A stretch of 64,000 nucleotides of DNA from Trileptium ribeirensis (Eukaryota > Nematoda > Enoplea > Enoplida > Thoracostomopsidae), in assembly GCA_030248225.1 (NCBI GenBank), contig JASANE010017561.1:21939-85938 (forward strand), written 5' to 3'. The first letter of the stretch is position 1; each line of letters opens with the position of its first letter. The notes beneath the pieces are model-generated. The model saw only the letters and a list, made by a program, of their open reading frames with translations. It ran no database searches and was not told the origin of the DNA. Both the position numbers and the translations under genes were made by a program. This document shows positions 1 through 64,000 of the stretch, piece after piece.

Positions 1-265
1 CAGGTTTCGGTGTCAACCTCCCTGGGGGACCTCAGTGATCATGCCAGGATACTAGACACGTGCGCAACCAATCGGGCGGGGTCCGAACACATCCCGTGAA
101 GCGCGCCTGCGGCCTGCTAAGCTCCGTAACTTCTTGGGTCTGACCAAGAAAAGTGGCTAAACCGCAAATTTTAGGGTCCACCCTTGAGGTTATGATAGCC
201 GGGGTCGTAAGGGCATGGTGTTAGGAAGTTGCGCCATGCAGCTGCGTCACCGTTATTACAATACA
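1..265 (+). repeat. left copy of a long inverted repeat
   Basis: This segment matches the reverse complement of 22197-22456 over about 260 bp, by eye close to 88 percent with a few small indels. Shared blocks include cctccctgggggacctcag, cgggcggggtccgaacac and ggcatggtgttaggaagttg. The match runs to the window edge on the left, so the true outer end is not visible; on the inner side it stops after the ttattaca block. It is GC-rich against an AT-rich background. It could be a terminal inverted repeat of the Polinton-like element it encloses, or simply one of two dispersed repeat copies in opposite orientation. Confidence 0.8.
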
Positions 266-429
266 CATGTTCGTAATAGCCAACATTTTAAAGTTTAAGA
301 GATCTCTATACCACACACACAAACCGAAGACGAAAGTACGTAAGAATCACTTGCTGGCGGCGAAAGTGCAAGGATTCCGACGTTTTAACTTTCGAATACC
401 GTAAAATCCACTTCGGCTAGACATCCGAT

Positions 430-881
430 ACTAAACACTACTCAGGCCATAGTTTCGCTAAAGTTAATGTAATACTGTTACGTACGAAATATGCCACAGC
501 TCTTCACCTATTCAGATGTTTAGTGCCAATCAAGAAAGTACTCACAGGCATAGCTAGGACACCGGCAGATGCGCGAATGCAGTTTTAGGCGGTACAAAAA
601 TTCTTCGAACAAAGCGTTAGCCAATCCACTTGTTATAAGGATTTCCCAGTAATGTACTAAACACTACTCAGGCCATAGTTTCGCTAAAATTAATGTAATA
701 CTGTTACGTACGAAATATGCTACAGCTCTTCACCTATTCAGATGTTTAGTGCCAATCAAGAAAGTACTCACAGGCATAGCTAGGACACCGGCAGATGCGC
801 GAATGCATTTTTAGGCGGTACAAAAATTACTCGAACAAAGCGTTAGCCAATCCACTTGTTATAAAGATTTCCCAGTAATGT
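430..881 (+). repeat. two tandem 226-bp repeats
   Basis: Two head-to-tail copies, 430-655 and 656-881, each exactly 226 bp. They differ at only a handful of positions (for example gctaaagttaat versus gctaaaattaat). There is no coding content. Such recent duplications are common near ends of large DNA transposons, but nothing here proves that link. Confidence 0.9.
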
Positions 882-1559
882 GGTTCATGAGTCTGATTTG
901 GCCGGGAATAGGCGAACAAGTACTCTGCCGATATATAACCCGGGCGCACATCAACTTTAGGGGCCATCTAAATCGTCTATACCTTCCCAGTTAATAATTA
1001 ATCAACACGAAAACACATCATGGAATCTTGGCGTTATTTATTTAGTATGTATCCGTTATATCTTATTGCATAACACACATATGCCGAAGCAGGGTACGTG
1101 GAAAGCTATTCCCCCGGGCCCTCACCGAGGCCTCGGATCACCTTCCGAGGCTCTGGTCCACCCCCACAGGTTAGCAACCTACACCCTCTGAGATCTCACA
1201 CCCCCATCTCACCCCAAACTCGCCGCAAGAGGAAAATTTTTACAAATATAGGGGAAGATTAGCAAAAATTTGACAAAAATTGGGGTAAAATTGGCAAAAC
1301 AAGAGTGCACCGGAAGATGGGGTAGGTCGTCGTCAACATTTTGTCACCACCCTTCCCTCGAGACGACCTCCTCCGCCGACCCGGCTACCGCCTGCTCAGA
1401 CCTCGGAGCGTCAGCATGTAAGATATAACATCTATATTACCTTATTTTATTATTCACTAAAGCTAAAGAAATTATTAAAAGTAAAAGTAAGAAGTTTTAT
1501 TTAGAAAATAAGAGTAATAAATAAATAAATATTGCTAACGTAAAAACAAAGATAAATAC
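882..1559. other. no gene seen; GC-rich/A-rich alternation
   Basis: No supportable ORF. A C-rich block (about 1115-1215) is followed by an A-rich block with repeated gcaaaattt-like words and then another GC-rich block (to about 1400). A similar C-rich, A-rich, GC-rich order occurs near 34860-35130 and 42560-42830, so this may be a diverged dispersed repeat. Confidence 0.4.
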
Positions 1560-2620
1560 AGGGAAATAGGTAAATGTTAAGGAACCTTGCAGTTTAAAAG
1601 TAGGGAAAAGTTGGCAATATTAAGGAATTCTAAGGAATTTATGGGTAGTAGAAATGGGGATGGGGCGGTAAGGAAATGGATGTGGTAAGGTTTGAGGAGA
1701 CTACATAAGGCATGGTTTAAGGGAAAAGAGATTAGGGTGCGAGAAGGATTAGGACAAGAGAAGGGAAGTTATATTATAGGAAAGAGGAGTAGAAAATTTA
1801 GGAATTTTTAAGGGAAAGGAAATTTAAAGTAATAGGGTGAATAACTTATAAGGAGAAGGAAAAAAGGAAAAGGTCAGTAAAAAGGAAATTTGGGTAGAAG
1901 GGAATAAAGAATAAAAATTTAGATGGCTAGGATTTAAAGTAGTATCAAAGAAGTTAGATTTAAAGAGAAAATGTTAGGAAAACTTTGAAGAAGGGGAGTA
2001 GGAAGGCATGATAGTGGGTGGAGGTATGGAAGAGGTGGGGGAAAAGGAAAGAAGGGGAAGAGAAAAAAATACATTTTAGATAAAATATAGAATGCCAACA
2101 GGGTATTTTTGATAAAATTGGGAGGGGAAAAGGATTAGTTAGGGAGTATAAGGTAGATATAGGGTGACAGAAAAGTAAATGTGGAAGTTTAGGGATATTG
2201 GGAAAAGAAAATAAAAGAATTTTGGGGAAAACGATGGGTAGTTGGGAAAAGCGGAAGGATATGGGAAAAGGTGAAGGAAAAAAGGGTGACGGGATATTAA
2301 AAAGAGAATGGTAATTAAAGGAAAAAGTGATTTAAGATGGGAAATAAGAGGAAACCGGAAACGATTTGGTAGAAAATGGAAAAAGGATGTATAAAGGAAT
2401 GTGGTTGAGAAAAATGGTATAATAAAAAATGCTTTCAGGATACGGAAGAGATATTTCGGGTGGAAAAATAGGAAAAGAAGGAGAATGGGGAAAGGTATAT
2501 TGTACGGAAACATGGCTATTGGGAATGCTGGGAAAAGATGTATAAAGAAATTTTAGTAGAGAAGGAAAGAAGTGTAAAGAGGAAAAGGTTTTTTAATTTA
2601 TGGGAAGGGGTACGTTATGA
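1560..2620 (+). other. C-depleted purine-rich tract
   Basis: Over about 1 kb the plus strand is almost free of C and dominated by ggaaa, aaagg and ggggaa words. The 124-residue minus-strand reading frame across 2139-2513 is a by-product of this: it translates to Phe, Leu, Pro, Ser and Tyr almost exclusively and is not a gene. Such a tract can form R-loops or triplexes; a function is not shown. Confidence 0.85.
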
Positions 2621-4059
2621 TATAAATAATGTAGTACAATATATTTAAGTAACTAATATTGCTAAGGTTATATTTAAATATCAGTAACTAATATTGCTAA
2701 TGTTATTACTAAATATTACTAAAATGAATACATAATATATATTTCATTTAAATAAACTTAAATGCATAGCTAGTAGTAGTAGAGCCACAATAATTTAGCA
2801 AAAACTCGTTAACCCTCACGGAAATAGCAGGTTAACATGGCTATGAGTAAAGAAAATTTTTAATTTTATAGTTAAAGCTATAGTTTTAAGTCAATAAATT
2901 GCATAGCTAATAGATTCGCGCTATCGTGGGCCAAAGCTACGTCACATTCTGAAGTTCAGGAAAAACATTGAAATTATGTTATATATTTGTGTTAGCTGTC
3001 TATTAGGCTACAAGGGGTTATTGGTCTCAAACCCTCCCAATTCCCCAAGAACCTGGGTTTTCGCTATTTTGGTTATTACACCTCCCCCTATTTTATTGTT
3101 TATCCCAAGTTCTTAAATATGTTGCTTTTGTGTTTTATTGCTAATTTGCATTGTCCTTCGTTTTTTCAATAGCTAACCAGAAGTTAACTGAGTTAGTTTT
3201 CAGTTGCTTTTGGTCTTCTTCGGTGGAGAGTGTGATATCGAGGCGTAATATTAGCAGCATAAAAAATGATGCTTCCTGGTCGTTTGTATTTGACAACTTG
3301 ACTTGCAATATTTCGGTTTGTACAAAGAAATACGCTAACATTATTATATTTTTATTGGAAAAAGGCGACCTAGTTACCACAGGTAGGGTAGCCTCACATG
3401 TCAGTTGCGGGTGTGTTTCGTAAGCGGCGGCGTCGTTATTTTAAGCCTCAGGAGTGTTTACACTTTTATGTTTGTTTTTGCATTAAGGGTCATCAGCGCA
3501 AAGAATTACGTGAGAGCTAATACAGTTCAAGGATTATAATAGGGTTGTTCAAGGCTTTTCGATTTATAGTTAAAGAACTACATGATATTGGCTCAAGAAC
3601 TTCACAAATAGGTATTTAAACAATAATTAGTTATTACTATAGTAATACCTATTATTTTCCATAAAACCTTAGGACAAATATCTAACAGTACTGTTGATAC
3701 GTATTAGCTTTTAATAATTAGTAATAGTTGTCAACATTTGGGCAGGTCCAACGTTGTATTTACCCCTCTTTCTCAGACAATATTTCATAGGTTTTGGTTT
3801 TAATTACCAAAATCATACCAATTTCATTATCCTTTCCTGGGGGATATCCATTCTCCCACAGGGGTGACTCCTGTTGGGGCAGGTGCCTTTTTCACCACAA
3901 AATTTTTCTTTTTCTTTTTCCATAAGGGCCGCCCCCACGCCGCCCAGGTATCCCCTGTCGCCCTCGCCGTGGCATATGAGCGTAATATGTACGTAAATAT
4001 CTATATATAACTTATTATATACAATATACAACTAGCTATGTATTTACCTATAAATATAT
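2621..4059. other. no gene seen
   Basis: AT-rich DNA with short reading frames only. The plus frame 3151-3423 and its minus counterpart show no recognisable domain or convincing codon pattern. Confidence 0.5.
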
Positions 4060-4480
4060 AAAATATAATAAATCTATATAAATCTCAAAAGTAACCCATC
4101 CCCATAAATTCCCCAAAACCTAAATTTCTTAAATAAAATTTATACAAAACACACTTTTTCTTTTTCCCCACCCTTTTTCCTACAATATATACCTCACCCA
4201 CCCTTCTCTTTTATACACAACTAAAATTCTACCCAAAATTTATTTTTCCCTTTTTCCCATTTTTCTACTAAAATTCAAACTTCTAAAATTCTCCAATACC
4301 TAACCAAACCTCTCCAAAATTTAATATTTTCTTCCCCTCACCGCCTCTATTAAAATATATAAACCTCCCCTTTTCCTTCTTACCTTTTCCCATAAAATTT
4401 TCTTTTCCTATACTTTCAGTTTTTCCTCATTTTTCTCCATTTTGCAAACATTCCCCCATTCCCTCACCGTTACCCATTCA
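4060..4480 (+). other. G-depleted pyrimidine/A-rich tract
   Basis: The plus strand is nearly free of G and rich in cccttt, ttttcc and aaaatt words, the mirror image of the C-poor tract at 1560-2620. It lies just beyond the last broken ORF of the Polinton-like element. Confidence 0.8.
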
Positions 4481-4621
4481 GAGTTGGTTTGCACCTTCCA
4501 AGATCCACACATTTATTCCCTGCGTGTCTACCATTTTTCAAATGAGGGTTTTCGAAGCCAAACAACTCTTGAATTTCGGGAAATAATTTTATTTCTGCGT
4601 TATCTAGCAAATATACACTAA

Positions 4622-4738
4622 CTATATCACATACCTATCGGGAAGCTGTACATCCAATACTCTAACTCTGGTTACACAAAATGCCGTTGGAAACTCAACA
4701 GCCGGTTCGCTCAAGTCACAAACAACTACAACTTCCAT
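4622..4738 (-). pseudogene. broken ORF downstream of the TBP-like gene
   Basis: A 38-codon minus-strand frame beginning MEVVVVCDLSEP and ending in TAG. Its ATG lies about 25 bases after the TCTTAAAA motif at 4763-4775, the same arrangement as the start of other genes of this element. The sequence after the stop has more short open frames, then enters the G-poor tract. I read it as the 5' end of a gene lost by truncation or decay. The product is not recognised; a structural gene would be expected in this position of a Polinton, but nothing proves it. Confidence 0.35.
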
Positions 4739-4754
4739 GATTGATTACAATATT

Positions 4755-5264
4755 TTATTGAAGCCTTTTAAGAATATTATACACTGTATTGCACAACAAA
4801 TAAAAATCATTTACACATTTACAACCTGTTACCACTACATTCCCACTACTGTAAATCAAAGCCACTCCCTTACGTAGGGTTAATTTCATGCTGTTGTGAA
4901 GCTCTGTTTCATACATTACCGTGTACTGGTGTCTAAGACTTTCATAAATACTTAGTAAATTCAACTTAAACCCACTTCTCAACATACCAACCACATTCTT
5001 CAGCTCAATCGCCAATTCCTCAATACATCGGTAATCCAATTTCTCAATTTCTTCTTTCACCTTAACCACAATTTCTCTACCTTCTGCCTCTGATCTAACA
5101 CCTACCAACACCATTTTTCCATTTGAAAATAGTAAAACTGTACCACTGGGTTGAAATTTCCAAATACCACCATTAAACCGCAGCATATCATAATCAAAAT
5201 CATCAATTTCACATGATAAGTACATCAAGTCAACACTACATCCAATGTTCGCTGTTATTGTCAT
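4755..5264 (-). CDS. TBP-like protein (two TBP half-repeats) of the Polinton-like element
   Basis: 169 residues. The frame extends further upstream, but the ATG at 5264 is chosen because it sits five bases after the NADAR stop codon and gives a protein of TBP-core size; the longer frame only shadows the NADAR gene. Two related halves are visible: residues 4-77 with VLLFSNGKMVLVG and a following SEAEGREIVVKV helix, and residues 82-168 with ELKNVVGML, ALIYSSGNVVVTG and VYNILKRL. These correspond in order and spacing to the two TATA-binding-protein repeats (LIFSSGKMVxTG, IQNMVG, LIFxSGKVVLTG, YPIL). Phe30 and Phe46 match the two intercalating Phe of the first TBP repeat. In the second half the equivalents appear to be His123 and Tyr137, so DNA bending may differ. 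Role by inference: a promoter-recognition factor for this element. Confidence 0.72.
   Translation of the reverse strand: MTITANIGCSVDLMYLSCEIDDFDYDMLRFNGGIWKFQPSGTVLLFSNGKMVLVGVRSEAEGREIVVKVKEEIEKLDYRCIEELAIELKNVVGMLRSGFKLNLLSIYESLRHQYTVMYETELHNSMKLTLRKGVALIYSSGNVVVTGCKCVNDFYLLCNTVYNILKRLQ
4763..4775 (-). promoter_or_regulatory. TTCTTAAAAGGC motif near the end of the TBP-like gene
   Basis: Minus strand ATTCTTAAAAGGC lies within the last codons of the TBP-like gene and about 25 bases before the ATG of the broken ORF at 4738. An AATAAAA word follows directly and could serve as a polyadenylation signal. Confidence 0.45.
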
Positions 5265-5269
5265 ATTAG

Positions 5270-5773
5270 TTATTTCGCTTCGTCTCGAATTTCCATCCAA
5301 AGTCCACCCAAAATGTTCTTTCCTTTCCACTTCTCCACGTCCTTGCTGTTTGCATCCTGAATGTTGATCCCGATTCCCCAATATTGATCCCATTCCGACG
5401 CCTCCGCTATGATTGCTTGCTCCGTTCCGATCAATGCCGCTCGTACATGAGGTAGTTGCTCCAATTTTGTCTGTAGTCCAATCTTCATTATTGACGCCGC
5501 ATTTTCGTACCATTTCTCCGCATCGAAGTTTTTGATCTGACGACCCAGCTTCTTCTGTTGTGACGGTTTGAAAGTCGTCATTATCGCTTGATGAGATTCG
5601 TCGTCGTTGAAGAACCGCGCCTTCTCGCTTTGATACCATTGTTCCACGCAATTGTACTTGACGCCATTGACCATTATCCGTCCCACATTGAAGTTGCTGA
5701 ACACGCTCCATCCCGAACGAAATAAGACGAGTGGTGTTCCGTCGGTTGTTGTACAATATTTGGTATGTTCCAT
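5270..5773 (-). CDS. NADAR-domain protein (YbiA-like) of the Polinton-like element
   Basis: 167 residues, essentially a single NADAR domain of normal length. Visible family signatures are FSNF near residue 26, the VEQWYQSEKA segment near 44-53, FKPSQQKKLGRQ, an AEASEWDQYWGIG motif near 132-144 and the C-terminal GGLWMEIRDE. NADAR proteins act on NAD or ADP-ribose derivatives, and several remove ADP-ribose from guanine in nucleic acid. In a mobile element this suggests reversal of host ADP-ribosylation, which is inference. The gene lies about 200 bases downstream of ORF139, with AT-rich leader repeats (tattaaatag-like) in between, and is followed after five bases by the TBP-like gene, suggesting co-transcription. 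It is intact. Confidence 0.85.
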   Translation of the reverse strand: MEHTKYCTTTDGTPLVLFRSGWSVFSNFNVGRIMVNGVKYNCVEQWYQSEKARFFNDDESHQAIMTTFKPSQQKKLGRQIKNFDAEKWYENAASIMKIGLQTKLEQLPHVRAALIGTEQAIIAEASEWDQYWGIGINIQDANSKDVEKWKGKNILGGLWMEIRDEAK

Positions 5774-5968
5774 GTTATTTAATAGTATATTACTATTTAA
5801 TAATGTTAGCTAATATATTGCTACTATTTAATAAAATCGTAACAATGCTTTAGACGGAGAGCGATTAAACAAAATACGACCAATTTCAATGAAAGCAAAA
5901 CTAAGACTGATCAGCTTTTGAAAATACACATCTTTATATAGTTGTATGCTCGATTTTGATTGGTTGAT

Positions 5969-5982
5969 GCCTTTTTAAGAAT
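5969..5982 (-). promoter_or_regulatory. TTCTTAAAAAGGC motif at the end of ORF139
   Basis: Minus strand ATTCTTAAAAAGGC, including the ORF139 stop codon. The next gene, NADAR, starts about 195 bases further on, so if this is a promoter the NADAR leader is long; a termination role is an alternative. Confidence 0.45.
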
Positions 5983-6394
5983 AAAGTGTTCTCCATTTAG
6001 TCTTATGTTCCACAGCTCTGCTTTTCCTACCCCTCCCAAATGCTGATAGGGGTACACTGCCTAGTAGCGTTTCAAATTTGTCGGAGTCAAGAGGTCGAGG
6101 GGGTGAAAAGTTAACATCTGATACAAAGTACTTGACCAAATCAAATATGTTGGAACCAACAGTTTTATCTGGGTAAATCACTTGGTTGTTATCATTCAAC
6201 TTTAAATCTTTTATATTGTTTAACATTAATTTAGCTTTATTTCGTAAATTTTTAGGAAACATTAGCGACAAGTCTGGTTTTTCTTTGCTTTCGTAAACAG
6301 TTACTTCATTTCTAACTGGTACTTTATCCTGCAGCCCACCATTTTTCATGACATCTAGCCAACTTACTGGTACCACCGCCATTTTACGTGCCAT
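5975..6394 (-). CDS. ORF139, unrecognised Polinton-associated protein
   Basis: 139 residues, basic at the C-terminus (GRGRKSRAVEHKTKWR). It begins MARKMAVVPVSWLD and has a Lys/Asn-rich middle that may be helical, then a Pro-rich stretch (SPPRPLDSDKF). Its start overlaps the end of ORF91 by 11 bases, as expected in a compact viral-type gene block. The stop codon TAA is part of a TTCTTAAAAAGG motif copy. Similar small ORFs accompany the ATPase in invertebrate Polinton-type elements as far as I recall, but I cannot name a function; a minor virion or DNA-associated role is possible. Confidence 0.6.
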   Translation of the reverse strand: MARKMAVVPVSWLDVMKNGGLQDKVPVRNEVTVYESKEKPDLSLMFPKNLRNKAKLMLNNIKDLKLNDNNQVIYPDKTVGSNIFDLVKYFVSDVNFSPPRPLDSDKFETLLGSVPLSAFGRGRKSRAVEHKTKWRTLYS

Positions 6395-6659
6395 AATGTT
6401 TATTAAAGTAATTAATCAAATACTTTACAACAGTAGGTTTAAGCAACTTTTTCTTTCTTGAAACCGAAATGCGTTTACTTGCAATGCTTTTAAGACCTTT
6501 ACGTTTGGTTTGGGTGTTTAGTACTATGTTATATGCAATCTCCGCAAATGCGTGAAGTAGAGATAGAGGTGCAACTTTGATAACAGCTGAAACAACTTTA
6601 GAAGATGATCCACCAAGAAACTTTAACGCTGGTAAATTACGTTCAATATTTCGAGACAT
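6384..6659 (-). CDS. ORF91, small basic Polinton-associated protein
   Basis: 91 residues. It has a hydrophobic centre (about residues 24-47, VIKVAPLSLLHAFAEIAYN) followed by a strongly basic segment (KRKGLKSIASKR and SRKKKLLKP). The layout of a hydrophobic helix then an RKxLxxLASKRxxxxRKKKLL-like tail resembles a small protein often encoded next to the ATPase of animal Polinton/adinto-type elements; that is from memory and unverified. The ATG lies about 28 bases after the TCTTAAAA motif that ends the ATPase gene. It overlaps ORF139 by 11 bases. Function unknown; a DNA-condensing or membrane-active virion component would fit. Confidence 0.6.
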   Translation of the reverse strand: MSRNIERNLPALKFLGGSSSKVVSAVIKVAPLSLLHAFAEIAYNIVLNTQTKRKGLKSIASKRISVSRKKKLLKPTVVKYLINYFNKHYGT

Positions 6660-6683
6660 AATGCGAATTATATTATGAAGAAA

Positions 6684-6697
6684 TCCTTTTTAAGAGT
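6684..6697 (-). promoter_or_regulatory. TCTTAAAAAGGA motif upstream of ORF91
   Basis: Minus strand ACTCTTAAAAAGGA. It contains the ATPase stop codon TAA and lies about 25-28 bases before the ORF91 ATG. Confidence 0.5.
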
Positions 6698-7448
6698 ATA
6701 CAAACAACTGTTCATCGTCAGGGAATATATTCTGTCGTACCCTTAGTACACTCTCTGTAGCTGGTTTCAAATCAAGAAACAAGTACCCAAACGGTTCTTT
6801 CGTTGCTTGCTCAAATGCGCTTGATAGAAAGTTTGGTTTTGAAGGCCACATTTGCCTTCCCAAGGTATGTATCATTGACTGATCTCGAAAGTTGGGAAAC
6901 AACACCATATACTGAGCATTGCGGGTGATTGTTCGCATATACTTGCCTTCATGGTACAAGTTTTGGGTTACAAATATCGTACTGAGCTTGTTGTGACGCA
7001 TGCGAGAAAACGCTGCTGCAAGCTTTTTATCATTTGCTGCCTCAATCATTAAGTCATCCAGTACACAGATTGTGTGCCCATTAGATGAGGGAAACTCTGT
7101 GGGTATACCTTCGTATAGTTCTAAATTTGGTATCTCGTTCATCATATTACTATAAATATCCTGAAAAATGCTATAACAGTATAAAATTTTATCTATCTTT
7201 TCATCAAATAGCCCATGTTTAAATAATCGATATATCCATCTAGTTTTTCCACTCCCGGTTTGACCACTTATAACACACGTAAACGGTAATTCCAGAGGTA
7301 ATAGTACGTTATCAGTATCAAAACTTTGAACGTCAACGTGAGAAACCGGTGGTAAATTTTGCGGTTGAGCTGTACAAGTTTTCTTATGTCTATGCAAATG
7401 CTGACGAGTAGTGTAAGCACGATTACAGTTGACACATACATGTTCCAT
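6690..7448 (-). CDS. zinc-finger packaging-type ATPase (A32/FtsK-HerA-like)
   Basis: 252 residues. An N-terminal C2H2 finger (CVNCNRAYTTRQHLHRHKKTC, described by its Cys4, Cys7, His and Cys/His pattern) precedes an ATPase core. The Walker A motif GQTGSGKT is at about residues 62-69, Walker B is HTICVLDDLMIE at about 125-136, and a conserved arginine-rich segment (AAAFSRMRHNKLSTIFVTQNL) follows. This is the Polinton homologue of poxvirus A32-type genome-packaging ATPases. Its presence implies that the lineage once packaged DNA into virions, although no capsid gene is seen here. The stop codon overlaps the TCTTAAAAAGG motif that precedes ORF91. The gene is intact. Confidence 0.85.
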   Translation of the reverse strand: MEHVCVNCNRAYTTRQHLHRHKKTCTAQPQNLPPVSHVDVQSFDTDNVLLPLELPFTCVISGQTGSGKTRWIYRLFKHGLFDEKIDKILYCYSIFQDIYSNMMNEIPNLELYEGIPTEFPSSNGHTICVLDDLMIEAANDKKLAAAFSRMRHNKLSTIFVTQNLYHEGKYMRTITRNAQYMVLFPNFRDQSMIHTLGRQMWPSKPNFLSSAFEQATKEPFGYLFLDLKPATESVLRVRQNIFPDDEQLFVYS

Positions 7449-7474
7449 AATTATCAGAGATTATACATGATAAA

Positions 7475-7487
7475 CCCTTTTTAAGAA
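7475..7487 (-). promoter_or_regulatory. TTCTTAAAAAGGG motif upstream of ATPase gene
   Basis: Minus strand GTTCTTAAAAAGGG ends about 28 bases before the ATPase ATG. It is the best match to the consensus TTCTTAAAAAGG and resembles a shifted TATA element. Confidence 0.55.
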
Positions 7488-7489
7488 CT

Positions 7490-7717
7490 TTGTACCCCTA
7501 TTTTGTACCACTATAGGTGTCATATGAACCTCCATGTACCCCTATTCTGTACACCTGTGGTAGCTCTATGGGTACGGATTGTACCCCTATTCTGTACCCT
7601 ACAAGTATGTTTGAACCCATTTGGTTACATTGTATACTCATATTCTGTACCCATCTAGGTGCGTTTTGTGTCCCCATGTACCCATGTTCTGCAGCTCTAC
7701 GGCTACGTTTTGTACCC
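7490..7717 (-). repeat. tgtaccc minisatellite downstream of integrase
   Basis: Irregular tandem units of roughly 50-60 bp, each containing a tgtacccctattctgtac-like core (minus strand: GGGTACAGAATAGGGGTACA). They fill the gap between the integrase stop codon and the motif preceding the ATPase gene. The first unit is continuous with the last codons of the integrase gene, so the array may have grown from its 3' end. An overlapping 81-codon minus-strand frame (7498-7743) follows the repeat and I do not regard it as a gene. Confidence 0.7.
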
Positions 7718-8776
7718 TTAAATAGGTCGCAAATCGCGTTCATGTACCCATGAGTTCATTGATTTGGGGTACCCCAACCACTTGACTAGGTATTCTATCC
7801 CTTTCTTAGTCTTGCGTTTACGTATTATTTTCTCGATTTTATATGTATCGTCTGCAAGATAAACTTTTTGAAGTTCCTGAGTGTAAAATCTACCTAAAAT
7901 AGTTTCATTATTTGCATCATTTATCTCATATACAGGAGGGTTGAATGGAAGTTGATTATTGACTGTAAATACTTCACGCGACCAATGCTGATTGAACCCA
8001 CGTTCAAACGGTAAACGTTCCTTACTGATGCGCACAACGTCACCAAGTTGAAATTTATATCGAACATCAATGTCTTCAGCTGGGAAGAGCTTCTCTCGTG
8101 TATCATCCTCGTCATCCACCGAAACATTGGAGGGAATAAATCCATAACTATTTTCGGTGTTGTTATATGTTTTCACTATACTTTGCAAATCATCTATATA
8201 TCGCCGAGAATTATTCGCCGTCAGAAACTTGTAAATTTTACTCTTTAGTGTGCGTATGAATCGTTCTGCCATACTTGCCTTAGTTTCTTTATTCTTTGCG
8301 GTATATACATTAATACCTTTACTTTTACAGTAGTCATAAACTAAACTATTTACAAACTCTTTACCGTTATCAGTTTGAAAGTTATCGGGTTTTGTTTCTT
8401 CAAACACTGATTTGAGAGCTGTTAGAATGGTATTTGCTGCTTTGTTTTTTAATGGAACAACCCATGCATACTTTGAAAAACAATCAATCACAACAAGCAA
8501 GTACTTGTAACCATCGTTGTAAGTTGCGAGGTTAGACATGTCAGCTAAATCCGCTTGATACAGGTCGCCTATACCTTTCACTACAGTACGACGTCTCTTA
8601 AATCTAAGCCTACGCGGTTTATGGAGAGTATAGGTTTCTTGTGCTCGTAACCATTCTTGTACATCTTTCAACTTAACACTTAAACCACGTTTTCGAGCCT
8701 CGCGATATAATTTAGGTGCTGTGGAAAACCCCGCAACGTTAGTGGGGTCGTAATAAATAGATTTAAGCTTATCCAT
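7718..8776 (-). CDS. Polinton integrase with C-terminal chromodomain
   Basis: 352 residues, normal length for the Polinton c-integrase. The catalytic core shows a DD35E triad: Asp76 (YQADLADM), Asp136 (TDNGKEF) and Glu171 (MAERFIRTLK). An SH3-like segment near 240-270 (YKFQLGDVVRI) is followed at about 309-350 by a chromodomain (EKIIRKRKTKKGIEYLVKW then SWVHERDL). The enzyme inserts the linear element into host DNA, normally with a 6-bp target duplication; the chromodomain probably biases target choice to marked chromatin. The gene follows a TGTCTTAAAAGC motif about 32 bases before the ATG. All key residues are present. Confidence 0.93.
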   Translation of the reverse strand: MDKLKSIYYDPTNVAGFSTAPKLYREARKRGLSVKLKDVQEWLRAQETYTLHKPRRLRFKRRRTVVKGIGDLYQADLADMSNLATYNDGYKYLLVVIDCFSKYAWVVPLKNKAANTILTALKSVFEETKPDNFQTDNGKEFVNSLVYDYCKSKGINVYTAKNKETKASMAERFIRTLKSKIYKFLTANNSRRYIDDLQSIVKTYNNTENSYGFIPSNVSVDDEDDTREKLFPAEDIDVRYKFQLGDVVRISKERLPFERGFNQHWSREVFTVNNQLPFNPPVYEINDANNETILGRFYTQELQKVYLADDTYKIEKIIRKRKTKKGIEYLVKWLGYPKSMNSWVHERDLRPI

Positions 8777-8804
8777 TGCAACTGAATGTTATAAAACAGT
8801 AGTA

Positions 8805-8816
8805 GCTTTTAAGACA
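8805..8816 (-). promoter_or_regulatory. TCTTAAAA motif upstream of integrase gene
   Basis: Minus strand TGTCTTAAAAGC, about 30 bases before the integrase ATG. A second AT-rich word (TTTTATAAC) lies between it and the start. Confidence 0.5.
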
Positions 8817-8959
8817 TTCCTGCATGTTTAACACCTTCCAGTGCGCAGGTTGTCTATATCAGCTCAGACAAAGCAACAAGGTTCGATAACATAATTTATT
8901 GAATACACATATAGATATAAAAACAACTACAACACATAATATACTACACATGAAAATAT

Positions 8960-11900
8960 TCAATGATCATTACACATACACTCCAATAACTTTAAAAACT
9001 CAATATCGCAATGTCCATATGCATATGATGATACGCCGTCACGCGTGATATACCGTTTGTCATCGAATGCTGATAGACTAATTTTATTTAATGTCACTGT
9101 ATTCAGTATGTGCTTGTTCGCTTGAATCATATTCATTTTGTGTCGCATCGTATCACTGTTTAGTAAAGTGTCCACATAGTTCTGATGTTTAATCTCTTTC
9201 TTGACTACCACCTTCTTTATCCCCTTTGCCCGTTTCTTCTCATTACCCCCACATTTGATGCTATACATCTTTGATCGTAGTCCCACAAACTCTTCAATTG
9301 GTACCCCCGATGTTTCGTCTTTCATCTTACCCAAAACTTTCTTATTCACCGTCGAATGTAGTTGGTGTCCTTCTGGGTAGTCACTAGTGTCGAAAAATGA
9401 TGAATTTGCTTCCATATCGTTGTAGATATCATCGGTGTTAACTTCATAGCATAGCGAGTCTGTGTCTGTAAAAAGAAGTCGACATCGGTTGCCATACAAA
9501 GTCTTCATGTAGCCGTAATGGAAATCATACATCAATGTTTTTGATAGGTCCAGAACGGTGAAGCCTATGTAAATTGGTTTACACAAGTTGACCGTCTTGC
9601 GGTGCATTTTGACTGCTACTAGATTCTCATTGAAAATAGATGACATTGAGTACCTGGGGTTTGCGACTAACTTTGTGTATTTTTTCTCATCGGTTACCAG
9701 ATGTACATCGACATATCCCCTAACGTTCTCCATTGTCTTGCCAAACACTGCATTGTTTAAAAGTTTATATAAGTCTTTCTCAAAATCGCTTGTTGCTACC
9801 TTCCTCATCTCCGTGTTGAATGTGATGTATCGCTCCATCCACGCCCATTGAAAGAAGGAGACGACCCGGTGCACCTTTGTGAGTTTCATGCCGAGACGTA
9901 AGTATTGTTGGAGATTTCGAATGTGAAGTTTGTAGTGCTGCTTGTCATTAAGATTGGGTACCAACTTTTCAACCGCTGCATTTGATACGTTGAGTGTTTG
10001 CTTAATGTCTACGCAATACGACGATAACATATTATCAGTGATTTTCATCCGCTCGGGTGCGAGAGGGTAGTCATTGTGAAGATCATGAAGCTCCTCGGGG
10101 TACTCCAAATCTACTTCCAAAACATAGCCAATGTCTCCATTCATATCCACCGTTGCCCAATCGATAACATCCATCTCCTCGCGTTGTAACCATTTGAAAG
10201 TATGACATGGTAATTTTTGTATCATCGTCCATCCGTAAAGATTGTTTGCATCGAGGTATATGATGTAGTTATTTGGAAGTGAGGGGTCGTATCCAGCGAC
10301 ATAATGGTTGTTCGCCCTCGCGTATCTGTGAGAAATGACCGACACTCCACCACGAATGCCTTCTTCGAAGAACGCGTACATGTCTCCGTCATTGAGGAGA
10401 TCCAATTTGACACCGGTAAGCCGTAAACATGCGCCCCATGCGAAACTAGGAAGGGTAACATAATGCACCGGATCGAGTCGATATTTGTCGAGCGCAAATT
10501 TTCTAAAGTTCTCAAAAACATCACACAATAGCAACATGTCCGTTTTGAGGTAGATGTCGTGATAATCGCCGAGATTTTTAATTTCCATTTCATCCCACAC
10601 TGACAGCGCATGAGAGTAATCTTCGTAACTGATATATTCACCGCTTAGCGAGGAATAAAATTCGAATTGCGGGGGAAATTGTTGTTCTTTGAATCGATCG
10701 AAGTCGTCCATGTATTCGTAAGGGTAAATTCCTTTGCGCATCATTAGATCCACTTTGCCACTAAATGTCTTCTTCATTGCTACAAATGCTTCCATATTCT
10801 TCTTTTTGAGGTTGTCTGTAAGTGTTTGTAGAGAGGATGGTAGAAACTGGATTGTATCTATGAAACGAATTTTCCATCCAATCTCGTCTTCGCCCCCATC
10901 ATCGTCATTGCCCAAAATAAAATCGATACCATCAGCGTCATCATCCCAGCACTCACCATCATCCTCATCGTCATCCTCTGCTGCGTCTATAACGAATGGG
11001 TTGCATCTCGGTTTACTAGCACTGTGTTTCCTACCCTTCTTTGATTTGCGTTTGATACTGAAGGTCATGTAATCCTCCATTCCTTTTGCGATACATTCGA
11101 TTTCAAGACCACTGTTTTTACATACTTCACCAAGCTGTTGCATGATGAGGTGACCATCGTATCTTCGAAGGTTATGGAAAAGCACCGTAACATCTCGACT
11201 GAGACGATAACCAATGTTGCACTTGACATGCGCCGCACCGCGATATCGTCCACAAAAATGACAGTGATCTTTTGCCTTGTCTTCCTTGTTCAACCATCCA
11301 CTGCATAAGTAGCATTCAACCGCATTTCGATGGTTCATCCGATCATCCTCGGTCATAGTGATTGACTTTTGATTGATCATATATCGATCTTGAAACGAGG
11401 TTGCCAAATCAATGATATTGTGTAAGAATTTCTTTACCACATCTTCACCGCGATAAATGATGGGGTCACCAAATTGCACTTTGTCGTCACAACAACCAAA
11501 CGCTTCCACGAGTCCGTATCCGCATGGTGTGTGATGTTGATATTTGTTGGTATAGGAGGACGAGGATGATGGTAGACATGTATGTACTTTTTGGAGCACA
11601 CACTCGAAGTCAGCGTAGATGACGTATGGTGATCGTGGCATACGGTGTAGATTGTTGAACTGAAGGGTTGAATTTGAAGGTGGAACTTGAACTCGTGAGG
11701 GTTGATCGTTCCTACACCGTTGCATGTGCTCGTCCCGTTGTTGTTTAGTGTAACATGGAATTAAGCATTTATCGCAAAAATATTTCTTATGTTGATAGTT
11801 CCTCTGATCAAACAACAAAGCGTCCAAATTGCGTATTAAGCAATAGTGATCTTGGTAAAATAGGAGGTGAACATATCGACAATGTTGGGTTTTCGATATA

Positions 11901-12954
11901 AATAGGGGATAGATTTCGCCATCTTCGAGTCCGTAGACATTCACAGCGATTTTATTCTGTCGCTCAAAACGTGGAATATCGAGAAGTCTGACGGGGTAAT
12001 CAATGTTTGACATGTCGAGATCGTTGACATATGGTTCATAATTGTGACTCGTTCCGCATGCTGTTTTTTGTTCAACGGATGTAGTGCTGCTAACATCGAC
12101 CATAAAAAACATTTATTGTCTGTGTTTTGAATGTTGAGAACTGTGTATTTCTTTCGAATTGATGCTGGGAGTTCAATGTATGATGATGCTCGTAAGGGTT
12201 GGTAAACGCTGATGTGGAGATCTGCATGTTTGACGTCATCCAACACCCAACCAGACCCCTTTGCCTCAAATTGTCCTAGCGCTGTCGTTAGTTCGCTGAA
12301 TACCATAGTAACTTCATCGCTGATGCACGAACCTGGTAAAATTATGCGCGTCTTGTTGTTGAAATGTGCTGTCATTGTTGAACTATCAAGCTTTCTGAAT
12401 GAGCACTGAACGCTGATCTTTAGTTTGATACCACGGTGACTTCGCTGTTGAAGTAGTTTCTCCAACATTGATCTTAACTGATTGAGGAATACTGAAAGAT
12501 CATTTACGACACCACTTGGTTGGATGTAGTAACTTCGAATGAATCCTTTGAGTGCTCTCATCCATTGAAGCAACTTGATTGAATCGTTCTGATCGACTGT
12601 TTTTGATGGTTGTTTGCACCCATTGATTTCGTTTGCCATTTTCTTTATTTCATCGAGTACTTCTTCATCGACGCGTCGCGTCTTTACCGGTGATTCTGCT
12701 TGCACCACTTGATCTGACGCCCGTTTTCGTGATTGCACTTGTCGCTGCATTGTTGAAGTTGTGTAGCTTGCTGAATCCATCGTCGTGAGCCCATGATACT
12801 TTGCCATGTGACGTTTGAGGTTGTCCCGTCTCGTGAAAGTTGCGTCGCAATAATAACATTTTAAATTAATCTGATTATGTAGTGTCTTTTTATGAAGTGC
12901 CATATGATCGCGTCGTGTGAAATTTTGACTGCATATATTACATACGAATGCCAT
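8960..12954 (-). CDS. protein-primed DNA polymerase B with zinc fingers (one frameshift)
   Basis: Two reading frames, 11941-12954 (337 residues) and 8960-12112 (1050 residues), are parts of one gene of about 1320 codons. The first has C2H2 fingers at residues 5-26 and 33-54 and the conserved polymerase N-terminal region (FEAKGSGW, DNKCFLWSMLAALHP). Homology passes to the second frame near 12040-12055, so a single-base frameshift lies there. In the second frame: exonuclease motifs YADFE (near 165-171), FHNLRRYDG (312-320) and YLKTD (521-525), a Cys/His knuckle of the endonuclease VII type (267-298), and polymerase motifs YLDANNLYG (619-627), KLLNNAVFG (783-791) and DTDS (883-886). An unusual run of Asp/Glu at 377-410 interrupts the exonuclease region. 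The enzyme replicates the linear element. Apart from the frameshift it looks functional. Confidence 0.92.
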
Positions 12955-12957
12955 TGT

Positions 12958-12970
12958 TTCTTTTAAGAGA
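12958..12970 (-). promoter_or_regulatory. TCTTAAAA motif upstream of polymerase gene
   Basis: Minus strand TCTCTTAAAAGAA ends about four bases before the polymerase ATG. It shares the TCTTAAAA core with five other intergenic sites of this element. Confidence 0.5.
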
Positions 12971-12974
12971 TTAT

Positions 12975-14600
12975 AGTTTATTAATACTGGGTTAAAATAC
13001 TGAAATAAGAGAGCTCAATAAATATAGACAACCGTTCTGAACCGACGCAAAAGATAGAATGCCTGGATACCACACATACACGGCTTTATATACTATGTAG
13101 CAAAACCACGCGCTGGTAGGGAACAATGAATTGTAGCCTTCACTTGGGAGGGGGAAATTTCATTTCATTGCAAGCGGCTAGAAGTTGGTATAGTTCCAAC
13201 AAATTGTGCGTCATCATTTTGGAGCGTTACTATCGTTAGATTTCCATAAAGGGGAGGTTGTGCGGAAATGCCTTAACTTAGAGAGTTATTTTAATACGCA
13301 TTACCGTTGGGTAGCTATATAATCATTTTAGCTGTGCCACAACATTATATTCGGATTCTCCATTACCGAAAACGTATATTTACATACATTTAGGAGAGCC
13401 TGCCTTTGCGTGACTATATATAGAGAAGCAATTCCACCATATATTTTGTGCACGCTATTACGTTAGAGTAGCCATGTAATTATTTTAAAGGGTTTGTGAT
13501 AACAAATTCGTATTCCAGATACTAGAGTCCTGTATACCACGGTGAAGGTCCCATAGTTCCATAAGTATTAAATTATGACAGCTATTTAATCATATTAGAG
13601 GGTTGATGATATTAATTTTTGATTTCCCATGACAGAAACCGTATACATTAAAAAATTAATGAGTAATTGCTAACACTTTGAGGGCTATTTTAATAATATT
13701 TTACTTTCCTTAATGTCATGAATTTGGATTACTCTATATTCACAGAGATGGTGTTTCAAATGTCAAGGTTGTAGAAACACACTTCAAATTCACTGCAACT
13801 AAGTATTGTTCTACAAAGTCAAAGGAACTGATTAAAGAAACACTCAAGTTCCGTGAAATGATGCAACAGTTCGCTTAGCCTAAAATGTAGCAGCGATTAA
13901 GCTGAATTAAAATTAGTACACAAATTATTTAATGAAGTACAATCCAGCAGGGGTGACTACTGACCCCCGGCCACAGTTTGCAATTCGACTTTACCATATC
14001 CTACACCAAGAAACCGAGATATAAACAATTAAGCAATCACAACAGACATTAAGTGTAAATAATTGAATAATATGTACGACAGCCATTTATATATCGTGGT
14101 ATCTTGCACAAGATTACGATTACGAAACCAATTATGACGCCATCCTCACCCATCCCATATATGTAGAATATAACTCGTTCAATAACATATATTTCCAAAC
14201 AAACAAACAGATGTGATATTATACGCGATGAATGCATAAACAACTCACATTGGTTATGTGTCAGAACGCAAAACAATAAACGACGTGCTACGTATGAGAT
14301 CTGTATTATTATTAGCCGAGGATGGTGTTTCTACACATATTGTTGCCTTAAATAAATATAGATAGTTATGGCGTCATTGCCTCTATGTTCTCATATGTTT
14401 TTATTATAAATATACTCGGCATCAATTATAATAAGCAAATAAAATAATTGAATCGATGTAATAATATGTACAAATGTGTCTATAATATAATATTTTGATT
14501 TTGTTTAATATATACAACATATACTCACGTAAATAAAATATATGATTCATCGATTACGAAATAACCCCAACCTCCTCCGGGAGGGGGGGGCCAAAGCTCT
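12975..14600. other. no confident gene
   Basis: AT-rich sequence upstream of the polymerase gene. Apart from the small exon candidate at 13746-13878 it holds only short frames. If the element had further genes on this side they are gone or too decayed to see. Confidence 0.5.
13746..13878 (+). CDS. candidate terminal exon, product unknown
   Basis: A 43-residue open frame follows a good acceptor (ctctatattcacag) and ends at TAG. It begins DGVSNVKVVETHFKF and continues with a Lys-rich, probably helical tail (SKELIKETLKFREMMQQ). The composition looks protein-like, but there is no second exon that I can connect and I do not recognise the family. It could be a chance frame. Confidence 0.25.
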
Positions 14601-14619
14601 ATTTTTCATCTACTATTCA

Positions 14620-16290
14620 GTTTCAAGCATTACTAATTCATTTCTCCTTTACCTAGTCAGTTAAATCAGAATAAGTGGAGAGATGAGTGGATGAATCTTG
14701 AACTTATTATGGTTGACTTTCAATCATTACGGGTTCATTTCTGCTTTACCTAGTTGGTTTGTTCGATCACTTATTATGATTGACTTTCAAGCATTACGGG
14801 TTCATTTTTGCTTTACCTAGTTGGTTTGTTCGATAACTTATTATGATTCAGTTTCATGCATTACTGATTCATTTCCGCTTTACCTATTCAGTTAAATCAT
14901 AATAAGTGGAGAATTGAGTTGATGAATATTGAACTTATTATGATTGAGTTTCAAGCATTACGGTACATTTCTGCTTTACCTAGTCGGTTGGTTCGTCCAC
15001 TTATCATGATTCACTTTAAAGCATTATGGGTTCATTTCTGCTTTACCTAGTTGGTTTGTTCGATAACTTATTATGATTCAGTTTCAAGCATTACTGATTC
15101 ATTTCTGCTTTACCTATTCAGATAAATCATACTAAGTAGAGCAATGAGTGGATGAATCTTGAACTTACTATGATTGAGTTTCAAGCATTACGGTAGATTT
15201 CTGCTTTACCTAGTCGGTTCGTTCGTCCACTTATCATGATTGACTTTCAAACATGACGTGTTCATTTCTGCTTTACCTAGTTGGTTTGTTCGATCGCTTA
15301 TTATGACTGAGTGGCAAGTGTTACGGGTTTATTTCTGCTTTACCTAGAAGGTTGGTTCTTCCACTTATTATGTTTCAGCTTCAAGCATTACTGGTGCATT
15401 TACACTTTACGGTTGGGTCGTCCACTTATAATGATTGACTTTCAAGCATTACGGGTTCATTTCTGTTTTACCTAGTTGGTTTGTTTCGTCAGCTTCTTAT
15501 GATTGAGATTAAAGCATTACGGTGTATTTCTAGTTTACTTAGTCAGTTTGTTCGATCACTTATTACGGTTGAGTTCAAGCATTACGGGTTCATTTCTGCT
15601 TTACCTAGTCAGTTTGTCGAAACTTATTATGACTTAGCTTCCTTCAATCATTAAGGGTTCGTTTCTGCCTTACTTAGTCGGTTGGCTCGTCCACATATTT
15701 TGATTGCGTTTTAAGCACTGCAGGTTCACTTGTGTTTTCCCTAGTTGGTTGGTTCGTCCAGTTTTCATAATTGGATTTCAAGTATTACGGGTTCATTTCT
15801 GCTTTGCTTAGTTGGCTTGTTCGATCACTTATTATGATTAAGTTTCAAGCATTATGAGTTAGTTTCTGCTTTACGTAGTTGGTTGGCTTTTCCACGTATT
15901 TTGATTGAGTTACAAGCTATGCCGGTTCATTTCGGCTTTCCCTAGTTGGCTGGTTCATCCACATATTAATTATGATTGAGTTTCAAGCATTACGGGTTCA
16001 TTTGTGCTTTACCAAGTGCGTTGATTCGTTCACTTATTGTGATTGACTTTCAAGCATTACTATCGATTCATGTATGGCCTACCTAGTCGGTAGGTTTAAG
16101 TCCATTTGCTATGATTCAGTTTCAACCATTACGGGTTCATTTCTGCATTACCGAGTCGGTTGGTTCGCCCACTTATTACGGTTTAGTTTCAAAATTAAGG
16201 GTTCATTTCTGCTTAACAAATCGGTTGGTTCATCCACTTATTATGATTGAGTTTCGAACATTAGTGTTTCATGTCTGCTTATCTAGTCTG
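14620..16290 (+). repeat. diverged satellite array with ~68-bp units
   Basis: About two dozen head-to-tail units of roughly 66-72 bp. The consensus order is ttattatgattgagtttc, aagcattacgggttcatttc, tgctttacctagtcggttgg, ttcgtccac. Units differ by substitutions and small indels. Open frames inside the array (for example 16111-16305) are repeat artefacts. Confidence 0.85.
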
Positions 16291-16816
16291 TACAGCAGAC
16301 AGTGACCGATTTTGAGCATTGTCCTTTTCAAGGTTTGACTTCTTAACTTTAAACATACTATCGCAATTTTACCTAAATCTACCAAACTGTTGTCTTCCCT
16401 ACCTATTCTAAAAACCTATATATAAAAGTGATCCCAACATCTCCTAAACTCGCTGTCATAATAAATAGAAGGTTTCTTGGGGACGTGAAAGACTACTCAG
16501 TGAATACATAGGCGTAGAGGTTGACATTCACTTGAGGTCCTAAATTAATGATATCACAAAACATAAGCGTGCTGATGCATCAGTATTAACCAGGCGAAAC
16601 ATCCTGGTAAAGCCCGACTGCGGCCTGATATGCTATGACCTGTTGTGATAGCATAACGCTCCTCTGTTTGGGTTTAAGGAACCCGGGAAGGGTACAGCCT
16701 TAAGAGGATGAAGATGCAGCTGGCTAACCTGACTTGGTTAGCGGGTTGGTTCTTTTGTTTTCTTTCCTATTTTGGTAGAAGTCAATATTTTAACCTCGCT
16801 AGTAATGTTGGTCACC

Positions 16817-17127
16817 GAACGGAATTTTTGCTGGCCGGCCAGCCCGAAAATTTTTAGGCAGGGTACCGGCCGGCCTTTTGGTCAGTCGGCCGGTCAACCG
16901 ATCGGCTGCTAGACCGTCCGGGCGGTTGACCGGTCGGCTGGTTGACAGACCAGCCAATGAACAGGTGGGTAGAACGGAATTTTTGCCGGCCGGCAAGCCA
17001 GAAAATTTTTAGGCAGGGTACCGGCCGGCCTTTTGGTCAGTCGGCCGTTCTACCGGTCGGCCGCTTGACCGTCCGGTCGGTTGACCGGTCGGCTGGTTGA
17101 CAGACCAGCCAGTGAACAGGCCGGCAA
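16817..17127 (+). repeat. two tandem 155-bp GC-rich repeats
   Basis: Copies at 16817-16971 and 16972-17127 both begin gaacggaatttttgc and contain dense ggccggcc and gaccggtcggc words, many of them short palindromes. Minus-strand frames over them translate to Arg/Pro/Thr-rich sequence and are shadows. Confidence 0.85.
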
Positions 17128-19019
17128 ACTGCTGCCCATCATCACTGCCAAAGTTCATTTTAAGGTTTGAGCAGGCCGCATGAATATAAAACAATGCGAT
17201 ATTTCCTTGCGATAAATTTGTTAAAAAAGAATTATCTAGAAAACTCAATCAGATATCAGATAAAAAAGCTTAAAATTTTACAAGCATTGCTCAGCTTACA
17301 CAAAACAATCATTAAAAATAAAATATTGGAATATATTGCCCAAAAGTTTCAACAGTTGATACCATTTATCTGATTGATGGATCCGTCAGTTTGAAATTAG
17401 AACCCATGCTGCACTTCAGCACTGAACGTTCATATCCATTGTCGACAATATTTACAAATGGTATATAATGTTTATAAATGCAAGCGCCCAAGTCTGACCA
17501 CATTCCTAAACCGTCAAACCGTATTTTGTCTATTTCTAAAACATGTAGCGTCACTACAATGATACACTACACTACAGATTAATTTCAAAAATGTATTTTA
17601 ACTTAAGATTGCTCTATAATAAAACATCCAATCTGATAAATGGCATAAAATTACACATTCACACGAATGTAAAACTGTTAGGACTATGATATGGGTGGGT
17701 ACCAGTAAAAGTTATTTAAATGCACAAGGCATATCAACCGAAATTCGATTGAGTACTATTACAGAGCTGAATCTGCATACAGGCAACACTAATCTTAACC
17801 TTTGCCAAAAGTCATGCAACTTCATAGTAATCATCATACTAATTTCTGTTATACTATAACTACTTCAGAAACCCAGTGAATTCGACGAACACAAACGGGC
17901 CTTTCAGTAGTAAACTGAAGCGGAAACTAAGTTTCGTTATACCATAACGTGTAAGGCTTGCCTGCAGGAAAATACAAACTAAGGGATATCAACATTAGAC
18001 TCATATATCGTCTGTGTCCTTCCACAATTCATTGAGAAAGGGATGTGGAGCTGTAGAATTGGCTTGGTGTTGGATCCTTAAGGGGCAACCTCCTACGCCC
18101 CTATCAACATTACTGATATAAACCATATGCGCAGCTCGGTATAGATGCAAGAGCTTGAAATCTTTTGTGGAACCCTTAATTTAAAACTGTTGTTATAAAA
18201 ATTAGAAATAAAAACCACTCATCGATATGTAACCGGAATGAAATCACGTTTTTGCTATTTTCTGTTCTCTTTCACAAATTAGTTTACACAAACTGCGCAA
18301 CTATAAAATTCCGAGGCACCGATGCCATAGCTGTCGAACGTTTCTCGGCTTTTATGAGGCGTTCACGTTATAATGTCCCCGCTGTTTGGAACTTTTGTCC
18401 CCCTGTAGTCGCGAACCTACCGTATAGACAGCCAGGGTGACACACATACTGTAAATCAATTGCCTAGGGTGTACGACACACCCCAAGCTACTACATTTTT
18501 CTTGGCAGTGTCGTACACACCCTTAGCTACCAATTTGGCGCGAATGAAAAATAACGGACACCGTCATTAGCTAATGCGGTTTGTTAGTCAACTGTCCTGT
18601 GTAGTTTTTTCTAAATTCTTGATATTTGTATCTAGCTCATATGAACATTGCTCAAATAATTCCGAACGCTGTCGATAAAACTGTCAGAAGACATGGTGTT
18701 TTTGACATTGTCGAGAAGTGGTAATACGCGTAACTAGCTACCTTTGAAGAAATTTATTAAAAACATTGGGGTGTCTACGACACCCTGTTGTCAACAGTGT
18801 TTCTGAGGTCTTCAATGTGGTGTACATAGATTCCAAAAGCTGAAAACATTATCACGTGAACGACGCATTAGATAGAGTGATAGGTGGTCTACGGTGGTAG
18901 GACAAAGGGTAAAAAATTGAAATTTAGGAACTCAAAATTTATCCAATTGTGCCTTAAAATTTTACTAGTTTTTGCCAATTTACAAGACCTTGCACCAATG
19001 TTCATATTAATGCGTCGTT

Positions 19020-19480
19020 CACGTTTATTTGTGTGCAACAACTGCACACCATAGCCAGTATGGTTACAACAGTTGCACGCACCTGGACTCGAGTGCAATG
19101 GAAATATCAGATGCACCCTTCGTGCAATGGTTATACCTTAGCTCTCAAGAGTGCAAAAACATAATCATTGCACGTTAATGTGCATTTGCAATCTCCATTG
19201 CAATGATGTCGTGCATTTTACGATGCTGTTGCATTCGTGCGGGCAATAAAACCAGCGGGTGTATTTCAGCGGGCAATAGTTATCATTATTGCTCGGGTAA
19301 TGATTGTTACAATTACACGCTGTAGTGCAATGGTTTGCACTACTGCAAGTGCTAGTGCAATGGTTTTACAAATGCACTCCTTTGTGCATTGGTTTACGTA
19401 TAAGCGCAAGCAGCGTCATTTGTTGACGTATATGAATGCAAATGGATTTGTTTATACCATTGTTTGCTTATAGTGCAACA
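19020..19480. repeat. cluster of TGCA-centred words
   Basis: The palindromic core tgca recurs at short irregular spacing, most often inside gtgcaatggtt, gtgcaacaactgcac or gttgcac. It is not a clean tandem repeat. It may be a degenerate minisatellite. Confidence 0.5.
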
Positions 19481-21299
19481 AATATTTTGTTTTTGAAAAC
19501 TTGACCGTACATAAACTCCGTCGTTATATCTTCCTTTATCGTAGGTTAAAACTTACACAAAAATTCCGTCACCGCGCATAATCTTCGTAGATCATATCAA
19601 TTCTACGAGATCATCAAGATCTTGGTTTGAATTAAGTGATACCCGAAGTGTAGTAGCTAACAATTTCGCTTAGACTATGTGCCGTAAACTATTGTTCAAT
19701 ATTTTTCTGCCGATCTTTTATTTTCTACTTTCCGGCATTATTTTTGCAACTGGCTCTGCCATCTATTTTATATATAATATAAGAGTATACGTGAAACAAC
19801 AAGGCAGTTTTTTATACTTAGAACATAGCCATACTTTACTTTCCCTTTGATTTCGATAATACTGCATAAATCAGCTGTGCTACGACCTGATAACAAGTAT
19901 TTACAGTGCCCAAGACAAATCACGATGTGTATGTCTATTTATATAGACTGCGGCCACAATTAATACGTATCTTCTAATATATATTACACTACATACATAT
20001 GTACATCAATAAATATTTATATATACGGTGGCTACGATTAATACGTATTTATATTTTTCAAGATACATATTAAATTATATACATACTTGAAGTACGGGTG
20101 CATGAAACGGGTAGTGTGGCTACGAGTACTAGCAATATGGCAGATCACAACAGTAACATATAGATTGCCCACTTCAAAACCTACAAATGTTCAATTTTTC
20201 CCGTGTCATAATGATCAGCTACAAATGCTAATTCACCAAAACCAGACGTTACTATCAAACATTAGTAAAGTATTAAATATGTAGTAAGTAAGCATTAAAT
20301 GCAGGATGCGTTTGCTAACTATTGGCCGACTGGTCAATCGCGTTGTCCCGTCTTACATGTATAGGAGGTACTGGTTAAATCCGCACCGGCACCTTAATAT
20401 TTCATTTGCAGTTGGTTTTGTTCCAAACAAATATAAATTTGACAACATATAATATACTTTTATACTAACATATAAAATCATTATAGGGTTAACATGGCAC
20501 TACGAAAAGGTGATTGAAGTCCTTGTTATCTCGGTTATTGCATTGTTGTGAATGGATAAACGAAGAATTTATATGCTAAATTCAAGACTATTTCAAAACT
20601 ATCCAAAACTTTTTCAAAATTTAATTCTTATAAAAGCGCTAAATTAGTTAATTGAATCACAAAACTGTTTCTAGTGAGGTTAAATTTACCTTTATTTTTT
20701 TATTTATCATTTTTTACTTCAGAAGAAAATTTTTGTTAATAATTTGTCAACTATTTAGCTGGACGCGTTTACAGCTGGGGAAAGCAAAAAATATTACCAG
20801 GGGAGCCGAAATATTTCCACAGTCACCGAAAAATGCCAGCCAACCCACTCTGGAGAAACCAGATTTTTGTACTATACGTACAACCTAATATACACATATA
20901 CAAGTTTGGACGCAGTAAACTATGTCCAAACATATTACACTCGAAAACAAAACTGAAAAATTCCAGCATCGCTTAGTGTATTTGGTGATTTAGGGCACAA
21001 CAACAGTAATAACATTGAATAATAATATGGCTGTAAAACAAGCATCAACAATGCTAGAGCAATAACAAATTCGAAGGTTAGACAGCATTTAGTGAAGCAT
21101 ATTTATCTATGTATTATTTATATATGAATATATATTATAATTGCTAATTTATATATAAATACAATTGCTAATTTAACACACTAGACAATGACATGCAGGC
21201 TGAATAGTTGTCACAAACATTTGACACCGGCACGCTTGTGATTGAAATCTTTTAGAAAGCGGCGCTTACAAACAACTGCACGTATATAAATAAGTCCCT

Positions 21300-21430
21300 G
21301 TTGGCTAGCTGGAACCGCTCGCTTCGAGCTGGAAATTGAGAGAAAACACATTGTGTCTTAGGTGTTTACTTGCTAATGAATATATTGTTAACTTACATAT
21401 TTATCATACGCGACCAAGGTTCGAAGTCCC
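21300..21430 (+). ncRNA. possible tRNA-derived SINE head
   Basis: tggctagctgg at about 21301 fits a Pol III A box, and ggttcgaagtccc at about 21417 fits a B box. The 115-base spacing is too long for a normal tRNA without an intron, so a SINE or a chance pair is more likely than a gene. Confidence 0.2.
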
Positions 21431-22196
21431 AGGTGGACAGCGACTCCTTTGGGGGGCAGCCGGACACTTGGAGAGCGGAGCAGGAAGGGCGGACCCTCAG
21501 GGCTTCATCCCCCTATAAGAATGTATGATATATGCAAATTATACAACTGCTTATAATACTAAAGAATATAGATATATAATATAACGAGTATAGATATATA
21601 CCATAATAAAATAAGAATTTGCACATACAGTAATTTTGCTACGTTATCACTTCCCAGCCACCACAGCTGTGAAATTCTGGTAGGTTATAAAACACAACAA
21701 AGAAATTACGCAATTCGTAGCTACAGCATCAACCAGGCAAATTGCCGTGACGCAAAACACTCGTAAAAAATCTTCACGCTGACAGAAATCATTCGTTTTC
21801 ATATAACAGCTATTGTTTTTTGCTTTCTACATATTCCTCATCTAAAGTTTTGTCGCAATACGGACAGTAAAACGACCTAGAACTGCCAATAGATCATTTG
21901 TTAGAAAGCACCACATTATTTTAAAGTTACTGTTTGTTAAATATAGATCAAGTCGTTACAGGATTTAAGAAGGATCTTCGATGTGAAAACTAATGTACAA
22001 ACAGTTTCGTAATGCTAACAATAGAAAATATCTGATCTACGACGCTTATGCGCGGTATCGGAATTTTTGTGCCAGTTTTAACCTAAGCTAAAGAAGATAT
22101 AGTGCTGCTGTTTGTGTAGGGTTAAGTTTACGAAAACAAAATATTCAATGCACTATAAACAAACGATGGTATAAACAAATCTATTTGCACGTATAT

Positions 22197-22456
22197 ATGT
22201 AATAACCGGTGACGCAGCTGCATGGCGCAACTTCCTAACACCATGCCCATACGACCCCGGCTATCGTAACCTCAAGGGTGGACCGTGAATACTAAATTTT
22301 GAACCTACTCTTGGTCAGACCCAAGAAGCTACGCAGCTTAGCAGGCCGCAGGCGCGCTTCACGGGGTGTGTTCGGACCCCGCCCGAAAGGTTGCGCACGT
22401 GTCTAGTATCGGGTATGATTTCTGAGGTCCCCCAGGGAGGCTAGCACCGACACCTG
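22197..22456 (-). repeat. right copy of the long inverted repeat
   Basis: Reverse-complement partner of 1-265. The outer edge matches up to the cacctg at 22456, which corresponds to window position 1, so the pair may continue outside the window. The inner edge is at the tgtaataacc block. Confidence 0.8.
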
Positions 22457-25400
22457 CTCGCAGGTCATGGAGCTTAGCCGCTATTCCCTATCTTAGACTC
22501 ATCGGAAGTTGTTAAGATCTATTTTAGCGTAGTGAGTTTTGAAATAGAATGTGGAAAAAGTCCCTAGAAATTCGAAGCTCACGACGATTTGCCTAGTTAA
22601 AATCGCGGTATGCTCCGTGTTAGAGCATTGACCTATGTGGCCCCCACAGGGTTCCGACAAGCCCTGAGAGTTTAATGTCGGGTTATCAATGGCGTGGCCT
22701 GCGCTTATCAGTAAATTCTAAGCAAGCGTACTGGTTCTTTGACCAGTGAAGATTTTAGCTTATGCAAGTGGAGCAGATGCATAACAACTTTCGAGTATTG
22801 GTCACAAATTAATAAATTTTTTACTTGTATTATTCGGTCATTTCCTCCGATTTTACTCTCTGAGTCTAGTGAAACACGAAACAACTTTGATAGAAGGCCA
22901 TGCTCGTCAGGGCTTGCAACATTCTCGTACACAAGCCATGGCGAACAGGGTCTGCTCGTCCGAGCGGACAAACCAGAAGAGCAACATGTCCTATCGTCTC
23001 GGTTATGAAGAAAACTGCAGTCGGTGTGTCAAGATACAACGTTTATTAACAAAATCAAAGTTTAGTGTTGGGACGAGTGTTTCCGTAAGTCTGCCGAGAC
23101 GATCCAAATAAATCACCTTAGGGGAGTTTAGCAGAAACTCGCAGAGGTCGCGTCGGTTTAATCAATTACGGGTGATGGGCGATGAGAAAATAAAACAGGG
23201 TTGGAACGTACAGATATTCTCCAATTTGCGAACGAGGTGCGGTTATCCCTGCTTCGCTTCAGTGTTAGCGAACTAATCAGCTATGCAGTGCACTAAGCAG
23301 GGGCCCTAGAGTGCTTCAGAAAACGCTCCTAAATGCAGATCGCTCTGCGCGACGAACGCTTGAGCGGGGCGGGCGGAAAACGACATTCGTGGCTGACTAC
23401 GCGAGCTCTACAGCATGATCGGAACACTGCTCAAAGCAATATTGCCTACGACATTTGACGTGGGGCGTCCGATCGTCTACCCTCAAGGTACGTTTGCCCT
23501 AGCGATTTTCATATGCTTTCATCCTATTGTATTTGACGACCCTACCTACCTATCAGTACGACTGACCGAGCGACGAAGACTGGGGGGGGCAAATGAAGTA
23601 GAAAATTGAAACAGTTTCCTGTAATTTAAGCCGACTTTACACAGTTATAGTTGCAACGCGGCGTGATGTGTCCTTTTGGACACTTGCGGGACTCTCGTCC
23701 AGCCGGTTGATTTTCCGTTAATTTTGATAGCCAGTTACTTTCGCTTTGATTTCGATGAAAAAAAGGGGTTTTGCACCCGCCCGGTTTGGGGCCGAAATGG
23801 CCAGGGCGAGGAAGTAAGTTTTCTTTATTTTGAGAAAGTACTAAAATTTTGTTTGAAGGCGGGGACACAATGTGTTTCTCCCGCAACGGCGGTCTCCAAT
23901 AAAGGTTCAGGGACCGAGTTTTGATTTTGTCTCCTTTTGGCAATGGTCTCTAGGGAAAACCATTGCGAGTTGCAATAGCAAACGCTGGTAAACTTAGTTG
24001 TTTTGGTCGCATTTTTTATTGGGGGTGCAAAACTGGCGTATTACCGCCGAACGATGCCCCATCGACACCGTCGGTTCGAGTTCGGCTAAATTTTGCTCAG
24101 CTGGGGGCGAGTTTCCCCCAGCTCATTGTGATCACGCGGGGACAAGGGGACACCTACAGGTCTTCCGGTCAGCCGCCCTGACTACATTAGCGTACAACAA
24201 GATGTCTACTGAGTAGGTCGTCTATGTGCTCTAAGATCAAATTCAAACATCTGAGTAAAATGGTTCCGAGACAACATTCGGTGAAGGCAGCAAAGACCTT
24301 AAACTCAAGTTAGTGTGCCTAGAAATTTGATTCGTCTTTTATGATCCCAAATTTTCTTAACTCGATAAAATAAAAGAAATTTTCGGGGCTTCCTAAAGCC
24401 CGACGGAGGCTAGCCCTCTGTCCCTAATCTGCGGCTCTGTCCAAGCTCAAACACGGCATGAGCATTGAACGTTCAACTAAGCTGTAAATTTGAAAAACCA
24501 TCAAAACAAATCATCGAACCAGTCCCTATTTCGTGGTATGCACGTTCAAAGAAATTTTACCGTGGTCGACTCAGGAAAATTCGTCGGTCTTAACTCGAAG
24601 AGAAGCAAGTCATGTAAATTCTGGACGTGAGGCGTCTCCTTTGTTGTACCTTACCTAGGACCACGGGGAATCAGCTAGACTTCGACTTTGTAACCTACAA
24701 TTTGTCACCATCCCGTGCAATCGCTCAAGATGCCCAAAACGGGACTCGATGTATGGAGGCTTGTCAATGATCCTAATTTACTGCCTATGAATGACCTGTC
24801 ACTGTTACATTTGGGGAAAATAAACCCCCGTACTCTCGGTTCTCTTCTCGAATTACAATATTTGATCCGGGACAGCCATTGCTAGTCCCCTTCCGCGAGA
24901 CGGAAGATGTCTACGCGGGTCCTCCATCGATCGAATGCCATTCCAAACACGTAAACCGAAAACCACGAGAAAGCAAACACGAAACAGAAAACAACTGGAG
25001 ATTAAAGTCAAGCGTCGGAGCCGGTCAGTAAAGTCGACCGAACTCCGCGCTGCCGAAGTCGAACTGATTCGTATTTTCGGAGTGTCGCTCGTAAGCTCGA
25101 AATTTTCGGCCGTACTTTGGGACAGCGATTTTGTCGCCATCCAATCGGTGGCGACTTCTTGACGCCCACTCTTTTCGGGATTTAGCTCAGTGTACAATTG
25201 GGGACACTTCCGGAAAATGAAGTCTTGACGGCTACCGTAAACCGTCGATGTCCTTAAAGAGAGTCGGCTTCAATTAAATTTGCCGACTTTAAGTTTGAAT
25301 CTTCCGAGTACTCGGAAGTTGACCATCTGTGATTTTTTGTCCAAATTTTCCCAAGAAAAGTAGATTTCAAAGTCCTTACTTCCCGTCCTCATCGCCGGAT

Positions 25401-27152
25401 GTCCAGCGAAATTGGATTCTACACACACAATGTTCGAACAATTTCCGGTCCCAACTTAACTTAGACTATTACGACTACTTTCGGGACACGCAACTTCCTA
25501 CTTCAGCCCAATTAGCGTGCCGATCTGTTTGAATTTGGATTGTTCAACCCTCCCAACTCGTCCTAACTCGGCGGCGATCGACTTGGTCTTTGTTGTCCTC
25601 AACTTGCCGCCATCCTAATCAAGCTAAATTGAATTTAGCAGATGACCCTAGTACACGAGGACATTCAAAACAACGAAAAGAATCGAGCTTGCTAGAGATT
25701 CGCTTGCGAGTGCTCATGTTTCAAAGTCCCGCCGGGGGGGAACCGGCGACGCGAGAACGTCCGTCTCGAGGCCAGAGACGGGGCTAACCTTAACCTACTC
25801 CTAATTGCTCAGGGACCCTGCTCCAAGGCCCCTAGGGTCCGCGGGAGGGCCCTAAATCGCCCCCCCGTTAGTCCTGTCCGTCCATACTTTGTCCGTCCGT
25901 AAAACTCTGAAATTTTATCAATTTTAGTACGTGGTGTCCTCGTCCGTCCGTTTTTTCTGTGTCCTTATATATGGTTATATACATATGTACATATATATAT
26001 ATATCCTCACAACTACACACATACACATGCACAAACACATACACTACACACATTTCGTGCTAGACATATTGGCGTCCTGAGCGACAGAAAGGTCGCTCAG
26101 GATAGACACAAACGCAAAGCACAGCAAACACAACAACAACAACGACGACAAAAGAAAACCGACTAGAAACGTCGGTTAGAGAGAGAACGAGGACAAAAGC
26201 GAAAGGACAGCGAGGACACGAGGCGGGTGTGGGAAGGGTAGCGGGACAAGGGTAATCCGGGAAGATTTTCGAGGGGCTGGGGCCAAATTCGGTCCCAGGA
26301 CGGAAAACGGGGTCGATTGATACCAAACACGAGGGGGTTAGACGTAAAAGCGGGTTGGAACCCACTTATGGGTTCCTCTATGTATTAGTATGGGGAGCTT
26401 TAGCAGACTCTCCTGCGTTAACGGATGGGCGGAGCGACGCCCACCGGGCATCGTTGGACTCAGTGTCCAACGGCGGTTCGAACGAGGGGTGATATCGCCA
26501 CTGGGGCGGTAGGAGTGAAAACGGTACTAAAATTGGTGCGATTAGAGAGAGTCATGGCTACAATGGGGGGCGCGTTTGTTAGTCGTACGGGTTAACGGAG
26601 CGGCGGAGAGAGACCCGCCGGGTATTTTTAGCAATGTCTCGTCGAGGCGAATCAAATGAGGGGCGGTTCGCCCATTTTAGAGTAGAGGGAAAAAAATCTC
26701 GATTTGTCGGCGCCCATCAGCAGTTGTCAACGGCTTTCTAGGCATCTTCGCGTGGCTGTCGCGGGTCAGCGGGGATTCGGGCAAAGGTACAGAGCATATG
26801 GTTGGATTCAACTAGTCACGGTGAACAAAACGAGGGGTCGCATGCGCCGGTTCTGACGCGGGGTGTGGCGGCGGGAGTGTTAGGAAGTGGGGTTCGTATT
26901 GGTTGCATACTACAATAGGTCACAGAAACAAGGCGGGTTGGTCTGAAAAGTTGTCCACAGCACACACACATGAATAGATACATGTATATATTTTATATAT
27001 GATGTGTCCTAACTGCATGGAAAGTGATGGTCCGGGTTCCCCGATGATAATCCTACCTAGCGTAAGTAGCGATTGTCTCTACGTGTTACAAGCGAAGTTG
27101 CGGCGTTGTCCGGAGGGCCTTTGGACGTCCATTTGCAATTCCCAAAGCGTTT
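22457..27152. other. GC-richer tract without recognisable genes
   Basis: Noticeably richer in G and C than the flanks, particularly 23300-26900. The many short frames on both strands show no domain. It includes an 18-bp perfect palindrome (25301-25318), a perfect 11-bp stem hairpin (26075-26102), gtccgtccg-rich and TATATA microsatellite DNA (25870-26050), and about three degenerate 150-175-bp units between 26417 and 26860 that share an acggagcggcgg-like start and a cgaggggcgg-like end. It is probably old repeat or transposon DNA. Confidence 0.45.
26075..26102. other. perfect hairpin, 11-bp stem, 6-base loop
   Basis: tcctgagcgac at 26075-26085 pairs exactly with gtcgctcagga at 26092-26102 around the loop agaaag. 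It is not followed by a T run and the context is eukaryotic, so I do not call it a terminator. Confidence 0.8.
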
Positions 27153-27639
27153 TAAAGGATTAGAAAGAGGTGTCTAAATTTTTTGCAGTCAGCAAAAATA
27201 TAACTTAAAATACTACCAGCAAAAGTTTATGATGGCTGTTTGAGAATAATTATGACACTCTCGCCGTTATCATATAAACGCATCGGACATAACGCTATCT
27301 ATTTTCGGCTTTAGGCCCTCGGTTTGCAATCCCCTCCTTTTGGGGGTTTCTGATTTTTAAGTAACAAAATTATGCAAAAACCATTTCCAGAAGATTTTTG
27401 AGGGATTTTGTTTGATGATTTTTTCTTAGTCCCAGAAAACTAGGGAACTTGAAGGGAAATTTTTGTTCAAACGACCCCCAAACTGTGGTGGCCGCAACGA
27501 ATTTTCTATGATACCATGAGCCCCCTGTCCCCCTAAAAAGTGATGGATAAGTCCCAAAACCAGGGGGAGTTGTAACGTCAAAAGGACCATGTCCTGCTCT
27601 CTGGTGTAGTGATTTCGAAGAATGTCATAGTCATGTGAA

Positions 27640-28225
27640 TGTGAACTTTTAAATATACACCTCCTGGTTGTTATATAATGCTGCGAGGACACTTTTAAAT
27701 ATACATCCTTTTCTGTGACTATTCTGTGAATGTGAACTTTTAAATATACACCTCCTGGTTGTTATATAAGGCTGCGAGGACACTTTTAAATATACATCCT
27801 TTTCTGTGTCTATTCTGTGAATGTGAACTTTTAAATATACACCTCCTGGTTGTTATATAAGGTGGCGAGGACACTTTTAAATATACATCCTTTTCTGTGT
27901 TTATTGTGTGAATGTGAACTTTTAAATATACACCTCCTGGTTGTTATATAAGGCTGCGAGGACACTTTTAAATATACATCCTTATGTGTATCCTACTGTG
28001 AATGTGAACTTTTAAATATACACCTCCTGGTTGTTATATAAGGCTGCGAGGACACTTTTAAATATACATCCTTTTCTGTGACTATTCTGTGAATGTGAAC
28101 TTTTAAATATACACCTCCTGGTTGTTATATAAGGCGGCGGGGACACTTTTAAATATACATCCTTTTCTGTGACTATTCTGTGAATGTGAACTTTTAAATA
28201 TACACCTCCTGTTTGTTATATAAGG
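27640..28225 (+). repeat. 91-bp tandem array (left arm)
   Basis: Six to seven units. Each 91-bp unit contains the word cttttaaatatacayc twice, an internal duplication, separated by ggttgttatataaggctgcg. Units are 90-95 percent alike by eye. Confidence 0.9.
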
Positions 28226-29109
28226 CAAAATATAAACATACTACAGATAATGCAGACTTGAACTCACCATCGGATATTCGGAAAAATTTCGTCTTTTCTC
28301 TCAAAAATAATTATGACCTAGATTAGAAATGCATGTAATGGCAGAATCTGATTTTGAAAACCCGTGCCGTAATGTAGCGTTCACAGAGGGTGGTGCAACC
28401 ACTATATATATGTTGTGGCAAAGTTTCTGTAAAAGCTGCTGCAGAAGGTGTGTCACTTTAAAAAATTGCCACAGAATCTGTATCACTTTTAGTAAAAGCT
28501 GCTAAACTAAAACTACGTAATTTTTAAAATACCGATGCATAAACTGTGTCACTTTTAGAAACACTGCTGTAGAAACTGTATCACTTACAAAAACAGCTAC
28601 AGAAACCATATCACTTTAGAAAAACGGCTACAGAAACTTCGCTGCGTTTATATACTTTATTTTGTTAAACGTAAAAAGACAATAGATGTTTTTCTAAAAC
28701 TGACGCAGTTTCTGTAGTAGTTTTTCTAAAAGTGATACGTTTTATATAGCTGTTTTTGTAAAAGTGACACAGTTTCTACAGCAGTGTTTCTAAAAGTGAC
28801 ACAGTTTATGCATCGGTATTTTAAAAATTACGTAGTTTTAGTTTAGCAGCTTTTACTAAAAGTGATACAGATTCTGTGGCAATTTTTTAAAGTGGCGCAT
28901 TGCAGCAGCTTTTACGGTTTGCACAACGTATATATATAGTGGTTGCGCCACCCTCTGTGAACGTACGTACGCGCACGGGTTTTCAAAAATCAGATTCTTG
29001 CGTGCATTTTCTAATCTAGGTCATAATTATTTTAGAAAACAAAAATTTTTCAAAATATCAATGGTGCAATTAAGTATCATTATATTAGTATGTTTATATT
29101 TTGCCTTAT

Positions 29110-29684
29110 ATAACAAACAGGAGGTGTATATTTAGAAGTTCACATTCGCGGGATAGTCACAAAAAGGATGTATATTTAAAAGTGTCCCCGCCGCCTTATA
29201 TAACAACCAAAGAGTATATATTTAAAAGTTCACATTCACAAAAATATTAGTCACAAGAAAAGGATGTATATTTAAAAGTGTCCTCGCAGCCTTATATAAC
29301 AACCAGGAGGCGTATATTTAAAAGTTCACATTCACAGAATAAAGCACAGAAAAGGATGTATATTTAAAAGTGTCGCCTTATATAACAACCAGGAGGTGTT
29401 AAAAGTTCACATTCACACAATAAACACAGAAAAGGAGTGGTATCTTTAGGAATACTCCTCGCCACCTTATATAACAACCAGGAGGTGTATATTTAAAAGT
29501 TCACATTCACAGAATAGACACAGAAAAGGATGTATATTTAAAAGTGTCCTCGCCACCTTATATAACAACCAGGAGGTGTATATTTAAAAGTTCACATTCG
29601 CAGAATAGATACAGAAAAGGATGTATATTTAAAAGTGTCCCCGCCGCCTTATATAACACCCAGGAGGTGTATATTTAAAAGTTC
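29110..29684 (-). repeat. 91-bp tandem array (right arm, inverted)
   Basis: The same units as 27640-28225 in opposite orientation, with some deletions (for example near 29360-29400). Confidence 0.9.
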
Positions 29685-30167
29685 ACATTCACATGACTAT
29701 GACATTCTTGGAAATCACTATGCAGATGGGGCCAACATAATTCCTTTTGACGTTACAACTCCCCCTGGTTTTGGGACTTATCCATCACTTTTTAGGGGGA
29801 CAGGGGGCTCATGGTATCATAGAAAATTTGTTGCGGCCACCACAGTTTGGGGGGTGGTTTGAACAAAAATTTCCTTCAAGTTCCCTAGTTTTCTGGGACT
29901 TAAAAATGAGTTAAACAACCCCCTCAAAAAAGTGGATGGTTTGGATAAATTTTTGTTACTAATATGATAACCCCCAAAAGTGAGGGGGTAACCCCAAAAC
30001 CGAGGGCCTAAAGCCGAAATAGATAGCGTTATGTCCGATGGTCCTATGATAACAGCAAGAAGTGTCATACTATTCTCAAACAGCCATCATAAACTTTTGC
30101 TGGTAGTATTTTAAAGTTATATTTTTGCTGACTGCAAAAAATTTAGACACCTCTTTCTAATCCTTTA

Positions 30168-31255
30168 TTGTGTGAATGTGAACTTTTAAATATACACCTC
30201 CTGGTTGTTATATAAGGCTGCGAGGATACTTTTAAATATACATCTTTTTCTGTGACTATTCTGTGAAATGTGAACTTTTAAATATACACCTCCTGGGTGT
30301 TATATAAGGCGGCGGGGACACTTTTAAATATACATCCTTTTCTGTATCTATTCTGCGAATGTGAACTTTTAAATATACACCTCCTGGTTGTTATATAAGG
30401 TGGCGAGGACACTTTTAAATATACATCCTTTTCTGTGTTTATTGTGTGAATGTGAACTTTTAAATATACACCTCCTGGTTGTTATATAAGGCTGCGAGGA
30501 CACTTTTAAATATACATCCTTTTCTGTGTCTATTCTGTGAATGTGAACTTTTAAATATACACCTCCTGGTTGTTATATAAGGCTGCGAGGACACTTTTAA
30601 ATATACATCCTTTTCTGTGACTATTCTGTGAATGTGAACTTTTAAATATACACCTCCTGGTTGTTATATAAGGCGGCGGGGACACTTTTAAATATACATC
30701 CTTTTCTGTGACTATTCTGTGAATGTGAACTTTTAAATATACACCTCCTGTTTGTTATATAAGGCAAAATATAAACATACTACAGATAATGCAGACTTGA
30801 ACTCACCATCGGATATTCGGAAAAATTTCGTCTTTTCTCTCAAAAATAATTATGACCTAGATTAGAAATGCATGTAATGGCAGAATCTGATTTTGAAAAC
30901 CCGTGCCGTAATGTAGCGTTCACAGAGGGTGGTGCAACCACTATATATATGTTGTGGCAAAGTTTCTGTAAAAGCTGCTGCAGAAGGTGTGTCACTTTAA
31001 AAAATTGCCACAGAATCTGTATCACTTTTAGTAAAAGCTGCTAAACTAAAACTACGTAATTTTTAAAATACCGATGCATAAACTGTGTCACTTTTAGAAA
31101 CACTGCTGTAGAAACTGTGTCACTTTTACAAAAACAGCTACAGAAACCATATCACTTTTAGAAAAACGGCTACAGAAACTGCGTCAGTTTTAGAAAAACA
31201 TCTATTGTCTTTTTACGTTTAACAAAATAAAGTATATAAACGCAGCGAAGTTTCT
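30168..31255 (+). repeat. partial second copy of the foldback element
   Basis: Directly abuts the right arm. It holds a third 91-bp array (to about 30765), then a half core (about 30766-31255) nearly identical to 28226-28640 and continuing with the central sequence in the opposite orientation to that seen at 28640-28700. This looks like a partial duplication or a nested second insertion. Confidence 0.8.
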
Positions 31256-34200
31256 ATGTTCACATTGATGGGAACGTATTTTTAATTAATATCGTGATTC
31301 TAGGTACGGTCGCACAACCATGTTATTTTGTGTAAATAGTTTGACCACCATACTGTCCTTGTTCTAATACAATGTATATCTGTGTGAACACCTGAAAATT
31401 TTTGTTAAGTGACATTTCAGCTAGAGAGGAATAACGCTAGGCTTTGAAATCAAACGGCAGGCCATCAGCCGGCCTGTAAAATTTGTAAACTTTTGATGTG
31501 GCCCGCCGCCCAACGAATTAAAATTTTTTAACGGTTCCTTGTGCGTTATTCCACTTTAGGTGCGTTCACGAGGGTTGTTTTTGTATTGAAATCACGAAAT
31601 CATTCACGCAGAAATTTGCATTTCCATTTGTGCCATTGGCATTCGCATTTTTGTGAGTGCGAACATGGGCTCTGCGCTGTACGAATGTGATCTGCGCAAA
31701 GCGCACATTTGTCCATTTCCACGTTAGTCCGCGTTTATCAAATGACTTTCTGAATCAGACAGCAATGTTCGCGGCCTATTAGTATATTATAGCATACAAG
31801 AAAAATGCTATTGGTAATCTCGTTTTCACTTTTACGCGGTCAGAATAATGCGATGCTAAATCGTAAACCGGGACCAGCGCCTACATGTTGCTGCATCGCA
31901 AATCGTGTGCGCGTACATAAGGGAAAATTGCGGTTTGTTGATGTTCATCGCTTTTCCGATCGTGAATTGACTTGACAACAGAACAGCGTTGGTGTACGCA
32001 TCTATAGTGGACTCATGCATTAAGCATTGTCCGGAAATTAGGGTGGTTCGCATATTAAAGTTTGCACCAATACATTACAACTGCTAAACTGACGAACGTC
32101 AAAGCTGGAAATACTGTAGTCATGCTGTGCTAGATAGGTGCATTGTTCGGCTTAAAACGTCTTTGAGGTCTATCGTTGTACGCTGATACATGTTATTAAT
32201 AGACAAACAGACATATATACGATACATAATAGGAGCTCTACTATAAGACCCAAATTATTTTATGTTGGTAGTTTGCGCTTACATCAAATCATTTTGGCAG
32301 TCTGGTTTAATGCCTTTGTTATTTATACCCCTGTGAACGAATAGACCACGGCCGTTTTTTCTGAAAGTGACAAAGTTTCTGTAAACAGTTTTTCTTAAAT
32401 CGATACAGTTACCGTAGCACTTTTTTTTCAATAAATTTACAATATACAGTGACTGCATACAACTTTCAATGAACACTGCATAATGTACGTCGATTAAAGT
32501 AAAATTGTAAAATTTCAGACAAGGGTGTTAAAACAAAATGGTGTTACCTCCAATAATCTCAAAGATGAATATTCTTGCTGACTATGTTATGTTGTAGGCA
32601 GGGGTAGGCGCTACTAGTGAGTCACATATAGACTGTGATAGGTACTATATTGGATAAGGTACACCATAATAGACTACCTACTTTAAAAATGAAGGGGAGG
32701 CTCGATGCTACATCGATTGCACAAATTTGAAAACTTGTGGGTCCTGCAAAATTTTATACGCCTAGCGATTTTCTGGGTGCTTATCACATAATATAGCAGT
32801 CAATAAATTGCACACATCCACTAATTATCCAGGTGCAATCAAGATCTAGTAATTTTAATTTTTGTGGGACAAATTTTACATCCCGTTCAGTTTTGGTGTG
32901 AATTATCTATAAAATAACAAAAATATAAATTTCAGTCTTTTAATAAAATTTAATAAAATAGATCACATTCCTAGTGTATACAATATTTGCGTTATATACT
33001 ATCCACATTGTGAAACTTTGTTGCAACGCACATAATTCAGCAATTTATCTAGTTGTTGGGCTAAATTGTTTTTATTGAGTGTGTTTAAAGCTACTCGTCC
33101 TCAACTGCAATTTTATGCATATATACCCGCCTGTGCGGGAGCAGGCATCAAACAACACTGTGTTTCAGTCTATGAGCTCGTTTTATACATTCGTTTGTAG
33201 CAATGTTTTAAGTGAACCGATTTAGTCCAAATTTTCACAATAGATGTTACAAGTGCAGCATTGAAAATTGCAATGTTGCAATTATGTCAGTTTGACTAAG
33301 GTTTTCACACTAGTATCAGCCTGCCGTTATAGTATGGAAAATCATTCTTGCAACAGCCATGACATTTTTCGGATATTAGTGTGGCTGATGGTATATGCTA
33401 TGTTTAGTTAAGGTTGGGTGAAGCCAGCAGCGAATTAAGACAATTGATGACCATTAACATAGATAAAATTTACCGACTTAATTACAATTGGTTTAATATT
33501 TTGGTCCAGGGCGTTATCGTTGAATTTCAATGGTAAAGCGGAGAATTAGACCTGTGATGCGAAACTAGCGGCTAATTTACTATGCAGGTGGACGCTTTGA
33601 AACTATTTTGACAATAAAGAATGTCGAGATCGACAATGGTCTTATACTCACATAAACTATATGTCATATTACATAACAAATGAACACTGTGCAATGCTGC
33701 ATAAAAGCCTGTTCATATGTTCAGACTTTTCGCTTAAATTTTAATAAAAATCTGAAATCATCTTTATGCATTTTCGTGAATTTGAACGTGTTACCATGGT
33801 TCGAAATTTTAAAGCGTACTATTTTGTCCAATAAGGGGCAAGAAACATGTGTTGAAACAATTTCACCTCTAAATTTAACACTAAATTTTGAAACATAGCG
33901 ATTGGCAGTTTTTTTTTCTGAAAATCCCCGTAAATTTTGAGCTCGAAGTTTGGGCTCAAATTTCGAGAAAAAGGTTTGAAGGAGAAAAACGCACCTTAAG
34001 ACTGTACTGTGTATTGATACTGTACAAACGTGTTGCTAGTACTAACTAATATTTGCCGTCAGAATATTGTCTTGGAAAAATTCTATTATTGTTGGATGAA
34101 GTTAAAAAATACCGCTCATTAGTATTTGAGAGGCATTTTGCTATAAAATTTAAATTTATGTCGCAGAGAACTAAAGCTGTTAACAGTTTTTTCTGCAGTA

Positions 34201-34588
34201 AAATAAGTAACATATTCGCTGCTGTAAGGTGTATTGAAAGAAGGCTTTTGCAGCAAAAAGTCAAATATCGTATCTCGGCTTGCTGAGATTGGAACCGTTA
34301 GTACGGAAGCACTGACGGTCGCAGAGTTTTATCCAAAATAATATAAGTGCTGCAAGCATAACTTCGCAATGATAGGGAGATACAGTGCAATAGGCAAACC
34401 ACGAAGAATTTCTCAACAGACACAAAATCTTCATACTACATATCTATAAGCTATTCGAAATAGAAAGCTTTTGGTGGTAGCTGTTTCTCAACAAACGTTT
34501 CATTTTATACTGTTAAATGGTTAAGATTCAATTTGTATGAAAGTACGGTATTCAAGTAAATCATGACACGATATTGGTTGATTTACAG
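31256..34588. other. no confident gene
   Basis: AT-rich DNA that should contain the upstream ligand-binding exons of the receptor gene at 34589, but I could not find one. Short frames at 33680-33898 and 34053-34286 have no recognisable motif. A relic of the foldback core word is seen near 32345-32430. Confidence 0.45.
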
Positions 34589-37416
34589 GTTTGGATATCA
34601 CTGCTGGCAACGATATTTCTGTTATTTATTCTGACCTGCATTTCACTTGAAGATCACAAACGTGATTACTCACGGTTGTTAGTATCGTCTTGGGTTGTTG
34701 TCGAATCATATTTTGGACAAAACTACAGTCAAGTGAACGGAGATATCAATAATCATCTCACGTGGCGCAAGCGATGGCTCACTGTACTGATTGTCATGTG
34801 CGGTAAATTTTAACAATAATAATGTTTGTACAGCTGTCATTTTAGATACCATGAAAGTAGGTTTTCGCCCCCTGTGTCCGAAGGCGCGCGGAAAATTTTA
34901 CGAAATTTGACAACAGTTGTGCGATAACAATTTTGAGAAAAGCACCGATTTAGGGAAAGTTTTAGCAAACGCTGAGGAAAACTGAAAAAATTAGGAAAAA
35001 ATTAGGCAACATTCGACAAAAAAACGAGCTTCCAAATTATTTTTTAAATTACCCCCTAATTTACCCTCGCCCCTTGTGTTGACCTTCCTCTTCACCAGAG
35101 CCATCTGTTTCCCTGAGCCGATTGGATAGGATAGGTTTCCCATAGGACAGCCACCAATTTGTTTAACGTTTAATTGCTTTTCAGGATATCTTTCTGAACA
35201 TTTTGTATTATTGTAAACCTTTGAATAAAATTCTGTGAATTAAGCATAATACGATATAAATGTGCCTTACACCTCTGTGTTAGTAATTTATTGCTGAAGT
35301 GTCCAAGCCACAGATTTTTAAATTTTTAACCCTATGTTGTACCTTATATAAAGTAATCTACGGAATAAAGGAAAAGAAGCTGTGCTTTAAACTAATTATA
35401 TGAAAAATGAAAACGGAAATTCTAGCTTTAACTGCAAGGACCGTGCCGAAATCCATTTCTTCAGAGTGGTACGAGTTCTTCCGTAAGAAATTCAGAGTGG
35501 TAACTGGAGCCACAAGTGCTATTTCGACAATCGCACATTTTCTCACATAATGCTACTCAATTTGATGAGCACTATTAGAGGGAAAGTTCTACAGATTGAA
35601 CACTCGACCTTACGGTTGAAAAAAATTCTCCACTTATCCAGCCGACCGTCAGTGCCTTACATACATTCTTTAGCTTTGCTTTGAGAATTTCTTGAATCAT
35701 ACTGCTTCAATTTTGCAAAAAAGAGGATGGTCAAAAACAAGTGAGTCACAAAAATTAATATAAATATAAATTAATGCAAATGTTACATCTTATTGGATCA
35801 CATAAAGGATTAGAAAGAGGTGTCTAAATTTTTTGCAGTCAGCAAAAATATAACTTTAAAATACTACCAGCAAAAGTTTATGATGGCTGTTTGAGAATAG
35901 TATGACACTTCTCGCCGTTATCATATAAACGCATCGGACATAACGCTATCTATTTCGGCTTTAGGCCCTCGGTTTTGGGGTTACCCCCTCACTTTTGGGG
36001 GTTATCATATTAGTAACAAAAATTTATCCAAACCATCCAGTTTTTTGAGGGGGGTTGTTTAATGATTTTTTCTTAAGTCCCAGAAAACTAGGGAACTTGA
36101 AGGAAATTTTTGTTCAAACGACCCCCCAAACTGTGGTGGCCGCAACAAATTTTCTATGATACCATGAGCCCCCTGTCCCCCTAAAAAGTGATGGATAAGT
36201 CCCAAAACCAGGGGGAGTTGTAACGTCAAAAGGACCATGTCCTGCTCTATTGCATAGTGATTTCGAAGAATGTCATAGTCATGTGAAGAAATCATCATGC
36301 ACTCTTTCCAGGTTAGTAATAACATTTGGTTGAATTTCTACCTTTAGCCCATGTTATCTAAAACTATTGCCATCATACCATTAGAAATGTGCGGTGGAGT
36401 TGTTTTCTAGTAAGCATATTCTTGCACGCACCTTTACAAATGAATCAACAAAATTACCAACCACAGTAACTTCCCACGCACAGTTTACCGTGTTCGCTAA
36501 TCATGTGGGACAGGCCCTCTTGCAACTAGCTAGCAACGCCGAATGACCAACATATGGTGTGTTGGCTGTAGTAAATGTTGAGATCGATTTTGTCATTGCT
36601 TTTTTAGGATTTATGGTTTCTTGGCATTACACTGGAGTTGTTATCAAATTTCTTTTAATCAAAGAAAGCGTTCAACCGTGGGAGACGTCGACTTCAGAAA
36701 TTCTGTTGGGTAAAGACAACAGTCACCACAAATTATTGCTATTTTGCGCGGAGAGTCAAACAAAGAACGATTGTTTGCTATGGTGGAATAGCTATGTAAA
36801 AGAATATCTGCCCGAAAAACAATATCATAGCTACGAAAGTTTCGTGAATAGAAATGGAGGGTACGAATTGATTTATATTGAAATGAACATGGAAAATTTT
36901 GAACGTTGTGCTGTTGCAGAGTTACTAGCGAGAGAAGACGGCTTGGTAATTACGGACACTGATACAGCGATCCGAATTGCCGAGAAGGATTATAGCGCAT
37001 TGCTTGCAGTTGCTGAATATGGATTAACCAACTCCTGGCGAAGCTTTGTGTTTCCGAAAGGTACAACATTGGTTAAAAAATTTTCGGAAGCAATTATGGC
37101 ACTGCTAGATGGAGGAATTCGTGAAAAATACTCGGAGCTGCCGTATCAATTGTATATAGAGCAGTGGTCGGATAAAAATAAATATAACCGAATTAGTCAA
37201 GGCGAAGTGTGTTCGCTGGCCATGTCAAATATTAAATGCATCGCATCTGTACTTGGTGTAGGCCTTTGCATTGCTGCATGCTTTCTAATTTGTGAAAATG
37301 TGTTCGTACGTTTTATCAAGAGCAAAGATTACGAAACAGACTATTATTGTGATTATTGTTACACCAGCGCTATTAGGGAATTCTATTTCAGAAAGAAATC
37401 GTATTTCCTTAGGTAG
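34589..37416 (+). CDS. ionotropic glutamate receptor-like gene A (3' exons)
   Basis: Exon 34589-34802 opens after the acceptor gatttacag in phase 0. It encodes membrane segment M1 (VWISLLATIFLLFILT), a pore-loop region (SSWVVVESYFGQ) and the start of M3. The donor gtaaat at 34803 and acceptor tttttag at 36607 are both phase 1 and join M3 seamlessly, the second exon starting with FMVSWHYTG. Exon 36608-37416 (about 269 residues) then carries the S2 ligand-binding half (SFVFPKGTTLVKKFSEAI) and M4 (GVGLCIAACFLICENVF) and ends in TAG. Known family role: ligand-gated cation channel of the cell membrane. It is divergent: M3 has WHYTG where classical receptors have SYTANL, so ligand and selectivity cannot be predicted. 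The 1.8-kb intron holds a foldback arm. The upstream S1 exon was not found. Confidence 0.82.
35803..36287 (+). repeat. solo foldback arm inside the receptor intron
   Basis: Matches the outer arm 27153-27639 almost throughout, with the same ends (taaaggattag to gtcatgtgaa). Its ends match the inner and outer limits of the arm in the foldback element, so the arm behaves as a mobile unit on its own. Confidence 0.85.
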
Positions 37417-37705
37417 GTATGGAAGTAAACTTGTGAACAGTGTTAAATGGCGTTTTCATATATTTTATTAACAAAGCGTAATAACATAAAACAGAAACAG
37501 ATACGTCGCTTTTGTGCTTCAAGGTATTTTTATCTCTTCCATAACACTGTAAATTAACAGTATACGGTCAAAATGTCCTTTATATCTAAAGTAAAACCAA
37601 AACAATAAACGAAGCGTTCAATGATCAGCAATCCATTAACTTTCATCACTGATTTTTGATGAGTTTATACCCGGCTTTCTCATTGTCGACAAAGATTTTT
37701 GGATA

Positions 37706-38335
37706 GTATTGGTCAAAAATGACTAACACTTATTATCCATCTCACGGTATCATCGACGTTATTGGCTCGTATTGGTCAAAAATGACTAACACTTATTATC
37801 CATCTCACGGTATCATCGACGTTATTGGCTCGTATTGGTCAAAAATGACTAACACTTATTATCCATCTCACGGTATCATCGACGTTATTGGCTCGTATTG
37901 GTCAAAAATGACTAACACTTATTATCCATCTCACGGTATCATCGACGTTATTGGCTCGTATTGGTCAAAAATGACTAACACTTATTATCCATCTCACGGT
38001 ATCATCGACGTTATTGGCTCGTATTGGTCAAAAATGACTAACACTTATTATCCATCTCACGGTATCATCGACGTTATTGGCTCGTATTGGTCAAAAATGA
38101 CTAACACTTATTATCCATCTCACGGTATCATCGACGTTATTGGCTCGTATTGGTCAAAAATGACTAACACTTATTATCCATCTCACGGTATCATCGACGT
38201 TATTGGCTCGTATTGGTCAAAAATGACTAACACTTATTATCCATCTCACGGTATCATCGACGTTATTGGCTCGTATTGGTCAAAAATGACTAACACTTAT
38301 TATCCATCTCACGGTATCATGGACGTTATTGGCTC
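37706..38335 (+). repeat. ten perfect 63-bp tandem repeats in an open frame
   Basis: Ten head-to-tail copies of 63 bp; nine show no difference and the last has one change (atcgac to atggac). Because 63 is divisible by three, the frame 37719-38345 stays open and would give a 208-residue protein made of a 21-residue unit beginning MTNTYYPSHGIIDV. There is no signal peptide, no splice context and no recognisable domain, so it is more likely a young minisatellite than a gene. It lies 290 bp past the stop of receptor gene A. Confidence 0.9.
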
Positions 38336-38345
38336 GGCTGTATGA

Positions 38346-41300
38346 CCACATGAACGTCAGAAATTTATAAAATTTATAAATCATGGGTGTTGTGTGTGGT
38401 TGTCCACACAAAGCCGTGTTGTCAATATTTTGGTTCGTAACTGCTTCAGTTTAGACGACTGGTACTTTTGAAAGAAAAATTAAAGTCAATAGTGAAAAAC
38501 TGTTTTTTAAACTCAAAAATTATCACATGTTCAGCAATATGACTATGACTGTTTTGATGAAATAAATGAATGTTTATGGATATAATAAAGTTAACAGTAA
38601 AGTTTGTGTGGTCTTTAATGCGGGAAGAGGATATAGATTGCTTAGGTGCAGCGCAACTTAAGCCAAGACATTTAAAATAATTGAACAGCATGATCAAATT
38701 ATTGTAATTGTAAATACTACAAATAGGCCCAAGACCACCCAGGGCTATTGCTAATTTTGGTAAACAAGTATATATCTAGTTTATTAAGTACTATGTCTGC
38801 AACGCATACAGTTTTTTTACGGAATTGTGTTTATTCTTAAAAGTACGGAATTTCGCAATATTTTGTCTTAGCCATATCTTAGTCATAGCACATCTGTTCA
38901 GAATGTAAAACATTGTGTAAATTTCTCTCGCAAATAGAGGCACAAATGCTGCTGATTATCATGTAACAAACGTATGCCTAGTATTTCGCAGTGAAGAAAA
39001 ACTGTGCGAAATTTTCATGTGCACGGTGTATGTGTGGTATCTGGTGTGTACGTTCAGTGTGACGCAGGTGACGCAAGGATGCATATTGACATTTTCGTTG
39101 AGCTAAAACCCGAAACACACGATATCGATAGATAACTAAAGTAATCCGTGTGAGCTAACTGAAGTATACCGAACAGAAAGCGCCAAAAAGGCAATAATAT
39201 CTCGGAAATAGGGAAAGAGTAAAGACAAGGGAGAGGCCATTTTTAACGCACTTCAAAGCCACAACACCCTTATTTGTTCATTCAGTTTCCCGTATTGTTA
39301 TTGTAAAAGGCCACGTTCAGGTTTTGTTTAAAATTCATAATCCCGGTACTAGTTCCGATTAAAATTTGCAGCTCAGCTTTCAGCTCACTTCGGTGTCAGT
39401 ATGTCCCTGACGTCTTTAACTAAAGGAATCCATATGTGATACTAACATTTTGATCCGCTGTTAACAATTGTGGAAAGCTAATGAATCAATTAAAAATACT
39501 AATATATACAGCAATCTTCACAATTTTGAAATTGATATTTTCTGATTTGAACTTATTTAAACTGTGATATTTAGCAACGTTTGACACAAGATATGAGGAT
39601 TCTGTTAGGTTTAAGGTATTCGGAATTATACATTATTACTGTTGGGTTTATGTTATAACTTAGGTATTATCAAACATTTATTGGGTGAAAGTACGTATGA
39701 CTCCTCCAGTTCCTGAATTCAAAGTTAGAGACATCCATTTCTTGTTCCTAGTTGTGCACAATTGGTGACCGTCCCATAGGAATCAATAACATATTGCGAG
39801 AGATACTACTCTGAGCAAGGCATACCATAAAACGTGATAAATTAGAAACCAATAGTTGCAAGGTAAATAAATATCTAGTAACGGTATATACCAATAACGT
39901 TGTAATCGGTGTACTAAAATTTGCACCAACTTAACATATACGTAGTGATGAGGTGCTAATTAATTGCATAAATGGTTTATTGCCATAACTTTGTGTCCCT
40001 ATATTTAATACTAGATGTTGCGCAGAGACCGTTGGGTTAGCAATGTCACTTGATTTAGTCTATGATATTCGTCTATGTAAAGTGAGATTACGCAGGCCAA
40101 TATTTCTAACAGTCAAATAATGACAAACACTGTGTACATTAAATATTTTATTCAAGGCTTTTGCGAGTAATAAGTCTAAAAGCAATGAGTAGTTCTATTG
40201 AAATTTGTGACCTATTGATAGGTTTATAACAGACAAAATATGGGAGATTTTGGCTTCAGAATGCAGTTTTTATCCGTTATATTTTAAATAAAGAATGAAG
40301 ATCTAGGAACTTAACGCCAGTTTAGGACACACATATGATGAATACTTATCTCAAGTCAAAGCTACCATATTTATTTAATAGATGATAGCGGCAAAGTTTA
40401 CACAAAATAATACTAAAAGGAGAGACTAGCACTTACACTCGTGCAAAAGATGTTGTGGTGATATTTATATATTTTGAGTGCTATCTATCAAAAAGGAACA
40501 TTGATTGATAAAATTTGAAGCGATTGCACCGCAAGGCCTTAGTTAGAAATGGAAGCAATATTATATCTATGGTTATAGTCCATAGTGGGTGGTTTGTACA
40601 CTTAATGTCTCATGAAAGGATTATTCAGTTTATATCGTTGCTACTATAGAAGCGTATTCGGGAAGTGTATCGGGTATTCGGGTACCCGAGTTACAGATAT
40701 TTTGACAGTTACTTAAAATTTTATTTCATGACCAGAACATGATGTCTTCATTAAGAAAGACAGATAACCCAATATTTTTATTATCATAAAAGTCTTATCA
40801 AATGTACTACTGCGTATGACGCTCCCATAAGTTCGACATTTCAGTAGATCGGCAGCATATCTACAAATGACAAATATAACTGGGAAGAAAATTTTCTTAT
40901 TTATTCAACAAACCAAAAGGTTTGCTGATGCTAAATTATATTGGAGAGTCGAGGTGAGAAAGAGCCAAATTTTTAGTGTCTGACTAGGCTCTGGTCCTCC
41001 TGAATCATGTCCGGGTTGCTCGGGTATGCTCTTCCGATGGAAATCCAGCCTCGACTCTGATCTTAAGCTCCTAATAATAAAAATTTGCTTTTCAACAAAG
41101 AACATAATATACAAACGCCCGCATGAATTCAAGTCCCCTCCCTTACAACAGAGGGGGAAAACCTGAAAAGAGTACTATATCTGTTTACTATTGTACGACA
41201 TATACACCAGCAGTTATAGTCATGTTTGTTGTTTTAGAAATGAGCTTTTAAGTGCAGACCATTGCTTTTCCAGATACACTAGGCTGGGCTCTCACAGACA

Positions 41301-44300
41301 GACCTTCGGCCTTGGCTCGGCTCGTATAATATCATGACAAGTTCGGTCCGTCTCTAGAGCGGCGCCAAGACTAGCTGAGCTAAGCTGGAAGCCTAAAATC
41401 TCACCTCGATTTGAGACAATATTATTCAAACTGTCGGACATTACGAAAATGTTGGAGTTGTTATGGTGCAGTCGAAATACACCACTTCCGGAGAGCGTGT
41501 AACGTTAGCAAAGGTGACAATGTTAAACACTAGGTTACGTTATAGAGTCGAGCATGCAATAAAATCTGAAGAGTCGAGCCATGTCAAAGTTTAAGATCTT
41601 GATGTGACCACTGAGCCTAATGCCACAAGAAATGCAGAGATCGGCTCTTAAAAGCGCTTTGGAATTGCCTTCCTTTTAAACGGGGCTCTGGCTTCGTGTT
41701 TGCTGCGAAATCATCATCTGACTATTTCAAACAAACCAACCTGAATAATATTTGTGTTCATTTGCTCCAATGCATGAAATTTTTGATTCACTATACTTGA
41801 GGTGGTTAACTAAAATGAATTGACCAGACCTTTCGAAAAGATGGTTGCGCTATACACGTTATATAATGATCTCGCGCTGGTTCTATAAATATCCGTATAT
41901 ATTTACGTCATAGGTGCCCAAGTATTATTGCTGAAGTAGCTATAATTTTGCTGAAATAATTAAAATCTTTCTAAAATTACTGAAATTTCCCTAAAGTTGC
42001 TAAAATTTTGCTATTTTACTAATGGTCAAATGAAAGTATGGTTCGTCGTATTAGTTCTAATTCTAAATTTGAGTTTACGATGTTGTTAGAATGTTCACGA
42101 ATTTGAACGCCATTTAAGCTTTCAAACATGGTTTCGACAGCCACGACCATTAAGATAATCGAACATCATTGTTAAATCAGCATGTAACCGGCATAGTTTA
42201 AGCGGTTCCAGCGAGAAGTATACGAGCAGTGTAGTTTGAATAATCGTATCCCATTCGACGTAATAAGCGGAAGGGACAAATTTACAGCAAATAGAAACAA
42301 AAGAATTAGATTAGAAATTTTCTGTGATCGCCGTAAGCACCTTTTTTATAAATCCTAATCATGGTGGCACGGTTTACGAAATACTGCTCGAAATATGAGC
42401 AAGAGTGTAGTATACATATACCTTAGAAATGACTGCGTAATACCGTCCGGCGACCGTCTGCTTGCGTTTAGCTGGCGCAAGTGGTGTAAGTGGACGATTT
42501 GTGGTGTTAATGCCACCTTCGCTATAGAACATACATGCTCAAAGGATAGAGGAGATTATCTCCCCTTAGGCTGCGCCCCCGCCCCCTCCACGCCTTCAGT
42601 GCAAGGAAAATTTTGGCAAATTTTGGCTAAATTTTTTCAACAGTACGCAAACATCGAGGAAAATCTGGCAACCATTAGGGGACAATTGGTAAAAATAAGT
42701 GGCAAATTGCTAAAATACAGCAAAATCGGCAAAAATTGAGAAAATTTTTAGTCCCAAAACATTTGGGAAATTTATTCCCCTGACGACTCCTCCGGGCCGA
42801 TGGACTGATCTCCAGCTGGCGAGGCCGTCCCAATACTTCCCATCGGAACACCCGCTTTATGCTATCCCCTTCTGGGACTTCGGACTTTGGGTATACATGG
42901 GTACAGAACGGTTACCACGAGCAGTATTCTGCATGGGCACCACACTATTGTCGTCGACAAATATATTCGAAAAAGTGGTTTCAATGATATTAGTTTGAAA
43001 CTCATTTAACCTACTTTGCCTTCTGAGTATTTGTCTCTTGAGTTAAATATTAACGTTTAACAAAGTTTTGAAAATGTGGTTTTAACACGCTTTTAAATAC
43101 ACAGTCGTCATTACGTAGATTTTTTAGCATTTAGCTTCTTTTTGGCCGTCAGCGGTTCAGCTTTTACAGGGATTAGAGTGCGCGAAATGACAAACGATAC
43201 AAATTTGCGTTAATGGTGTAATATTAAGATTATCGGATGTAACGTTTGATATTTGAGGCATATTAAAAATGTTAAATATAACAATAACTAAATAAATGAT
43301 TATCTCAAACCTAACATACTATAAACTGACGCAACGCTTTGAATATGCGGAAAGATGCATAATAACCATTAAAGAGTCGAACTTATGAGTTGCCGAACTA
43401 GCGAACCGAACCATACTAAAGCACCTAAAAATTGCAAATAATTAGCTGTGAATCTAGCTCATATTGAGGGTTTTACGTATCAAATGTTGCTAAATTGAGC
43501 AATCGGTTTATCGCGACTATAAACCATCTGAGTAAAAAGCGCACAAGGATGATTGGAAAATAACAAGTAACAGAAGACTCAAATTTGTCAGCTATAAATG
43601 ATGTCGTGACCAAGCTAGAACACCCGGACAGCGATTTACCACACAAAGCTTATTTCTAATTGACATGTCAGTAATGCTGCCAGGTAACCCTATCCAGGCC
43701 ATAAATAATAAATATTTACGGTGTCGTATTTTAATTGCCTAGGGATGAATGGTGAAAGTCTTTGTTACAATTTATGGTGGTCAGAGTATACGTGTGCAAT
43801 TTTTATCAAACTTATCGTTGTGCGCGATCCCATACGCCAAAACAAGCCACAAAGCTCATGCTCAGATAGCAACAGCTACAGAAATACCGGTAGTTTTGTG
43901 TAGCGCCACAAAAAAGCTACCTGTTATACTTTGCGAATGTATCCGTAAAACCACTATATTATTAGCAATATCTTTTTGCTAATTATTATGCGTTTAATAC
44001 CCAACTATATTAATCGGCATATTTAGTGAAAAAATTCACAAGCAAAGATTAAGTAGATTCACATCTAAAGTTTATTATTACGTTACTTGGAATCTTTTTA
44101 CATAGAAAAATTTTGCTTTTCAGCAAAAACCAAAGAAGCCATCTATCCTTATTTTATCATATCTAGCTAACAATTAATAATTGCCATATCTGTGATTTCT
44201 GGTTCCTTAACAAATATTCTATTGTAAATGTTACGTAATAAATAAATGACGTAGCATAACTAAGTCAATGCTAACACGATGCTTATAGAACCGGATAAAT

Positions 44301-44673
44301 TGCTGCGGTCAAAAAGCTTGTAACAATTTTTTACCAATAATAACGCTACCAAAATTGGTGCACGACAAATTGAATTTGATGGTAGGAACGCTCGTTTTGC
44401 GAGAAGCAATTATCGTTATATGGTACGGGTACATTGTTCTGGTAAAACTCTGTTAAATGTGTGGCAAAAGCCATTGTAAATTTATAAATATTTAATGTTA
44501 AAATAGGGTTTTCTTTGAAAACGTTATCTTCCAAGTATATTTTGACTTTATGCCAGTTTAATAAAATAGTCTGGTTTGCATAGAATTATTTCGTGTGTCA
44601 TGGCTGTTTAAAAACGTGTTTTAAAATGCGTTTATACTTAAAAAGCATGTTCACTGTCAAAATATTTACTCAG
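38346..44673. other. no confident gene
   Basis: About 6 kb of AT-rich DNA with only short frames. A decayed copy of the segment at 49950-50140 lies at 39683-39870. A C-rich, then A-rich, then GC-rich block at 42560-42830 resembles 1115-1400 and 34860-35130. Confidence 0.5.
39683..39870 (+). repeat. decayed copy of the 49950-50140 segment
   Basis: Roughly 180 bp similar to 49950-50140, sharing atgactcctccagtt-like, aacatattgcgagagat and cataccataaaacgt blocks. The frame that is open at 49950 carries stops here. It is either a pseudo-exon of a duplicated gene or a dispersed repeat. Confidence 0.6.
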
Positions 44674-44872
44674 GTATTATTGGCGACGCATTTAAGATTC
44701 AACAAAGCAAACAATGCTTTTTATAAGAATAACTGTCAGACTTCAGTGTCAAGAATATCAATGACGCATGCCAGAAATAGTTATGTTGCAGTTTATCATA
44801 TTCCTGCAATATATGCGGAACAAATGATTTATACATTTGAAACATCACATATTGCAGAGATAAAATTAATAC
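44674..44872 (+). CDS. candidate internal exon, product unknown
   Basis: A 199-bp open segment (phase 0 in, phase 1 out) between a good acceptor (aatatttactcag) and donor gtgagtaac. The translation begins VLLATHLRFNKANNAF and has YVAVYHIPAIYAEQM in the middle. By position it might be an extracellular exon of receptor gene B, but I see no diagnostic motif. Confidence 0.25.
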
Positions 44873-46208
44873 GTGAGTAACCCGTGCTGACCCATAATTC
44901 ACAAATTGTGACATTAAACTATATACAGTAAACCAAATACAAATAAACGTCATTTTTCGTCATTGGGCGTGGTGCTATATATAGTCATTTCAGCTATTGA
45001 GAGCTTAAAATAAACAGGTACAATATATTACCTAGGCTATCTGTACAACATTGTACCTTATGCAGGAGGACTGGAAACACAAATATATTTATTATTTAAA
45101 TATATGTGTATAAACTGGAATTTTGATCGCAGAAAATTGAAATCTTATAAATATAATTGAGAGAGTTCTTGTGACGACGAAACATTGGAGTCTGGCCTGT
45201 TTTTGCCTGCGGCCATTATCGCTGCAGAGGTCGAGGATTCTAAACTCCAAGTGAGTCGATTCATTAAAAATCCAGGCTGTACATGCAAGCAATGAGGCTA
45301 TTTTGGAGGAGCGGAATCTCGAAAATTACTTTCGTTATACGTCTACTTAAAGACCAAAGGTGGACACAAACTTTGCTTAAGCAAACCCGGAAATACTACG
45401 GCACACGCGCTTTTAAGATCTACGAAATATCTCACCAGTAACCAGCTTGACAACAACTAAACATGATATGAAATGAACACATATATATGTTAATTAAACC
45501 ACGGTATTTCTTATTCGTAGCCTATGTATATTGATTATTTGCATGCAAATAAGTATATAGTGTACCGCTGTTGATGAAACATGAAACATCTATGGTTATA
45601 TAGCATCAGTTTCAGCTTTCTTCTTGCACGTGCTTTGTGAGGAATAAAACGGCCCGCAGCACAATGAATTCAGTTGAAATATTCGGCTCGAAGATAGTAC
45701 ATTCGGTCCACGCCAAGGCGAAAAATCTACACTCGTTCAATACTATTATTTTTATAACGGAATTTGATAAATGATTGAGACATTGTTATTTTGGCATTTG
45801 ACCGTCCTATTGCGTGATTCTGTTTTTTTGTGTAGCTTAGATCGTGCCGAAATTACTATTAATAATTATTGATTATACAATAAGCTAGTTCGTCTGTGGC
45901 GTTACATCAAATGTTACATTATGGATGGCTATAATAGAGTATTTTGCAGTAAACTTAAACTTGTTAACGAGATGCTGATAAGTCACCTTTGTGATAGAAT
46001 ATGTTTTTTTCAAATAAACACAGGTCTGCCTAGCTGCACGTAAACTACTGTGCCAGTGATAGTTTAATAATATTGTCTGTCAATCCGCACGCAACGTATT
46101 GTATCCATGGTAAAGTCAACGGCCGGTGTAGGTTCAGAATCACATAGATATAGTTATAAAATTCATGGTATAAGTTAGGGCCACAGGTTAATTTCATTGA
46201 TATTTCAG

Positions 46209-46309
46209 AGTTCTATGATTTCATGAACCCTGGTCTTTACGAAGATTTTGTTGTCGCAACTCCGCCCTATGAAGACTTCCCCGTTCATGTAAATTTTTTG
46301 GATATTAAG
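46209..46309 (+). CDS. candidate exon with Cys-loop-receptor-like N-terminal motif
   Basis: Follows acceptor attgatatttcag and precedes a gtgaaat donor. Phase 2 in, phase 0 out. The peptide FYDFMNPGLYEDF then PPYEDFPVHVNFLDIK resembles the YD-x-N/P...PVxVxxxxxxxxI pattern at the start of Cys-loop ligand-gated channels. If the donor is ignored the frame stops at 46344. It is short and unsupported by neighbours. Confidence 0.25.
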
Positions 46310-47030
46310 GTGAAATATATAAATGTTACATGGGTGAAATTATAAGCGATAAATAAAAATTGCAACGAAACCGCATTTATCTGTTTACTTGCTCAAGTCT
46401 GAAAGATTAGTAGATGAATGGCTGGCCTCTGGCATGCGACGAGCTACCCATGAAGCGAATATGCATCCATTGTAGTACCTATATCCCAAAATTCATGCAT
46501 GATCCTGTGATTTAGGTTGATTTAGAAAAATTTGCAATATAATTTATAACGCAGGAATTTGGTGTTAATTTATGCACATGCTTCGTTATCTGCGCTCGGC
46601 AAATGCCGTGGTCAATGAGTGAGAATTATGTTGAAGAGAGTCGAATTGGTCGTGTTCGGCATGCTTTAGCCCGACTGAATAACTTATTATGAACATATAA
46701 TATTCGTTTGACCGCCATTCAAACGCGTATTCATTTTGAAATAATATATCCCTCAGAAATCCGACAAGTGCACTTCAAAATAAAGGTTCATTGCTCTGTG
46801 GACGGATATTTGATTCGTTTTGAATGTTAAAAAGCGGACTATAAGTCACGCTAAGCCGAAAGATGGTCTAGGTTCAGTGGAGGTATTACAGTACAGCTTC
46901 ATGAAACGTTCAAACTTTAACGCCTTCAGTTATTCGACAACAACAAATACTATCTACTAATGATATGCCCTAAATAAACTATCTACTAATGATATGATAT
47001 AAATAATGCGTTAAGGATTCGAGCAATAAC

Positions 47031-47101
47031 TTCCGGATAGCTCAATGGCTAGTGAACTTGATTTTCGACCGAGCGTTGCGGATTCGATACCTATTCGGCG
47101 A
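47031..47101 (+). pseudogene. degenerate tRNA-like sequence
   Basis: An A-box-like tagctcaatggctag and B-box ggattcgatacc are correctly spaced, acceptor halves ttccgga and ttcggcg pair imperfectly, and the anticodon loop would read TTC. The D stem pairs badly, so a tRNA pseudogene or SINE head is more likely than a working tRNA. Confidence 0.3.
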
Positions 47102-48557
47102 CCTTTCAATTGTTAATCGGTTTTCGAAATGTAAAGTAATTCAGGAGCTAAAGTGTTAATGATTGGCTAGCTAGTAGAAAGCATAAGTAAGATTCTGATA
47201 CATCGCAACGGCTATCTAACTAGATGCTTCGTGGGGATCATTGGGTTTCCACTATTTAAGAATTGTTCTGCGACGGGTCCTATATTTAACAATGTTTACT
47301 TTAACCACTACATAATTTTTGTATAATGTTAGTACGTCGATAAGGCAATTTCGGTAAGTCCGTCAGTCTTAAGTTGCGGTTAGTTCAAAAGCATAATATA
47401 TTTCATAAAATTTGCGACAGAAAAATGATTTACTGCTGGCTTCTTCTAAATTGGAAACGTTGGAAGAACGGAAATTGTGGAATTTTTGAACACCCCGCTT
47501 CTTGCTTGTCGCAGAACTTCGTGCTCAGAAGGGGCGTTTTTAATCCACAGTCTTTGAAAAATAAACCTACATATAAATGCTTTTACCATTATATACTGAT
47601 GTATATCTGGGATAAATGATAAAATTTTCTGATGTCAGCAATCTCTTCCTGAGCTATAGCTGTTGTTGTAACAGGTCTCCGCAATAGTGAAATAACCAAG
47701 AAACGGGATAAAATTATCTTTACGGCAAAAAATTAATTTATTAATGAGCAAAAAATGTTTAACATTTTGTCGTCAAATAGAAGTTCCATGAAAAAAGGCA
47801 CTGATCTCAAGCAGTCTAGTTACTGATATATTATAAAGCCCACACTATATACAAATATTTGTAGATGTCTACTAAGTAATGGGTACAGAAACTACAAACG
47901 CCCGAAGACGCCTGTTCAAATATTAGTTGTAATTACGTACCTGGTGATGGCTAATATGATCGCACTTTTTGGTTCATCCTTCCAACCAGTTAATAACTGC
48001 GATTTTACCTGTTACAAACCGAATGGTTTTTACGTCGTCACGTTTGCGCTTACATAAGACATTGCAGCTCTCATTAGATTTAAATTGGTTAATTTTATTT
48101 AAACTCAAGTAAACACATACTACAACTACGACGAGGTAATATAGCCAGTACGGAGTGTCAAAAATTCCAAACAGTGGGGACTTTATAACTCAAAATCCTC
48201 ATAAAACGCGGCCTTTACGTTATAAAAGACCACCTTGTGAAACTTTTGTATACCATGGGCGTCTCTGCCACCATCCATTATATGGTATATTGTACACTAG
48301 AAGCACCATTAAAGATTTGAAGTTAGCAGCCGTTAACTCGCGAACTTGCGCTGTTGAACGTTAGTGAATCAACAGAGACCAAAATTACATCACAAGAAAT
48401 TATTGATATTGTGCTTGTGAGAATTATAATCAAAAATGATATATTAGCATTCCACTATCATTGAATTTGTGCATTTAAAATATTTAATTTAAATATATAA
48501 TAATAATAATGATTGAAGCAAACTGAATACTCACATGGCTCCTCCTGTTCTCGATAG

Positions 48558-48960
48558 TTTGCGTGGTGTTCATTTACGAATTGGTGGCTACATTGACCCT
48601 CCGAATGTACTGCCGTGTGCATTTAGCAGTAATTCCGCCATTTCCGCCCCAGATGCAAGTACATTCTGTTCCGCCAAAGGCACCGACGTGGAAATGCTTG
48701 ACCTCTTGGCCAGTATCCTCGGCTTTACATACACATTGTTCCTTATGCCATATGAACCATTCTCTGCAAACGGAACAATAGTTAATGTATCCCTCGATGA
48801 ATACGATCTTATGGTAAACTTGCAAAGGTACACCAAAGAAATCGCCGGGCAATTCGATTTTTCAATGCCGGTATTTTATACCCAGCTCGGGTACGTGATA
48901 CGTCAACCATCAGAAGTCATGAATTCAACGTTTTGGATTTTATATCCTTTCCGATGGCAG
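48558..48960 (+). CDS. ionotropic glutamate receptor-like gene B, S1 ligand-binding exon
   Basis: An exon of 403 bp. The acceptor is gttctcgatag with a pyrimidine-rich lead; the donor gtaaaatc at 48961 is phase 0, the phase of the M1 exon of gene A. The peptide holds the S1 half of the ligand-binding domain: RGVHLRIGGYIDPPN, GTDVEMLDLLASILGFTY, then EYDLMV, FDFSMPVFYTQLGYVI and the pre-M1 segment YPFRWQ. Known role of the family: ligand binding in a neuronal channel. The expected M1 exon is not clearly seen downstream; a weak resemblance (GTFGQ, then a hydrophobic stretch) occurs at 49097-49230 after an in-frame stop. The gene may be broken or continue beyond the Gypsy insertion at 50.9-58.4 kb. 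It is a second gene, not part of gene A, since it lies downstream of that gene's stop. Confidence 0.75.
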
Positions 48961-49949
48961 GTAAAATCACATAATTCAGTGCTGATATTGATAGTAATAT
49001 AACAGTCAAAAAGCGATCTTGTTCTAGAGCTTAGTAGAATATCTCTATCGACATTGATTTTTGTTAGGATGTGTACCATAAAGATGAACCTTATGTGTGA
49101 GCAAGCAGAGCAGGTTTGAGGGTACCTTTGGCCAATATACGTATAGTATTATTAAACATTCTCTATCATCTCTAATTGTGCTGATTACAGTAGTGAGTGT
49201 AGTGAGCATACGCAAGTATATCTCGTGTATAAGCAAAGCCAGAATGCATCAGAACGTATATCAGAAAGATTATATCTATGAAAGCAATATAAATTTGAAA
49301 TCTCCCGGGAATCTTTATACCTATTAGTCGTTAACAAATTTAACACATGGTACAATATCTTTTCCATGAATCTATTTTGCCTTATTATGTTTAAGCCCGT
49401 ACGGAAGATGTGATATTTAGACGTCGAAAAAGCTGCTATGTTAGGCCAAATGTGCAATTGAACTTAGCGTTTCCGCATATGTTCAGTAGTAACCTCTTGG
49501 CTTACTTTGAACACGTGACACTGATTGCTTTAGATTGTGAGTAGGTACTTGGCCGTTATATATTGCTATAACAATGAAATAGTAAATCATGAGTTAAAAC
49601 TAACATTGAACAGGATCTTCTAATGAAAAATGCCCATATCCGAAGAGTGCCAATTATTTTTCGTAAATTAATCTATACTTCAATATTTGTGCTGTGTATT
49701 TAACGTGTGTTATAAAACATCAATAAAAAGGCGATGCATATAAAGATCCTTCGCAAAACCTATATGCAGCGAAGCACCGATATCAGGGACCATAATTTAA
49801 ATATGCCCATTTTTGTTTCACTATTACATGTGTGCATAAGATACTCATACGATCTGGGTAAAAAATTGCCATTAATTACCGCTGGGTTTACTAATACAGG
49901 TAATAGACATCTGGTAATACCTCTAGGTAAAACCAAACATTGTTTCGAC

Positions 49950-50140
49950 AAAAATGTTATGATTGTAAGTATGATTCCTCCGGTTGCTGAACTCAAAGAT
50001 GAAAATATCCAAATGTTCCAAGCTGTGGGCTACGGCAACTGTAACCTAGAAATTATTAACATATTGCGACAGATTCTACGTCGAGCAAGACACACCATAA
50101 AACGTACTAAATTAGAAACCACTAGTTGCAAAGTTTTGCG
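49950..50140 (+). repeat. segment duplicated at 39683-39870, within an open frame
   Basis: Lies in a 146-codon plus-strand frame (49734-50174) whose product is not recognised. The similarity to 39683-39870 covers only about 180 bp. A strong donor-like gtaagtatg sits at the start of the shared part, so it may be intronic. Confidence 0.45.
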
Positions 50141-50906
50141 GAAAAGATATGTTGTTGCTGGGTTACCGCGCTAAACCAAAGTTTTGTCACATCAACAGCT
50201 ATGGCTAAGGAATGGACAGGTGGTTATATGTAATTTTTTTAACTTTTGATTGCAGATAACCAACGGCACATAGTGGTAGAAGCATTACTCTATATGTGTC
50301 TATTTCCAAAAACTGGAATAAAACAAAGCCCATTTTTAAACCAAAATCACGTAGAATTTTGTTTTTCCGTCCGCGTCATGATAACCGCCAAAGTGATGTT
50401 ACAGAATTTTTAAAGTACAGGGAGCCTGTGTTATTGCAACTGCTAGCGTTGGACATCTGCTCGATCACACCTTTAGCAAGTGAATAAGAGAGCAAAAGCT
50501 ATCGATTTTGCGTTGCTGCTGCTATAGCTTGAAAATGACGGGCGGTGTTAGGGTTAAATTTTGAAATTGCGCGCATCAATATGCCGCATATTATACAGTC
50601 GATATTTTCCTAACGTTGTCCAAACTACGGCACCGATTGATAGAACAATATTGCAGACCAAGATTTTTGTTAGTGTATGTTTGCATGCGACTATAAATTT
50701 AAGTCATCGAATCTTGACTAAATACAACTACCTTATTAAAATGATTGAGATATAGGGTAGGCACAAATTTAAAATACCACAACTTAGGGACGCCACAACT
50801 GAAAATCAAAAAACTTTTTGTTTATATTAGCTCTAAATTTGTGGACACTCAAAGAATTCTTCCCTGTTTTTGTGACGAGAGAGAATATGCTTATAGATAG
50901 AGTATA

Positions 50907-51209
50907 TATGCTAAGTAAGAACTTCTGTATATGGCACTTATTTATGATCTGCATAAGTACCAAACAATGACGAAACGTTTTAATAAACACAACATTGCTG
51001 ACAAAATGTAATGCATTTTAATGTGACAACGGTAAGCTTTTTATGAGCTGCTTCTTTTTAGCTTCAGAGTAGATTCTTAAAAAGCTGTGTAAGATGCACC
51101 AAAAATCAACAGTTCAGATATTTATATATCGAACGTGAAAATGTTCGATGCGTAGAAAAAACATTAAAAAATCAGACCAATACCTGATCAGTTCAAAAGA
51201 GACTGCACA
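50907..51209 (-). repeat. 3' LTR of the Gypsy element
   Basis: 303 bp, with about five differences from the 5' LTR, four of them transitions. It is preceded on the minus strand by the polypurine tract. Confidence 0.95.
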
Positions 51210-51222
51210 CTACCCCCTTCCT
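51210..51222 (-). other. polypurine tract
   Basis: Minus strand AGGAAGGGGGTAG directly abuts the 3' LTR, the expected place for plus-strand priming. Confidence 0.85.
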
Positions 51223-51750
51223 AAGTAACGGAGTGTCTTATATATAATTTTCGGTTTTTGTTGAATGATCATATTTCAGTCTAACTCATATATTTAAACT
51301 ATATACAATTCTTCGGTTTTTCAGAACTTGTGAACCAGGTCTTGAGTTGATATTTTCGCAATAGCATCATGAGCTGAAATTGATGTAAAACGGGAGAAAT
51401 TGCATTATCATTATGAAATAAATTATATAACATTATACACATCAACATCAAAGCAGCAACAAAACCTATAGCTTAAATTAAATTTGTACCTACATATATG
51501 ACTAAGTTGATTGTGTATTGGAATCATCAACAATGAGGTGTTTAATTTTGTGATCCCGCTCCAAATAATAGAAGCCCATCCTACGCAAAATCGTGTTTTT
51601 TAGCAGTAAATGTTTGTATAATGATAATGTAACACTGTAAACTGAAAACAACAAGAACTGAACAAGTTTTTTTTGTAACTTAACAAAATTAAAGTACTGG
51701 AAAATACATATACATTTCTTTTCAAACTTATCTGTTATACATATATATAT

Positions 51751-52830
51751 CTAACAGTTTGAATGTATGAGCTGTCTCAGCTTTTGTGTTCCCAGTGCGG
51801 ACAGGTGCAAACCATCGTTTGCAAAATAAATTCGTTCTTGAAAATGGGCTTCAGTGTGTAAAATTTGGACCGAATTCTGTTGCGACATTTTTCCAACCAC
51901 TGAGTTCAACCGTAAATTGACGTCTGTAACAGCTCGTTGTAGACGGCTGAGATCATGATATAATGTTATGGGCGGTTCGTCGCCAGGTCGAGGGAGTATT
52001 TCTAATATAATTAGCCGTGTATTAGGATATTTACGACAAAAATATTCAATGTTTTCACGGAACAGTTTGGCAACCCTAGCTGGCTTTTGTCGCATTAAAC
52101 TGCCGTCGGCATCTCTGCGGGGGTTCCCATTCTTAGCCCAGGGTTTATCTAATGACAAGTTGTTGGTCCCAGCGAAAATGAATACTTTGTTAATTCTTTC
52201 ATAAGTTGTTAGTTCTGCCAGTCTAAATATCTTTTGTAGTCTACCGCCATTCCATGAAATAGTTAAAAATTCTGGGGTGCCGATATGTTTACCTATAGAA
52301 TCACTAATGAAAAGGCAGGTGTCGGCAGTTATTCGCCCATTAATTATATCCCTTAGTCTCATTAGCAACCGTCCCATCATGTTGCAGTTGAGATAGGTAT
52401 TTTCACTCACCCACTGGGGAACTGCGTCTGAAGTTAACCCAACTCACCAATACCTATCATAAGGATTCGCCTCGACCAAAAATGAATCGCCGGTGTCTAC
52501 AAGGTGCTGGGCAAAATTGGGGTTTTGGCTAGCCTTATCGTTTAGGCATTTGAACATTACATTAACCCTTATTTCGCGCCATTTATTGACTTCCGTAGTT
52601 GGTGATTCACGCTCAACCATAGCGGAGATTTTTTTGCATTCTTTGGGGTCGCGCGTTTCAATTACTTCTTTTGCACGTTGTTTAGCGTTGAGCATGATGC
52701 ACTTGGAGTAGGCATATTGTTTTTCTGTGGTGTGAAAAACGTGCGACGCTATTGTTATAAGGAATGTTGCGAAGTTGGAGAGGAAATTGTTTGTAGGGTG
52801 CGTTGAGTAGAAGCATAATGTTCGTTTCAT
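51751..52830 (-). CDS. Gypsy ORF3: NADAR-SGNH hydrolase fusion with one in-frame stop
   Basis: 360 codons between ATG 52830 and the stop at 51751, interrupted once by TGA at 52444-52446. The first 128 residues are the NADAR N-terminal two-thirds (NNFLSNFATF, TTEKQYAYSK, LVDTGDSFLVEANPYDRYW). The frame resumes with the NADAR end (GLTSDAVPQW, then NMMGRLLMRLRD); the TGA replaces the conserved Gly after the Trp. An SGNH hydrolase follows: LFISDSIG (nucleophile Ser), WNGG, FAGTNN and NDGLHLSALG with the Asp-x-x-His pair, so all four SGNH blocks are present. Position after pol and before the polypurine tract marks it as an accessory gene, probably made from a spliced or subgenomic RNA. NADAR may reverse ADP-ribosylation and the esterase may act on lipid or acyl groups; both are inference. 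Confidence 0.85.
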
Positions 52831-52972
52831 ATTCTAAAACAAAATTAAAAGTTTTGTTAATATTTTGGTTAAAAATAGCAAACTAGTCGCACGAAGAGAG
52901 TGAAGTACTGCTGGTTTACATGCTACCTGCATCGGCCAACAGTCTCACGCCCTCGGGCGACAAGTTTCTTAA

Positions 52973-55900
52973 TCAAAAATATTGTATTGCATTTTTAGAC
53001 AAATCAAAGGTTAGCTTACGCGTCTTTCTTTGCGTAACAACGCAGCTTGTTTTTGCTTCACTCAACGCTTGTATGAAGTCCTTAGCTAGTGTATGTGCGC
53101 GTTGTAACGGTATGTGTTTGGTGGTTGTTTTAAGGTAAGGTGTAATTTTGTTTTGTGGTATAAATGCGAAGCGGTTTGTGCCAAAAAATCGTACGGGAGT
53201 ATCATTTTCACGCCTGCGCGTGTGCTTGAGAGGTGTTTGGGCTGCGTCAACAATGACAGCAGGCCAGGGAGGGTATCCAGGAAATTTTGCCAAAACAACG
53301 GTATCCTCGGGAAATTGTGGTGTTTTCGTTTCCTGGGGCGCGGAAGATGTTGGAAGATTTTGTGCAGGAGCTGCTGGTCTACTTTTTGGTTTAACTATGG
53401 AAGGCGTTGCGCGCTGCAGGTCTGATTGTAAAAATGCTGGTTTAACTCGGTCGATTGATATATTTTCTATGTGGTCTTGTATGTTTAGTGTCACGGTCTT
53501 ATCAGTACGCGTTATAACTTCATATGGACCTGAGTAGCGGCTGCTCAGCGAGGATTTCGGAGTCTGCTCTAGGATCCAAACATGAGTAGCGTTAGCTAAA
53601 TCATTAGGTACATAATGCGCAGCATGATGTTGACGCTCTGGTTTCGGAAATTTGCATACTTGCGCATAAAATTTTTCTAGAAAGTTTGCTGTTGGTGTGT
53701 TTACTTCTGGTTCGGAGGGTACAAAAAATTGCACCGGAAGCTCCATGTTTGAGCCATAAACCAGCTGTGATGGACTGTAGCCGTGTTCACTTATTGTAGA
53801 CCTAATCCCGAGAAGCACTAAAGGAAGGGCGTGGTACCAGTTGCTGTGATTGCAGCTTGCTCGAAGCGCATTTTTGAGTGTTCTATGAAAACGTTCTGTT
53901 GCACCATTTGCAGCAGGATGATATGCAGTTGTACGCTTGCGTTCTATGCCTAAGCGATGCATGAGAAGATTCCACACCGCGGATTCAAATTGGCTGCCAC
54001 GATCGGAAATTAATGTGCGTGGGACGCCGAAACGGCTTACCCATGATTGCAAAAAGGCATGTATCACTGATTCTGTGGACATGTCGGATATTGGGACTAC
54101 TTCAGTCCAATGAATGAATCTGTCAACCATTGTGACCAGATATCTGTAGCCCTTAGAAGGTGCAAGCGGGCCGACAATGTCAATGTGCACAGTGTAAAAG
54201 CGTGCAGTTGTAGGAATATTTCCGATGGGTGATTTCGTGTGTCGCCAAATTTTACTTTTTTGGCACTCTTCGCAATGCTTGGCCCAAAGGCGCACGTCTT
54301 TGCTCACGCTTGGCCAAGTATACTGGTCTTTCACCAGTCGCAATGTTGCGCGAGGATTGGGGTGAGATAGGTTGTGTACTTGAGAGAAAACTTTATAGCG
54401 AAGTGGTTGTGGGACGAAAGGCCGGAAAAGTTTATCGCAAATGACTGCGACGCCGCCTATTTGGCGCTCAACCAATGTCTGGGAGGTGTTTTTAAAAAAA
54501 GATTGCAAATCGCTATCATTGGCTTGAGCGTCTGCAATTGATTTGTCAAATTACGCGGTGACGATATTCACAGAGCGCGACAAATTATCTGCAACTATAT
54601 TTTCAGCACCAGATATGTGGTGGATAGTGCAGTTAAATTCCGAGATGTAGGAAAGCCAGCGCGATTGTTGTGGTGTAGGCGTTTTCATAGCTAGCGCGTT
54701 TATTAGTGGTTTATGATCAGTGACGATGCGAAATCGTACCCCGAGGAGCCAGTTGAAATGTTTTAGGCTCAAATAAATTGCAAGAAGCTCGCGGTCAAAA
54801 GCAGATTTGCGCACTTCTGCGTCGTTCAATTTGCGAGAGAAAAATTCAAGCGGCTGTTTGCAGTCACCTATTATTTGATGGAGGACTGCACCCACAGCTG
54901 TGCTAGAGGCATCTGTGGTTAGCTCAAGGGTTGCATTTGGATCAGGGAAAGCTAAGCAGACTGAGCTTTTCAGAGCTGATTTGAGTGTTGCAAATGCATC
55001 TAAAGCCGTCTGATCCCACGTAAGCTTAACTTGGCTTTTGATGTTAAGCCCACGTGTGAGTGCGGTTAGGGGTGTGGCAATTTTGGAAAAGTTCTCCACA
55101 AAACGGTGATAAAAACCTGCGGCACCCAAAAAACTTTTGAGCTCGTGGACTGTTGTGGGCACTGCGATTTTGTCAATCGCCGCGACTTTATCAGGAACAG
55201 GCTTAAGATCGTCCCGCGAAATGGAAATGCCAACAAAATTGACTTGTGGGCGCAAAAATTCACATTTTCTGCGTTTTAGCCTTAAATTGAACTTATTTAG
55301 GCGCTGGAAAACTTGCTCAAGATGTTGTATGTGCTCAGTTTCGTTTTTGCTAGCTATAAGAATATCGTCCATATATGCTTTTGCGAAAGGTATGTCTTGA
55401 AGCGCAGTGTCAATTAAGCGTTGGAAAGTTTGCGCTGCATTGCGAAGACCGAAAGGCATGCGTGTGTATAAGAAAAGACCAAAAGGTGTGGTGATAGCGG
55501 TTTTTGGTTGGTCCTGTTTCGCAACGGGTATTTGGTAATAAGCGCTTACGAGATCGAGCTTAGAAAACACGGTGGTACCGTGTAGCTCGTTTGTCATATC
55601 CGTTATATTTGGCATTGGGTAGCGGTCAGGTATAGTTTGCTTATTTAGTTGGCGGTAATCACCACATGGTCGCCAAGGATCTAATGGATCTGTTTTAGGA
55701 ACCATATGGAGAGGAGTTGCCCATGGCGACTCGCCACGATAAACGATGCCCTGTTTTTCCAATTTTGAAAAATGGTCTCTCGCTATTTGGAGTTTTTTTA
55801 CAAAGAGACGACGTGGTCTCGTAAATGTTGAAGGACCAACTGTCGTAATATGATGTTGAATTGGATGACAAATTTTATCACTTGGTGTGATTTCACTAAA

Positions 55901-56383
55901 AAGATGTGCGAAACGTACTAGAAGAGGCTGCACATTGATTGCATCACAATGCGCAATCTGAATTGCATTTACATGCACATTTGGTAATGTTGTGATAAGA
56001 GTGTGTTTACCACAATCAACAAAAATGTTGTGATGAGCGAGAAAATCTCGGCCCAAAATTGGTTGAGTTACGTCTCCAATTAGGAACGTCCATGTGAAAT
56101 CACGTTTAAGACAATTGATTTTGAAGGTTAAACGAGTTTGTCCATGTATTTTAATATGCGAGTCATTTGCGGCAGAAACTTTAAAAGGGGCACAATTTGG
56201 TATTTGCGTTCCTAAGTTACCCAGACGTTTAGGCAACACGCTGATGTCGCTACCCGTATCGGCTATAAAGCGCCCAACTGAGCTAGCGGCAACCAAGATA
56301 GTATTCACTCCGACGCGGGCCGCATCTCCGCCGGAGGAGAGGAGTTTTCCTGGTTGTTGTTCCAAGAACATGGTGGAGTACAT
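52973..56383 (-). CDS. Gypsy pol: protease, RT, RNase H, integrase and PWWP domain
   Basis: One frame interrupted only by a TAA at 54551-54553 between RNase H and integrase. Part 1 (54551-56383, 610 residues): protease DTGS at 42-45; RT with KLDLVSAYYQI at 275-285 and YMDD at 337-340; RNase H with TTDASS near 489-494, DRELLAIY, TDHKPL and VADNLSR. Part 2 (52973-54550): integrase with a His45-His49-Cys79-Cys82 zinc motif and catalytic Asp110, Asp169 and Glu205 (DD35E; numbering from 54508). After the integrase C-terminal fold comes a Pro-rich linker and, at 402-485, a PWWP domain: VVLAKFPGYPPWPA, VRFFGTNRFAFI, ITPY and a C-terminal helix. PWWP domains bind H3K36-methylated nucleosomes; here it probably guides integration to transcribed chromatin (inference). 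The usual Gypsy chromodomain is absent. Confidence 0.93.
53051..53308 (-). other. PWWP domain coding segment of the integrase
   Basis: Residues about 401-485 of the integrase part. The GYPPWPA signature, FFGT strand and aromatic positions (Trp415, Phe441-442) fit the methyl-lysine cage of PWWP proteins such as LEDGF. Confidence 0.85.
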
Positions 56384-57762
56384 TTGAATGCTTTAGGGCC
56401 AAAACGTTTGTGGTAAAAACATAGTGTGTCCAACCATTTTGGACGTTTTTGGTCATTTTGATCGGTGTTAGTGTTGTTGTTGTTGTTGTTGCTGTTGCTG
56501 TTACTAGTTGATGGATATTGACCATTTTTGTCGCGAGAAAAATCGCGATAGTGTGTTTGGTTGGATGTGCTTTGTGTGTTGCGATTTTGACTGCGACTAC
56601 GAAAACGTTTTATTTTTGTAGAAATAGCTTGAACTGCCTTCGTGAGTTCAGAAATTTGTTGTGTCAAGTTTGTTGTGTCAGATGATGCAGAATGCGCGGC
56701 GATTGTGTCATTATTTGTTTTGACAGATCGACAAGACTGAGGTATCTGGTCAATCATTTTATCTGCAGCTTCTGCCAACCGGTTAAGTGGTGTATCATCA
56801 GCTAACGTCGACAAAACCACTCTAATCTCGGTGGGCAGTATTTCGAAAAATCGCAATTTTACAAGGTCTTCGTTATTTGGGGCAAGATGTTTGAGATTTC
56901 TAAGAGCGGAGGACGGTTTTTGATCCCCTAGGGTCTGGTCGCTGAGCAATTTGCTCAATTTTTGCTCAGCAGTTTCGTCGAAATGTTGAATTATTTGGTT
57001 TTTTATTTGGTCGTATGTCAAAGTCACTTCAGCACCACTCTGACGAAGGGCAGAAATGGGGACTACACGTAATAAACTATTTTTTCGTACGGTTTCTGTT
57101 GAACCGGTAAGCATTTGCTCAACGGTGTCAAACCACCGACGAGTATCGGTGTCGAAAAAATCTGGCAGTTTAATTGACTTGCCAATATCATCGGCAAATG
57201 GGCTTGGGTTAACATTTGCTTCCGGAGGTGGTCTGACAGCATTAAAAAGTGCACGAAGCATAGCTTCACCGTGGGGGGCTAATTGGTCTATTAATTCAGC
57301 TTTTCGGGTTCCCGGAGCAATTTCAAATTGGGGATTGGTTTCATTTATCATGCGTAAAACAGCAGATAGGTCGGCAATAGTATATGTGTTAAAATCAATT
57401 GGGCCGGGATTCAATTCAATGTCCCCAGCTAAAATTAGAAGCCACCGAATAGATGTGCGATGTCTGGGACTCATATACAAACACACACCGAAGCATTCAT
57501 TACGTACGTATTTGTGAAAAAACAATGATTGTTTGTAAATAAAGTATGCGAACGGTCGGCTTAGTATATATGAAACATGAAAGAATGCCGACGAGTACCA
57601 AACAGATTCAGTCGGGCTTAAGTTACATGTCATGGAGTTCAGCGCACTCGATTGTAAATGTGTGCGCAACATAAAATGTAATCCTAATAGTACAAAAGTC
57701 AGTTTCATTTTGTTAAACAAATTTTGATAAACGGAATTTTGATAAACGGAATTTAGAACCAA
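56305..57762 (-). CDS. Gypsy gag with N-terminal 2A-like sequence
   Basis: 485 residues. Residues 19-32 (MKLTFVLLGLHFML) look like a signal sequence if translation starts at Met19. A 2A-like motif, LLILAGDIELNPGP at 108-121 (57400-57441), should cause ribosome skipping between Gly120 and Pro121, releasing a 120-residue leader and starting gag with Pro. The next 40 residues (YTIADLSAVL, TRKAELIDQL) resemble a SAP DNA-binding motif. A gag capsid region follows (IKLPDFFDTDTRRWFDTVE, LRNLKHLA), then an RS-rich stretch, an Asn/Thr run and a Cys/His motif LCFYHKRFGPKAFKCTPPC typical of one Gypsy lineage. The frame ends 79 bases inside pol, which is in the -1 frame, so pol is expected from frameshifting. 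Confidence 0.9.
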   Translation of the reverse strand: MVLNSVYQNSVYQNLFNKMKLTFVLLGLHFMLRTHLQSSALNSMTCNLSPTESVWYSSAFFHVSYILSRPFAYFIYKQSLFFHKYVRNECFGVCLYMSPRHRTSIRWLLILAGDIELNPGPIDFNTYTIADLSAVLRMINETNPQFEIAPGTRKAELIDQLAPHGEAMLRALFNAVRPPPEANVNPSPFADDIGKSIKLPDFFDTDTRRWFDTVEQMLTGSTETVRKNSLLRVVPISALRQSGAEVTLTYDQIKNQIIQHFDETAEQKLSKLLSDQTLGDQKPSSALRNLKHLAPNNEDLVKLRFFEILPTEIRVVLSTLADDTPLNRLAEAADKMIDQIPQSCRSVKTNNDTIAAHSASSDTTNLTQQISELTKAVQAISTKIKRFRSRSQNRNTQSTSNQTHYRDFSRDKNGQYPSTSNSNSNNNNNNTNTDQNDQKRPKWLDTLCFYHKRFGPKAFKCTPPCSWNNNQENSSPPAEMRPASE

Positions 57763-58094
57763 AAATATGCTTGTTGCTTAAAGTACGAAAATATGCGTCT
57801 GACACCCAGGTTTGTTACATTTTGATGTTGCTAGTGTATTGTAGCCTACATTAAAATATTTAGCAAAATAGCATGACTTTTGTAATCAATTCGGTTAAAA
57901 ATTCCGCGTATCCAGGATCATACTCAACTTTGTTCTTCAAATTTGACCAACCGACCAATAATGTAGTACGACCAATTCCAAATAGCTTCTTCGATATAAC
58001 TATTTCGTAAAGCCACAGTTGACGGATAAAACATCGATAATCGGTTTAAGGTCGCTAAGTTACGCTGAAGGTTGCGTATTGATTGTAGTCACAA

Positions 58095-58112
58095 TCACGT
58101 CGTAGTTCACCA
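58095..58112 (-). other. primer-binding site
   Basis: Minus strand TGGTGAACTACGACGTGA starts two bases after the 5' LTR. The leading TGG pairs with the CCA end of a primer tRNA, which I have not identified. Confidence 0.75.
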
Positions 58113-58114
58113 AA

Positions 58115-58417
58115 TATGCTAAGTAAGAACTTCTGTATATGGCACTTATTTATGATCTGCATAAGTACCAAACAATGACGAAACGTTTTAATAAACACAG
58201 CATTGCTGACAAAATGTAATGCATTTTAATGTGACAACGGTAAGCTTTTTGTGAGTTGCTTCTTTTTAGCTTCAGAGTAGATTCTTAAAAAGCTGTGTAA
58301 GATGCACCAAAAATCAACGGTTGAGATATTTATATATCGAACGTGAAAATGTTCGATGCGTAGAAAAAACATTAAAAAATCAGACCAATACCTGATCAGT
58401 TCAAAAGAGACTGCACA
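58115..58417 (-). repeat. 5' LTR of the Gypsy element
   Basis: 303 bp, almost identical to 50907-51209. On the minus strand it begins TGTGCAGTCTC and ends TTAGCATA. A TATATAAATA box lies inside. Confidence 0.95.
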
Positions 58418-58422
58418 GTATA

Positions 58423-60030
58423 TGAACCTGCCAAGCTGCATCGAATGTCTTGACGAAGTCGATAGTTATAAGAATCATCGACCACTTTATCACCTAGATA
58501 TATTTGGACCAAATAGACAGCAGTTGGGTTGCGCTAAGCCGTTCAAACAACAATTCAGGCGCTTGTCAAGAAACATGGTAGTCTGCAGATACCAGTCGAG
58601 TGCTCCGAAAACAATGATTCCCGTTAGCTTGCCATAAGTAGAAATTGGGGCAGTTGAGATTGTATGATACATCGCCCTTTGATAATGGAGTGGGCGAAGC
58701 CACTAATCTGGCAACATACTAATAACAAGGTTTTGCTGGAACTAGGGTTCCGTAGCATTCCGTTATCGAGAAAAGAAACATTTCGAAACCTCATAATGAA
58801 CGGCACTGTTTGTGTCTGTCAGTAGGCATGATTTATATGAGGCGTAAAATGTAAATTATCAAGTTTACAGTTGGCTGATTGAGAAGGATTTTTCCTCATC
58901 TATCATAAATAGCCGTGAAAATCCTTCCCAAGTATATTTATATTCACACTCTTTTACAAATACCGTTATCGTTTTTGATATCAGCATAACCTCAGAAATA
59001 GTACAATATCGTTGTTGACGTATTCATAAATTTATAACAAACAATTCCCGCAATATCAAAATTCCATTTGGGAACTACCAGCCGTGCATGTTATTATAAA
59101 TTGTTCTTTGTATAGTTGCATTGCATTGTTTCCTAAGTTGTAGTTTATGTCACAGAAGGCGTCTTATATAGATATGGATGGTTACAGAGCCTAAGTACTA
59201 TAAATTATACGGTGATAGACGTACATTACGAACATAATTTTAAATAGACGCAATTTATATTAGCCCATAAATTGTGCACTCAGTAATAAATCTAGGTCAA
59301 ATGTCAGTCTAAATCAACTTTGCTTATTTGGAAGCCTAATAAGCCGTAATGACAATAGCCAAGAAATTGACTTAGAATGCAATTCATTGAACTCGAAAAC
59401 AGGCACATCCACACTCTTTCCTATAAGTTAAACTTAAGCTGTTGACTCATTTAAGAATCACAGATTATAAAAAGTGTTTAATCATAAAGTATGATTTTGC
59501 AGTTTTACAAAAAATTTACAGAACTGATAACCTAGCTAATGCTTACGAATTTAATGTATATTTCATAAACTATATTTATGAAATTTTGTACGGTAGAACA
59601 TCAATTTATGTGTGAAGTTAGAAACTTGTTTCCGAACGTCGGTAGAATTGGATGCTTTAGTAGTTAGGCATACGCAGATTTAAACATTTATGCATATCTT
59701 CATTATCTATGGAAACAGTTTGAAGCCATTCTCTTTTCCTGCAAAAAACTCCAATTTTGCTTTTATGGTGTATATATAACCTGGTTAGGAGCATTCCGGT
59801 TAGACTCACATTTTTGCAGTAATTATGACAAGTAGATAAGAAATGGGGGTTTTGCCCCCTCCCCCTCCCAGATGGGTGGGTGCAGGCTTACCCCCTCCCT
59901 GAGGTTGGGGCAGCCCTACCCCCTCCCCCTCCCTGGAGGAGGGGTAGGGGCATAGATCATTGAGGAGTGGTTGAGGCTTGGCTCGTTGAGGAGGGTGTTT
60001 AGGAGTGACTCAGTGAGGGTGGTTTTAGTT
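58423..60030. other. no confident gene; C-rich block near the end
   Basis: Short frames only. A block at 59846-60030 alternates ccccctccccctccc with ggaggagggg words and gttgagga-like repeats; it could form G-quadruplexes and forms the 3' flank of the gene at 60031-60903. Confidence 0.5.
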
Positions 60031-60903
60031 TTATCCTTCCTCATCACACTTTACTGATGTGCTTGTCTGTAAGCTGGGAATGTGCAAAACTCTGATTTGT
60101 TTCCAAATGTTTTGATCTTGTTCTATACACGCGCCTGGTTTAATAAGCCTACGGCGATTTACTTACCTCTTCCAGCATCGGTACGCTGTATATAATTAAC
60201 ATACGTCGGCCACTTACCTCTGGTCTTTGCCTTACCCGTTTTTATTCCTTTCTGCATCTAAATTATTTAAAAAGAGCCAAGTCAAAACATGGCTCTGAAA
60301 AGGTTACTTACCTTTAGTTCCGGTATTTCCAATATGGTGCACGGTAGTAGCGTCGTCTGGTCGCACTGTCTGGAGATTTTTGCTGCGATGATGGCGAGGA
60401 CTTCTTCGAAGTTGCAGGGTGGTTGAAAGGCGGTGGCTCCACCGAAGGGTTGTTTGTGGTTCACCACGTATGACCGGTGGCAACGATGGCGTGCTCAACA
60501 GTGGGGGCGTCGCCTGTTTACTTGATGTCGATTGTTGTGGTGTGATGATACACGACGGTGACGGTGGTTCGGGGCTTAGTGTTCTTAATTCTTGCTTAAT
60601 ACTTTTAATTTTGTTGAGCACAGTTTCCGGTGATGGGGTAGGTTTTTTAGTACGTACTACTTTTTTCGGACTGTGGCCTTTCAAACAAAACTTGCCCAAA
60701 TTTCGGTGTTTGGCTTTCCGTTTATGTTTAAGCCCCTCTGCTTTTCTATCCCAATTTTGAACCCTTTTTCTTCGAATCACTTTCCGCAGAATAAAACCGA
60801 CACCCCCTCGTGCGACTTTCCTTATTTTTCTATTACTGTTATTACTATTATTTTTTATACTGTCACTGTTACTGTTGCTGTTGTTATCACTTTTATCCTT
60901 CAT
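60031..60903 (-). CDS. multi-exon gene for a basic Ser/Pro/Asn-rich protein
   Basis: Exon 1 (60903-60312) opens at ATG, encodes about 197 residues and ends at a perfect donor GTAAGTAA. The peptide has an Asn/Ser run, then a basic region (KVIRRKRVQNW, KHKRKAKHRN) and a Ser/Pro-rich tail (SPKKVV, PSPETV, LSPEPPSPS), so it is probably nuclear and disordered. A consistent continuation is exon 2 at 60257-60236 (22 bp), exon 3 at 60185-60167 (19 bp) and exon 4 at 60066-60031 ending in TAA. Acceptors are aatttag, atatacag and agcttacag; introns are 54, 50 and about 100 bp, and phases agree. An alternative donor at 60218 would lengthen exon 2 but run into a stop. The family is not recognised. Confidence 0.5.
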
Positions 60904-60966
60904 TTATTGGAGTCACGTATAAGTTCTACCAAAGTAACTTCTAAACGAACCAACTTAAGCTGTTAG

Positions 60967-63900
60967 CATAATGAATAATCTTTATCACAACCAATAATTT
61001 TAATAACCGTTGGGTTTGTATCCTAGGTAATAGTAAACATTAATTATTACTCTGCTGCACGGCTTCGAAGTCATCTCAGTGAATTATCAACGACTACCTT
61101 TGAGATTGAGACAATTTACACAATGTATGGTCAGCTAACCAACGCAACTACAGCTGGCAATTCACAATTCAAAATTTTTTCGTTACATTTGGCTTGCTAC
61201 GTCAAATTAAATTAGCTAACTGCGCTGAGCACCTTTTATATGAACAACGCATGAATCAGTACACCTCGCTGGAAACACAACGGTGAAGACGAAGCATCTA
61301 GTCACAACGAAATTCATGCACCTAATTTGCTGATTCATATATCGCTAAAGAATACAAGACGTCTTTATCACAAGGCTAGTCATGATTCGAAAGCCGCAAT
61401 GTTTGGAAGATAAATTTCGATACGTGTTATTCTAATAATTTGTGAAACATGAAGTTTGCATAAAGCTTAATTCTCACTGTTCATAGTTTCGCTACTAGGA
61501 AAAACGCATTACACTCATCGGAAATTAAACAGTTTCTGTACGACATCAGGTTGGTATATATCCAATAAAGTTCTTACTGCTAGCTTTACATGTTTCAGTT
61601 AGGTGTACTTGATTAAAATTATTGCAACATCTTACCCCTATTAACTAAAATTAGCTCCATATTTTAGCCGTAGTACTCAGCAGACATCATAGTTAAATAT
61701 GTAAAAGATTTTGTAAAATATTCCTACTCTATACACAAATTATTCCCAACTTACGTTGGGTCTTAGTGGCCGTATTTCTATGAAATGGAATAAAATTGTC
61801 ATTTTTGTGACTGTCATAACCCATTAACGGCTGGATGGATTTTGATAAACTTTTTTATTAGAAGTATCTTGGACTCCATAGAATTCATCCAATTTCTACC
61901 CTTCAGTTGGAGTCAAAGTTTTAGGTCCTCGTCTTCACCTCGTCTTGGACTCGAAGGTTTTTTGGGTTTTTTGTATTGAATTTTAAGTTTTTTGATAAAT
62001 AACATAGATAATGTTCTGTTTAATTTGTTTTGTTTTAGTTTATTTTGTTTAATCCCGAAATTTTGATGTTTATTCTTTTCCAACACCATGCCCAACGGTA
62101 TTTGGTATCTCGCTGAACGAGGCGGTTCTGAATTGGGCAGGTTAACCCTTTATTTTTAGTTCAAGTTCCAAAACCAAAATAAATGTTGTAGATCAATTTT
62201 TTAACTGGCGGCTATAATTTCAGAGGTAATGCAAATATATACCATTGTGCATCTTTTATATAACTGCTGTTAAAAGTCTGGCACTTTTTTTAAGTACAAC
62301 GCATTGGTTGATCCTAAACGATATCTATAAATGCTCAGCTCGGTAACATCCTAACCATTTCAAGCTACACGCATACACAAAAACGCTGCGCACAAAGCAC
62401 ACGCAGAAATAGTAAAATGCCAAATTATAGAAACAATTTGAGCAGTACTTTATGGGTCACTATAAATTCCGGGTGTCACAAAGTCTCTTGCCATGTACGT
62501 AATTCTCAACCACAGAACGATGAATATACAAAGCTGTGAAGGTATATACGTACTGAGACGTTGCATCTAACATTAGAAATGCATAACACATCTATGCGTT
62601 AAAATATTAATTAATCTGTGGTGAAATATAGTTTAAAAATATAACGTCTTGACAATGTAAATTTACTAGTATTACACCGAACATATATATCAAAAATGCT
62701 GATTACATGTTTGTGGGTTTCGAAATTCATAGATCTGCCGACTTAAAGTGATTAACGATAATTGTACCCCACAGTGTAGGTTTATCAAACATTGTTCATG
62801 TTGCGCTTTGAAAAATCCTAGGGTAAATGGAGAATCTATTTTATCAAAAATATTTGACGTTTAACGGTGCATGAAATAATGAAAACATTAAGATAAACAT
62901 GGCAAATATGTAAATACTGATAACATCTGCGTTACGGAAATTAATTAATAAAACTTGTGAAGTCTTATGAAAGTTTGTGATTATATCAGAAATATCTGTG
63001 AATACTAGTTTCACATATCAGGTATATTTAGCGAGTCACATATACGGCAGACACAAGCAGCACTTTGTAGTAAAAATATGTTTGGAATTTATGCGGCTGT
63101 TCGATCGACATAAAAGAGTTGGAATGTAAGTAGTTTTGCTCTGCTAACAGATTAAGTCAACTTGGGGGAGGGGAGGGGTTGCTGGGATTGGGTTGGGGCA
63201 CGACCCTCGGTAGCCCACCGTGGCGACGCCCCTGATTATTTAACTACTTAACAATGTAATGTAACATTTCAGGCTGTATATGAATACCCCTGCGTGCGTT
63301 AACATGTGCCGTATACAATGATAATACGTGTACACTTACTTTTGAGATCTGCATTTGACTATCGGACATTGGTCCTACTTAGCGATTTGACAACATGTAT
63401 AAAAAGATTTTACATATATACAATGAATATGTAGTGCAACCTGTAACCAGCAGTTCGAATCAAATCGTTGTACTTGCATGGTACACCACGAATTTAAAAG
63501 TAAAATAAATAAAAAAGTCAGCGTAGAGCTATCAAGCAAACTAATTTTGAAACACGTAGTTTAATGTCAAAAGGAAAATAACGACAGGTGGTCAGTGTCA
63601 TAATTTTACAGCACGTTCAGCATGGTGCGACATTCTAGGGACGACCCGTACTAGACACTGTAATTTCTGGTCGGTACCAGGTATTACCACTTGCTCTCAT
63701 GTCAACGATAAATAATTTGCAGATGCATATAGTTTGCGACAAATACAGCACCAACGACCTCACGGTTCCCAGCAACAGGTTTCAGTACTGTATGAGAAGT
63801 GTCAGGTAGTACCAGTCTAACCTGAATGATGACATGACTCCACGCGGTTTAATTTTTTCCTGTGCATTGAGCGGTACCGGAGAAATATTACATGCTGCCA

Positions 63901-64000
63901 TGTTCACATATCGCGACAGTACTTATACACAAGGTTTTAAGAATGCAACATAATGTTAATTTTTTAATACTAAAACTAAATGCAAGCAGTTATTGGGATG
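60967..64000. other. no gene seen
   Basis: AT-rich sequence with no frame above 60 codons and no recognisable repeat, apart from a GC-rich patch at 63160-63235. Confidence 0.5.

What the first reader, a model, noticed from the sequence alone, without database searches (positions are those of the whole stretch)
53051..53308. PWWP domain fused to a Gypsy integrase
Seen: after the DD35E core and integrase C-terminal fold, the same frame encodes a complete PWWP domain (GYPPWPA, FFGT, TPY, C-terminal helix) at the position where chromoviruses carry a chromodomain. Known: lentiviral integrases borrow the host PWWP protein LEDGF to reach H3K36-methylated gene bodies. Inference: this element has built the tether into its own integrase. 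I do not know of a described lineage with this fusion.
Basis: partly seen in the sequence, partly recalled or inferred. Interest (0 to 1): 0.88.

Follow-up and report, generated by a model that had tools for sequence, protein, structure and literature searches.

The report
Retrotransposon integrase with built-in PWWP reader
A family of jumping genes in an unnamed eukaryote carries, fused to the enzyme that inserts it into DNA, the same type of histone-reading domain that HIV has to borrow from its host to find active genes, so it may choose its insertion sites by itself.

Summary
Residues 403-487 of the 511-aa integrase frame match Pfam PWWP at E=2.1e-17. The frame lies in an LTR element of about 7.5 kb (50907-58417) with 98% identical LTRs. 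PWWP is matched in 39 of 41 aligned integrases (window, 34 other genomic frames, 6 database proteins), down to 46% integrase identity. In a tree of integrase cores the PWWP rows form one clade, support 97/89. All four LEDGF methyl-lysine cage positions are aromatic in 31 of 31 untruncated in-genome domains, though not in every database member. The domain's model (pLDDT 90.8) matches HRP-2, LEDGF, DNMT3 and NSD3 PWWPs. The Gag CHCC box points to the CsRn1 clade, whose described members lack chromodomains. A NADAR-SGNH third ORF follows. Best explanation: a self-tethered integrase aimed at H3K36-methylated nucleosomes. Binding and insertion-site preference are untested. My literature searches listed no such fusion; chromodomain and Tudor fusions to Gypsy integrases are known. 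New variant of a known kind.

The parts
58115..58417 (-). 5' LTR (303 bp)
   Evidence: 98% identical to the other LTR; ends located
50907..51209 (-). 3' LTR (303 bp)
58418..58422 (.). target-site duplication GTATA (or GTAT if the LTR is taken one base longer)
   Evidence: identical to 50902-50906
50902..50906 (.). target-site duplication, other copy
58094..58112 (-). primer-binding site, TGGTGAACTACGACGTGAT; resembles the complement of a tRNA-Trp 3' end (tRNA sequence recalled, not fetched)
   Evidence: sequence
56305..57762 (-). gag ORF as listed (true start not determined)
   Evidence: CHCC box
57400..57423 (-). 2A-like motif DIELNPGP in the early part of the gag frame
   Evidence: meaning of the motif recalled, not tested
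56368..56421 (-). Gag CHCC box CFYHKRFGPKAFKCTPPC (CX2HX9CX3C)
   Evidence: signature of the CsRn1 clade per PMC2582038
54551..56383 (-). pol, first part: protease (DTGS), reverse transcriptase (YMDD), RNase H; overlaps the gag frame in another frame (-1)
   Evidence: RT and RNase H by Pfam; DTGS and YMDD motifs and frames
52973..54508 (-). integrase-PWWP frame (same frame as pol; separated from it in this copy by one in-frame stop)
54251..54415 (-). integrase zinc-binding H2C2 domain
   Evidence: Pfam PF17921 E=9.6e-16
53915..54196 (-). integrase catalytic core (rve), DD35E
   Evidence: Pfam PF00665 E=1e-14; residues D110, D169, E205
53048..53302 (-). PWWP domain, residues 403-487; cage residues F409, Y412, W415, F441
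   Evidence: Pfam PF00855 E=2.1e-17; model pLDDT 90.8
53006..53020 (-). C-terminal RVxF-like motif RKLTF, recurrent in the clade
   Evidence: 29 of 37 members against 4.5 expected from shuffled tails
52444..52830 (-). third ORF, first half: NADAR domain
   Evidence: Pfam PF08719 E=4.7e-20; one in-frame stop follows in this copy
51751..52410 (-). third ORF, second half: SGNH/GDSL hydrolase
   Evidence: Pfam PF00657 E=6.7e-07; in one open frame with NADAR in L002
51213..51222 (-). polypurine tract AGGAAGGGGG
   Evidence: sequence

Best explanation
This is an LTR retrotransposon of the Ty3/gypsy group with CsRn1-clade features, belonging to a clade that acquired a PWWP domain, most simply once, at the C-terminus of its integrase and kept it. 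The integrase core does strand transfer. Beyond a fast-evolving linker of about 40 residues, the PWWP most likely grips methylated H3K36 with its aromatic cage and nucleosomal DNA with its basic face, so that the intasome is held at H3K36-methylated chromatin. It would thus do in one polypeptide what lentiviral integrase plus host LEDGF do together. Shown: the fusion, its conservation across copies, its cage residues, its predicted fold, its constraint, and one clade on the tree. Inferred: methyl-lysine binding, H3K36 as the mark, and preference for active gene bodies.
Against: No binding or insertion-site data. PWWP domains also bind DNA, and some read other marks (recalled). The cage is not perfect in the database members: 3 of 6 have L at the F44 position, 3 of 6 have H or S at the M15 position, 2 of 6 have H or M at the Y18 position, and one of the six, P0122, has no Pfam PWWP match although it aligns over the region. 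The PWWP is less constrained than the integrase core (median pN/pS 0.55 against 0.35; linker 0.90). In L006 versus L010 the PWWP ratio (0.34) is not below the linker's (0.26, silent sites near saturation), and the young pair L017-L018 has 3 replacement and 0 silent changes in the PWWP.
Confidence: 0.63

Rival explanations
1. The PWWP is a methyl-independent nucleosome or DNA clamp that raises affinity for target DNA without choosing a chromatin type.
For: Basic net charge in 37 of 37 members. PWWP domains bind DNA as well as H3K36me (PMC3663649; PMC6877644). A PWWP solved with ssDNA (Shuguo) is among the fold matches. The cage is imperfect in some database members.
Against: A DNA clamp needs no cage, yet all four cage positions stay aromatic in 31 of 31 untruncated in-genome domains. 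W and F are also core residues, so the positions matching M15 and Y18 are the telling ones.
Confidence: 0.18
2. The PWWP reads a methyl mark other than gene-body H3K36me3, such as intergenic H3K36me2 or H4K20me, and steers insertion to other chromatin.
For: Among the best matches are NSD3 and DNMT3 PWWPs, which are linked to H3K36me2 as well as me3. A yeast PWWP reading H4K20me is recalled.
Against: The sequence neighbours are mainly HDGF/LEDGF-type domains.
Confidence: 0.12
3. The PWWP acts on the host rather than on target choice, for instance by masking H3K36me on the element's own chromatin or by displacing host PWWP proteins.
For: The element carries other accessory domains (NADAR, SGNH).
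Against: In the aligned members the domain is an extension of integrase, not a free protein.
Confidence: 0.05
4. Chance or pseudogene fusion in one copy.
For: The window copy has one in-frame stop in pol and one in its third ORF.
Against: PWWP in 39 of 41 members, long open frames in many copies, constraint on the domain.
Confidence: 0.01

Closest known systems
CsRn1 clade of Ty3/gypsy elements (CsRn1, PwRn1, AgCR; PMC2582038)
   Same: Gag CHCC box CX2HX9CX3C; integrase GPY; gag and pol overlapping with a -1 shift, as in some members; PBS resembling tRNA-Trp (recalled)
   Different: That paper found neither chromodomain nor Env in PwRn1 and the AgCRs; here integrase carries a PWWP and a NADAR-SGNH third ORF follows pol
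Chromoviruses (Ty3/gypsy with integrase chromodomain)
   Same: A histone-methylation reader is fused C-terminal to integrase
Ectocarpus Gypsy families with chromodomain, and Gypsy-10_Ec32 with a Tudor domain (PMC12477816)
   Same: Independent capture of a chromatin-reader domain by Gypsy elements; one lineage there also carries a NADAR domain
   Different: Chromodomain or Tudor, not PWWP ('PWWP' occurs 0 times in the main text); [quoted passage not shown] brown algal host (passages read)
HIV-1 integrase with LEDGF/p75
   Same: A PWWP of the HDGF/LEDGF type is brought to the intasome (PMC8149907, passages)
   Different: In lentiviruses the PWWP is on a host protein bound through its IBD; here it is part of integrase
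Bdelloid rotifer LTR elements with a GDSL ORF3 (PMC5408684)
   Same: An SGNH/GDSL hydrolase as a third ORF
   Different: The main text has no PWWP and no NADAR, and states that no chromodomain was found

Membership tests
Ty3/gypsy LTR retrotransposon | LTR pair with target-site duplication and pol order PR-RT-RH-IN | tested here: met
   LTRs and TSD; DTGS, RT, RNase H, then H2C2 and rve
CsRn1 clade | Gag CHCC signature CX2HX9CX3C | tested here: met
   CFYHKRFGPKAFKCTPPC; definition from PMC2582038. Tested on the window copy only
CsRn1 clade | tRNA-Trp primer-binding site | tested here: inconclusive
   TGGTGAACTACGACGTGAT resembles the tRNA-Trp complement, which I recalled and did not fetch
CsRn1 clade | RT/RH/IN phylogenetic placement with CsRn1 and Kabuki | not tested
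   no named CsRn1 sequence was fetched
Chromovirus | chromodomain at the integrase C-terminus | tested here: not met
   the Pfam scan of the window frame gives PWWP and no Chromo hit; none of the 11 families matched by the 41 members is Chromo
PWWP domain (Pfam PF00855) | profile match over the curated cut-off | tested here: met
   63.8 bits against 25.6
PWWP domain (Pfam PF00855) | beta-barrel plus C-terminal helix | tested here: met
H3K36me-reading PWWP (HDGF/LEDGF type) | aromatic cage M15, Y18, W21, F44 (LEDGF numbering) | tested here: met
   F/Y409, Y/F412, W415, F441 in 31 of 31 untruncated in-genome domains, window included; exceptions among the 6 database proteins
H3K36me-reading PWWP (HDGF/LEDGF type) | methylation-dependent nucleosome binding | not testable with these tools
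   needs a binding assay

The most novel reading that the evidence does not exclude
An old and diverse clade of retrotransposons carries its own LEDGF: a PWWP fused to integrase that steers insertion into H3K36-methylated, transcribed genes, the opposite strategy to the heterochromatin-seeking chromoviruses. Beyond the PWWP lies a recurrent C-terminal RVxF-like phosphatase-docking motif, and a NADAR-SGNH third protein follows.
Probability: 0.5. Interest if true: 0.9.

Novelty: new variant of a known kind. Interest (0 to 1): 0.8.

Why it matters
Lentiviruses reach active genes by borrowing a host PWWP protein, while chromoviruses carry a heterochromatin reader. A natural integrase-PWWP fusion would fill the missing corner: a transposable element that encodes its own reader for the active-gene mark. 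It offers a natural test of whether a tether alone sets integration sites, a natural counterpart of the artificial tether chimeras used to retarget retroviral vectors, and a question about how a genome tolerates elements aimed at gene bodies.

Tried and rejected
Chance or single-copy fusion: rejected. Chromodomain misread as PWWP: rejected. More members among viral contigs or bacterial and archaeal genome contigs with the PWWP alignment A3: 18 and 25 pattern matches, none confirmed. Third protein search with the PWWP region of a 711-aa L002 piece: no hit among 85 candidates, although P0001, P0002 and P0005 fall in its length range, so that search was insensitive. Gene-body test: not done. Frames of 38 aa or more on the + strand around the insertion (45000-50900, 58418-64000) were listed but not searched; one exon with a weak ligand-binding hit, 48517-48999, lies 1.9 kb away, which is no evidence for targeting. 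Whole-integrase model: mean pLDDT 69.7, pTM 0.34, used only to see that the integrase part matches foamy virus and Ty3 integrases. Genome-wide NADAR count: not completed. A family absent from the VIA-align list says nothing; LEDGF is not among its 50 rows but is Foldseek rank 7. RVxF-like motif: my first tail definition gave 24 of 37 against 3.6 expected; I moved the start ten residues back after seeing cut motifs and got 29 of 37 against 4.5.

Full report
What is there. On the minus strand, window 50907-58417 is an LTR retrotransposon: LTRs of 303 bp at 58115-58417 and 50907-51209 that are 98% identical, flanked by GTATA (or GTAT). A primer-binding site follows the 5' LTR and a polypurine tract precedes the 3' LTR. 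Inside are gag (57762-56305), protease-RT-RNase H (56383-54551), the integrase frame (54508-52973) and a third ORF made of a NADAR half (52830-52444) and an SGNH/GDSL half (52410-51751). Pol is in the -1 frame relative to gag. Pol and integrase share a frame, with one in-frame stop between them in this copy; the third ORF has one in-frame stop too. A near copy, L002 (99% identical integrase), is open in both places: pol-integrase frame 1139 aa, NADAR-SGNH 360 aa.

It is a family trait. The integrase frame was sought in the window's own assembly (687 Mb, 20,229 contigs): 87 match rows from 84 scored of 5681 candidates, identity from 100% to 44% (43% for one fragment), many with open frames above 1100 aa and up to 1214. 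I examined 50 loci (L001-L030; L041-L060); 36 of 50 have no stop in the integrase segment. I aligned the window, 34 of these (L001, the window itself, and L007 were left out) and 6 database proteins: A2, 41 rows. PWWP is matched at E<=0.01 in 39 of 41. The two without are L047, whose frame breaks before the domain, and P0122; L024 and L058, whose frames break inside the domain, match below the curated cut-off. For residue counts I dropped L023, L024, L047 and L058, leaving 37 rows, 31 of them in-genome with the window. Separately, a genome search with the PWWP family gave 777 candidates, of which 150 were scored; all 150 pass the cut-off, and 49 lie within 1.5 kb of one of 84 integrase places. 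Both lists are capped, so how many of the other 101 lie in integrase frames is not known; of three that I looked at, L065 has the Gypsy third ORF beside it, while L063 and L069 belong to a different element-like gene.

Outside the genome. A search of 5.8 billion proteins gave 590 hits, of which the best 120 are listed. Four of these 120 carry PWWP by the precomputed domains (P0001, P0002, P0005, P0101). A search with residues 300-500 gave 4 hits, adding P0121 (PWWP) and P0122 (no Pfam match). These six come from unnamed sources. Their integrases differ from the window's by about half (45-51% identity), so the fusion is old or has spread widely.

One clade. A tree of the integrase core (84 rows, 333 columns; 29 PWWP rows) puts all PWWP rows plus P0003 in one clade, support 97/89. 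P0003's frame ends before the PWWP position. Leaving P0003 uncounted, one change of state suffices; counting it as lacking PWWP, two. The sister row P0004 has no PWWP and a tail of 50 aa. Dropped before the tree: P0101, P0121, P0122 (too few core columns), nine in-genome rows that were near-identical or truncated, and 61 of 116 listed proteins without PWWP (the lower-ranked ones). The 470 unlisted hits were not seen.

Constraint. For window versus L005, dN/dS is 0.09 in integrase, 0.23 in PWWP and 0.65 in the linker. For L006 versus L010 it is 0.12, 0.34 and 0.26, the linker's silent sites being near saturation. Over all pairs the median pN/pS is 0.35, 0.55 and 0.90 (pairs are not independent). 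Against: in some pairs the PWWP silent changes are saturated, and in the young pair L017-L018 it has 3 replacement and 0 silent changes.

The cage. In LEDGF the methyl-lysine cage is M15, Y18, W21, F44, and alanine at M15 or Y18 strongly reduces specificity for H3K36me3 nucleosomes (PMC3663649, passages and abstract). The matching window residues are F409, Y412, W415, F441 (alignment to LEDGF). In 31 of 31 untruncated in-genome domains they are F/Y, Y/F, W, F. Over all 37 rows they are F31 Y3 H1 S2, Y26 F9 H1 M1, W37, F34 L3; the departures are all in the six database proteins. Net charge of the domain is +3 to +11 in 37 of 37. In flies the PWWP of JASPer tethers a kinase to H3K36me3 nucleosomes and gene bodies (PMC6877644, passages). 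So the chemistry needed for H3K36me reading is present; the binding is inferred.

Beyond the PWWP. The frame ends in a short recurrent motif of RVxF type, [KR]x(0-1)[VIL]xF, found in 29 of 37 members against 4.5 expected from shuffled tails (24 against 3.6 with a shorter tail; members are related, so this overstates independence). RVxF motifs dock protein phosphatase 1 (recalled). I offer this as a lead only.

Third ORF. By tblastn with the window halves and the L048 frame, 39 of 50 integrase loci have a similar third ORF downstream; the 11 without are L023, L042, L043, L045, L046, L052, L054, L055, L057, L058 and L060, and L052's locus ends 510 bp after integrase. NADAR and GDSL were matched by Pfam in the three copies that I tested: window, L002, L048. 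A genome search with the SGNH half gave 127 match rows, many of them (by eye, not counted) just downstream of an integrase place. In some divergent copies the frame opens without an ATG (L048), which suggests a spliced message.

Copies of this subfamily. The LTR is found at 8 places: pairs in the window and on C16487, one on C16256 near an integrase match, and three others. It is a small, young subfamily in a large clade.

Known relatives. The Gag box CX2HX9CX3C is the CsRn1-clade signature; PwRn1 and the AgCR elements have tRNA-Trp primer sites and neither chromodomain nor Env (PMC2582038, passages). Ectocarpus Gypsy families carry chromodomains outside the chromoviruses and in one case a Tudor domain, called there the first reported in a transposable element; one lineage carries NADAR in Pol (PMC12477816, passages). 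Bdelloid LTR elements carry GDSL ORF3s (PMC5408684, abstract and passages). Five searches joined PWWP with retrotransposon, integrase and gypsy (3 papers); LTR retrotransposon (22, 20 listed); Ty3, chromodomain and integrase, any three (128, 15 listed); transposon, integrase and fusion (7); and gypsy (11). From the titles and abstract starts none reports a PWWP-integrase fusion. Only open-licence papers are held; other papers and Repbase were not searched.

Verdict. A real, conserved and, as far as these searches go, undescribed fusion of a PWWP to a Gypsy integrase. The main gap is direct evidence for H3K36me binding and for insertion-site preference.

Noticed in passing
window 4758-13014 (-): A Maverick/Polinton-like cluster: an integrase with its own chromodomain (8788-7721; rve 4.3e-13, Chromo 6.4e-11), a weak poxvirus A32-like hit (7460-6693), an endonuclease VII hit in a 1050-aa frame (12112-8963), C2H2 zinc fingers, and a NADAR protein (5809-5273, E=5.9e-39). 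The element type is my inference.
   Followed up: partly
L063:1-1956 (-) and L069:1399-1848, 2500-3144 (+): Another element-like gene family in the same genome carries a PWWP near its N-terminus; in L063 it follows a 2A-like GDIEPNPGP leader. So PWWP domains may have been captured by mobile genes more than once here.
   Followed up: partly
window 57400-57423 (-): 2A-like motif DIELNPGP at codon 114 of the listed gag frame, 17 codons after an in-frame methionine.
   Followed up: no
L048:1594-2550 and other divergent copies (L044, L049): NADAR-SGNH frames share an AQLxYFG or AQIRYFG start; in L048 and L044 it comes right after a stop with no ATG, suggesting a splice acceptor.
   Followed up: no
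window 53006-53020 (-) and the same place in relatives: Recurrent C-terminal RVxF-like motif after the PWWP, 29 of 37 members.
   Followed up: partly
window 48517-48999 (+): Exon resembling an ionotropic receptor (by eye; weak ligand-binding hit PF00497, E=3.4e-4, below its cut-off), 1.9 kb from the insertion.
   Followed up: partly
window 37707-38342 (+): Tandem repeat that is open over 212 codons (repeating IDVIGSYWSKMTNTYYPSHG).
   Followed up: no
G000, PWWP family search: 150 scored of 777 candidates: The genome holds very many PWWP matches; 49 of the 150 scored lie by a listed integrase place. Both lists are capped, so the share outside Gypsy integrases is unknown.
   Followed up: partly
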